From the NCBI GenBank assembly GCA_026545225.1, contig CM048850.1, positions 2,976,001 to 3,040,000 on the forward strand: a DNA stretch of 64,000 nt, written 5' to 3'. The notes beneath the pieces are model-generated. The model had not been told where the DNA came from. It did no database searches and worked only from the letters and a program-made list of their open reading frames with translations. Positions 1 to 64,000 of the stretch are shown piece by piece. Every line of letters begins with the position of its first letter. The stretch's first letter is position 1. The position numbers and the translations under genes are program-made. The DNA comes from Cornus controversa. Taxonomy: Eukaryota > Streptophyta > Magnoliopsida > Cornales > Cornaceae.

Positions 1-1622
1 ATTTAAGGCCACATTTCATATTCAATGCATAAAACACAACTCATGCTCGATAAATATGTGTCATGCTCCCTAGCATTCTAGTCACAAGGTTAAACGCTCA
101 ATTCGTTCACGTCATGTAATATACATCAATTATAACTTGACAACCACATAAATGCATTTCATACACATAACACATTTACATCATATATGTAACATATGAC
201 AATAATAAAAAACGGATAAACATCAGCACAAGTCATGTAATTCACTTAAGTTACACATAAGACACAACACACTTACTCTTTCTCGAATTTGGTTCACACT
301 CACTCACACACAAGATACGTACCAAAGTCCCATATCTTAAGTTCATGATTATTACAAGTTACTAAACCATGCAGTTACCACCCATCTTGCGTAAGTTTGA
401 GGTTTTTCAACCCCAGAAGATATGTTTCCCTACTACTTTCCTATAAGCCACTTCCGAGACACCCCACACTAACCCAAAATAGTTCACATTTTGCATCCAC
501 AATCACAACTTTGATGCATTGAACCCATTTCATATCCTAGTTCACTTCTAGCATGTCAAGCAAGAATCATAAGAACATATACCTAAGCTTAACCCCAAAA
601 GTAGGTTTTCATCATTTTTCCCCCAACATTCCCATATATGTCATACATATTTCATTTTGCACATATAAGCAATCTATGTAATATGAAGTATACATTAATC
701 ACTTCTAGCAAGAGAAACATATATACACCATTTCCAAACATGATTTTCATCACAAAACATATATTTTCATATATCTCATAAAAGAAAACATCTATTTTAT
801 GCTTATACATGAAATTTCACTTGAATTAAAAGACACAACACATGCCCCATACCTCAATAGCTATAGTCTGAAGTTATCCCACAGTTTCACAATTCTCAAA
901 GTTGTTTACTAGTGACTGTATTCGATTCCAAGTGATGCCTTCGCCAAGTAGAACACACATCCCTTAGTCGGCACCTTCCTAATCAAACCCAAAGACCCTA
1001 AAAATCTAGAGAGAAGAAATAGATCATAAAATCTTCCACTGGACCAAAATGCTCTGAATTAACTTTTCAATCCATAGAGATTGTAGAGAGTGTCGAGGTG
1101 AACAACAATGATGTTCAAAACTTTTTCCAAATCTAAGCCTAGGTTAGAGGAATTCTAGAGATAAGAAGAAGAACACGAAGAAGAGAGAGAAGAGAAGTTC
1201 ACAACTATTTAGAGAGAGGAAGTAAGCTGTAAATATCTGTCTCCCAGATATTTATAAGCCTTATGGTGCAAAAAAATCAAAACGCCCCTAGTTCACTTAA
1301 CATACTTTCCCGAGCTCCATTTTTGAATCCGAAAGAAGTTATGGATTCAAAATCATTTCTATGTCTCTCAAAATATTCTAATTGGTATATAACCAGAAAT
1401 AAAATTTTTTAAAAAAATATCCAAATTTCTGGGCCCCGACCCGTTTCTCGTTGACCCAAAATTTTTAACTTCATCCAAATGTTCTGAAAACTTTCAAAAA
1501 CCTCTAAACATGTTTCCAAACATGTGTTCCACTCTCAAAAAATCCATAACAACAATTAAAAGCATTTATGATGAAAATGATAAAAATTCAAAAATTGGTC
1601 AAATTTGGTTCCGGTCCCTACA
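1..1622 (-). mobile_element. LTR of a minus-strand Ty3/gypsy-like element (cut by window edge)
   Basis: Read on the minus strand, this stretch opens with TGTAGGGACC at 1622. It then follows the same block order as the other LTRs here: an AT-rich first 300 bases, a TATAAATATC box near 1243-1252, a GA-rich transcribed leader, and long stretches rich in ATGCATGT-type words. The rest of the LTR lies beyond the left edge. It abuts gag remains at 1623-2196 on the same strand. It may be the 3' LTR of the minus-strand element whose 5' LTR is at 37958-42965, but the two LTRs differ enough that this pairing is only a guess. Old fossil with no coding content. Confidence 0.7.
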
Positions 1623-2196
1623 ACTCCAGTGATGACACCTCCAGCCCCAAGGCACAAGCAAATGCAGTAGATATGAATGAATGGGATGCACCCAAATCTA
1701 TCAACACCCTAACCCACGAGCTAGAAACTATGAATATACCTCTAACTACTAACGGTCCTAGTACATCCTCTACCGGAGCAAGCGTGAAAACATGGTCCTA
1801 AGTATGCTGACCACATTGGCTAGTCCCCTGAAACCCCAACTACTGACTAGAAGCAGGTGTGGAACCTCTCACTGTCTCAGAACCCTATACTGAATGTGTT
1901 GGCTAAGGCGATGGCAGTGCCCTACCGCCAGACTGAATTGTGGTAGTCAGTACGGTCCTCTGCTGAGATCCAGAACCACTGTGTGTGCCCTACCTCTGAG
2001 GGCAGTTCGCTCTAACATGTCTGTGCTAATAACAATGGAAACACGTCCGCTCTCCTCCTGCTATCACTAGCAAAGAAGCTATAACTTGCCTCTAAGGGCA
2101 CTTAGATCTATAATAGCAGGACTGCTGACAGTTATACACACCAACGTAGACCGTGGAGGTCTAGTAGATAAAGTCACTGATTGTGTCAAGCGAGCC
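1623..2196 (-). pseudogene. gag remnant with zinc-knuckle-like motifs
   Basis: On the minus strand the remains of two CCHC zinc-knuckle-like blocks can be read, at about 2001-2043 and 2090-2145. They are typical of the nucleocapsid part of Ty3/gypsy gag. The rest is low-complexity coding-like sequence. The fragment is broken. It lies between a minus-strand LTR on the left and the first LTR of the plus-strand array on the right, so it is probably host sequence for the array insertion. Another gag start on the same strand lies on the far side of the array near 37697. That fits one element split by the array, although no target-site duplication was found. Confidence 0.55.
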
Positions 2197-3385
2197 TGTA
2201 GAGACCGTGACCAATTTTGGCCAGTTTGTCGATTTTTCATTATTTTCGCTATAAATGCATTTTTAATGATGTTATAGATGTTTCAAGATTGAGAAACATG
2301 TTTGGAAGGTTAATTTGAGGTTTTTGAAAGTTTTCAAAAGATTTAGAGAAGTTTAAATTTTTGGTCAAACGGGGACCCAGGATGTGACTTAAGTGGGCCC
2401 GGGAATCTAGAAAATTTCTAAAAATTATTATTTTTGATAATGACTTAGATTAAATGTTTAGAGAGTAGAGGAAGTAATTTCAAGGCCGTAGGAGTTTTTG
2501 AAATAGAAAACGGAGCCCGGGAAGGTACGTTAAGTGGCCGAGGGGCATTTTAGTCATTTTCCATGCCTTAGATATTTTAAATATCTGGCTGAGGTTGATC
2601 CCAGCCATTTCACATGGATCCTTCTCTCTCTAAAATTTCCCTCTTCTCCTCTCTGCCTTCTCTCTACATTTTGGAGCCATTCGGGTGCGATTCGGGTTTC
2701 GCCGAAGAAGGGAGATACGTAGGGGACGGCTAGGCCTTCGGTTTGAACCAAACAAAGTCCAGCAAGGTGGACATTGTTGGGATTTTTGGAAAGTGCTTGG
2801 AAGGTCTTCAAATTCGAGGTAGGGGTTCTTCTTCTCTTCTAATTGTTGATTCTAGGGTTTCGGGTGAAGAGGAGAGGTGTAGGTTGTGTATCACATATTT
2901 TAGGAGAGTGAGAGGGGTGGAAAGTCAAATTTTTTCCTTCTCTAGAGTCCTATCTTTGCACATTTGGTTTTCCTTTTGTTAGTTTTAACATGTGGGTTAA
3001 AGTGTGTGAAATGAAGAGATTGGGTATATAAGTGTTATATGCTCAATTTGGGATTTATATGCAAATGCCTAACCTTGTGTCATATATGTGATTATATGTA
3101 GATTATGTGGTGGATGAATGCATGTTAGTTCTATATGCTAAAATTATGCATTGAGTGTGGCATGAGTAAAGTATGCTAATTTTGAAGTTGTATGCATATG
3201 AAATGATATATGTATGTGTTATACATATATGTGCTATATGTGGCTTTATGGTGATGAAATGCATGCTAGGTATTTTATTAATTAGCATGTGCATTGTGGA
3301 GCATGAAATTAAATGCTAGATATGTATATGTTCGAAATGCATATATTTGGGGCCGTTGTGAGAAAACGGGAAAGTGTGGTTGAAT

Positions 3386-3686
3386 TGCCTAGAGTAGGTC
3401 AATACTCGGTGAGGGCGTAGGAATGGTTACGTCACCTTGGGGTAGGAAAATACTCGGTGATGGTGGTTTACTCACCTTGGAGTAGGTAAATACTCGGTGG
3501 AGATTCTAAGAAAGTTGCCCAATCGCCTTGGAGTAGGTAAATACTCGGTGATTGTGGTTTACTCACCTTAGAGTAGGTAAATACTCGGTGAGAATTCATG
3601 AAAAGGGGCCAAGTCATCTTGGAGTAGGTAAATACTCGGTGATGGTGGTCTACCCACCTTGGAGTAGGTAAATACTCGGTGGTAGA
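3386..3686 (+). repeat. Tandem hairpin array, type 1 (seven units)
   Basis: Seven units spaced about 45-50 bp. Each has GAGTA, a short loop (GGTAAA), then TACTC, so a 5-bp stem. This is enclosed by CACC and GGTG arms with a three-base bulge. Outside the CACC/GGTG arms several units extend the stem with different but paired bases: AATC..GATT at about 3531-3554, CTCACC..GGTGAG, and TCAYC..GGTGA. Similar arrays sit at the same relative place in LTR-B, LTR-D, the 33642-37592 solo LTR and both LTRs of the young element. Confidence 0.85.
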
Positions 3687-4778
3687 GTTGGAATAGTGTA
3701 GGAAGTGTCTCAGTTTCATGATTCGGTCAAGAATCGTGTTAGGGTTTTGGGTTGAGTTCGAGAGAGAGACAAGCGTGATATGTGTTTAATGCATCCCTAT
3801 ATGTATATATGTATTATTGTGAGTGAACATGGTGTATGTTGGATGATACATGTAATGTAGTGACATGCATTCATGTAGGTTGTGTCGGGTCGGCACTTAA
3901 AAGGGTTGGGGAAACCTCTACTGAGCCGCAGTGGTGCTCACCCCTTTATTCTAAACTATTTTACAGATAAGGCGCTGATGATGGATGAGATTTGAATGTC
4001 CAAGAAAAGTTCTTGCTATGTTTTGCTACGTTTTGGATATTTGTACATTTGGCTATCCATGCTGGCATGTGGCATGTGGATTATATTGGGTTATAGTTAC
4101 ATTCACGTTATATGTAACTTGTATATTCATTTGGACCTTGTATGTATAATAAATGATGTTAGTGCATGGATTTGTGGTTTGAATGAATGATATGTACCCC
4201 TTTTTAGAAAAGTGTGTGTTGGAGATGTATGGTACCATAAGACCATTTTTCTCTTTAGCTATGATTTCTTATATGGTTAATCATGAGCAAATGGAGTATG
4301 GAAAGTATGTATGTATGAGTTGTGGAGTGAAGATGGTGAGAAAAATAGATGGAATTACATTTCAAGTATGAAATGCATGTTATATGAATTTACTTGATGG
4401 CCATTGAGGCATTAGAGTAGCCATTGGGGGGACACATACCCAAAAGTGTCCATTTTGAGTTCAAGGAGTGAATGGAATTTATGTATATAGTAAGAGAATT
4501 GTGTTAGCTTTGATTTGATAGGTCATGGACCTTGTTTGGATTTAAATTGAGGAAGATATGCATGTTTTGGTGCAAGGGTGGGTAATCTGACCCACAGTCA
4601 CTAATTTGAGCATAACTTGAGTTGTGATTGGTATTTTTGGATGATTCAAATTCTGTTAGAAGCTAGACATGTGGAGGATGATCCATGTCAAATTTCAAGT
4701 CAAACAGACTTACGGATTGTGAGATATTAGCATTTGAAGTCAGGTTGATGAATATTGTCAAAAATTCAGGCACAGGTA

Positions 4779-4913
4779 CTTTCAGCCTGCTGAAAGTCCA
4801 CTTTTAGCCTGCTGAAAGTTCACTTTCAGGCTACTGAAAGTGCTATTTTTGGAAATACAAACTCTCTGGAAGTTTCAGGCAACTGAAACTAAAGTTTCAG
4901 GCGACTGAAAGTC
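4779..4913 (+). repeat. Palindrome cluster, CTTTCAG version
   Basis: Five inverted repeats built on CTTTCAG / CTGAAAG. The first is a perfect 7-bp stem (4779-4785 with 4790-4796) around CCTG. The others substitute TTTTAG, CTTTCAGG or GTTTCAGG arms, with CAACTGAAAC and CGACTGAAAG partners. It occupies the part of the LTR where sister LTRs carry different palindromes. Confidence 0.75.
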
Positions 4914-5283
4914 CTGTAGACCTTAAAAATGTGAAATTTTATGATTTTTCATGATATAAGAGTAGAAATGGAAGGTCGTGGATGCATAGATCGATGTGTG
5001 GCCCATTGGAATAGATAATGATGAGTATACGCATAGATAATTACGTGCGTATGATTAGCTTCCGTGGTAATCGAGAAATAAGAGGAGGTTCATTGGGGTT
5101 TAATGAACAAGTTCACCTCTGATTTTTAAGGAGTCGGGAATTGGGGCGTGACATGATGGTAGCTTGATACTATCACATGAGTGTGGTTAAGGTTGTTCAC
5201 GGGGTTGAGTGAACGAGTTGACACTCGAGATTTGGGTTAGTCCGGGGGAGTCCCGGTGGTCTGAATTTCGGGGTGTGACAGAA

Positions 5284-5499
5284 TGGTATCAGAGCATGGT
5301 ACTTTATAGAGGGTAAAAAGGGTCCATTGGGACTAATGGACGGGTTAACCTCCAGTTTCCTGAGAGTCAGGGATCGGGGTGTTACAGAATGGTATCAGAG
5401 CTCTAGGTCAGAATACCTAGGGACGATGGGGAATGGACATATCACGTGTATAGTTGAGAAGGTTGGATTATGTGCCTGATACCAGAATGGTATCAGAGC
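5284..5499 (+). promoter_or_regulatory. Three primer-binding-site copies at the LTR-A/interior junction
   Basis: TGGTATCAGAGC, complementary to the 3' end of plant initiator tRNA-Met, occurs at 5284-5295, 5390-5401 and 5488-5499, each preceded by GAA or AGAA. The first two follow LTR-like termini (TGTGACA and TGTTACA). The middle copy is the likely working site because LTR-A ends right before it, as in the young element at 43732-54118. The first is then inside U5 and the third in the leader. Confidence 0.85.
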
Positions 5500-5635
5500 A
5501 CTAGGTTGAAAAACCTAGGGACGACGGGTAGTGGTCATACTACGTGTGAAATTGTGAAATACCTGATACAAGAAAGTTGAGCACTAGGTTGGAAGAGTCA
5601 TAGAATGTAATTGAGGTACTAGGTTTGGAAACCTA
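5403..5635 (+). repeat. Leader hairpin series after the primer site
   Basis: Hairpins with CTAGGT..ACCTAG arms at 5403-5408/5415-5420, CTAGGTT..AACCTAG at 5501-5507/5512-5518, and TAGGTTT..AAACCTA at 5620-5626/5629-5635. Loops are short and differ in sequence, and most hairpins are followed by GGGACGA-like bases. The same series follows the primer site in I3 and in the young element. The position corresponds to that of packaging signals in retroelement RNAs; that role is inferred. Confidence 0.7.
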
Positions 5636-7437
5636 AGAACGAGAAGTAATGATCCAATTATGTGATAGATTGGAGTGATGAGATGACATATAAATTGTCA
5701 TTGCTATAGGTATGGATACCTAGATGAATGGTGAGAAATGATTGTGAACTTATTTGAGGATGAGGATTGAGGCATTCTAGTGTGTACTAGAGCACTAAGG
5801 GAAATCTGGGTCATGTTATCACGCTTACTCAGGCAAAGGACGTATTTGAACCATGCGTGGTCAATGGTACTTATCTAGTGTTAGCCTGAGGGCTAGGAAA
5901 TTAGATTGTTTAGATGCATTACATCCCACATCATGCATCTTATGTGCTTATTTGATTTAACATGCTATATGTTACGTGTTATGTGAAATATATGATTCAT
6001 GTGACTTTGGATTAACATTGTGTTGCATTGTGCGCCATGTGGTCAGTAGTGACATATAGTCACTATTTAGAAATCCTAGATTTTGAGGATTGGTGAACCT
6101 AGGTAGAGGTTTGGAGTGTAGTGGATTGTGATGTCGAGGTAGACATGTGAATATAGACTTCAAAAATACAAGTCTAGAGTTGATGGAAATGGGGTATGAA
6201 TTACCTTGAAGATTCAAAACCAAGAGTTGGTGGTTTAGAATTTGCGTTGCATTGATTGCATAATTATTGAGGATAAAATTTAGTCAATTGACTAAGACAT
6301 TGGGGGGTATTGTGATACTGGGACTCTAGACAGGGTATGTCTAAGGAGTGACTATTGATATAGTCGGATATGGACTCAAAAATGACCAAATTCCTAGAGT
6401 CGGTGAACATTTGATGATTTCTACGTCTGAAAATAAAATGTTGGGATTATGTGAAAGAAATTGAGAAATTATATCATTGGTTGGATATGATGGTTAAGTA
6501 AAGGATAAGTTGAGAGTCGGTTAGAACCCGGACATGAAGTGTCTGAAGCAAGGATGATTTCTTTCTGTGAGAGGGAAGGGTGGACGCAATGGATGCAGTC
6601 CAGGATATACGCTGAGTTGGGTGTATGTGACTGTAGGTGATTATAGGTGACCCTGAACTCTCATTGGAAGGGGTTGTCTGAGGTGAAGCCCTATATGAAA
6701 GGAATTCTCTCTAATTGTCAACTAGTTCCTTGGTGTGAAAGATGAAAATGGGAAATAATTTTCCTCTTGAATAATGAGATTGTGAAACCAGTGGGATGTA
6801 AGATCCCGGACTTGGCATTAGATTCTAGCGGGTTGTAGTCTATGAGACTGGGCAGGATTATGTGGCTTGCTATGGTGAGTACATTGTTATGTGGTTTTGA
6901 TCGGCGAGTACACTGTCATGTGCCTTGCTGGTGAGTGTGCTTGTGATGTGCACTGGATTGATATGGTTTGTGTTGTGGTGATGCCCAGGATATTGGACTA
7001 AGCCCTGGAATGACATGTCAGAGATTGAAAGTCATATTGGATAATGAAAAAAATGACTTTGAGTATTGATGATCCTAGATGATAGGGATGTATCACTGTG
7101 AGTGATTGGTATGATTAGTCGAAGGTGTGGCCTTAGACTAGTGATAGAGATTGACTGGATAGGTCTTGAGGTAGCTACTGTGGACTCAAGGAAGCAAGTG
7201 CTTCGGAGGATTGTGAAGGTGAACCGTACATGGGCTTAGGAGTCACTCAGCCATGTCACGGAAGTGGTTACGTTGCCTTAGGGCAGTTGAGACACATTGA
7301 ATGTGTGAGACTTAAGTGTTACAAGTGTAGCGCCTAGGGTATATGAAAAGGGAAAGTGACGATTATTGACGAGAATAATGTCTGGTAGGGACTGGTTTGG
7401 AAAGACCACGAGTATTCTAATTTCGAGAATGAAATTC

Positions 7438-7454
7438 CTTGAAGGAGGGGAGGT
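7438..7454 (+). promoter_or_regulatory. Polypurine tract before LTR-B
   Basis: A purine run (AAGGAGGGGAGG core) ends one base before TGTAGAGACC of LTR-B, the position where plus-strand DNA synthesis is primed. The reverse complement of the same tract flanks the young element's LTR at 47685-47705. Confidence 0.75.
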
Positions 7455-8647
7455 TGTAGAGACCGTGACCAATTTTGGCTAGTTTGTCGATTTTTCATCA
7501 TTTTCGTTATAAATGCGTTTTGAATGATGTAATGGATGTTTCGAGAGTGGGAAACATGTTTGGAAGGTTAATTTGAGATTTTTGAAAGTTTCCGAAAGAT
7601 TTGGAGAAGTTTGACTTTTTGGTCAAACGGGGGCCCGAGATATGACTTAAGTGGGCCCCGGAATCCGAAAAATTTCAAAAAAATATTTATTTTTGAGAAT
7701 GGCTTAGATGAAATGTTTAGAGAGTAGAGGAAGTGATTTCGAGGCCATAGGAGTTTTTTAAATCAAAAACGGAGTCCGGGAAGGTGCGTTAAGTGGCTTA
7801 GGGGTATTATGGTCTTTTCGCGACCTAGGGACCTTAAATGGTTAAATCTGCAGAGATATTTCATATCTCACGGCTGTTTCTCTCTATATTGCTTTTACTT
7901 CTTCTCTCTTCCTTTTTTCTAGGTTTTGGAGGTTTTCGGGTGTGATTCATGTTCCGCCGAAGAAGGGAGATACGTAGGGGACGGCTAGGGCTTCCCTTTG
8001 AACCGATCAAAGTTGCGGTTCGACAAGGTAGACATCACTGGAATTTTGGTGAAATGCTTGGAAGGCCTTCATTTTTGAGGTAGGGGTGTTCTTTCTCATC
8101 TACTTGTTGATTCTAGGGTTTTGGGTGAAGTGGTGAGAACTAAGGGTGTGTATTGCATGTTTTAGAGATGTAAGAGGGGTGGAATAAGGTGTTTCTCTTT
8201 TTCTCTTGAATCTCTTCTATGAAATAGATGTGTATCTCCTATTATGTATGATGTGAGGGACAAATACATAAAAATATGAGAGAATGAGAGCATATATGCC
8301 TATGTGCTTAATGTGGTGTACATGTGTAATTATGTGCAAATGTGAGACATATATGTGTTATATGTTGTAAGTGAGTTAAATGCATGCTATATTTGTATAG
8401 AAAATCTGTGCATTGGTGAAGCATGACTAAAATGTGCTTAGGTGAAGTTTTGTGAGCATATATGGATAGTATGCTATGTCTTACATGTATAGGTAAATTT
8501 ATGTGTGGTGTTGTGGAGATGAAATGCATGCTACGCGTTTTATTAATTAGCATGTGCATTGTGAGACATGAAATTAAATGCTTGATATTTATATGTTCGA
8601 AATGCATATATTGGGGCCATTGTGAGGAAACGGGGAAGTGTGGTTGA

Positions 8648-8947
8648 ATTGCCTAGAGTAGGTCAATACTCGGTGAGGGCGTTGGAGTGGTTACGTCACC
8701 TTGGAATAGCTAAATACTCGATGATGGTGGTTTACTCACCTTGGAGTAGGTAAATACTCGGTGGAGATTATAGAAAGGTTGCCCAATCGCCTTGAAGTAG
8801 GTAAATACTCAGTGATTGTGGTTTGCTCACCTTGGAGTAGGTAAATACTCGGTGAGAGTTCAAAGAAAAGGGGCCAAGTCACCTTGGAGTAGGTAAATAC
8901 TTGGTGATGGTGGTCTATCCACCTTGGAGTAGGTAAATACTCGGTGG
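8648..8947 (+). repeat. Tandem hairpin array, type 1, in LTR-B
   Basis: Seven units with GAGTA-loop-TACTC inner stems and CACC/GGTG outer arms. Clear extended pairs are CTCACC/GGTGAG, CCACC/GGTGG and AATCGCC/AGTGATT. Spacing is the same as in LTR-A. Confidence 0.85.
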
Positions 8948-9721
8948 CGGAGTTGGAATGGTGTGGAAATTGTCTCGGTTTCATGATTCGGTCAAGAATC
9001 ATGTTAGGGTTTCGGGTTGAGTCCGAGAGAGAGACAAGCATATGATTACTACCTTCATTTAAAATATGAAGCATGGTATGTGTTTAATGCATCCCTATAT
9101 ATATATATATGCATTGTTGTGAGTGAACATGATGTATGTTGAATGATACATAAAATGTTGTGACATGCATCTATGTAGGTCGTGTCGGGTCGGCACTTAG
9201 GTGGGTTGGGGTATCTCTACTGATCTGCATTGGTGCTCACCCCCTTTATTCTAAACTTTTTTACAAATAAAACGCCGATGACGGATGAGACATGAGTGTC
9301 CAAGTGGAATTCTAGTAGCATTTTGCTATCTTTTGGATGTTGTGCATTTTGTGGCTATCCATGCTGGCTTGTGGCATGTGGCTTTTTTTTTATTTGTGGT
9401 CATATCTTGGACAAATGTAATTTGGATGTATGTATTGGATTTTAAACTTATTGGGTATAGAAAGACAACGGTTTAGTTTATGCAATGCTTGTGTGGCATT
9501 TAATTCATTTGATGATGTTTTCCTTATAAATGGATTGTGGTTGTGAAAGAGAATGATTCATTTTGATGTATAATTCATTTATGATTACGATGTTGAGCAT
9601 GTTGTTGATGTTGGTGTCTTTCAAGTATGTTATGGATCATGTGTGAGAGGTCCTAGGATGATAGAATGAGGATTGGGCTCCAAATGAACCATGTATAGGG
9701 TTGTTGGAGGTCCTGTGGGGA

Positions 9722-9960
9722 GCATTTCGATCGTGCGAAATGCCCATTTCGCACAATCAAGACCCCCATTTCGATTGTGTGAAGGGGTGATGATTTATGA
9801 TGATCTTTAGGGTCCAGACAGGGGCAATTTCGCACAATCAAAACCCCCATTTCGATCGTGCGAGATATTGCAGGTCTAAGGTCTCGAGAGGGTGATATTC
9901 TTGTATAATCGAGATTTTTTTTGCACAATCGAGATTGGCATTTCGCACAATCGAGATTAC
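9722..9960 (+). repeat. Palindrome cluster, CGCACAATCGA version
   Basis: About eight copies of a motif near TTTCGATTGTGCGAA, in both orientations. The first pair forms a perfect 8-bp stem, GCATTTCG (9722-9729) with CGAAATGC (9736-9743), around ATCGTG. Intervening bases are unrelated. The cluster ends at ACTATTCACAGCATTTT, a flank shared by LTR-C, the fragment at 18633-19252, and LTR-D. Confidence 0.8.
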
Positions 9961-10463
9961 TATTCACAGCATTTTTCAAAACTTCGATTCGACGTAATTT
10001 CTTCATTTTAGATCGGAATTGAGTGTGGTTTTTTTTAAATTGAGTATTTTTGGATTCTCTATCCAATGGTGTAGGTATCTGCTTTATATTCCAAACACAG
10101 TAAGTTTTGAGGCTTGAAAGTGAGTGATTCTTGAAAGTGTGGGCAAGTAAATTTCCACTAAGGTGTATGATTCGATGTAGGGCCATGGGGATTGGTTAAG
10201 GTAGAGTTATGTGCATTTTTATGCAAGAATTGAGTTAAGCTTTCGCGGTGAATGAGGGTAATGAGGGTCTATTGGGCTAAATAGACAGTTTAACCTCTGG
10301 TTCTCCGGGAGTTAGAAATTGGGGCGTTATAGTATGGTATCAAATCTCGATACTATTACATGAGTGTGGTTGAGATCATTCATGGGTTGAGTGAACGGGT
10401 TCACACTCGGGATTTGGGGCCGGTTCGGGGGAGTCCCGGCGGTCCGGGTTCTGGGGTGCGACA

Positions 10464-12971
10464 GAATGGTATCAGAGCTCTAGGTCAGAATACCTAGGGA
10501 TTACAGAGAATTAACATATCATGTATATGGTTGATGATAGGCGTTGAATGTTACGCATTCTAGCCTCTTAACTTATGTATTTTATTCTCTTAGTGATAGA
10601 TTATTTTGTGATTTTACTTTGTTTTAGTATTTTCTGTATTTTCAGGGCCTTAATAATTATTTCAGTTAAAACCGTGATTTTGGGCTTTTAAAGAAGACAT
10701 CCAAGATGGTGAGATGAAGCCTACATCAAGGAGATTCACTCAACCATTTATTTCAACTCAAATCAGCCCAAGAAAGAGGTCCAAGAGAATTACAGCTGCT
10801 TAAGAAGGTTTCGGGCCTGAAGCTCAAATTTGCGCATAATGCAGTCTTAATCCCGTTTTGGAAAATGGACCATAAGTCTTATTTCCGAGCCTCAAATCGA
10901 TATTATTTTCGAGTAAGGTTGAACGAAATTTGATTCTGCACACTTTTGTATTTCACGAAAATTCCGTGAATCGGACTTCTAGTGGGTCAAAAGTTGGGCC
11001 GAAGTCAGCAGGAAAAACCCACCTGATTAGTGCTGCGGGAAACCCTAATTAATTCCTAATTGGATTAGGACTTTGGTGAATTCTCTTGGGGAATAAAAGG
11101 AAGACTTGGAGGCTGAAGAGGGAGAGCTTACACAGAGATTGGAGAGTCTGAGAGGGCTGAGAAGAGAACAGAAACATATTGCAGAGCCATTGGAGAACGA
11201 AGTCATACGCGTAATTCAGAAAGATGATGTCTTCTTCCTCAACTGTTGAAGCTTCTTCTTCTACCATGAGCGACTAGTTCATCCACTAGGGTTTTGATGT
11301 AGCCCTAACAAAGCATCAATGGTTTGATTGTTTTAATTATTGGGGACCTTTATATACATGCATAGATTGTGTAATTGTGAGGATTCTTATTAATGAATTA
11401 AGCAATAAAAGTCTTGTAAATTCAATCTCAATGATTTCTTATCTTGTCTTAGATATTTAGTTGTTGTTATTGAACTCAATCTCTTTTGTTTTCTGTGATC
11501 ATGAGAGAGATTATTACACAATGGTAATCACTGAATATATTGTTATGAGCTTTGATGGATTATGCCTAGAGAAGATGAACCATACTGCACCCTAGATTAG
11601 AGTAGTTAGGCAGATGGCCCATGCCAATCGAAGATAGTCCATGGCTTAGCCTTAATCATATGTTATCTTCTTGACGGATGAAGGTGAGCTTGTAGCCACC
11701 GACACCACTTATGCATGATGTAATTCCCCTATAGTTGATTCAATTGACCATTGATTGTGGAGTTAGTGGTGAAGTCAAACACCCTAGGTTTCTCTCTTAT
11801 TATCTTCATTATCTGTTTACCTTTAATTTATTTTATTTTATCTTTTTAATTAGTTAAAAATCAGAATTCTTTTCTTATAAATTTAATTAGAATTAGTTCT
11901 GTGTTCCAACTCATCAGAACATAATCCCTGAGGTACGATACCCATTCCTTTCGATAGCCCTATTCTGCAAGGAATTCGTTCTATTGCGAAGTGTGGAAAT
12001 TTTTAATTGATATATTTTTGAGTCACACTCACACACGAATCAGTTGAGAAGGTTGGATTATGTACCTAATACCAGAATGGTATAAGGGCACTAGGTTGGA
12101 ATGCCTAGGGGCGACGGGTAAGGGTTGAGGATTTGATAATTCATGGATTGCTAGTAATGCACTAGGTTTGAAAAACTTAGGGTATAAAAGTCATAGGTTC
12201 GAATACCTAAGGACGTAAAGAAATGGCCAAACCAACGCGTAGTTTGGAGATAGGCAAGGGTTGATAGTTGTCTGGATGATATGTTTGATTACCTATGGAC
12301 AATATGATCGGCGTTGAATGTTATGCATTATAGCCTCTTAACTTATGTATTTTATTCTCTTAGTGATAGATTATTTTGTTATTCTCTTAGTGATGAAGAC
12401 TCAGAAATGACCAAATTCTTTGAGTCGGTGAAACATATGATGATTGTTACGTCTGAAAATAAGACATTGGGACTATGTGAAAGGAATTGGGAAGTTGCAT
12501 CATAGGTTGAATATGATGGTTAATTAAAGGATAAGTTGGTAGTCGGTTAGAACCCTAACATGTAGTGTCTGAAGTAAGGATGATTTCTTTTCGTAAGAGG
12601 GAAGGGTGGACACAATGGACGCAGTCCAGGATATACGTCGGGTTGGGTGTATGTGACTGTAAGTGATTATAGGTGACCCCTAACTCTCATTAGAAGGGGT
12701 TGTCTGAGGTGAAGCTCTATATGAAAGGTATTATTTTTAACTGTTAGCTAATTCTTTGGAGTGAAAGGATGGGATGAGAATGTGGAGTTAAGGGCACGTA
12801 AAACCCTAATCTTGGCACTAAGTGCCAATGGATCATAGTCCACAAAGTTGGATAGGACTGGATGATTTATTTTGACAAGTGCACTCCTTATGTGCCTTGA
12901 GCTCAGTGGCGCTGTGATATGTGCATGATTAATGTAGTTGGATCATAGTGTAGATATGATGTTAAGAGAAG
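10464..12971 (+). mobile_element. Non-coding interior I2 (interrupted)
   Basis: It begins with the primer site GAATGGTATCAGAGC at 10464 and runs to the start of LTR-C. It is interrupted at 10535 by a solo LTR, and a short piece of the same solo-LTR family sits at about 12305-12395. The remainder matches parts of I1 and I3, including the segment around 12410-12720 that recurs at 6370-6680 and 17120-17430. No coding blocks were seen. Confidence 0.7.
10535..12042 (+). mobile_element. Solo LTR (1508 bp) with TSD GTTGA
   Basis: It begins TGATAGGCG and ends ACGAATCA, flanked by perfect 5-bp direct repeats GTTGA (10530-10534 and 12043-12047). The empty site can be read in sister copies (TATAGTTGAGAAGG at 5451), confirming the insertion. 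The sequence style (a long leader, TGGGGACC and AATAAAAG words) resembles Tat/Athila-class LTRs, but no interior is left to classify it. It probably arose by recombination between two LTRs. A fragment of the same family lies at 12305-12395. Confidence 0.85.
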
Positions 12972-14159
12972 TGTAGAGACCGTGATCAATTTTGGTCGGT
13001 TTACCGATTTTTCATCATTTTCGTGATAAATGCATTTTGAATGATGATATGGATGTTTCGAGAGTGGGAAACATGTTTGGAAGGTTAATTTGAGGTTTTT
13101 GAAATTTTTTGAAAGATTTGGAGAAGTTTGACTTTTTGGTCAAACTGGGGCCCAAGATGCAAGTTAAATGGGCCCGGAAATCCAAAAAATTCTTAGAAAT
13201 ATTTATTTTTGAGAATGGATTAGATGAAATGTTTAGAGATTAGAGGAAGTGATTTTGAGACCGTAGGAGTTTTCAGAATTGAAAACGAAGTCCGGAAAGG
13301 TGTGTTAAGTGGCCTGGGGGTATTTTGGTCTTTTCGTGACCTAGGGACCTTAAATGGTCAAACCTGCAGACATATATCATATCTCATGGCTGTTTCTCTC
13401 TCTATATTGCTCCCACTCCTTCTCTCTTCCTTCTCTCTAGGTTTTGGAGGTCTTTGGGTGTGATTCACATTCCGCCGAAGAAGGGAGATACGTAGGGGAC
13501 GGCTAGGGCTTCGGCTTGAACCGAACAAAGTCACGTTTCGGCAGGGTTTAAATTGCTAGAATTTTGGGAAGTGCTTGGAAGGCCTTCATTTTTGAGGTAG
13601 GTGTTCTTTTTCTCTTCTAATTGTCGATTCTAGGGTTTCGGGTGAAGAAGAGAGGTGTAGGTTGTGTTTCACATGCTTTAGGATGGTGAGAGGTGTAGAA
13701 AGTTATGTTTTCTCCTTCTCTAGAGTCCTATATTTTCACAATTATGTCCATTGTGTGGGTGGTAGCATGTGGGTTTGAAGTGTGTGAGTGTAAGAAATTG
13801 AAACATAGGCATTATGTGCTCAATTTGGTGTATATGTGAAAAATGTGTACCAAGTGTCATATATGTGATTAGATATGGTAATGTGGTTGTTGAATGCATG
13901 TTAGTTCTATGTACTAAAATTATGCATTGAGTGTAGCATGAGTAAAGTATGCTAATTTTTGAGTTGTATGCATATGAGATGATATATGCATGTGTTATAC
14001 ATATATGTTCTATATGTGGTGTGTGGTGATGGGAAACATGCTTTTTACTTCCTTTTAGTATCAATGAGCATGAGTAGAGCATGAAAATAAAATGCCATGT
14101 GTTTATGCATTCATATTGCATATGTGGGAAGTTGCGGGAAAATTACGCAAATGAGGTAC

Positions 14160-14480
14160 ACGAAACTTTGGAGTGGTCCAACCTTGTGGTAAAATGTGGT
14201 AAAATTATCCACTATGTATGGCCCTCAGAGTGGACCCGCCATCATAAGGCTTAATGCTTAGGATCAGAGTATGTCTAATACTAATGACCCCTCGGAGTTG
14301 TCCTGGTCATAGGATGGTTATCTGAGAATGTCCAAGAATTGTGAGCCTCAGAGTTGTCCCCTCACTCTATGGCAATCCTATATATTGCTATGGTAGAATG
14401 ACCTTTCAGAGTTGTCCCGGTCATTGGATGGTTATCGGAGATGTCCAAGGTTACATCATCCTCGGAGTGGGCCAATCATG
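14160..14480 (+). repeat. Tandem hairpin array, type 2, in LTR-C
   Basis: Repeated loops close to CCTCGGAGTTGTCC are enclosed by stems of different sequence: ATGGC/GCCAT (14218-14222, 14238-14242), ATGACC/GGTCAT (14284-14289, 14305-14310), GTGAG/CTCAC (14341-14345, 14361-14365) and AATGACC/GGTCATT (14397-14403, 14419-14425). Further weaker units are interspersed. The loop core CGGAGT is shared with type 1 units, suggesting common origin. Confidence 0.8.
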
Positions 14481-15197
14481 TAGGGTATCGAATAAGGACC
14501 GAGAGAGAGAGCATTTACTTTCCTTAATGCTTTTATGTTTGAACATGTTATACATGATTCGTGAAATATGCAATCCTCTTTAATTACATTTGTTAAATTA
14601 TTTGTGAGATTGTGGATGTGGCATGTAGTGTATTCATATGCATTCCATGTAGGTCAGTGTCGAGTCGGCACTTAGGAGGGTTGGGGTATCTATATTGAGC
14701 CGTAGTGGTGCTCACCCCTTTATTATAAACTGTTTTATAGATAAGGCGCCGATGACGGATGGGACTTGAGTGTCCAAGTGGAAACCTAGTAGCATTTTGC
14801 TAACTTTTGAGATATTGCACATTTTGTGGCTATCCATGCCGGCTTGTGGCATGTGACTTATTTTTGAGTTGTGATCATATCTTGGACAAATGTAGTTTGG
14901 ATGTATGTATTGGATTTTAAACTTGTTGGGTATGGAAAGATAACGGTTTAGTTTATGTAATGCCCATGGTGGCATTTTGTTCCTTTGATAATATTTTCAT
15001 GGTGAATGGATTGTGGTTGTGAAAGAGAATGACTCATTTTGATGAATGATTTAATCATGAATATGATTTTGAGTGTGTAATTGATGTTGGTAACTTTCAT
15101 TTATGTTATGGATCATATATGAGAGGTTCTAGGATGATAGAATGTTGATTGGGCTCCAAATGGATCATGTATAGGGTTGTTGGGACTCCTGGGAAGG

Positions 15198-15440
15198 GCA
15201 TTTCTATCGTGCGAAATGCCCATTTTGCACAATCGAAACCCCTATTTCGATTGTGCGAAGGGGTGATGAATTATGGTGATTTTTAGGGTCCAGACAGGGG
15301 CAATCTCGCACAATCGAAACCCCCATTTTGATCATGCGAGATATTGCAGGTCTGAGGTCCCGAGAGGGTGAAATTCTCGCACAATCGAGATGCCAATTTC
15401 GCATAATCAAGATTGGTATTTTGCACAATCGAGATTACTA
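15198..15440 (+). repeat. Palindrome cluster in LTR-C (CGCACAATCGA version)
   Basis: Same motif family as in LTR-B. The first copy has a longer stem, GGGCATTTC paired with GAAATGCCC, around the central TATCGTGC. The cluster is flanked on the right by ACTATTCACAG and the TTGAATTCTC box at about 15528. Confidence 0.75.
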
Positions 15441-15942
15441 TTCACAGTATTTTTTCCAAACTTTGTTTCGACGTAATTTCTTTGTTCTAGATCAAAATTG
15501 AGTGTGGTTTTTTTTTAAATTAAGTATTTTTGAATTCTCTATCCATTGGTGTAGGTTTCTACTTCATATTCCAAACATAGTAAATTTTGAGGCTTGAAAG
15601 TGAGTGATTCTTGAAAGTGTGGACAAGTAAATTTCCACTAAGGTGTATGATTCGATGTAGGGCCCATGAGGATTGGTTAAGGTAAATTTGTGTGCATTTA
15701 TATGCAAGAATTATGTTAAGCTTTAACGGTAAATGAGGGTAAAGAGGGTCCATTGGGACTAATGGACCAGTTAACCTCCGGTCTTCTGGGAGTTAGAAAA
15801 TCAGAGCGTTATAGCATGGTATCAGAATTTGATATATTGCATGAGTGTAGTTAAGATCATTTATGGGGTTGAGTGAACGGGTTCACACTCGGGATTCAGG
15901 GTCGGTCCGGGTTCCAGGGCGTGAGAGAGTGGTATTAGAGCT

Positions 15943-16239
15943 CTAGATTAGAATACCTAAGGACGATGGGGAATAAACATATTGTGTGTATGGTTTTGAA
16001 GGTTGGATTATGTACCTGATACCAGAATGGTATCAGAGCACTAGGTTATAATACCTAGGGGCGACGGGTAAGGGTGGAGGATTTGAGGATTTATGGAATG
16101 CTAGTAAAGTATTAGGTTTGAAAACCTAGGGTATCAAAGTCATAGGTTCGAATACCTAAGGACGAAGGATCAAATCACATATTGGTTTGGAGATAGGTAA
16201 TGGTTGATAGTTGTCTAGACGATAGGTTTGATTACCTAT
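15943..16239 (+). repeat. Leader hairpin series in I3
   Basis: Hairpins CTAGGT/ACCTAG (16041-16046, 16053-16058), TAGGTTT/AAACCTA (16113-16119, 16122-16128), TAGGT/ACCTA (16143-16147, 16154-16158) and ATAGGT/ACCTAT (16222-16227, 16234-16239). The outermost pair changes from C-G to A-T in the last one, a compensatory change. A degenerate first unit lies at 15943. Confidence 0.7.
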
Positions 16240-18632
16240 GGACAATAGTGGAATGATTAACTCGGTTTGAGTAATAATGAGGAAAGATCAAGGTGTTGAT
16301 GTGAAAAACTGATTTCATTTAGTAATACTCTTAAAGTTGGTTGAGTTTGGATTTTGACTTAATGATTCAATCTTGTTGAGTGAGTAACAAATAGATACCG
16401 CAAGGAATGTTGCGAGTGTTTGAGTTCTTATAGATACTTAGGGGCTTGTGATATGTGGATAGATTGGTAGGTGTTTACCAATGAGTATAGTGGATAAGAG
16501 TAGGTTAGTATAAACCACTCTAGATATTCAATTCTAGTATGTGTCAGTATATTAGGGAGATCTGGGCTGTATTATCATGTTTGCTCAGGCAGAGGATGTG
16601 CCGGGACCATACGCGGTGAAGGGTATTTTCCTAGTTTTAGCCCGAGGGCTAGGGTATTGATTTATACATCATATGTCATATCATGCATGGTATGTGTTTA
16701 TTTGATTTAACATGTTATATGTTATATGCTATGTGAAATATGTGATTTATGTGACTGAGCATTGTGTGAGAGTGTTGCATTTTATGTCATGTGGTCAGTA
16801 GTGACATATAGTCACTGTTTATAAATCTTAGATTTTGAGGATTGGTGAACCTAGGTAGAGGTTTAGAGTTTAGTGGACTGGGATGTTGGGATAGACATGT
16901 GAAGATAGACTTCGAGAACACGAGTCTAGAGTTAATGAAAAAGGATATGAATTGCCTTAGAGATTCCAAACATATGGTTTGGTGACTTAGAATTAGCGTT
17001 GCATTGATTACACCACTATTGAGGATGGAGTTTAGTCAAATGACTAAGACAATTGGTGGTATTGTAATACCGGGATTCCAAACGGGATATGTCTAAGAGG
17101 TAGTTATTGATATAGTCGGATGTGGACTCAGAAATGACCAAATTCCTAGAGTCGGTGTACATTTGACGATTTTTACGTCTAAAAATAAGACGTTAGGATT
17201 ACGTGAAAAGAATTGAGAAGTAGCATCATAGGTTGAATATGATGGTTAAGTGAAGGATAAGTTGGTAGTTGGTTAGAACCCTGGCATGTAGTTTCTGAAG
17301 CGAGGATGATTTCTTTCTATAAGAGGGAAGGGTGGACGCAATGGACGCATTCCAGGATATATGCCAGGTTGGTGTATGTGACTGTAGGTGATTGTAGGTG
17401 ACCCCGAACTCTCATTGGAAGGGGTTATCTGAGGTGAAGCTTTATATGAATAGAATTCTTTCTAATTGTTAACTAATTCCTTAGAGTTAAAGGATAGGAT
17501 GATATTCTGAAGTTGAGGGCATGTAAAATCCTAATCTTGACACTAAATGTCAATGGATCGTAGTCCACAAAGATGGACATGACTGGATGATTGATTTTGA
17601 CAAGTGCACTCCTTATGTGCCTTGACCTCAGTGGTGTGCTGTGATAGTGCATGATTAATGTACTTAGATCATAGTGTGGATATGATGTTAATAGAAGGAT
17701 GAGTAACTAGTGGACGAGGATCCTAACATATGGTATCTGAAGTGAGGATAGTTTCTTGCCGTGAAAGGGAAGAGGTGAACGTAGTGGACATGTAGACGCA
17801 GTGGGCTGTGGCCACTGTATGGCTGCTATTTGGCTATTGTAGGTGACCTTGAACTCTCATTGGTAAGGGTAATCTAAAGTGAAGTGCTAATATGAAAGGA
17901 CTTCTCTCTAACTGTTAAGGGTTCCTTGGTGTGAAGGATGAAAATGGGAAATGGTTCTCCTCTTGAGTAATGAGATTGTGAAATCAGTGGGATGTAAGAT
18001 CCTAGACTTGGCATTGGATTCTGGTGGGTTGTAGTCTATGAGACTGGGCAGGATTATGTGGATTGCTGCAGTAAGCACACTATTTATGTGGTTTTTTATC
18101 GATGAGTACACTGTCATGTGCCTTGCTGGTGAGTGCGCTTGTGATGTGCATGGGGTTGATGTGGTTTGTGTTGTGATGATGCCCAGAATATTGGACTAAA
18201 CCCGGGAATGGTATGCCAGAGATTGAAAGTCATGTTTGATAATGAAAGAATGACTTTAAGTATCGATGATCCCAGATGACGGGGATGAATCACTGTGAGT
18301 GATTGGTATGATTAGTCGTGGATGTTACCTTAGACTATTGATAGAGATTGACTGGATATGTCTTGAGTAGAGACTGTGGACTCTAGGAAGAAAGTGCTTC
18401 GAAGGATTGTGGAAATGAGTCGTACATGGGGTTGAGGGTTGCCCAACCATGTCACGAAAGTGATATATTGCTTTAGAGCAGTTGAGATACACTGATTGTG
18501 CTAGACTCGAGTGTTATGAGTTAGGTGTTGCAGGTGTAGTGCCTAGGGTATGTGGAAAGAGAAAGTGACGATTATTGGTGAGAATAACGTCTGATAAAGA
18601 CTGGTATGAAAATGCCATGAGTATTCTAATTT

Positions 18633-19252
18633 CGATCATGCGAGATATTGCAGGTCTGAGGTCCCGAGAGGGTGAAATTCTCGCACAATCGAGATTTTTT
18701 TCGCACAATCGAGATGCCAGTTTCGCACAATCGAGATTGGCATTTCGCACAATCGAGATTACTATTCACAGTATTTTTTCCAAACTTTGTTTCAACGTAA
18801 TTTCTTCGTTCTAGATCAGAATTGAGTGTGCTTTTTTTTTAAAATTGAGTATTTTTGGATTCTCTATCCAATGGTGTAGGTCTCTGCTTCATATTCCAAA
18901 TACAATAAGTTTTGAGGCTTGAAAGTGTGGACAAGTAAATTTTCACTAAGGTGTATGATTCGATGTAGGGCCTATGGGGATTGGTTAAGGTAAATTTTTG
19001 TGCATTTATATGCAAGAATTGAGTTAAGTTTCCGCGGTAAATGAGGGTAAAGAGGGTCCATTGGGACTAATGGACCAGTTAACCTCCGGTCTTTCGGGAG
19101 TTGGGAAATCGGAGCGTTATAGCATGGTATCAGAATTTTATATATCATATGAGTGTAGTTAAGATCATTTATGGGGTTGAGTGAACTGGTTCACACTCGG
19201 GATTCGGGGTCGGTCCGGGGCTGTCCTGGCGGTCCGGGTTCCGGGGCGTGAC
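18633..19252 (+). mobile_element. LTR 3' fragment embedded in I3
   Basis: This matches the last 600 bp or so of LTR-B/C: palindrome cluster, TTGAGTATTTTTGGATTC box, U5 stem, and end GGGGCGTGACA. At its left edge the interior sequence ATTTCGA runs straight into the LTR at an identical ATTTCGA, consistent with a microhomology join. At its right edge the interior resumes at AGAAGGATGAG, already seen at 17694. Confidence 0.75.
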
Positions 19253-20513
19253 AAGAAGGATGAGTTAATAGTGGACGAGGATCCTGACATATGGTATCTG
19301 AAGTGAGGATAGTTTCTTACCGTGAATGGGAAGAGGTGGACGCAGTGGACGTGTAGACACAGTGGGCTACGGCCACTGTATGGCTGCTGTTTGGCTACTA
19401 TAGGTGACCTTGAACTCTCATTGGTAAGGGTAATCTAAAGTGAAGTGCTAATATGAAAGGACTTCTCTCTAACTGTCAACTAGTTCCTTAGTTCCTTGGT
19501 GTGAAGGATGAAAATGGGAAATGGTTTTCCTCTTAAGTAATGAGATTGTCAAATTAGTAGGATGTAAGATCCTGGATGGCATTGGATTCCAGTGGGTTAT
19601 AGTCTATTAGACTGGGCAGAGTTATGTGGTTTGCTGTGGCAAGTACACCATTTATGTGGTTTGTATCGGTGAGTACACTATCATGTGCCTTGCTGGTGAG
19701 AGTGCTTGTCATGTGCATTGGATTGATGTGGTTTGTGTTGTGATGATGTCCAGGATATTGGACTAAGCCCGGTACGGTAATGGTATGCCAGATTGAGAGT
19801 CATATTTGACAATGATGGAATGATATTGAGTATTGATGATCCCAGATGATAGGGATGTATCACTGTGAGTGATTGGTATAATTTGTCAAAGGTGTTGCCT
19901 TAGACTAGTGATATAGATAGACTAGATAGGTCTTGAGGTAGAGACTGTGGACTCTATGAAGCAAATGTAATGCCTTGGAGTATGTGGAAAGAGAAAGTGA
20001 CGATTATTGGTGAGAATAACGTCTGATAAGGATTGGTATGGAAATACCATGAGTATTCTAATTTCGAGGATGAAATTCCTTGAAGGTGGGGAGGTTGTAG
20101 AGACCATGACTAATTTTGGCCGATTTACCGATTTTTTATCATTTTCACTATAAAGGCATTTTGAATAATGTTATGGATGTTTCAAGAGTGGGAAACATGT
20201 TTGGAAGGTGTTTTAAGGGTTTTGGTAAGTTTTTGAAAGATTTGGAGAAGTTTGACTTTTTGGTCAAATCGGGGCCCAGAGTACGACTTAAGTGGGCTCG
20301 AAAAATTGAAAAATTCCAAAAAATTATTTATTTTTGAGAATGGTTTAGATGAAAATTTTAGAGAGTAGAGGAAGTGATTTCGAGGCCATAGGAGTTTTCA
20401 AAATCGAAAACGGAGTCCGGGAAGGTGCGTTAAGTGGCTCGGGGGTATTTTGGCCTTTTCACGACCTAGGGACCTTAAATGGTTAAATCTGTAGATATAT
20501 TTCATATCTCATG

Positions 20514-21071
20514 TGTAATGACCTGCTCCAACACATGGTATGATATTATATGCTTTGGGCCTAAGCCCGCAAGGTTTTGCTCTTGGGTTTTACCCCAAAA
20601 GGCATTATACCATTTGGAGAGAGCACACCACATATATAGCACATCCCCATTCCACACCCAGGCGATGTGGGATTGAGCACCCTGTAGCCTGCCAGTGTGG
20701 TAGCTCGCCCAGTGTCTTGCACCCGCCCACATCACACCCGCCCACAAGGGTCACCACAATCCACCCCCCTAGGAGGCCCGACGTCCCCGTTGGCACACTT
20801 CCGATTGGTCAGGCTCTGATACCATTTGTTACGACCTGCTCCAACACATGGTATGATATCGTCCGCTTTGGGCCTAAGCCCGCACGGATTTGCTCTTGGG
20901 TTTTACCCCAAAAGGCCTCATATCATTTGGAGAGAGCACACTACATATATAACACATCCCCATTCCACACCCAGGCGATGTGGGATTGAGCACCCTGTAG
21001 CCTGCCAGTGTGGTAGCTCGCCCAATGTCTCGCACCCGCCCACATCACACATGCCCACAAGGGTCACCACA
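20514..21071 (-). mobile_element. Complete TRIM element (558 bp)
   Basis: Two 245-bp terminal repeats (20514-20758 and 20827-21071) flank only 68 bp. On the minus strand the right repeat ends GGTCGTAACA and is followed two bases on by TGGTATCAGAGC (20813-20824). A purine tract (CCTAGGGGGGTGG) precedes the left repeat. The flanks TCATG (20509-20513) and TCACG (21072-21076) are a target duplication differing by one C-to-T; intact LTR-B has TCACG at this site (7868-7872). The tandem copies share GGGCCTAAGCCCGC and CAGGCGATGTGGGATTG blocks. It has no coding capacity, as expected for TRIMs. The terminal repeats differ by a few percent. Confidence 0.9.
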
Positions 21072-21854
21072 TCACGGCTGTTCCTCTCTCTATATTGCTC
21101 CCACTTCTTCTCTCTTCCTTCTTTCTAGGTTTCGGAGGTCTTTGGGTGTGATTCACGTTCCGTCGAAGAAGGGAGATACGTAGGGAATGGCTAGGGCTTC
21201 CCTTTGAACTGATCAAAGTTGTGGTTCGGTAAGGTAGACATCGCTGGGATTTTGGTGAAGTGCTTGGAAGGCCATCATTTTTGAGGTAAGGGTGTTCTTT
21301 CTCATCTACTTGTTGATTCTAGGGTTTTGGGTGAAATAGTGAGAGCTAAGGGTCTGTATTACATGTTTTAGAGATGTAAGAGGGGTGGGATAAGGTGTTT
21401 CTCTTCTTCTCTTGAATCTTTTCTATGCAATAGATGTGTATCTCCTATTATGTATGATGTGAGGGATAAATGCATAAAAATGTGAGAGAATGAGAGCATA
21501 TATGCCTATGTGCTTATTGTGGTGTACATGTGTAATTATGTGCAAATGTGAGACATATATGTGTTATATGTTGTAAGTGAGTTAAATGCATGCTATATTT
21601 GTATAAAAAATGTGTGCATTGGTGAAGCATGACTGAAATGTGCTTAGATGAAGTTTTGTGAGCATATATGGATTGCATGCTATGTTCTACATGTATAGGT
21701 AAAATATATGTGTGGTGTTGTGGAGATGAAATGCATGCTACGTGTTTTATTAATTAGCATATGCATTGTGAGGCATGAAATTAAATGCTTGATGTTTATA
21801 TGTTCGAAATGCATATATTGGGGCCATTGTGAAGAAACGGGGAAGTGTGGTTGA

Positions 21855-22155
21855 ATTGCCTAGAGTAGGTCAATACTCGGTGAGGGAGTTGGAGTGGTTA
21901 CGTCACCTTGGAATAGGTAAATACTCGATGATGGTGGTTTACTCACCTTGGAGTAGGTAAATACTCGGTAGAGATTCTAAAAAGGTTACCCAATCGCCTT
22001 GGAGTAGGTAAATACTCGATGATTGTGGTTTGCTCACCTTGGAGTAAGTAAATACTCGGTGAGGTTCAAAGGAAAGGGGCCAAGTCACCTTGGAGTAGGT
22101 AAATACTTGGTGATGGTGGTCTATCCACCTTGGAGTAGGTAAATACTCGGTGGCG
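21855..22155 (+). repeat. Tandem hairpin array, type 1, in LTR-D
   Basis: Seven GAGTA/TACTC hairpins with CACC/GGTG arms, nearly the same as in LTR-B, at the same spacing. Confidence 0.85.
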
Positions 22156-22925
22156 GAGTTGGAATGGTGTGGAAAGTGTCTCGGTTTCTTGATTCGGTCA
22201 AGAATCATGTTAGGGTTTCGGGTTGAGTCCGAGAGAGAGACAAGCGTATGATTACTACCTTCCTTTGAAATATGAAGCATGATATGTGTTTAATGCATCC
22301 CTATATATATATATGCATTGTTGTGAGTGAACATGATGTATGCTGAATGATACATAAAATGTTGTGACATGCATCCATGTAGGTCATGTCGGGTCAGCAC
22401 TTAAGTGGGTTGGGGTATCTCTACTGAGCCGCATTGGTGCTCACCCCCTTTATTTTAAACTTTTTTACAGATAAAGCGCCGATGACGAATGGGACATGAG
22501 TGTCCAAGTGAAATTCTAGTAGCATTTTGCTATCTTTTGGATGTTGTGCATTTTGTGGCTATCCATGCCGGTTTGTGGCATGTGGCTTCTTTTTGAGTTG
22601 TGGTCATATCTTGGACAAATGTAATTTGGATGTATGTATTGGATTTTAAACTTGTTGGGTATAGAAAGACAACGGTTTAGTTTATGCAATGCTTGTGGTG
22701 GCATTTAATTCATTTGATGATGTTTTCCTTATAAATGGATTGTGGTTGTGAAAGAGAATGATTCATTTTGATGTATAATTCATTTATGATTACGATGTTG
22801 AGCATGTTGTTGATGTTGGTGTCTTTCAAGTATGTTATGGATCATGTGTGAGAGGTCCTAGGATGATAGAATGAGGATTGGGCTCCAAATGAACCTTGTA
22901 TGGGGTTGTTGGAGGTCCTATGGGA

Positions 22926-23143
22926 AGCATTTCGATCGTGCGAAATGCTCATTTCACACAATCGAGACCCCCATTTCGATTGTGCGAAGGGGTGATGATT
23001 TATGATGATCTTTAGGGTCCATACAGGGGCAATTTTGCATAATCGAAACCCCCATTTCGATCGCCCAAGATATTGCAGGTCTGAGGTCCCGAGAGGGTGA
23101 TATTCTTGCACAATCGAGATTGGCATTTCGCACAATTGAGATT
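22926..23143 (+). repeat. Palindrome cluster in LTR-D (CGCACAATCGA version)
   Basis: It starts with GCATTTCG/CGAAATGC around ATCGTG, as in LTR-B, followed by several CGCACAATCG-like copies. It has one copy fewer than LTR-B near its end. Confidence 0.75.
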
Positions 23144-23330
23144 ACTATTCACAGCATTTGTCAAAACTTCGATTCGACGTAATTTCTTCGTTTAAGATCG
23201 AAATTGAGTGTGGTTTTTTTTTAAATTGAGTATTTTTGGATTCTCTATCCAATAGTATAGGTATCTAGTTTAGATTCGAAAGACAGTAGGCTTTGAGGCT
23301 TGAAAGTGAGTTATTCTTGAAAGTGTGTCT

Positions 23331-24702
23331 TGATGTGGCTAAACTTGAATTAAATTGTAAGCTTATTTTTGCCCCTTTTATCAAAATATAATTTAACCAC
23401 TCGCAAGAGCACGAATCTTTGTAGATACGATTCTATATAGAGGGTATCGATCCCACGAGGGCTAGTCGTAATTGTCTTAATGAAAGATTAATTCCACTTT
23501 AATCCTAAAAATAAGATTTTGAATTTTGTTTATAAAACTATTGCATGAATGTAAAAATAATAAATTTAAAGAGTTAAAAGTTGGGAGAGAGAACTAGGGG
23601 TGGTTTCCACCACTAGCCATCCACATGTTCATAAGTGTAGCAAGCTTGGGATTCATAAATTAAATGTCTAACAATGTCATTAGGCTTGTGACCTCAATGA
23701 CATATCAAAAGATTAATGTGTGTGCAAACCTATCATAATCCATCTTCAACAAGCATAGCTCTTCAACCTAACTAATTACCCTACTCTCTAAGTGAACCTA
23801 AAACTAAATGCATCCAAACTACCTTATCTTGGCATGGTTTATACAAGCAAACACCACACATTCATTTAAACACCATTACCTAGCCATCATTTGCCCTTCT
23901 TGTGGAAGAAGCAAATGTTGTGCATTCACAAGATAGATTCTACTCTAAAACAAGAATAAAACCAAAATCAAATGAATATATATAAGAAATGTATAAGTGT
24001 ACATTGTCACTAGACTAAATAATCAACATTTAAGTACAAATTCCAAAATGCTACAAAAATGAACAAGTTTACATGGCTAGGGGCTTCAACCACACCCTAG
24101 TAGAGAAGTTAGTTGCTCATGGCAGCCTTGCACTCTTCCAATGATGGAGAAAATGAAGCTTCTTGGTCTAGTTCAGCTCCTTCTTCCCCTCTCCCGAATG
24201 TCTCTCCGTGTGTATGTCTGATGTGTATGAGAGATATGTGAGAATGGTTTCTTTGTGTGCTTTATGGCCTCTTTTTCAACCTTGGGGCCCACCATAAATA
24301 TATATATATATCAATATATATACCAACTATATCAAGAATGTCTCCAAATGTCTTGTTCAAGTCAGACAATCCCTCTAAGTCGTGCAAAAAGGGGGATTTT
24401 GTTGCAAATGGGAGAGCAGTTGAGCAAGTGGCTCTGTAGAATCTCGATCAATCGAAATCATGTCTCGATCAATCGAGATCTCGATTGATCGAGATCAACA
24501 TCTCGATTGATCGAGATGCCTTAGCTTTAATTCTGAACTTTGCTCTTCAGCTGCAAATGGCCTCAAACTTTGCTCCTTTTACTACAAGACCTGCAATACA
24601 TCAAAAATACAAAAATACCGTAAATGTATCTCGGTAAACGTAAAAATGGGACTAACATATGCAATAAAGAGGGTTCAAATACATAGTATTGAACACTTAT
24701 CA
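23331..24702 (-). repeat. 3' LTR of the Athila-like element
   Basis: 1372 bp. It contains a (TA)n tract near 24298-24322 and a cluster of four palindromes of the CTCGATCAATCGAG type (24452-24518). The other LTR has three such units, so the cluster changes in copy number within one element. Confidence 0.85.
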
Positions 24703-26650
24703 CACCCCCAAACTTTCACATTGCTAGTCCCTTAGCAATGCAATGCAACAAAAATGAATTTAACTAGCTTATACAAAAATTGAATCGTGCTCAGTCATCA
24801 ACTAGATAAAGGATGATTGTCCGTTTATGTCACATTTGGCAAATGCAACAAGTATTACAGAACTATGCGATCATTAGCAAAAATGGACTTTCACAAACTA
24901 CAAATAGACGACAGTCCCCACATAATGGCCAGTCCGAACAAACATACCAATTCCAACCCCAAAATCCTCTTTGAAAAGTGAGCATGCATTCTAACGCGTG
25001 GCTTTGTCATATTTGGAAAAAAATAAGAACAAATCTGTTTTTAAAAGAAAAACTCATTGAAACGGTTTGACACTACTGTCCATTACTGCAAAACATACAT
25101 GAATGCTCATGTACGGATGACCGTGCAATGCTTAGCTCTTTTTGCTTTCTTGTAAGCCCATGTAGCAGCATTGGGCCAATGACTCGTAAACCAATTGGTT
25201 TTAGGGCATTAGGTGAAGAAACACCCCTCGGACTTAATAACCGAGCTTACAAGGCGATGAGCTTAAACAAGCCACCCGCTTATTATTGCTCAACCTTGCA
25301 CACTTATACGCGAATACTCCATGCTTAATGAGGCATAGAGATCCGGTTTATTGAGTGAAAAGGCTTATTACATATATTTTATAAATTTTTTTTACAACAA
25401 CCGGAAGAACTTATTCTTTAAGTTGTTCAAATAAAAACAAAAATTTACAAAATTCTCCATCAGACTTATACCCCACAATTTAAAATGCATATGTGCGATT
25501 TTGTGCGGTTAAGGATAAATTTAGGGCAAGAACCGTACGTATTCATATGTGAACAAAAATGTGGACCGTTCTAACCTATTACATAGCTTACAAAAGCGCG
25601 GGTATTTACAATGTTAAAGTTCTTAATTACCTGCTGCATTTACCTCGGACATTTATTCGAATGATCTTCCTTTAAGAAGCAAGACATCATAGCAAGCATG
25701 CAAAAATATAAAAAAATTGCTCTACAATGACAATCAATACAAAGACTGAACATTGCATGCATATGTAAGTGGTATAGCATACCGCACCCCCAAACTTAGA
25801 CACAACATTGTCCTTAATGTTTGGACAAAAAGAACAAGGAAAGAATTTACCGGGACTGCAGAACGCGACAAAAATGGCATTCCAATACTGGCGGTCATCC
25901 TGCAAATAAGAAAAACCTACACGGAACACCACTGGATACCACGAGCATTAAATGGAACAAAAAGTAGATAAAAAGAACATGATAAAAGAATTATGTACAA
26001 ACAGACAAGGCCGAAATCACTGCACATCCAAGGCTTTGAACTGGTATTTCTCAATTGACTAAGAGGTCTATGCGATAAGATATTGACTATCCAGGCACGC
26101 TAACGTATAGCATGCAAAGGGGCTGCCTTTCTTTATTAACGCCATACTGCATTGAAGCAATCTCAACAGTATTGGGAATTGAAACCAGGCGGTAATAAAC
26201 GAAAATCATCAACTGAATCGCATATAACAATTAGGCAAGTGGTACTACATACATAGTCAAAGTATAGAGAGCAGAGATATTGGCATTAAGTAAAATTAAA
26301 GACATGAAATAAAACACATGTTATAAAGATAACTGTATTCCATATATGTGAACATGAGTTTCAGTACAAAGTGTACATGCAGCTGGAATACACAAAAACT
26401 AACATGGCTAACATGGCCTAGCAAAACGCAAAGAAAGAAAAATAATAGAAAGTAAAGCAGAAAGTACAAATAGATAGATCTACTCTAGGGCGGGTGGTGG
26501 TGGAGGTGGCTCGGTGGGTGGAGTAGAGGTGGAAGTGGAAGCTCTGCCGACAAACAGGAACTGCAGGTCCTGCCAGAAGGCCTGGAACTCATCTAGAATC
26601 GCTCTCTGACCCTGCGCCAGAGATGTAATGTCCGTCCTAATACCCGCCAG

Positions 26651-27598
26651 CTAACTCTGCGTCACATGGACATGCTCCGTAAAACCCTGCTGGAGCCGCT
26701 CAACGTCAGCTGCCAGGCAGGAGTAGCCAGTCGCCAGGATGTCATGCCGCTCTACGGCGATATCCATCTCATCATCCTCCAGCTCCTCATCAGATGCCTC
26801 ACCCTCTACAGGCGCACCCTCATCCATCTCCACTGGGGCATCCATGTTTACATCCTCTGGTGGATCACCTTGGTGGTCCTGTCGCTCCAAGTGTCGCCTC
26901 ACCCGCTCCCACTAAGTAGGCGTGTAGCGGGTGGGCGGTGCCAACTAGATGTCAGTATCACTGATCGGTATATTGGCATGGTTGAGGAATGCTGCGACCA
27001 GGAAAGGAAAGGAAAGCCGCCAACTCACTGCTCGCCTCATACTCTTGTTGACAAGGCCGTCCTAGATTTTGAACATCTGCCCCCATATCAGCGACGGGAC
27101 AGAAAACCAAGTGCCCGTGTGGAAAGCGTACAGGCAACGTAAAAGGTCGCCCCTGCGCTCTGCCACATGCTACAAAGGACACGCATTCTTGATGAGAACG
27201 GTGTCCAAGAACCATAATACACTCGGGTACATCGATTTGGACGTGCAATTGTGACTGGGTGTGGTAAACACCCCGCCACACATGTCCATCACGATAGAGA
27301 ACAGCGTTGTGTCTGTTGGAAACTCGGCCTTGTAGATCGGCCGTCCGTCATGGTCAACCATATCTGGAGGCTGCTGGTGAGGAATGTCGAGCATCTGTGC
27401 AATCCGGCTCGACATGATAGTGATCGTCGTGCCGCCTACAACCGTCTCCAATGTGTCCAGCTCGGTGCAGGAATAGGTCATGCGCTCATAAAAGACCTGC
27501 ACCAGGCGCTCGTGCACCACATCAGTGGGTGGCACACATAATCGGTCGAGGCGATGACGCCTGAGCTCTGCTATAGCCCACGAGCTGTCGGGACGCAT
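26651..27598 (-). pseudogene. ORF region in the env position of the Athila-like element
   Basis: Minus-strand open stretches between the integrase-like end and the 3' LTR. Readable parts include a block with RHRLDRLCVPPTDVVHERLV and a downstream acidic segment (EGEASDEELEDDEMD). Athila-class elements commonly carry an extra ORF here, described as env-like or as a putative plant transposon protein domain. I cannot assign a domain firmly. The region is a broken fossil. Plus-strand open frames over it are shadows. Confidence 0.5.
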
Positions 27599-28487
27599 CT
27601 CGTACTCTCTCAGCTTAAAACGCTGCTCGGGGTGGAACTTCCGTGTCCGGAAGGCTCACCCAGGTACATCTCTAACAGCACCGGGAGCATTCTTCACACG
27701 CTCCATCACCCGAAATAGTCTGCACTTATTCCAAAATTAAAGTAAATAAAAAAAAAATAAAATGAATACTAAACTAAGAATAAAAATTAAAAAGGAGGTT
27801 CTAGTCCATGGTGCCGACATATGCTTTCTAAGATACGCTCGAATCGACTCGATTATGTCTACTTGGAATCAAAAACATGCCAATCGTGAAATGCACGGGA
27901 GGTATAATATAGATTCGAGAGCAAAAATGACCCATATGAATATGTCTCTCATCTCGCTCTCAACGAAGCAGCATAAGCGGATGCAACTGAAACGATGGGG
28001 TCGCGGTTGCAAACCATATATCAAGCATTCGAAACAAAAATAATGCAACATCTCACCCATACATGCACTCCTACCCACCGAAACCTGCAAGATCCCATTA
28101 TGACCATAACGAATGCAAACCACTCCAACCCAATATCATCTGTCTATGCTTATTACGCCAAAAAATTAACAAAAATGGGGGCAAAGTAAGCAAAATATAG
28201 CCATGCATCACTTACCTCAAGGTGAAGATGATGATCGGTGCAAGAAGATGAAGTCCCAACACGCAACCACGAAGAGACGAACGTGCGCGTATACGCGGAG
28301 AGCTTGGACTACAGCGAACGACGGTGGATGGTCAGGAATGATCAAATAATGGTTGGACGGCACTTGGGGAAGCTTTGGATCTCTCGGCGAAGAGGAGGAA
28401 GTCGGATGGTCTTGGGAAGAATTGTGGAAATGAGAGGGAGCCCAAAGGTTCGAATAAATAAGTGGCTCACGTGCAGGCATCGTGTCA

Positions 28488-28750
28488 ATCTCGATTGATC
28501 GAGATGTACATCTCGATCAATCGAGATTCTGACTTCGATCAATCGAGATCAAGTCTCGATCAATCGAAATCCTTGCTTCGATCAATCGAAATATCGATTG
28601 ATCAAGGACCTATCGAAGTAAACCACCTCTTGGGACTTTGATCTTTGCAAAAGGCTCCAACATCTCTGCATTATTTCGATCGATCAAGACCAAGATCTCG
28701 ATCAATCAAAATCTCGATTGATCGAGATCTTTGCTTCGATCAATCGAAAT
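28488..28750 (-). repeat. Palindrome cluster, CTCGATCAATCGAG version, inside the Athila-like element
   Basis: About ten copies of a motif close to CTCGATCAATCGAGAT in both orientations, spaced roughly 20 bp with a gap around 28610-28670. The same motif occurs in both LTRs of this element (24452-24518 and 33100-33158) but not in the surrounding non-coding LTR families, which have their own palindromes. Confidence 0.8.
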
Positions 28751-28920
28751 GCTCAAAAAACAGTCAGCTTGGTTATACTTCATGGACTTGGACTTATGGG
28801 ACTTAGATACAAAATTTCTTAGATACAAAATTTACTTTGGATTAGAGGGACATCATGGAAGTATGATAGCTACCATGGTCGCGCCACCTTACACGTCTAT
28901 GGCATGACGTCAGAATCGGT

Positions 28921-29907
28921 TCACGAGTCAAAATACACGGGATCCGTCAAAGTGACGACATCCACGTACTCCGTGGTAATTTGGTCATCCACGCACAATT
29001 TTAAACGCTGCCCGTTCACTTTGAACAACGATCCGTCTTTCAAGTCCTTCAATTCCACCACCCCGTGGGGAGCAACAGAATTAACCAAAAATGGACCATC
29101 CCAACGGGAGTGAAGTTTTTTGGGAAACAAATGGAGGCGTGAGTTGTACAACCATACTTTTTGGCCCGGAGAAAATGTTTTGACTTGAATATTGCGATCA
29201 TGAAAGTCTTCCACTACATCAACACAAAAGCATTCACTTTCGTCATCAGATGTGTGGTGAGAAGCATTAAAGATGTTCAAATGGACTTTCATATTCCCGA
29301 AAGAGATGTCCATTACTCCGGTACTGCAATTAACGCAAGCGTTTGCCGTAGCCAAAAATGGATGACCTAGAATGATAGGAATATGTCTATTTGGATTTTG
29401 GACCGATTCCGTGTCAAGGACTATGAAGTCCACCGGAAAGTAAAATTTGTCCACTTGAATTATCACATCCTCAATGATGCCACGTGGTTGCTTCACCGAG
29501 CGGTCGGCAAGTTGCAACACAACTGTGGTAGGCTTAAGTTCCCCCAAACCTAATTATTGGTAAACTGAGAATGGAAGCAAACTGACACTAGCCCTTAAAT
29601 CAAGAAGTGCCTCTTCAAAAGCTTGATTTTCGATGGTGCATGAAATGGTTGGAGCACCCAGATCTTTGAATTTAGGAGGGGCTTGGTGTTGGAAAATGGA
29701 GCTTATGTGCTCAGTTAGGAGGACTTTCTTAGGAACATTGTTCCTAGATTTGCGCTTTTGAGTGCACAAGTCCTTCAATAATTTAGCATAGGAGGGAATT
29801 TTCTGGATTGCATCAAGGAGAGGGAGATTAATCTTTACTTGTTTGAAGATCTCCATCACGTCTTGAATTTTCTCTCCTTGCTTCCCAAAATGAGAAGGTT
29901 CCTTCAA
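28921..29907 (-). pseudogene. Protease-like and integrase C-terminal-like remains
   Basis: The upstream part (29554-29907) ends in a block like the retropepsin active-site segment of Athila elements (SLLPFSVY). The downstream part (28921-29547) contains FPVDFIVLD and [19 protein letters not shown], typical of the protease C-terminal half. It then has [13 protein letters not shown] and SRWDGPFLV, typical of the C-terminal tail of gypsy integrases. The catalytic core regions of pol were not recognised. Fossil. Confidence 0.75.
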
Positions 29908-30286
29908 TCTTTAAGGAAAAGGAACCGGAGGTTCAAAAGAGGTGTCAAGATTTGGACTAGATGACGACACAACTTCACTTGCCTTTTGGATTTTGTGGGA
30001 TTTTGGTCACATTTGGATTTAAAGGAAACACTTTTGGATTTAATTGGGATTCTTTTGGATTTTTGGATTGCTCATTGAATTCCTTTTTTTCTTTTTCTTC
30101 CCCAACCTTGGAATTTATGATTTTACCACTCCTTAAGGTGGTGATTGATTGAACTTGCTTCGGAGGAGCATTACAAGATGAAGATGATGGATCCTCAATC
30201 ACATGAACACCCTTAGGATTCGCCACCGGTTGACTTGGCAACTTACCTTCCTCTGTTCTATTCAAGGCATTAGCTAGTTACCTGAT

Positions 30287-31696
30287 TTAAGCTTCTAACC
30301 TAGCCATAGATTGAACATTAGCTTCAAGCTTAGAGATTGATTGAGAGTGGGTTTGCAACAAGCGAGTATTGGCCTCAAGATTGCTTATCACTATTTCCTC
30401 AAAGCTTTGACTTCTCGGAGGAGGTGGTGGTTGTTGGTAGTTGGATCTTTGATGGTAAGGTTGAGGATTTGGCCTATATTGAGGCTGTTGAGGTTGAGAA
30501 TTAAAGGAATTTTGCCCTTGAAAAGAGGGACTTGATTCTTGAGGTTTCCATGAAAAAGCCAGATGATTCTTGTAACCAAGATTGTAGGTATTTGAATATG
30601 GATCATTCATCTCTTTAGAGTACAAGGCATTCGCTTGCTCTTAAGCATAATCGGGAGATTGACCGGCAATAGGACAATCTCGCACATAATGTGAAGTGCT
30701 ATAGCAAAACGAACACCCTTCCTAATTTTGAACAGGTTGGCTTGGAGTAGGTAGCCCATTTTTCATGATTTGGTCCATTTTTCGGGTTAAGGCTTCTACT
30801 TGCATGGCAACCTCATCTACCCTTGAAATCTCATGCACTCTTCTACAAGGTTGGGTGGATTTCCCTTTTCTAGTGGAGGAGCGTTGAGCTGAATTATTGC
30901 TTAGGGTTTGAAAAAGTTTCCATGCATCATCGGGGCTTTTCAAAAGGTATCCACCTCCACAAGCAGAATCTATCATTTGCCTATGTTGCTCACTCACCCC
31001 ATTATAAAAACTTTGCACTAGCTGCCATTTTTGGACAGCATGATGCAGACAAGATTTAAGAAGATCTTTTAATCTCTCCCACGTCTCATGAAATTGTTCT
31101 TGATCAATTTGGGTGAATCCAGTGATTGCTCGTCGAATATCACTTGTCTTTCCCATTGGGAAGTATTTTTTTAAGAACTCAATTTGCATCTCCGCCCAAG
31201 AATGGATTGAGTTAGGTTCTAGGAAATTGAACCAACTTCTAGTTTTATCTTTTAGGGAGAATGGAAACATACGCAGCTTTAGATCATCCTTCGTAAAGTG
31301 TGGTACACGAATGGTGGAACACACAGAAAGGAAGTAATCTAAATGCCGGTATGGATCTTCATTTAGGAGACCATGGAAGCTATTAAGAAGATTGATGGTG
31401 GAGGACTTTATTTCGAATTGATTTGCCACTACATCGGGAAATTGAATACATGAAGGTACTTCAAATGTAGTTGGAAGGTAAAAGTCTATAAGCAACTCTC
31501 CTTGAGGAGGAGGAGGTGGAGGTTGTTGTTCATGATTAAAAGGAGGTAGTCCGGGAAGTTGTCTCTCATTTGGTTCCATGTTTTCAGTCCTAGGCAATAT
31601 AGGGTCCCTAGAGGTTCCTCTACGTTGTCTAAGTGTTCTTTCAAGTTCAATATTACACGGAAGCAAAGGCAGTGACAATGACCGTCTACCTAGCAT
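30287..31696 (-). pseudogene. gag region of the Athila-like element
   Basis: The longest open stretch (30722-31696, 324 codons) has the retrotransposon gag core: NEDPYRHLDYFLSVCSTIR, LKDKTRSWFNFLEP and SWAEMQIEFLKKYFP, with MFPFSL and QIDQEQFHETWERLKDLLK. This arrangement is usual for Athila/Tat gag. Downstream (30287-30625) is a Q/P-rich segment. The 5' LTR and primer site lie about 300 bp upstream. The region as a whole is broken. Confidence 0.85.
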
Positions 31697-31985
31697 GCAT
31701 TAATAATCAAACAACACGTCAATATGCAAAATACACAATAATATATACAAAAAAAAAGAATTCACTCAAACCCATTAATTTTAGACTTTATACTCACAAA
31801 GGGTTCCAACTTTGATCCTTCAAGATGCCCGCTATGTGGTATACCTAAAATCAGGCAATTTGAGAGATAAGAACAAAATATATACAAAAAAGAATGAAAG
31901 AATTTCTAGCCTAAGAATTAAACCAGATTTAATCTTTCAATGGTGACTGTTAAAACCGTAGTCCCCGGCAATGGCGCCAAAATTT

Positions 31986-33341
31986 TGATGTGGCTAAACT
32001 TGAATTAAATTGTAAGCTTATTTTTGCCCCTTTTATGAAAATATAATTTAACCACTCATAAGAGCACGAATCTTTGTAGATACGGTTCTATATAGAGGGT
32101 ATCGATCCCACGGGGACTAGTCGTAATTGTCTTAAAGAAAGATTAATTCCACTTTAATCCTAAAAATAAGGTTTTAAGTTTTGTTTATAAAACTATTGCA
32201 TGAATGTAAAAATAATAAATTTAAAGAGTTAAAAGTTGGGAGAGAGAACTAGGGGTGGTTTCCACCACTAGCCATCCACATGTTCATAAGTGTAGCAAGC
32301 TTGGGATTCATAAATTAAATGTCTAACAATGTTATTAGGCTTGTGACCTCAATGACATATCAAAAGATTAATGTGTGTGCAAACCTATCATAATCTATCT
32401 TCAACAAGCATAGCTCTTCAACCTAACTAATTACCCTACTCTCTAAGTGAACCTAAAACTAAATGCATCCAAACCACCTTATCTTGGCATAGTTTATACA
32501 AGCAAATACCACACATTCATTTAAACACCATTACCTAGCCATCATTTGCCCTTTTTGTGGAAGAAGCAAATGTTGTGCATTCACAAGATAGATTCTACTA
32601 TAAGACAAGAATAAAACCAAAATCAAATGAATATATATAAGAAATGTATAAGTGTACATTGTCACTAGACTAAATAATCAACATTTAAGTACAAATCGCA
32701 AAATACTACAAAAATGAACAAGTTTACATGGCTAGGGGCTTCAACCACACCCTAGTAGAGAAGTTAGTTGCTCATGGCAGCCTTGCACTCTTCCATTGAT
32801 GGAGAAAATGAAGTTTCTTGGTCTGGTTCAGCTCCTTCTTCCCCTCTCCCGAATGTCTCTCTGTGTGTATGTCTGATGTGTATGAGAGATATGTGAGAAT
32901 GGCTTCTTTGTGTGCTTTATGGCCTTTTTTTCAACCTTGGGGCCCACCATAAATATATATATATCAATATATATACCAACTATATCAAGAATGACTCCAA
33001 ATGTCTTGTTCAAGTCAGACAATCCCTCTAAGTCATGCAAAAAGGGGAATTTTGTTGCAAGTGGGAGAGTAGGTGAGCAAGTGGGCAAGTGGCTCTGTAG
33101 AATCTCGATCAATCGAAATCATGTCTCGATCAATCGAGATCTCGATTGATCGAGATGCCTTAGCTTTAATTCTGAACTTTGCTCTTTAGCTGCAAATGGC
33201 CTCAAACTTTGCTTCTTTTACTACAAGACCTGCAATACATCAAAAATACAAAAACACCGTAAACGTATCTCGATAAACGTAAAAATGGGACTAACATATG
33301 CAATAAAGAGGGTTCAAATTTATAGTATTGAACACTTATCA
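31986..33341 (-). repeat. 5' LTR of the Athila-like element
   Basis: 1356 bp, matching 23331-24702. It carries three palindromes of the CTCGATCAATCGAG type (33100-33158) instead of four. A short (TA)n near 32952 may contribute to its promoter. Confidence 0.85.
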
Positions 33342-33839
33342 TGGGCAAATAAATTTTCACTAAGGTGTATGATTCGATATAGGGCCCATGGGGATTGGTT
33401 AAGGTGGAGTTGTGTGCATTTTTATGCAAGAATTGAGTTAAGCTTCCCCGGTGAATGAGGATAATGAGGGTCTATTGGGCTAAATAGACAGTTTAACCTC
33501 TGGTTCTCCAGGAGTTAGAAATCGGGGCGTTATAACATGGTATCAAATCTCGATACTATTGCATGAGTGTGGTTGAGATCGTTCACGGGGTTGAGTGAAT
33601 GGGTTCACACTCAGGATTCGGGACTGGTCTGGGGGAGTCCCTATCACGCCCCGGAACCCGAACCGCCGGGACTCCCCCGGACCGACTCGAATCCCGAGTG
33701 TGAACCCGTGATATTACCCTCACGCTATAACCATCACTTGATCATACAATCTCAATTTCCTATTATTTTCACAAAAATTGGGCATGACCCATTCTAATAA
33801 ATCAAATCCTGGTATGATATACCTGCTTTAAATTCAAAT

Positions 33840-33912
33840 GGACACTTATGGGCACGTGTCCCCCCAGCAATCACATTTAAAAATCAAAATGGACACTTCT
33901 GGGCACGTGTCC
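33840..33912 (-). promoter_or_regulatory. Two GGACAC/GTGTCC hairpins with G-box cores
   Basis: GGACAC..GTGTCC stems at 33840-33845/33856-33861 and 33891-33896/33907-33912, both containing CACGTG followed by TCC. CACGTGTC is the form of G-box/ABRE bound by plant bZIP factors. The young element has the same pair at 44018-44039 and 44070-44091, where only the first keeps CACGTG. A regulatory role is inferred. Confidence 0.5.
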
Positions 33913-34681
33913 CCCCAGCATTCCTACAACATGAATATTGCAATTGAAATAATAACTCAGTCCCTGAATGTCCGTCTCATATACATACATCAAGTGAATA
34001 AAATACAACTGGAATAAAATACCCAACATAAATATCTAATACATTTAATCCCAATGTAAAGAAAATCTATCCAACATCCTAGACATACATCAGATTTTAA
34101 GGAATCTAGACACTACCTCTGCAACCGGTGCTGTCAGTCCCCTAACTGACTCCACAATCAGCAATACCTGCAAAACCTGGGAGGGGTGAGCTCAAAGGCC
34201 CAACAAGGTATGTCAAACCATACTATCACCGCTGCAGCAGGTCGATCCTCACATATTCTTAAAAATATACATGCACTTAAATATATCACAATATTTAAGA
34301 CTGTGCTCCTCCTAGCATGCGTGAACCAACAACGTAAATGGCTAATCTAGCACATATGAACATACAAAATTCACTACACATGATTTATGAAAATCATTTA
34401 CAGCATGCTCACAAGCAATAAAAGTCCAACGTCAATATGTATAGAAAGCATATATGATTTAGAGCATTTACATAAATAATGTAAATTAAATACCACATCA
34501 CCTACTCAACAAGTAGCAAATCTCAAATGCAATGTACATGCATTTAAACAGTAAAACATGCTTAACAGATGACCACCTAAGCATAAGATGTAACTCTCCA
34601 TCTCTTAGCTTCACCCGATACCCCAAACATGATTTTGACCAACCATATGACTGAGGCACTTCCCACACTATTGCGGAATCC

Positions 34682-34990
34682 ATCACAAGTATTCTCTACT
34701 CTAAGGTGAATGAACCACTGCAGAATCCGCCACCGAGTATTCTCTACTCCGAGGTGATCGAATCGCTTTAAAATCTGTCACCGAGTATTCTATACTCCGA
34801 GGTGATTAGATCATTTTCGAATTCGACACCGAGTATTCTCTACTCCAAGGTGATCGAACCATCACCGAGTATTCTCTACTCTGAGGTGATTAGATAATTT
34901 TAGAATTTATCACCGAGTATTTTCTATTCCGAGGTGACCTAACCACTCTAACACCCTCACCGAGTATTGACCAACTCTAGGCAATTCGAC
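34682..34990 (-). repeat. Tandem hairpin array, type 1, in the 3951-bp solo LTR
   Basis: Seven units with GAGTA, loop TTCTC, TACTC, and CACC/GGTG arms. The flanking pairs vary between units (for example ATCACC/GGTGAT). In LTR-sense orientation this equals the arrays of LTR-A, B and D. Confidence 0.85.
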
Positions 34991-37623
34991 CACTTTTTCC
35001 CGTCTCCTCACAACGGCCCCATATATGCATTTCAAACATTTATGAATCAGGCATCTAAGAGTCATGCTACACAATGCATAATTAAGTTATGAAAACACTT
35101 AGCATGCATTTCACCTCCACAAGGCCACATGTATGACTACCTATACATGTAAAACATAGTATAAAGCTCGCATATGCTCAGAGACTTCACTTAAGCACAT
35201 TTTAATCATGTTTCACAAATGTACACATTCGATATATAAATAAAGCTAGCATGCATCTCATATTCACATTCCCACATATAAACACATATATATCACATCC
35301 TGCATATAGTCACACATGCATGTATACTAGCGTAAAAATATAATCATGCTTCCACTTAGGACATGCATTTACTACAATCAATTAGCATGCTTTTCATTCA
35401 CAATAGATATAGCCACATATATATTCCGTCACCCTATATGTATTAAGGACATATAAACACTTGGCACATCACAATCATGCTTTTCAAATGCTCGCTAATG
35501 CCATATTCATATACATAGCATGCATTTCTACTACCACACCCATGTATAATCGCATATACATTCCACCCATGCACAAATTCCACCTATGCATATAAAATAA
35601 CACACAACTAAACATATACGTAATTTAGCATACTTTTTACATGATTTCAATCAATACTATACATGCATATCACGATGCAAATAAGCAATCAAATTTAGCA
35701 TGTCATCGCTCCCCAAACCCACATATATATATACATACACACATAAATATATCCTCACATACCACGCATATACAATATCCACCTGTGCACACATATATAT
35801 AAGCACCTATATATATAGATATACACATACCACATATGATCAAATTAAGAACATATGTAAATTACCCCACGTAAGTAAAATATACGTAGGAGATAGAGGC
35901 AAGAATCAACTTGCCTTAAGTCCTGCTCTTCAATGAATTCGCGTCTGCAAAGCGGCCTACTTCCATGTTCGGTCCAGTCCCGTGTCAAAGTCATAAATGA
36001 ACTCACTTTCTTTCCTTTTATTTTCATGCTTGGTCCAACCCATGTCATGAATCCAAACCATAAATCAAATTCAGGGTCCAATTTAATTGCAAGCTAAATT
36101 CAAAACCCAATTTGATCCGATTCAATTTCAATTGCTAAATCCATTTAACTAGGCAGCCCAACCCATCATCAAGTCCATTTCAAGATTAAACCATTCCAAC
36201 CCAATTTTAAATCAATTAGAAGTCAAACCCAAATCCTCAGGCTCAACTTTATTTCAGCCCTTCACCAATTCAAATCCAACCCATTAAATTTACTTGGTCC
36301 AATTCATGGAGGCCCAATTTGTATTTACTTGGCCCAAATTTCTAAACCCATTATCTATCCAAACATCAAGACCATCACCATGGCTGGCTACCCAACTCCA
36401 CCACTAAACCCCGCCAACAACCACCACAGCCTCTCTCTCTCTCCCTTTCTAGCTGTGAATGCCCAAAACCACCTTTGTCGTCCACCATGGCAGCCCATGC
36501 CACGGCCAAGCCGTGATCGTCACCGTCGGCACACCGTCGAACAACCACCGCTATGAAGCTGAAGCTCCACCACCATCCAACCGTGAGCCACCAACTGAAC
36601 TCACCAAGTGAACCAACCCCACACAGCTCACACGCATAACCGAAGCTCTTCCACAAGCAACCCATGAGGAGGACCCATTTTCTTGCCAGAATAGTCTCCC
36701 AAAATAGCCTCACCGTGGTTGCCATGGAGTCCAGCCGAGCACCCAAAACAACCACTGCCCAGCCGTAATGTCAACTCCAAACACCGCCTCACACCGCCGC
36801 TGATAAAGCCGTCAGCCACCGCTCGAAACCCAGCCGTGAAATCCCAGTCGCCCCACCGTCGGACACCACCACCACCATTCGGTCTACCACCACTGACCCA
36901 TCCGAACCGCTATAGCTGAACCAAGCTCCACCAGCCACGAACAGTCGAGACCAACCCAAAACTGGACCAAACATAGCCACCTCAAGCCGTCGCTGCTGCC
37001 TTCAGTAGCCACTCGAGCCGCTGCCAGATCACCACCTTCACCGTCGCCCAGGCAAAGCCCCACCGTGAGCAACCCAGAGCCACCTCCTTCTTCTTCCTCC
37101 TTTCCTCTTCTCTCGATTCTCTCTCTTCTCTCTTCCTTTTCTTTTCTTTTTCCTTTTCTTTCTTTTTCTCTTCTCTCAGCCGAAGCCTCTCTCCTCCTCT
37201 CATTTTTTTGTCTTCTCTCTATTAAATGAGGTCCACTCATTATATATATATATACTACACAATACATGTATTCCATGTATTTTATCTCACATAATCCAAT
37301 ATACATACATAATACACATATGTATGTACATACTCACACTCTTCCACATATTATACATGTGCACCACCATTCCCTTATAATTGCATATAAGCCCACTATA
37401 TATTTATAATTAAATATAAATATAGGTACTATATATAATATATATGTAGATATATATATATATATACATACACCTTCCACTTATATAGAAATCTCTATAT
37501 CCACGCCTTTTCAAAATTTAATTAATTCGAAAAAATTTTAACCCGGTCCAAAAATAATCCAGAACCGGTTAAAATAAATCCGAGTCATTACAGTCCCGGC
37601 GGTCCGGGTTCCGGGGCGTGACA

Positions 37624-37957
37624 ATATAGTGCATAAACTGTTCTCCATCAATTAAATCTGTTTTGGCTGCCCCTCTGTGAGCTCTACGTGGTGGCATCTT
37701 GCTATACATAGATAATAAGAAGATTTAATACTCAAATATGTATACTCATACAACTCTCATCATGTTTCACAACGTCATGCCAAGTCATTCTACAATTTTC
37801 ATACTCTAAAGATGTAAGCAATTAATCATGTTACACATAAACAATTTATAGCTTTAAGTCTAAATCCTTATGTTTCTATCCTTAACCATAAGTTATCACA
37901 AAATCAAATTTCACCCTTCGTCCTTAGGTTTTTGAACCTAATGCTCTGATACCATAT
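37624..37957 (-). pseudogene. Leader and gag start of the minus-strand gypsy element
   Basis: The primer site TGGTATCAGAGC (minus strand, 37943-37954) lies three bases from the LTR end at 37958. About 250 bp further on is an ATG (37697) opening MPPRRAHRGAAKTDLI, a typical start for plant chromovirus gag. The sequence is cut at 37624 by LTR-D of the plus-strand array. Gag remains on the same strand lie on the array's other side (1623-2196). Fossil. Confidence 0.65.
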
Positions 37958-38241
37958 TGTCACACCTCGATTTTTGACACCCAGTTAAGAGCGAGGGAAA
38001 TGGGGGTGAACAATGAAAGTCAAACAACAATACATCTCACATCCTATCTCAACCCTTCAAATGATTTCATCACACGAGTGCGGATACATAAATCTTTGTA
38101 CGTTCATTATCATGGACTAAAAATAAAACCATTGAAAAGAGGGTTCAAAAATACTCAATTGAAAGAAAGGAATCACTTGATTCGGGTTTAAAATGACATA
38201 GTTATGCTTATTTCAAAATAGTTAAAAATCTATAACAGTAG

Positions 38242-38277
38242 AATAGTCGACTCTTCCTGAGGGAAGAGTCGACTATT
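38242..38277. repeat. Perfect 16-bp inverted repeat (AGTCGACT palindrome cluster)
   Basis: AATAGTCGACTCTTCC (38242-38257), loop TGAG, and its exact reverse complement (38262-38277). Two further AGTCGACT-like half-sites follow at about 38314 and 38338. The cluster is next to the TTGAGTATTTTTG box, the same relative position as the palindromes of LTR-B, C and D. Confidence 0.85.
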
Positions 38278-38814
38278 TTGCCACTCTAGAAGCTCAAAAA
38301 TGCTCTGCCGAAAACAGTCGACTTATCTAAAAGGGACAGTCGAGTGTTTTCACCTGGACATCCTTTTTTTCATACATCATCCACTTGTATCCACACTTTC
38401 AACCCCAATTTGTTTCCATACCTCTTAACATCATTCAAATGACATTTCAATCTAATTAAAACAAAACATCATTTTATCATATCATGACTATGCACACATT
38501 CTCCTAAGGTCCACAAATCATTCTCATATAAATACACAAATGGATCCAAAATATACATTCCATCAAATGGGCTTCCAAGTTTATAGTCGTCATTTAAATT
38601 ACATGCTTAAGGTTAAAAAACAAAAGTAATTCAATTATGACTATATCTACAACAAAAATCAACATGCCACAAGTCGACATGGATAGCCACATATAATGTA
38701 CAAAAGTATATCCAACTTCCAAAAGAGAACTCCAATTGGACGTTCACGTTCTATTCGCCATTGACGACTTATCTGTAAAAAGTTTGGGGGAGGGGGGTGC
38801 TGAGCATCTCAACA

Positions 38815-41324
38815 TGTAACACCTTGATCCCCTGACTCTCGGAAAACCAGAGGTTAACTCATCCATTAGTCCTAATGGACCATTTTTACCCTCTATAAGG
38901 TACCATGCTCTGATACCATTCAGTCACGTCCTAATTTTCGACTCCCGAAAACCAAGGATGAACCCGTCCATTAACTCCAATGAACCTTCTTTTTTCTCCT
39001 TAATTACCTCGGAAGCTTAAATCAAACCTTGCATATAGATATGCATCATTTAACCTTAATTAACCACCATTGGCCCCAAACCATGCCTCGGTTGTATAGC
39101 AAACTAGTTACGACCTACATATTTTCACACATGCGAACCTGTGTGACCATAAATTGAGGCTAAAAGATATCCCATTGGATAGAGGATTTAAAAATACTCA
39201 ATTTAAAAAAAATGGCGCTCAATTTTGATTTGGAACGAAGAAATTACACCCGTTTGAAGTTCGAATGTAGATGGAGCTGCCTAGGTTCCCTCGGTCGGCT
39301 GATGGGTAGTTTTGGTCGATTGAAAGAGGACTTTTAGTCGACTGAAACATCGTCCAGTTGACTGAAACCTGTTCCCAGCTATTCCAACTCTCGGGATCTC
39401 CCACTTTCGATCGACCGATGCAAAGGGCACTCGATCGAAAGTCCAAAAAATGCCTCAAAACCTGATTTTTCAAATCCAATGCACTACACCACCATACCAA
39501 ATCATGTTCAAACTTAAAATATGATCAAAACTACACAAAATCAATGAATTTGGGTCTCAAAGAATCAAAATCCATGAACCTCTCAAGTTTGCTTCAAAGC
39601 TACATTATCCTTGAAATCAAAACAACCATAATTGATCTATAGTGTTTATAGCATGGTAAGAATGCATAAATCTAATCTCCAACACTTATTCTCTCAATAT
39701 CATACATAAAAACTTAAGAATTCCATCATTTATTCCATTCCCACAAGGTGATACATAATGGGAGTCCAAACCACATCCTTCCATTCATATACCAAAAGTC
39801 ACATGTAACCAATATATAGTCATTACATATGAACTAAAACATACCAACATGCTTAAAACATAAATACAATGCTTCCCATCTAGTCCACATGCCACAAGCC
39901 GACATGGATAGCAACCATGAAATTGTTTAAACATAAAACTTCAAAATTTATCCAAATGACCATCATGCTACAATTAAGTTCCAAAATCTCCACAAGTGAC
40001 TATAAAGTTCCTTTCATCCGTCCTTAACACATAACCTGAAAAATGTTGGGGGGAGCGGGGTGAGCACCACAGCGGCTCAGTAGAGATACCCCAACCCCAC
40101 CTAAGTGTCAACTCGATGCCGACCTACATGAATACAAGTCATAGCATCCCTATTGACTACATGGCATATGTAGAGCATTTAGACATACATAGCATATTCA
40201 ACACGTGAGAAACATTATCAAATGAATGCTTTCAAGCAATGCATGCTTAACTCGACAACCTAGACCACACACACACAAGTGGTTTATGATTTGCCAAAAT
40301 TCCAACAAAAAAGACATGGGTGGGCATGCTCCGAAACCCCATGTCACATTTTCAAAGAAAAACCCTCTTTGGGGCGTTTTATCAAACACCATGTATGCAA
40401 CATGTTCATAGATGATGTCAACACCACAAGCATCACCAAATAATGAAATTTAGCATACATTTACAAGGCTTTACACTTTGGCATCAAATTTCATGCTCAA
40501 AAAAATACCAAATCATGCTTTTCACATAGCATTTACCATAAAGCTTCATACATGTCATACGTATATCAACTTTATAACACATAATACACATAAATCACCT
40601 TAACATGAGATCATATAACAAATGCAACAAGGAGAGAGAAACCCAACCTCCTAAATTTACCTAGCATGTTAACCCCCCAAGAAACCCACAATCCAACTTA
40701 TAGAATTGACACTTAGGGAGGAAGAGATACCCCTACCTCAAATCCAAGCTTAGTTGTTGAAGACCCAATTTCCACCAAGCTTCAAACTCCTTCAACGACA
40801 ACTTTCCACTGATCAAATTGAAGAGGAGAGTGAGGAGAGCAACTTTAATTATTGGCTCCACCCTCAAATCTCACTTCTAAGCCCTCAAAATTTAGAGAGA
40901 ATGAGAGAAAATAAACTTTGTATAGAGAGCAAGAGAGAGAAATGAACCCCAAAAATCTGATCTTTTTCTCTCTTTTCCCATATATATATATCTATATATA
41001 ATTTATATATTCCACTTTGCAACTAAACCCTCAATCTCTCCTTATTTGCTCATTGTTATGGTCACTTTGCATCTAATTACAAACCATCATTTCCTCTCTT
41101 TCCAAAACTTCACTTATGCCCTTAAACTTACATCCACACCCCTATGCCACTCTCAAGTGTTCGTAGTTACCTCCCGATTTACCAGAATCCATTCCGATCC
41201 CACACCCATAACTGAAAACATAAAAAGAATTATTTAAATTCACTAAACATGTCATTAAGTGACTAATCATGCTTAAAAGTCACTGACCCATAATTATAAT
41301 TCAAAAAAATTTTGGGTCGTCACA
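38815..41324 (-). mobile_element. Solo LTR (2510 bp), TSD CAACA/CAACG
   Basis: It begins TGTAACACC at 38815 and ends TCGTCACA at 41324. The flanks CAACA (38810-38814) and CAACG (41325-41329) differ at one base. The surrounding LTR reads through (GGTGCTGAGCATCT before, GATTCAGTAGAAATATCCC after). Inside are an internal primer-site copy with a TGACTG-type terminus (near 38910-38932), the TTGAGTATTTTTA box (39172-39202) and a distinct palindrome cluster of the TCGGTCGACTGAAA type (39275-39450). Fossil, non-coding. Confidence 0.75.
39275..39450. repeat. Palindrome cluster, GGTCGACTGAAA version
   Basis: Repeated words GGTCGATTGAAAG, AGTCGACTGAAAC, AGTTGACTGAAAC, TTTCGATCGACCGATG and CTCGATCGAAAG, mixing both orientations. 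It lies beside the same conserved box that flanks the CGCACAATCG cluster in LTR-B, so the palindrome differs while the frame is shared. Confidence 0.7.
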
Positions 41325-41559
41325 CAACGATTCAGTAGAAATATCCCAACCTACCTAGGTGTCGACCCGACACCGACCTACATGATATGCAACCATGATG
41401 CCGCTACACTACGTGACATGTAACAATGTTCTCACATTCCATACTTCACAAATGCAATTCAACAATATGCATTTAAACATACAACATGCTTAACAGTTAA
41501 AACATATAAGCATTCAAGATAATTACACCTTATTCAGTCATAATCCGATACATAGCCAT

Positions 41560-41830
41560 AATTGGTCCACTCTGACGATCATGTGGTGTTGGGCCACTCT
41601 GACAACACCAAAGTGTTGGTCAACTCCGACGACACTTGTGTGATGAGGCAACTCCGATGGTCACACAATCAAGGTCTCATATATGCCTTATGCTAGTGAT
41701 TGAGCAACTCCGACGATCATTATACTTGGGGTATGATTAGGCCTCTCCGACAATCATCCCATTGGGAGTATTCTCACCAATTCAACACTTGGTTGGCCAC
41801 CTCCGAATCCCATGTTCATCATACTTGGAC
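41560..41830 (-). repeat. Tandem hairpin array, type 2, with covarying stems
   Basis: Five clear units: TGGTGTT/AACACCA (41584-41590, 41604-41610), AAGTGT/ACACTT (41611-41616, 41632-41637), TGTGTGA/TCACACA (41637-41643, 41661-41667), TAGTGAT/ATCATTA (41694-41700, 41716-41722, one G-T pair) and ATGATT/AATCAT (41733-41738, 41752-41757). Loops stay close to GGCCAACTCCGAC while the stems share little sequence. Weaker units flank these at both ends. Confidence 0.85.
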
Positions 41831-43239
41831 AACACTCCAAAAATTACGTATACATGCTCACAAAACACATATACAATACAAGTATATAATTTTCATGCTC
41901 TTCAATGCACATTCTTGCTACATTAGTTCTAGCATGCATTAATCTACACAATCCCCATATAATCACATATATGCTACAATCCATGCACATAAATCACATA
42001 TGCATATAATTCATTTCATAGCAAAACATGCTCTTTTTCAATATACATTTAAAGTATAAACACATAATTCATCACATATAATAAATTGAGTAACTCTAGC
42101 ATGTTTAATTATACAATGTGAATAGAGGAAAGAAAATAATTCAACTCCCACCACTCACCCATACATGCTAACACAAGTAATACAACACCAACTCCTCCCA
42201 TACCCCAGAATCAACAACTAAGAGGGAAAAAACACCCCAACCTCAAGTTTGGAAGCCTTCCAAGTAATCTCCAAAAATCACCAAACTCCAAGTTTATCCA
42301 AATTGCGATTTATTTATGTGGAACCGTAGACTGGGACAAGGAGAATACACTTTCCTTCTTGGTCAAAGCCCAAATCCAAACTTCACTCACCTTTAATTTT
42401 TAGAACTCTCCAAATTGGGACTTTGAAGCTACTAACGTGAAGAGGAGAAACTCTCTCTTGGAGCAAACCCTAACTCTTACTCTAAGGTGTCCAAAAGCAA
42501 GGAAGAAGGTTGGAGAAGAAGAAGAGCTTGGAGATAATCAATGGATGATTTCCTATATATCTATAGTATGTCTCAGCCATATACATATATTGTATTGACA
42601 CCTCACCAAGGGCAAATAACCATTTTGCCCTTAAATCACTTAACGTACCTTTCGAGCTCCATTTTTTATTCCGAAAGCTCCTACAGCCTCAAAATCACTT
42701 CCTTAACTCATTAAATATTTCATCTAATCTAAAATCAAAATCAATTATTTTCTAGAAAATTTTGGATTCCGGGGCCCACCCGGACAGCGTCCTAGGGCCC
42801 AGTATACCAAAAAAGTCAAATTTCTTGAAAACTTCTCAAACCCCTTATACAACTTCCTAAACATGTTTATCAAGATTAAAATATGTTAAACATCATTAAA
42901 AATGCATTTATGACAATTATGATGAAAAGAATGCAAACCAGCCAAAATTGGTTCTGGTCCCTACATTGTCTTTATTTCAAGTCAACCCTACTACACTGGC
43001 TGAACATGACCTCCACTCTTCCCTTTAAAGATGACTGATAATGATTCTTGCATAGCTTGCCAAAAATTTGGCTGGTACCCATCGGTCAGCCACATACCCA
43101 AAGTTATCATTGCATAGTTATGTTCGGCCGAGATCAAATTATTATGCAATGTCATGTTGGATGATCGAGCTACTTACAGAATGAATTTGTTCCAATAGAC
43201 TTGAATTTCTTCATCAATTGACCAATGAAGTTCGATCCT

Positions 43240-43731
43240 CAGTCGATATATGTCTTTGGGCAATTCTTTCAAGTCAGCATCAACAAAGCTCTTTTTCAGA
43301 CTGGCCGACGATGGTATTCCAGTCTTACAATTTTTATTATGCACCATGAAATTGGCCACATACAACTTTGCATTCACTGGCCGATTTATTTTCTTCCAGG
43401 TGTTTGACTTCACCTCTATCCAATTTTGTTGCACTCTAGGTCGGGATATTTACGTGGAGGACGAAGTTCTTCACTTTCTAAGCAAATACATGACTGATCA
43501 GCCATACTTTTCCCCCTTAGACTCATCTTAATCATTGGCCAAGAAATATCTTTTAGTAAGTCTTTGGAGTTATCATCAGCCAAGCTCTTCTTTGTACTGG
43601 TTGATGCATTCCTATCATACAATTGTCACCATGAAGAATGAAATCAACCACATAAAACTTTGTATTAACTGGCTGATTCATTTTCTTCTATGAGGCTGCC
43701 TTCATCTCGAACGAATTTCATTGCCCCCTAA
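43240..43731 (-). repeat. About 290-bp imperfect tandem repeat in the Tat-like interior
   Basis: Words such as GGAGGACGAAGTTCTTCAC (about 43456) recur as GGATGACGAAATTCTTCAT at 54141, across the insertion. The blocks with TCAGCATCAACAAAGCTC and TCATCAGCCAAGCTC (43274 and 43574) repeat at a similar period. On the minus strand both copies read as diverged versions of one protein segment (LKELPKDIYRLRIELHWSI and SKDLLKDISWPMIKMSL). Confidence 0.6.
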
Positions 43732-44957
43732 TGTAACGCCCCGATTCCCCGACTCCCGGGAAACCGGAGGTTAACCTGTCCATTAATCCCAATGGACCCT
43801 TTTCAACCTCTATAAGGTACCATGCTCTGATACCATCCTGTCACGCCCCGATTCCCGAGGCCCGGAAACCGAGGTGTGAACCTCGTGAGATCACCCTCAC
43901 GCTTTAACCACCACCTGATCATGCAACCTCAATTTCCTATCATTTTTACGAAAATTGGGCATGACCCATTCTAAATAATCAGCTCCTGGCATGATACACC
44001 TGTTTCACAATTTATATGGACACTTCTGGGCACGTGTCCCCCCAGCATTTATATCTAAACAATAAAAATGGACACTTCTGGGCCCGTGTCCCCCCAATAT
44101 TTCTACAACATGCATAATACAATCATAAATACATGTCTCAGTCCTTGAATGTCCGTATTAAATACATACATCACATGAATAAAATACAACTGAAGGAACT
44201 GAATCTATACAAACGCTTTATACATTTAATCCAAATGTAAAGCATCTACCTATCCACTATCCTGGACATACATTAGATTCTAAAGAATCTACTTACTACC
44301 TCTGCAACCGGTGCTGTCAGTCCCCTAACTAACTCCGCACTCAGCAATACCTGCAAAACCTGGGAGGGGGTGAGCTCAAAGGCTCAACAAGGTATGTAGA
44401 ACCATTCTATCACCGCTGCAGCAGGTCGATCCTCACATATTCTCAAAAATATACATGCACTTAAATATATCACAACATTTAAGACCATGCTCTACCTAGC
44501 ATGCATGAACCAATGATGTACATGGTTACTCTAGCACATATGAACGTACAAAATCTACAACACATGATTTTAGAAATCATTCTCAACATGCTTGAAAGCA
44601 GTAAACATTAGGCATCAATATGTATATAGAACATATATATCAACACATTTACATAAACGACGTAAATCAACTATCACATCTCCTACTCATCAAGTAGCAC
44701 ATCTCAAATGCAATAAAGATGCATTTAAACCATATAACGTACTCAAAAGCAATAGACATCCAACATATATCGTGTTCTGTCACAAACAACGTATATATAT
44801 ATATAAGAAAGCGTTTAACACATAGCATGCTTCACAATCGATAATGCAAGCAAGTTCACACACTTGTCTCACTCTCTCTCTCGGGTCCCACCCGACACCC
44901 TAACATGATTCTTAACCAACCATGTGACCGAGACACTTCTCACACAATTGCGGAATC

Positions 44958-45272
44958 TATCACCGAGTATTCTCTACTCCGAGGTGAATGAACCGCTACA
45001 GAATCCGCCACCGAGTATTCTCTACTCCGAGGTGACCGGACTGTTTCAAAATCTATCACCGAGTATTCTCTACTCCGAGGTGATTAGATCATTTTCGAAT
45101 TCGTCACCGAGTATTCTCTACTCCGAGGTGATCGAACCATCACCGAGTATGCTCTACTCCGAGGTGATTAGATACATTTTAGAATTTTGGCACCGAGTAT
45201 TCTCTACTCCAAGGTGACTCAACCACTCCAACGCCCTCACCGAGTATTGACCTACTCTAGGCAATTCAACCA
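44958..45272 (-). repeat. Tandem hairpin array, type 1, in the young 3' LTR
   Basis: Seven units, each GAGTA-TTCTC-TACTC with CACC and GGTG arms; the first stem is 44965-44969 with 44975-44979. The last unit, like the LTR-proximal one in every other type 1 array, has a different loop (TTGACC). The same array lies at 51392-51706 in the other LTR. Confidence 0.85.
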
Positions 45273-46772
45273 CTCTTCCCCATCTCCTCACAACGGGCCC
45301 ATATATGCATTTCAAACATATAATGATCAAGCATCTAAGAGTCATGCTAAACAATGCATAATTAAGTTATGAAAACACTAAGCATGCATTTCACCTCCAC
45401 AAAGCCACATATATATTCACCTATACATGTAAAATCTAGCATACAGTTCACATATGCTCATAAACCTCACTTAGGCACATTTTTGTCATGCTTCACCCAT
45501 GCATATATTTTCTATATACAGATAGCATGCATTTCCTTCACGTAAACCCACATGTAATCACGTACACATCAAATCATGCATATAAATCACATATGCACAC
45601 ATACTAGCATAAGTATTATCATGCTTCACTCAATGCATGTATTTACTACAAGTAATTACATACATTCCACTCACAATATATATAAACACAGATATATTAC
45701 GTCACCCACATATGTGATAAGAACATATAGAACACCTAGCATATCATAGTCATGCTTTGCAAATGCCCGCTAAAAGCTACATTCATACTTAGCATGCATT
45801 TCTACCACTGCAACCATATATATATTCACATATATATAAATAACATCATGCATAAGAATCACATATGCATACAAGACAACACGTAGCTAAACAGATATTA
45901 TTAGCATACTTTTTATAGACTTTAATCTATACATACATGCATATCACAATGCAAACAGGCGATAAATCTAACATGTTACCACTTCCCAAACCCGCACATA
46001 CATATGTATACACACACACATATGTATATCCTCTCACATTCCATGTATGCACAACATTCCCTATACACATATATATATAAGCGCCTACATATATATGTAT
46101 ATACACATACCACATATGATTAAATTGAAACATATGTAAATTACTCGACATACATAAAATATCTGTATGAGATAGAGGCAAGAATCAACTTGCCTTAGGT
46201 CCAGCTTTCGCCAAGTCCGCGCTTGCAAAGCGGTCCATGCCAAGCCCGGTCCAGTCCGGTCCCGTGCTAAAGTCCATGCAATCCATCCACCAAACCATTT
46301 TTCTCTTTGACCAACCAACCACGACCCAGCAACCTATCTCAGCCGAGCCAAACACTAGTCAAACGTCACCAAACACCATCGAAGCTGACCACCAAAACAG
46401 GCCGTCCAATAGCCATGAGAATGCCACCATTTGCCACCTCAAGTCACTATTATCTGAACCAAATGGAACCCACAAAATAGCCGCTACCAAACCCAATAGC
46501 GAGCACCCCAAACAGTCCACAAATCAGCCCAGAAAAATGGTGATTAACGGTGCACCAAACAACCCCTAACCGTGCCACCCTCCACGGCTGAACCACCCGC
46601 CAACACCACCTGTTTTGGCCACCCTCAACTACCAAACACCAAAACCAGTCGCAACCCACCATCAAGGTTGGAACAACCCTCTCCCAAGGCCACAAAATCG
46701 AACACTACCAGCTGAGAAACCTGTCATAGCCACAGTTGAGAAGACCCAATGCCGAGCACCCACACAGCTCAT

Positions 46773-46852
46773 TCTTTCGGTCGACCGAAGAATGGTTTCG
46801 GTCGGCCGAAATGACACATTCGGTCGACTGACCAAATCCACCAGTCGTCCGA
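46773..46852. repeat. Palindrome cluster, TTTCGGTCGACCGAAA version
   Basis: CATTCTT..AAGAATG arms around TCGGTCGACCG (46773-46797), then TTTCGGTCGGCCGAAA (46798-46813), then CATTCGGTCGACTG and CAGTCGTCCGAAA. It is duplicated at 53207-53286 in the other LTR. The related 3951-bp solo LTR lacks it at the corresponding place, so it is gained or lost within the family. Confidence 0.8.
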
Positions 46853-47684
46853 AACTGCGATGCCAGAACCACCACCTCCCAGACCTCTGTCTCTCTCTCT
46901 CTAGCTGCGAATCGCTGCTCGTCGCCGCCAGAGCATCACCGCCTACAAGCCAAACCGAGAGGACCCAACAGTCCCCTTTTTGGTTGTCTTCTCCGACCAA
47001 GCCACAGCCGGACAACCCCCTGTCGCCATGAACTTCCATGGCTCCCATCCTCAAGCTCAACCCAATATAACCGAGGAGCACCAGCTGCAACCGAGAAGTC
47101 CTCTAACCGACCCCAGCATCCAAGCTCCAAGGAAACCCACCATGGACCTCCCTCAGTCACCGACAGCCACCAGCCGTGGGCTTCTCTCTCTCTCTCTTAC
47201 CGTCTCGGCTTTCTCTCTCTTTCCCTCTCTACTTTCTCTCTCCAGTTTTCCCTTTCTTCTCTCCTCTTTTCTTTCTTCTTTTTCTCCTTCAGCCGAGACC
47301 ACCATCTCACTTATCTTTTCTTCACTCTTTATACACCACATATTCCTACTACTAATCTCCTCCACATATATATATACATTATTTATATATATATACATAA
47401 TATCACAAAATACATGTATTCACATGTATTTTCCCACACTTACCACTATATATATATATTTATCTCCATATATATATATACACACACACCCTTGCTATGT
47501 AAGAAAGTATATACATATATATTCCCATATATATATATAATCATCTATACCCCCCATCAACATATATATACTTCCATATATATATACATGTATATCCACC
47601 TTTTCCCGAAGTTAATTAATTCGAAAAAAAATTAATCCGGTCCAAAATCGCCCGGAACCGGTCAAAAATATTCCGGTCCTTACA

Positions 47685-50165
47685 ACCTCCCCTCCTTCAA
47701 GGAATTTCGTCCTCGAAATTTACGTAGTCATGGTCTTTCCAAAACTAACCCATACATGACGTTATTCTCGCCAATAATCGTCACCATTTCTTTCCACAAA
47801 CCCTAGGCGCTACACTTGCAACACCTAACTCATACCTCTCAAGTTTTACACAATCAGTGCGTCTCAACTGCTTCCTAGAGTCCACAGTCTCTACCTCAAG
47901 ACCTATTCAGTCCATCTCTATTTCTAGCCTAAGGCAACACCTTTGACTAATCATTCCAATCACTCACAGTGATACGTCCCCTATAATCCGGGATTTATCA
48001 ACACTCAAAGTCATTCTTTTATTATCAAACATGACTTTCAATCTCTGGCATATCATTCCTGGGCTTAGTCCAATATCCTGGGCATCATCACAACACAATC
48101 CACATCAATCCAGTGCACATCACAAGCGCACTCACCAGCAAGGCACATGACAATGTACTCGCCGATAAAAACAACACAACCAGCGTACTTGCCGCAGCAA
48201 GCCGCATAATCCTGCCCAGTCTCAAAGACTACAACCCACTGGAATCCAATGCCAAGTCCAGGATCTCGCATCCCACTGATTTCACAATCTCATTACTCAA
48301 GAGGAGAAACATTTACCCTTTTTCATCCTTCACATCATGGAGCCAGTTGACAATTAGAGAGAATTCCTTTCATATTAGCACTTCACTTTAGACAACCCTT
48401 ACCAATGAAAGTTTGAGGTCACCTACAGTAGCCAAACAGCAGCCATACAGTGGCCGTAGCCCACTGCGTCTACACGTCCACTGCGTCCACCTCTCCCCTT
48501 CACGGCAAGAAATTATCCTCACTTCAGATACCATATGTCAGGATCCTCACCCACTATCAACCCATCCTTCTCTTAGCATCATATCCACACTATGATCCAA
48601 CTGCATCAATCATGCGCATATCACAGCACACCACTGAGGTCAAGGCACATAAGGAGTGCACTTGTCAAAACAAATCATCCAATCCTGCCCATTTTTTGGT
48701 GGACTACATTCCATTGGCATTTAGTGCCAAGATTAGGGTTTTACATGCCCTTAACTTCACAAATCTCATTTCCTAAGGAATGAATCCAATTTACTTACTC
48801 GTCCATTAATCCTAACGGACGTTTCCAGCTTCCCGGGTATTTATCCATTCCTTTCCAGCATCTCCTTTGAGACTCCAAGATCCTGACTGCTTCGTCTAGG
48901 ACCCTACAATTCCAGACTTACTTTCAAAGCCTATCACTACATGTCTATTTCAACATCACCGTCCACTCGGTTTCAAACCTCTACCCAGGTTTACCAATCC
49001 TCAAAACCAGAGCTTCTAGGTGACTACATGTCACTACTAGCCATGCAACGCAAAATGAAACACTAAAGTGCAATGCTCAATTACATGAATCACATATACC
49101 ACATAGCATCTAACACACAACATGATAACCAAATAATCACATGCCATGCATGATATGACATATGATGCATAAATCAAACCCCTAGCCCTCGGGCTAATAC
49201 TAGGAAAATACCCTTGACCATACACGGTCCTGGTACCTCCTCTGCCTGAGCAAGCGTGTAAAACACGGCCCAGTCCCCCTAGTACACACACATACTAGAA
49301 CACAGCATCTAGAGTGGTTCAAACCAACCTACTCCCATCCTCTGTACCCATTGGTAAACACCTACCAATCTGTCCGCTTCTATAGTCTAAGGTAGCAACC
49401 TTGACTATCAATTCCAATCACTTTCAGTGACATATCCCTACTATTGGGAATTCTTTATCTGTCGTCATCCAGACGAAACAACTCAACATCCACAAGAGCC
49501 GGCGTATTGTAAGAGAAGTGCTAATCCAAGAAAAATGTCTGGCCAGGCCACTTTTCCCAGTTAGCCCAACTCCGGCAATATGCCTTCCTTGTATCCCATC
49601 TCAATTCCAACTGCCAACCTCGGCAATACACTTACCAACAACACATCATAAGTCCCTAAGTATTTCTAAGGACTTAAACACTCGCAAACTTCCTTGCGGT
49701 ATCTCTTCATTGCTCACTAATGAGACTTAATCACCAAATCCAAAGGTCTAAACTCAACCAATTCTGGGAGTTATTACCAATCAAAATCTGTTTCACACAC
49801 CAACACTTTGATCTTTCATTAGGATTGCTCAAACCGAGTAAATCATCCCACTATCATTCATAGGTAATTCAAACCTATCATCTAGACAACTATCATCCAT
49901 TGCCGATCTCCAAACCAACACGTGATTTGACCATCCGTCCTTAGGTATTCGAACCAATGACTTTGATACCCTAGGTTTTCAAACCTATTGCCTTAACAGC
50001 AATCTAGAGTTCCTCAACCCTCACCAGTTGCCCCTAGGTATTCCAACCTAGTGCTCTCGTAGCATTCTGGCATTAGGTACATAATCCAACCTTCTCAACC
50101 ATACACATGATACGTCCATCACCCGTCGTCCCTAGGTATTCCAACCTAGAGCTCTGATACCATGC
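47685..50165 (-). mobile_element. Non-coding interior of the young element
   Basis: The minus strand begins with the primer site (50151-50162), then CTAGGT/ACCTAG hairpins (50132-50137 with 50144-50149, and more to the left). It continues with sequence homologous to I1-I3 of the plus-strand array, and ends in a purine tract (about 47686-47705). No protein domain is seen on either strand. It shows what an intact interior of this family looks like. Confidence 0.8.
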
Positions 50166-53100
50166 TGTAACGCCCCGATTCCCCGACTCCCGGGAAACCG
50201 GAGGTTAACCTGTCCATTAATCCCAATGGACCCTTTTCAACCTCTATAAGGTACCATGCTCTGATACCATCCTGTCACGCCCCGATTCCCGAGGCCCGGA
50301 AACCGAGGTGTGAACCTCGTGAGATCACCCTCACGCTTTAACCACCACCTGATCATGCAACCTCAATTTCCTATCATTTTTACGAAAATTGGGCATGACC
50401 CATTCTAAATAATCAGCTCCTGGCATGATACACCTGTTTCACAATTTATATGGACACTTCTGGGCACGTGTCCCCCCAGCATTTATATCTAAACAATAAA
50501 AATGGACACTTCTGGGCCCGTGTCCCCCCAATATTTCTACAACATGCATAATACAATCATAAATACATGTCTCAGTCCTTGAATGTCCGTATTAAATACA
50601 TACATCACATGAATAAAATACAACTGAAGGAACTGAATCTATACAAACGCTTTATACATTTAATCCAAATGTAAAGCATCTACCTATCCACTATCCTGGA
50701 CATACATTAGATTCTAAAGAATCTACTTACTACCTCTGCAACCGGTGCTGTCAGTCCCCTAACTAACTCCGCACTCAGCAATACCTGCAAAACCTGGGAG
50801 GGGGTGAGCTCAAAGGCTCAACAAGGTATGTAGAACCATTCTATCACCGCTGCAGCAGGTCGATCCTCACATATTCTCAAAAATATACATGCACTTAAAT
50901 ATATCACAACATTTAAGACCATGCTCTACCTAGCATGCATGAACCAATGATGTACATGGTTACTCTAGCACATATGAACGTACAAAATCTACAACACATG
51001 ATTTTAGAAATCATTCTCAACATGCTTGAAAGCAGTAAACATTAGGCATCAATATGTATATAGAACATATATATCAACACATTTACATAAACGACGTAAA
51101 TCAACTATCACATCTCCTACTCATCAAGTAGCACATCTCAAATGCAATAAAGATGCATTTAAACCATATAACGTACTCAAAAGCAATAGACATCCAACAT
51201 ATATCGTGTTCTGTCACAAACAACGTATATATATATATAAGAAAGCGTTTAACACATAGCATGCTTCACAATCGATAATGCAAGCAAGTTCACACACTTG
51301 TCTCACTCTCTCTCTCGGGTCCCACCCGACACCCTAACATGATTCTTAACCAACCATGTGACCGAGACACTTCTCACACAATTGCGGAATCTATCACCGA
51401 GTATTCTCTACTCCGAGGTGAATGAACCGCTACAGAATCCGCCACCGAGTATTCTCTACTCCGAGGTGACCGGACTGTTTCAAAATCTATCACCGAGTAT
51501 TCTCTACTCCGAGGTGATTAGATCATTTTCGAATTCGTCACCGAGTATTCTCTACTCCGAGGTGATCGAACCATCACCGAGTATGCTCTACTCCGAGGTG
51601 ATTAGATACATTTTAGAATTTTGGCACCGAGTATTCTCTACTCCAAGGTGACTCAACCACTCCAACGCCCTCACCGAGTATTGACCTACTCTAGGCAATT
51701 CAACCACTCTTCCCCATCTCCTCACAACGGGCCCATATATGCATTTCAAACATATAATGATCAAGCATCTAAGAGTCATGCTAAACAATGCATAATTAAG
51801 TTATGAAAACACTAAGCATGCATTTCACCTCCACAAAGCCACATATATATTCACCTATACATGTAAAATCTAGCATACAGTTCACATATGCTCATAAACC
51901 TCACTTAGGCACATTTTTGTCATGCTTCACCCATGCATATATTTTCTATATACAGATAGCATGCATTTCCTTCACGTAAACCCACATGTAATCACGTACA
52001 CATCAAATCATGCATATAAATCACATATGCACACATACTAGCATAAGTATTATCATGCTTCACTCAATGCATGTATTTACTACAAGTAATTACATACATT
52101 CCACTCACAATATATATAAACACAGATATATTACGTCACCCACATATGTGATAAGAACATATAGAACACCTAGCATATCATAGTCATGCTTTGCAAATGC
52201 CCGCTAAAAGCTACATTCATACTTAGCATGCATTTCTACCACTGCAACCATATATATATTCACATATATATAAATAACATCATGCATAAGAATCACATAT
52301 GCATACAAGACAACACGTAGCTAAACAGATATTATTAGCATACTTTTTATAGACTTTAATCTATACATACATGCATATCACAATGCAAACAGGCGATAAA
52401 TCTAACATGTTACCACTTCCCAAACCCGCACATACATATGTATACACACACACATATGTATATCCTCTCACATTCCATGTATGCACAACATTCCCTATAC
52501 ACATATATATATAAGCGCCTACATATATATGTATATACACATACCACATATGATTAAATTGAAACATATGTAAATTACTCGACATACATAAAATATCTGT
52601 ATGAGATAGAGGCAAGAATCAACTTGCCTTAGGTCCAGCTTTCGCCAAGTCCGCGCTTGCAAAGCGGTCCATGCCAAGCCCGGTCCAGTCCGGTCCCGTG
52701 CTAAAGTCCATGCAATCCATCCACCAAACCATTTTTCTCTTTGACCAACCAACCACGACCCAGCAACCTATCTCAGCCGAGCCAAACACTAGTCAAACGT
52801 CACCAAACACCATCGAAGCTGACCACCAAAACAGGCCGTCCAATAGCCATGAGAATGCCACCATTTGCCACCTCAAGTCACTATTATCTGAACCAAATGG
52901 AACCCACAAAATAGCCGCTACCAAACCCAATAGCGAGCACCCCAAACAGTCCACAAATCAGCCCAGAAAAATGGTGATTAACGGTGCACCAAACAACCCC
53001 TAACCGTGCCACCCTCCACGGCTGAACCACCCGCCAACACCACCTGTTTTGGCCACCCTCAACTACCAAACACCAAAACCAGTCGCAACCCACCATCAAG

Positions 53101-54118
53101 GTTGGAACAACCCTCTCCCAAGGCCACAAAATCGAACACTACCAGCTGAGAAACCTGTCATAGCCACAGTTGAGAAGACCCAATGCCGAGCACCCACACA
53201 GCTCATTCTTTCGGTCGACCGAAGAATGGTTTCGGTCGGCCGAAATGACACATTCGGTCGACTGACCAAATCCACCAGTCGTCCGAAACTGCGATGCCAG
53301 AACCACCACCTCCCAGACCTCTGTCTCTCTCTCTCTAGCTGCGAATCGCTGCTCGTCGCCGCCAGAGCATCACCGCCTACAAGCCAAACCGAGAGGACCC
53401 AACAGTCCCCTTTTTGGTTGTCTTCTCCGACCAAGCCACAGCCGGACAACCCCCTGTCGCCATGAACTTCCATGGCTCCCATCCTCAAGCTCAACCCAAT
53501 ATAACCGAGGAGCACCAGCTGCAACCGAGAAGTCCTCTAACCGACCCCAGCATCCAAGCTCCAAGGAAACCCACCATGGACCTCCCTCAGTCACCGACAG
53601 CCACCAGCCGTGGGCTTCTCTCTCTCTCTCTTACCGTCTCGGCTTTCTCTCTCTTTCCCTCTCTACTTTCTCTCTCCAGTTTTCCCTTTCTTCTCTCCTC
53701 TTTTCTTTCTTCTTTTTCTCCTTCAGCCGAGACCACCATCTCACTTATCTTTTCTTCACTCTTTATACACCACATATTCCTACTACTAATCTCCTCCACA
53801 TATATATATACATTATTTATATATATATACATAATATCACAAAATACATGTATTCACATGTATTTTCCCACACTTACCACTATATATATATATTTATCTC
53901 CATATATATATATACACACACACCCTTGCTATGTAAGAAAGTATATACATATATATTCCCATATATATATATAATCATCTATACCCCCCATCAACATATA
54001 TATACTTCCATATATATATACATGTATATCCACCTTTTCCCGAAGTTAATTAATTCGAAAAAAAATTAATCCGGTCCAAAATCGCCCGGAACCGGTCAAA
54101 AATATTCCGGTCCTTACA
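50166..54118 (-). repeat. 5' LTR of the young element (3953 bp)
   Basis: Copy of 43732-47684 at a constant offset of 6434 bases. Internal primer-site copy at 50258-50269; hairpin array at 51392-51706; TCGGTCGACCGA palindromes at 53207-53286. It directly adjoins the working primer site at 50151-50162. Confidence 0.9.
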
Positions 54119-56035
54119 CCTAAGGTCTGGAGGTTTATGTGGATGACGAAATTCTTCATTTTTCAAGAAAATACATGGCTGATTGGCCATGTTTTCTCCA
54201 TCAAAATCCTTACTTGGGTCTTCTTCTAGAATTGGAAGAAAGTAACTTTTCTAATTAATTAAATCAACCAATTGGCATCTGTCCTGGGCTGGCTGATTAA
54301 TTCTTTTTCTTTCATTTACCACTGGCGGCTGATTAGCCGCTGGTGGCTGATTATTTCTCTTTTGCCTTTTTCCTCTTATCTTAATCCTATTTAGCTTCTA
54401 TCTCCTCATTTGTTCCTTTCTTTTCTTGAACTTAGATTGAGAAAGACGAGATAAGAAAAATCTTTCAGCCAATGATTGTTCTGGTTGAGGCACTTGCAGC
54501 TAAGCAGGTTCTTGAGTTTGCTGAAGAAATTCTTTACTGGCCGAGAAACCTCCTTATCTGTCATAGAGGCTGATCGATTATCGAAGATTTGAACATTAGA
54601 TTAGCAGATCTGCTCGGCCTTTAATAGGTTATCCTCTGTAGAAAAAGGTTTTGTAACCTTTAGGATACTCATCCTCATTCATAACATCGGAACCATAAAT
54701 TGATCGGCTAACCCTTTTGACGGTCGGATCACATTCTTGATTATCTGAATCAGCCAACTGGCCTTTATCCTGGGTTAGCTGATTAATTCTTCTTTTTTAT
54801 TTACCACTGACAGTCGATTAGCCGACGGTGGTTGATAATTCTGAGACCAATCTTCTGGTTGATTGGCAGTTGGCTGCCCCCCGAGTGTCGGAGGTGGTGG
54901 ACTATAATCAAATCAACCTTGAGGTTGATCTGCCACTAGTGACTGATTAGCTACTGGTGGCTGACTATAAGTAGGCAAACCATATGGCTGATTGCCCATC
55001 AGTCGCCCCTCGCACATCACAAGCTGATGATTTATGACAAATGATGGGTTTGGGTGTCTCCACCAAACATGGTTTCCCTTTGGATTTGGAGGTTCTCTAG
55101 AAGGAAGAAATCATGGGGCTTCATGCGAAGTTAGTGGATGAACACATGGCTGATATAGTGGCTACTTTAGTAGCTGCTGTACTATAGATGGCTACTGGTT
55201 TGTTGCAGTGGTTGGTTGTGGTTGATTTCCCATTAGCGACTAATGCACCGCCGGTAATAGTTGTTGTTGGTATATAGAAGTATTTAGTTGTGGCTGAACT
55301 TTTGACCAAATCGATGGAAAGTTTTTTGGAAAGCTTGCTGACTGATTTGGCTGATCATGATCATACCACCTTGGTGGCTGATGATTCTCAGCTGCCCCCC
55401 AATTGTTGATACAATCGGTACATCTGACCTTCTTCCTATATTACCATTGCCCCCCTCCCCCGGGTTAATTACACCTAAGGGATCATTAAGAGGAATTACC
55501 TGTTGTCGTGGATTCGAATGATCATGTAGTCGTCTATTCGCAGCCTCAATCAGTGGCTGATTTTTCACTCCAACTGGTTGAAAGCTGCTCAATGGTAGAC
55601 TGATGTGTGTAGAAGGTTGAGGCGAAGGTAGGATTAGACCTTTTCTATTTTAACTGATCAGCCTATCGGGTATTCAGCTGATAAGCCGAACCTTGCACAC
55701 TAGAATTTTGATTGATCAGCCTGTTCTTAATGACTAATTGTTTTATCGAAGTATGAATCTCTTCAACACGATCTTGAGTAGCGTTCCACTGGATTATCCT
55801 CTCGTCCAGTTAACAAAGGCTGGTATGAAGCTCGCCGATTTGGATGCGCATTGTATGTACATCATCTATTACAGCTGACAGATCTGCTGGACAAGTTGTG
55901 GAGCCTCCTACATGCTGAGAGATTTCCTCTTCTTCAGTATCATCGTTAGGGGCTGAGTTCTTCGTAGACCTTAGCTTAGGTGGCATATTCTCAATTCTTT
56001 AGCACTTTTCCAGTCCCACCGGGCGTGCCAAAATA
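54119..56035 (-). pseudogene. gag-region remains of the Tat-like element
   Basis: On the minus strand an ATG at 55986 opens MPPKLRSTKNSAPNDDTEEEE, followed by QIGELHTSL. Further on is a long Q/P/N-rich stretch in which GCTGATTAGCC-like words on the plus strand recur roughly every 30-100 bases. This style is seen in the low-complexity part of Tat/Ogre gag ORFs. Broken fossil. It continues on the other side of the young insertion. Confidence 0.5.
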
Positions 56036-57025
56036 TGTTCGGTCTTAATTAATCAGCCAAGCAGACCGATTAACTATCAGTGTTTGTGGGTGTGCCAGAG
56101 CCGTAATATCAGCTCAATGTAAACAATTTGTCGAACACAAGTATCTCCTTTGGAGGTCGTGTTGGATCAGGCAATTGGCTAGGGAGAGAGAATATGAAAC
56201 TCCCTATTGAGTTCTTTCTTGCCTCAATTAAAAGGACTTTTAACTGTGCGCAAAGAATTGCGAGACTAAATCGTAACAAGGAGGGAGGTAGAAGGAGAGA
56301 GATAGAAATTGAGGGGGATGTAGACAGATGGGCTGATTAGAGGAGGCTAAGAGCAAGAAAATTGAGGGAGATGTAGATCGAGTAAGAGTCAGAATAATAT
56401 TATGAGAGAATATTGAGAGAGATAGATTGCACGTGATGCAACTATTTTGTTGTGGTTGTGAGAACCCTTAATACAGAGTTCTTTGCATTTATTTATAGAA
56501 AAAGTTTACATCACTGTATATCCAAACCCTAAGTTACAAGATAATAATGAAATAAAAGAAATATAAAAAGAAAATAAAACAAAATATATCCTAATGCACC
56601 GTGTCTTCAAATCCCCTTAATATAACTCATTTCATGTCAGCCTTTCTAGAGTCCAAGTTCTAATCAACTTTATCCTCAATGCCGCCTTCATTTGTACAGA
56701 GTCTATGATTTACCAAAGTCTTCGAATGTAGCCCAAATTCATAGGAGTCATTGTACAATACCAACTAATCCATGTATATACACATACCATGTTATACATA
56801 TATTCTGTTTTGTATGAGACTTAGCTAGAGTTCAAAGTGTGAATGACTCTATCCACTATGCTCCTATAAAATCCAAGTCGTACTTGGACTTATGCACTGA
56901 GTCAGCTTTTCCTATATCAACCTATTGTTTGCAGCTGTCAGTCTTCACAGAGTCCAAAATTTAGCAAATACATTCCCAATAATGTAGCATACCCTTGTAA
57001 GAGCTCATTTTCAATGTAACAATAT

Positions 57026-57067
<42 letters not shown>

Positions 57068-57293
57068 GAGTCCACGCATATCAAAAGTCAATGATGAAGC
57101 TTCAAGTGTCCAAAACATCTATGATTCTACTTCTATCAGCCTTGAGACTCATCGTTTCTATGAACTCTTGATATAGTCCAATTCTACTAATATCTCTTAA
57201 TTAATCTATTTCTCTTTCCATGTATGTACTGATTTCTTATATATATCAACACCAAATGACAGCCATGTGTCACACCACTTTTGGGTGTTAACA
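56036..57293 (-). repeat. 5' LTR of the Tat-like element
   Basis: On the minus strand it begins TGTTAACACCC and ends GACCGAACA next to the primer site. It includes a pure (AT)n run at about 57024-57062 and a GA-rich segment at 56280-56430 in the transcribed part. Confidence 0.65.
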
Positions 57294-57301
57294 CAATATA
57301 T

Positions 57302-57349
<48 letters not shown>

Positions 57350-58340
57350 TATGAACAATGAAAGAGTCTTGTCCTATCAAAACTAACTTGGTTTTAGGTG
57401 ACGTGGACTAATAAAAGTGTGACACATTTAAAAGTTTTTAAAAAGTTGAGTTAATTTATAAAACCCCCAATAATATAAATTTTAATCAAATAACTCTCTT
57501 ATACTGCTTAAACCCTATTTAAATCCTACGACATTTTCAAATTTTAATTAATGTACCTTCAATCTATTAAATTATCATCAAAAGATACAACAAAGACCAT
57601 GTGAGTGACTTGAGCAATATTATAACTTCTATATGACCAAAATACCCGTTAGAATGATAGAAACACCCTTCACTCCTTACATGACCCAAATCAATGTTAT
57701 TTACTGTCTAATTCGACCTTAATATCCAATTCGTCATCTTTGTCGCACAATATAACCACTGTGCAGATGCAAATTCGATATAAATGCACAAACATAACAG
57801 AAATCCCCACCTACACATTCACATACAAAGAGAGTTTTAGAGAAAAAAATATGGATTTGTCTTTCCGGCCAAGACCAGTCTCTCCGACGGTGTCCACACA
57901 AACAAGTTGACAAAAGAATGAGAAACCCAGAAAGGATCTGCCGTGAAACAAGCTAAAAAAATGAGAAGAAAATAATAATAAAAAGTGAAAAAAAAAATGA
58001 AGGAAAACAGTGAACAATCATATTCCAGATCCATAAACTTTAAAGGAACATATCATATTCTGTAGATTTAGAGAACAATCATATCACATATCAATCAGAA
58101 GACTAAACCTTCCAAAGTACTTAACTTGGGAAAAAAAAATTCCAAGTACTTGCAAGAATAAAACCAGAAAAAGGAAGACTGTAAAATTAAGATTCAAAGA
58201 ACAGGGATAGATAAACCATATACATTTTAGAGACAATATAACACGTTTTATGACTAGATACACTAGGCAAGTTTCAAATGAAGTTCAGTTCCAGTCAAAT
58301 TACCTCAAACCAAACAAATAATTTAGCAAAAAACCATTTC
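57294..58340. other. AT-rich intergenic DNA with microsatellite
   Basis: It begins with a (TA)n/(CA)n microsatellite (about 57296-57352) next to the old LTR boundary. A TATAAAT box near 57779 is followed 70 bases later by ATGGATTTGTC (57851), a short plus-strand open stretch of 19 codons. Also visible is a minus-strand splice-acceptor-like TTTTTTTAG near 57953. I see no recognisable gene, RNA or transposon in the rest. Confidence 0.5.
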
Positions 58341-58530
58341 AATTAACGGGGTTCTGCCGCCGGCGACGATTCGTTGTCGGCGTACCAAGTTCTAGAGCAA
58401 TATGAATTTGATAACCCATATGACTGCTCTGTTTTTGATAACCCATGGCTGAAGAAGATGATTGAAAAATTGGGCGGGATTGAGATGAATTTAGTTTGGA
58501 TGGGATGGAGATTAATACTGTATATGTAAT
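58340..58530. other. Possible exon of an unrecognised gene
   Basis: Two readings compete. On the minus strand, an ATG at 58446 in good context (GCCATGGG) opens MGYQKQSSHMGYQIHIALEL and reaches a GTTAAT donor-like site near 58353. An acceptor-like site near 57953 could start a second exon reading FVNLFVWTPSERLVLAGKTN. On the plus strand, 58348-58527 is open and reads GDDSLSAYQVLEQYEFDNPY then WLKKMIEKLGGIEM to a stop. I recognise neither protein, and only one can be real, if any. Confidence 0.2.
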
Positions 58531-58687
58531 GGTTGATGCATATGTATTTCTTGTTTACTTCAGTAAATGGACAGTAAAGTAGATTAGGCTTTGTAAAGAT
58601 AATAAATGACGTAACTCATTCAGCACCAAATATAGTGCACCGACTGGAACAGGATTAGATCCTTACAGGAGAGGATTTTGATCCTAG

Positions 58688-58840
58688 TTTAAATGGGTTT
58701 TTTTTTTTTTTTTTTGCCAAGGCCCACACACCCCCATTTGATCCTATAGTGAGTTAACTTGACACCTCAGTTTAAATGTTTTTTTTTTTTTTTAGCCAAG
58801 ACCCACACACCACATTTGCTCCTATGTGACTTAACTTTCT
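58688..58840. repeat. Imperfect tandem duplication around poly-T
   Basis: A segment of about 85 bases with AAATG, a run of 16-20 T, GCCAAGGCCCACACACC, ATTTGATCCTAT and GTTAACTT occurs twice in a row (58688 and 58775 onward) with scattered differences. The poly-T run could be the A-tail of a reverse-strand retroposed copy. Confidence 0.6.
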
Positions 58841-59771
58841 TACCTTTCCACTTTGGGGGAGGGAGGCAGAAGAGAATCAGAGATAGCATTGAATTGCAAC
58901 ACTTGATAGTCATAACTCATAACCAACTTTTTAAAATTCCTTGAGTTTTAAATCAAAGTTCATAGTTACCGTTACCCACACTTAAAAACAAAAAACACTC
59001 CTTCGGCTCACCTTTCACAACCCTGGACCTCCCCATAAGCTCTCAAGAACACTCCCAAAACTCTGCAACCCCTCGACTCAAGAAGAAAGTAAGGAAGGAG
59101 AGAAGAAAAGAAGAGAGAGGGTGTGTTAAAAAGGAATTCCACTCAATTCTCTCATACTTTTCCTTTCTTTCATTATAAAGTGAATCTCATTGCATTTATT
59201 TATACCACTACATCCATCTAACCCTTTTCTTTCTCAAAGCTTTTGGGTTTAATAATTTAGATATAAGCCTAGAAGAGTCTCAATTTCATAGTACATTCAG
59301 TGTTCAAGTCCATACCAAGAATGTGTCGTCACTTGGTGACCAAATGAATTACAATTTGTCCATCTATACGAGTTGTTCTTGGATATCAAATACAGTATCT
59401 CCAAAGAAAATCTGGTTGTGAATCATCCTAAATTGACGGCTTAATTGGTCTTTGAAAATCTAAGTTTGATTGGTCATAGAAGATGTGAGTGATGTCTGTC
59501 TGTTGTGTGCGATTCCAGAAGTATATATTATTATTAATATGCAAATTTGGATTGAGCTTCCTTCCATTTTTTAAGTCTAGTGTGTACCAATTGATATCAG
59601 AACCAAACTCCAATTATGACAATCCAACCCCAACCCCATTAATTGGGCTGGTCTGATTTCATGACCGAGCAAGGAGGGAGGGTTATCATCGTAAATAGAC
59701 CAAGAAAGAGGCCTTTTTTTTTTTTTTTTTTCATTAAGGAATTCAACAATTGATTAGGTCCAATTCTCTTA
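58841..59771. other. Intergenic DNA, no gene seen
   Basis: It contains a GA-rich block (59083-59125), a TATAAAG word near 59175, a degenerate TTGATATCAGAACC (59590) reminiscent of a decayed primer site, and a poly-T run (59717-59731). An old LTR fragment is possible but I could not define its ends. Confidence 0.4.
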
Positions 59772-60134
59772 TGCTACGTTTGCAACAATAAAATGGAATG
59801 AGCATTCCATTAAAGTGAGAATTGAATAAGAATGAGAATAAAATGATCATTCTCATTCTATTATTTGGTTTTAAACATAAAATAATGCAGAAATAGAATG
59901 ATGATTACATTATTTTTGGTAACTAAATTTTTTTTTTTAATGTTTATTGGGAATGAAAAGGTCATTCCATAGATTGAGTAGTGAAATGAATTTTTATTCT
60001 TTTTCATTCCAAAGGAATGACGCGAAATGGTTATTCCCACTTTCATTTTTCTTACCAAACAAAGGAATGGATCAAAAAAAGTAATATTGACATTTCATTC
60101 CATTCCATTCTATTGTTACGTACCAAACCTAGCA
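59772..60134. mobile_element. MITE (363 bp) with TTA duplication
   Basis: Terminal inverted repeats TGCTACGTTTG..AACAATAAAATGG and its diverged complement ending CCAAACCTAGCA, flanked by TTA (59769-59771 and 60135-60137). The three-base TTA duplication points to the PIF/Harbinger superfamily. The interior is AT-rich and full of GGAATG/CATTCC words, so much of it can fold back. No coding capacity. It lies about 360 bp beyond the NADK1 stop codon, possibly close to its 3' UTR. Confidence 0.7.
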
Positions 60135-60494
60135 TTAAAGATGTTGAAGTACACTTCACATAGCACCATTAGAGGGAGGAGAACAATATAAACAGTACAG
60201 AAAACGATATGATTCCTTCTTTCCGTATCTAATTTTCAGATCGTTATGTATGGATTTTCTAAGACAAACAACAACATTAAACTCCTGATAACACAATTAA
60301 CTTGTGAACAGGCAGCAGGACTACTGTCTCTGCTTAAAAGGGAAAGAAATTAAATTATTGACCTTTCCCTCAAGACAAAGCATGATAGAAGCTCTCAGAT
60401 GCTTACTCAAAGAGCTGATTCCAAATCGAAATTGATTTCTTTTACACGAAGAAGAACACACACACACACACACACACACACAGAGACTGAAATG
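60135..60494 (-). other. Downstream region of NADK1 (probable 3' UTR) with (CA)n
   Basis: Immediately beyond the stop codon lies a (CA)n run (about 60458-60481) that is (TG)n in the mRNA sense, then AT-rich sequence up to the MITE. The UTR end was not determined; no unambiguous polyadenylation signal was picked. Confidence 0.45.
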
Positions 60495-63400
60495 TTATGG
60501 ATCCCGAGGGCCATCAAATGACTGGATTTTCCTCAAATTCCAGTGGAGGCCGTCATGGATGCTGCGCAAGAAGTCACTGGTGGAATCAACTTGACATGCA
60601 GTTGGCACAGGCCAAGGGGCCATGCTGCAAACAAGCGCATCCCCAGGTGCCAACTGTATTCTGTCCTTTCCATCAAAAGACACCCATGCATGGCCTCTGC
60701 TATTGAAAGGTACTTGCACTCTAAGTGTTACATGCTCAGGTAATATCAGAGGCCGGAAGGATAAGGAATGTGGGCAGATTGGTGTAAACAGGATGGCAGG
60801 AACCTGCAATTTGATGAAATTATTAGAATATGACAAATCCATATTTTTGCTCAAAAGAATCAAGAAAAACTCGTGTAGATGAGTTCTACGTGCATTGATG
60901 AAGCAATACAAATTAATCTTGTAATGAATCTGCAGTATCTGGTTGCTAATCAAAGAAAATATGGGTGCCATAGCTTCAGTTTTAAAAATAAATGACGTCC
61001 AATTCCCACTAGAATGAATTCAAGGGCATCTTTTACACTACTTTCATAAGACTAGATTGAAATTAAAAAAACAACTAATCAAACAAACAATCGAAAACCT
61101 AAATAGTGTTGGGGCCAGCGGAAGCACATCACAAGCAAACATGGAGATCCCATCATGAAACAAACAAACATCACAAAGAAAACACAATATTTACGTGGTT
61201 CGGCCAAACTCAACCTACGTCTACAGGAAAAAGAAATTCTACTATCATTAAGTAGAAATTATAGAAACAAACACTCAACACTCACCCACTGCCTCATGAA
61301 AAATCACACCGGTAGAGACTTTGAACATCGTCGTCGTCATCATCATCATCTCTACCCCCATACACTCACCGATTTCTATGAGGCTACATCTCTCTTCTAC
61401 CAAACCACTCTCTTCTTTTCTCACTCACTTCTCCATTCTCTTTTCTTCTAATTAGGTATTCAAAAATGTATACCTAATTAAACATGGAATACGAGTCACA
61501 ATTCCTAACAAATAGTATCTTTTCAATTGAAAAATATACCCTTTTGACAATCCTTTACTGAAAAATAAGTACACAGGAAAAAAAACAAAATACAGAAAAA
61601 CAAAACTAGAAGATGAATATACACGGTTATCCTTTCTCATTTCATTCAGTCTGAAGTCAAGATCCTTTGTCAAAAGAATCATAGGCCACTGTCTCTCTTC
61701 TCACAAACCTTGACATATATTCAATTTTTATATTCCAATTGTGCTTGTAACTTGAATTTCAATCATTTTGTTGTATTCATGTATTGTCAAAGTTGAACCA
61801 TATCAATCCATACTAGACGAGATTGGTTGTTGTTGCACATGACAATATCATTTCAGCCATAGATCTCCTTGTTGCAAACTTCCAACTTCTCAAAATCGTG
61901 GTCATTTTTAAATTTGTAGACTTTTATCCATCTCAAGATCCTCACTTTAACTACAATTCTTATTGACATTTTTCTTATTTGCATGTCATTTTTCAAATCA
62001 GAGACGTTACCATAAAAGCGAAGAAAAAAAATGCCATCTTGAGAATATGTGCTCCAAAGTCCATCAATCAATGATTCCCCAAAATACCCAAATTTTAGAC
62101 CCTAAGGCCCACTAAGTAAATCAAAGCAACCATGATCAAAACCAAGGGTCCACTATACTCTCACACTTAAGAGTACACTTGCTAGAACACCTGATAAGGA
62201 GAAATTTCTATGACGACTTTAGTAATTTCTAGAACTCATCCCTCAATCCGTTCATTATGTCCTACATACCAACATGTACAAGTGCTTCTATTTATAAAAA
62301 CCGAGACAAGTTTATCAATAAATAGACACTCACATGTTACACCATTGCAGATCTAGCGACCAATTCTATCACATGGTGCGAAACCACTATTTATGAATAT
62401 GCAACATCTTGATTTATATCTCCCGTGCCTTACCCACTCATTGCGAGAAGCACATAAATCAGACTATAGAATCAATGGTACCTATGACTCAACTCTAGAG
62501 TCAACCAATACAATATATTCAGCCTATTCATATATGTAAAGGATGTAAATAATAAACCAGATTCTATTCACTTGTCAAATTCAATCAATTTGGCTTGAAG
62601 GACACATATAATACCAACACTTTTATACCTTAAATCTATTTGATTATCAGTCCTTTGGACTCTCTTTTTGCAAGATTTATACTCCACATTAGTTTTCCTT
62701 TTGTTTTTCCTTTCTTTGAGTTAAATTTGGTGGGTTTAAGTTGAATATGTGTTTTAAAGATCTACAAACGGTAGAAAATTACTTGAAATCAGAATTAAAA
62801 AATGGTCTGTGTTAGGTTCACATGCTGACCACCGGCTGTTAACTGCTGCAGGACATACTGGTTGCTACATAGCAATAGCGCGGGCCAAAAGGGGCACATG
62901 TGAAACGGACTCCCAGTAACTTCTGGCCATGACCAATTTCTAAAATCCCCATCATCATTACATAAAGCACATAACAGTGATGGCCGAATTTTGAAACATT
63001 AACTGAACCCCAACTACTTGGGTCCTCTATAAACCACACAGGTCTCACAAATACAATCAAATAAGTACTTAATCTGAGGGAAACTAAAAAATAAAGAACA
63101 GAACTACATATTATTATTAATTAGCTCCCCTTTTAAGATAAACCAACGTTCACATCTTTTTATTTTTATATTCAATTTACAAACATAATATGTGCACTCC
63201 TCCTGTATATAGAGATTAAACATATTCTCTCCATTATTGGGCTAACTGTATCCGTAACAGAATTAATTTGATAAGCACACAAATACCTTAATAGTATATT
63301 CTATAGGGACATACCTGCGGATGGACCATCGATCCTCCAGCCGCGAGGGAATATGCAGTACTTCCAGATGTTGTTGATAAGATCAAACCATCGCCTTGCA

Positions 63401-63951
63401 CACAGGTGACAAAGGAGTTATCACAATAGCATTCCAAATTTGTGAGGAATGATGAAATTCCACGGTCAATGGTAACCTCATTTAATACAAGTATAGGCTC
63501 TTCAGTCTCATATTCATTTTTTGCTGCTTCTCGAATAACATGGCACTGCAGCCGGTGTCGTAATGTGATACTAATAGGACCCCGAATGATTGAATCAAGA
63601 CATTCTCTGTAATGTTCACTATCTGAATAATGTTAAAGATCAATTATGGATCAGCAAATCTCCTGTAGAAAGAAAAACAGCTTTTCTAAGGGGAAACTTT
63701 AAAACATCAGTTTCCAATATGTTTTAGAAAAGAAACACCTTTTGGTCAAAGCTGTTTACCACACAGGTATATGCGACCAAAGGGCTGTGCAGGTCTGGGT
63801 TCAGCTCTTTCAGATGTAAGCTATATGTATATGTATGAGAAAGGCAAATATTTTGACAAAGATGGAGGATACGGAACGGGGTCATAAAACCCAAAGAACC
63901 TAAAGAAAATGGGACAACTGGAGGAACAGGCCCTTTGAACATCGACGCTGC
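60495..63951 (-). CDS. NADK1: NAD kinase, NADK1 type (3' part: last three exons)
   Basis: It phosphorylates NAD to NADP using ATP. NADK1-type enzymes are the cytosolic plant form. Exons (minus strand): 63873-63951, 63315-63622 and 60495-60803, with acceptors TTTGCAG, TTATTCAG and AATTGCAG and donors GTATCC and GTATGT. Together they give 231 codons plus TAA. Visible motifs: [20 protein letters not shown] then [26 protein letters not shown], the NAD-kinase signature [40 protein letters not shown], and [12 protein letters not shown]. The C-terminus [19 protein letters not shown] followed by RDP matches NADK1, not plastid NADK2. The N-terminal part with the GGDG motif lies beyond the right edge. 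Frame is kept across both junctions, so it looks functional. The 2.5-kb last intron holds an LTR-like insertion. Confidence 0.96.
61107..62619 (+). mobile_element. LTR-like insertion in the last NADK1 intron
   Basis: It is bounded by TGTTGGGGCC and ATACCAACA, giving TG..CA ends 1513 bp apart. The word TTTACGTGGTTCGGCC near the start (about 61190) is typical of many plant copia-type LTRs. The 5-bp flanks (AATAG and CTTTT) do not match, so the ends are provisional or the duplication has decayed. It is opposite in orientation to the gene and leaves the splice sites untouched. Fossil. Confidence 0.5.
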
Positions 63952-64000
63952 CTGCAAATAAGGAAGCAATTATAATTTTTTTCTCTTTATACCTGTAACT

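Follow-up and report, generated by a model that had tools for sequence, protein, structure and literature searches.

Hairpin rows with an oriented, near-constant loop and covarying stems in LTR retrotransposons of Cornus controversa: a putative cis-acting domain

The closest described systems are the packaging signals of HIV-1 and MMTV, where the HIV-1 leader and the MMTV ssPurines present GGAG in the non-coding RNA of an LTR element, as the arrays described below would. In MMTV, GGAG is needed for both Gag binding and packaging (PMC8096270), and in HIV-1 the first NC sites include a labile [UUUU]:[GGAG] helix, so that weak pairing around GGAG is functional there (PMC7395439), as far as the accessible portions of the two reports go. 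Conserved complementary stretches in LTRs are likewise described in the accessible text of PMC3601003, which ties stem-loops to long retroviral R regions, was unable to model Ty3-type LTRs of plants and, unlike the present work, describes no tandem constant-loop arrays in that portion. For plant LTR retrotransposons, gene-less ones included, RNA recognition by Gag is poorly known, and the accessible part of a 2025 review names no sequence signal for packaging in plants (PMC12786077). Our literature search of open-licence papers returned no description of hairpin arrays of the kind reported here. These arrays differ from the HIV-1 and MMTV signals in forming rows of near-identical loops on replaceable stems, in lying both in the LTR and mid-element, and in belonging to another element group, and they are known here from sequence alone.

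The window analysed is a stretch of 64,000 nucleotides of contig CM048850.1 in which a sequence-only reading had noted five adjacent inverted repeats with differing stems around a near-constant loop. The hairpin array is real and broader than first described: all five inverted repeats sit where they had been placed, the loop is indeed near-constant and best read as 15 nt, from one base before GG to two after CGA, and the row extends by two more units (41557-41583, decayed, and 41787-41815) and one motif-less hairpin. The array lies in a type A LTR copy whose 3' part is missing: the copy stops at about 41322, against another LTR. Its homology to locus L009 spans 41322 to 42965, and many other copies start at 41319-41332. 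Both the LTR start on the minus strand and the order of LTR end and primer-binding site in relatives such as L010 and L020, where ...GTGACA is followed by TGGTATCAGAGC, establish minus as the sense strand of the element, and the transcribed loop reads UCGGAGU. The features of this copy are as follows.

41322 to 42965, minus strand: truncated, decayed type A LTR copy carrying the array, delimited by homology to L009 and by LTR-start and primer-binding-site search
42965, minus strand: LTR start TGTAGGGACCAGAACC of the type A copy
41557 to 41583, minus strand: unit F, decayed, with CATAAT/ATCATG against CATGAT/ATCATG in most other A copies
41584 to 41610, minus strand: hairpin unit, stem TGGTGT/ACACCA
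41611 to 41637, minus strand: hairpin unit, stem AAGTGT/ACACTT
41636 to 41668, minus strand: hairpin unit, stem TTGTGTGA/TCACACAA, enclosing the inverted repeat first noted, at 41637-41667
41694 to 41722, minus strand: hairpin unit, stem TAGTGAT/ATCATTA (ATCACTA in many other copies)
41733 to 41757, minus strand: unit K, stem ATGAT/ATCAT, part of an orthologous group across families
41761 to 41781, minus strand: hairpin without the ACTCCGA motif, ATTGG/CCAAT enclosing GAGTATTCTCA
41787 to 41815, minus strand: last unit, first in sense, with a 17-nt loop and one change from the ACATGG/CCATGT of many A copies

The mismatch in the TAGTGAT/ATCATTA stem is decay of the window copy. Taken by itself, this copy carries a modest excess of hairpins: counting perfect stems of at least 6 bp with loops of 8-26 nt, we found 4 non-overlapping ones against a mean of 1.16 in dinucleotide shuffles, and 13 of 1000 shuffles reached 4. 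That last figure is what could be said for inverted repeats that arose in a row by chance and were passed on by duplication without constraint, a reading contradicted by the retention of pairing while sequence changes between families (fixed-geometry, tree-null and unit K tests, below) and in our judgment very improbable. It is the relatives, through the fixed-geometry and covariation tests, that make the case decisive.

Related arrays in this genome fall into types A (the array above), B, B', C, D and E. Their common build is a stem of 5-8 bp around an oriented loop, mostly of 15 nt, KGGNCNACTCCGANN (sense UCGGAGU; sense consensus 5'-NNUCGGAGUNGNCCK-3'), from which type D differs in its inner stem and its lack of a 15-nt loop (TCACC-UCG-GAGUA-loop-UACUC-GGTGA units). 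A DNA search of the 771.7-Mb genome with the window array gave 40 scored places among 989 first-look candidates, and the 40 listed arrays were aligned; the other A copies are 83-91% identical to the window copy, with CpG columns the most diverged. Further queries were taken from L019 (B), window 14158-14482 (B'), L020 (C), L015 (E) and window 44954-45260 and others (D), and each query yielded about 1000-2100 first-look candidates, partly overlapping, in this one genome. The window holds seven arrays of types B' and D.

14158 to 14482, plus strand: type B' array, located in a different LTR, with stems TACATGAT/ATGATGTA (one mismatch), AATGACC/GGTCATT, GTGAG/CTCAC, ATGACC/GGTCAT and ATGGC/GCCAT
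51388 to 51700, minus strand: type D array of a young element, in the LTR that is 5' in sense
44954 to 45260, minus strand: second type D array of the young element 43732-54118, in its other LTR
34670 to 34980, minus strand: type D array in a related LTR
3427 to 3690, plus strand: type D array in an LTR of plus sense, at a position matching that of the B' array in the LTR 12972-14855
8687 to 8950, plus strand: type D array
21894 to 22152, plus strand: type D array

The distance from LTR start to array is about 1.0-1.25 kb in types A and B' as well as the D copies at 2197 and 7455, and about 2.4 kb in the longer LTR of the young D element; one D and one B' array occupy the equivalent place in homologous LTRs (2197-3256 corresponding to 12972-14031, and 3840-4078 to 14613-14855). 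Type C arrays instead lie inside elements, about 1.75-2.1 kb downstream of the primer-binding site in L020 and L027. Among the 40 C arrays listed, 10 are accompanied on their own strand by an A or E array no more than 9 kb away (3 of them on both sides), and none by one on the opposite strand at such a distance, the A and E listings comprising the best 40 or so places each. Within arrays oriented by their query, the loop motif lies on one strand in 551 of 551 units and on the other in none. By eye, motif-less hairpins alternate with the units in B and C arrays (L047-L066 and L067-L086): GGCAA..TTGCC, AGGC..GCCT, AGTGG..CCACT and CTGCT..AGCAG, the last replaced by CTACT..AGTAG in L080.

The carriers are probably Ty3-type LTR retrotransposons, to judge from LTRs with a target-site duplication, from primer-binding sites and from the gag-protease of a relative, read in L026 alone. 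The young element at 43732-54118 (minus strand) has LTRs at 43732-47684 and 50166-54118 that are bounded by TG..CA and 99.975% identical over 3957 aligned bases, with CCTAA on both sides as the target-site duplication; its 3.95-kb LTRs enclose about 2.5 kb without an ORF of at least 130 aa, and its type D array has copies identical over 341 bases at eight other places. Type A copies have the LTR ends TGTAG and TGACA, and the primer-binding site, with 0-2 mismatches, follows ...GTGACA or GTTACA by about three bases in the window, L010, L020, L027 and others. In L027 the A element lacks any ORF of at least 170 aa, and both it and the young D element resemble LARDs, the long-LTR, gene-less plant elements, for which the literature, as far as search listings represent it, names no hairpin arrays. 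In L026, a B-type array (7804-7991), a primer site carrying two mismatches (6208) and a 717-codon open frame (1454-3604, minus strand) with gag, zinc-knuckle and RVP_2 protease domains follow one another on one strand; a piece of A-type LTR lies between primer site and gag, and our search found no LTR start. From this order and strand we infer a link between the B-type array and an autonomous element, whose Gag has a zinc knuckle, as in retroviral GGAG packaging systems. The original description of the setting as an LTR without protein genes was accordingly too narrow, given the C arrays inside elements and this B-type array upstream of an open gag-protease frame.

Several further features of the carriers and their surroundings were recorded. 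The LTR end with its primer-binding site occurs twice, about 100-150 bp apart, at 43732-43839, 38815-38926 and 5268-5500 in the window and at 2307 and 2455 of the L027 contig, so that a second site resembling the primer-binding site lies inside the LTR, with three such sites near 5284-5488. Many A copies have a splice-donor-like CTTGAG|GTAGGG (about 42247 in the window, minus strand) between promoter region and array, with GGTGAGT further upstream, and the D LTR at 2197 (plus strand) has TCGAG|GTAGGG; with donor-like sequences upstream, the arrays could lie in a leader intron. L025 has an open frame of 644 codons (1417-3348, minus strand). Elsewhere in the window, both on the minus strand, are an ORF with a Retrotrans_gag domain (30725-31696) and one with an ATP-NAD kinase C-terminal domain that is possibly part of a host gene (60498-61016), and 21-22-bp tandem repeats of related words (ATCGAGAT and the like) lie at 9907-9958, 15377-15442, 18681-18760 and 28513-28589.

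In the fixed-geometry test, units were picked solely by the loop motif GG.[CT].[AC]CTC[CT][GA]A from the window and L009-L066, the 15-nt geometry having been read beforehand from about a dozen units that are also present in the 309-unit test set. At a loop of 15 nt, the first six pairs are 76% Watson-Crick, against 15-32% at 9-14 and 16-21 nt, and 156 of 309 units have all of their first five pairs perfect, where other loop lengths give 0-3. Chance inverted repeats are ruled out by this test. The stems involved differ widely, among them ATGACC/GGTCAT, CATGAT/ATCATG, TGTGAG/CTCACA, TATGGC/GCCATA, TGGTGT/ACACCA, AAGTGT/ACACTC and AGTGAT/ATCACT. Pairing also persists among 54 representatives at least 6 differences apart, in which the first six pairs form in 46-63% of cases against 24-29% at slid positions, and five perfect pairs occur in 11 of the 54 against 0-3; some of the other divergent representatives are decayed or have loops of 16-19 nt. 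A MAFFT alignment of these 54 units placed gaps in the stems and was left out of the counts.

Covariation was then scored over 267 distinct units (362 occurrences, from the window and L009-L086). The seven inner stem pairs take ranks 4, 1, 9, 6, 3, 5 and 10 of 378 column pairs, and the eighth takes rank 52. The summed stem score of 613 was reached by none of 400 null alignments (mean 8, maximum 294), and slid partners scored between -180 and 10. It is important to note that the null was a custom one, in which alignments evolved column by column on the same FastTree of the 31-nt units, itself a rough tree. In an earlier, smaller run the five best stem pairs had E values of about 0.03 to 1.1 and two more of 2.9 and 5.4; single pairs being marginal there, the covariation claim is carried by the joint test.

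A more direct comparison is possible at unit K, which was matched between families by its array neighbours and not by the tree. Its inner two pairs are A-T and T-A in types A and C, G-C and C-G in B and B', and A-T and C-G in E; the first is formed in 96-100% of rows per family, and the second ranges from 65% in E to 97% in A, with rows kept in A (39 of 40), B (21 of 21), B' (17 of 17), C (23 of 23) and E (31 of 34). Over 59 of these 112 K units, distinct ones with up to 12 per family (A, B, B', C and E), 89.8% of cells are paired and 57 are double-changed, against 22.8 in shuffles (0 of 500); the covariation score is 0.298, where shuffling gives 0.159 and sliding no more than 0.162. Pair 7-25 reads A-U in 36 units and G-C in 23 and is broken in none. 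The number of pairs with double changes and the number of pair types in the K units do not rise above shuffles (389 and 473 of 500). Two pairs of unit J repeat the pattern, with T-A in E and C-G in B and B' (rows kept: B 20 of 21, B' 17 of 17, E 14 of 34; in E, 13 and 8 of the 14 usable rows pair), and, by eye, many A and C copies have ACATGG/CCATGT in the sense-first unit where many B and some E copies have ACACGG/CCGTGT. At unit G the type E rows were out of register and were excluded. Compensatory changes have thus been fixed between families at orthologous unit K. The core of the sequence-only reading, that stems vary while pairing persists, is upheld by the geometry, tree-null and unit K tests, both from unit to unit and where orthologous units of separate families are compared; breaks as frequent as kept pairs, or a lack of covariation, would have come to light in these tests, and neither did.

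Low divergence of the stems accompanies this. In five of five alignments, divergence outside CpG columns is lowest in the stem columns (counting units in which the majority bases pair), with stem, loop and rest at 0.050, 0.081 and 0.112 in type A and 0.068, 0.103 and 0.117 in type E. The samples aligned comprised 40 of 40 listed places for A (38 in A1), the query and 20 of the 39 other places listed for B, 16 of 40 other rows plus the window for B', 23 of 40 for C and 34 of 42 rows for E; D was represented by the six window arrays only.

At which level the pairing is kept, and on which strand, is less uniform. One A array folded as sense RNA is no more stable than its shuffles (z 0.32; antisense -1.45), one B array over its whole length gives z of about 1 on both strands (sense 0.96), and the young D array folds stably (z -3.48). 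With pairing confined to 40 nt (12 A, 8 B, 8 C and 2 D arrays), mean z for sense and antisense is -0.88 and -2.47 in A, -1.74 and -2.18 in B, -1.47 and -1.86 in C, and -3.31 and -3.82 in D, the antisense strand being the more stable in all four types. RNAalifold with pairing up to 45 nt recovers, on sense and antisense respectively, 35 and 37 of 39 designated pairs in B, 18 and 13 of 25 in B', 7 and 10 of 20 in C, 6 and 0 of 19 in E, and 0 and 10 of 36 in A, where the 38 copies as sense RNA give other, weak pairs instead. The labile GGAG helix of HIV-1 (PMC7395439, in its accessible part) implies that such weak pairing need not speak against function. Wobble states in units K, J and F show no sense-strand preference (55 G-T versus 43 A-C cells, read on the antisense strand); antisense G-T states become pairs more frequently than A-C on the inner branches of the tree (11.5 versus 2.5), the terminal branches reverse this (4 versus 7), and the wobble test thus gives no consistent answer as to strand. 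Of the selected RNA or cruciform structure proposed at the outset, the kept pairing is confirmed, while a preference for the sense RNA is not, as the wobble counts and the sense folding of A arrays indicate.

The chief rival to selection on structure is mutational. Template switching by a polymerase or reverse transcriptase could copy one arm onto the other, so that arms would match without function, and PMC8604942, in its accessible text, indeed reports that such switching homogenises the arms of short inverted repeats and that non-coding stretches with them can be more conserved than their surroundings. The absence of a clear strand preference in the wobble states agrees with this account, as do the extra inverted repeats held by the LTR flanks: relative to shuffles, inverted repeats stand at 2.92 in A arrays, 3.45 in B, 2.38 in D and only 1.72 in C, and at 1.85 in the LTR flanks of A. 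What it leaves unexplained is the loop motif, its 15-nt length and its orientation across array types and two places in the element. The switching repeats in the same portion of PMC8604942 have spacers shorter than the 15 nt found here; the absence of inverted loops in 551 units also speaks against switching, weakly, since spacer inversion was seen there only with arms longer than 9 bp. On balance we consider template-switch homogenisation unlikely, and yet the rival to be taken most seriously.

The strand results also bear on whether the arrays act as DNA, tuning transcription or chromatin as cruciforms or repeated binding sites within the LTR. Enhancer function is common among tandem repeats of LTRs, local folding of the antisense strand equals or exceeds that of the sense strand, and the 6-bp arms have centres about 21 bp, or two helical turns, apart, which would place both arms on one side of the helix. 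A sequence-specific dimer, however, would not allow arm sequences to differ as freely as they do, and arms of 6 bp with loops of 15 nt make poor cruciforms. Like units moreover recur mid-element on the same strand, and this second array inside elements fits recognition of RNA and does not fit a pure promoter role. We regard action as DNA as improbable.

For an array with a fixed loop length, covarying stems, a near-constant oriented loop, two locations in the element and low stem divergence, all of them observed here, the reading we favor, tentatively and at somewhat less than even confidence, is that of a reiterated cis-acting hairpin domain of Ty3-type elements, acting in genomic RNA and perhaps serving as packaging sites read by Gag. 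The loop would be the recognized part, with the stem merely presenting it, and its reader would most likely be the zinc-knuckle part of a Gag common to autonomous and gene-less members, which would make the arrays multivalent packaging sites for Gag in the element's genomic RNA. The choice of Gag is suggested by analogy with the GGAG contacts in MMTV and HIV-1. A signal for export or translation with a host protein as its reader would have the same appearance, and the anatomy and covariation evidence would fit it equally well. Hairpin signals read by such a protein for nuclear export or translation also have a precedent, in that mouse IAP and musD use cis RNA export elements (PMC12786077, accessible text), and the donor-like sequences upstream of the array would suit them. 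No candidate protein has emerged, and Rfam gave no match at gathering threshold in the window and none up to E 0.1 in six loci. Known export elements, furthermore, number few per element and are not known to form rows of near-identical loops. Hence a host reader strikes us as a rather unlikely alternative to Gag.

The arrays would thus belong with the cis-acting hairpin signals of LTR elements, with a putative function. Carried further, the Gag-read packaging model would make them an undescribed RNA domain, consisting of modular rows of UCGGAGU-loop hairpins common to autonomous elements and their gene-less parasites, sometimes repeated mid-element, and docking the helper's Gag; this we put forward as a possibility, though a doubtful one. 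The stems would then be interchangeable spacers whose sequence drifts fast, while the code of loop, length, orientation and number stays. For plant LTR retrotransposons, the arrays represent a concrete candidate packaging signal that is testable with short RNAs and Gag protein, and they indicate that strongly covarying structure can occur in LTR sequence that resembles fast-drifting junk.
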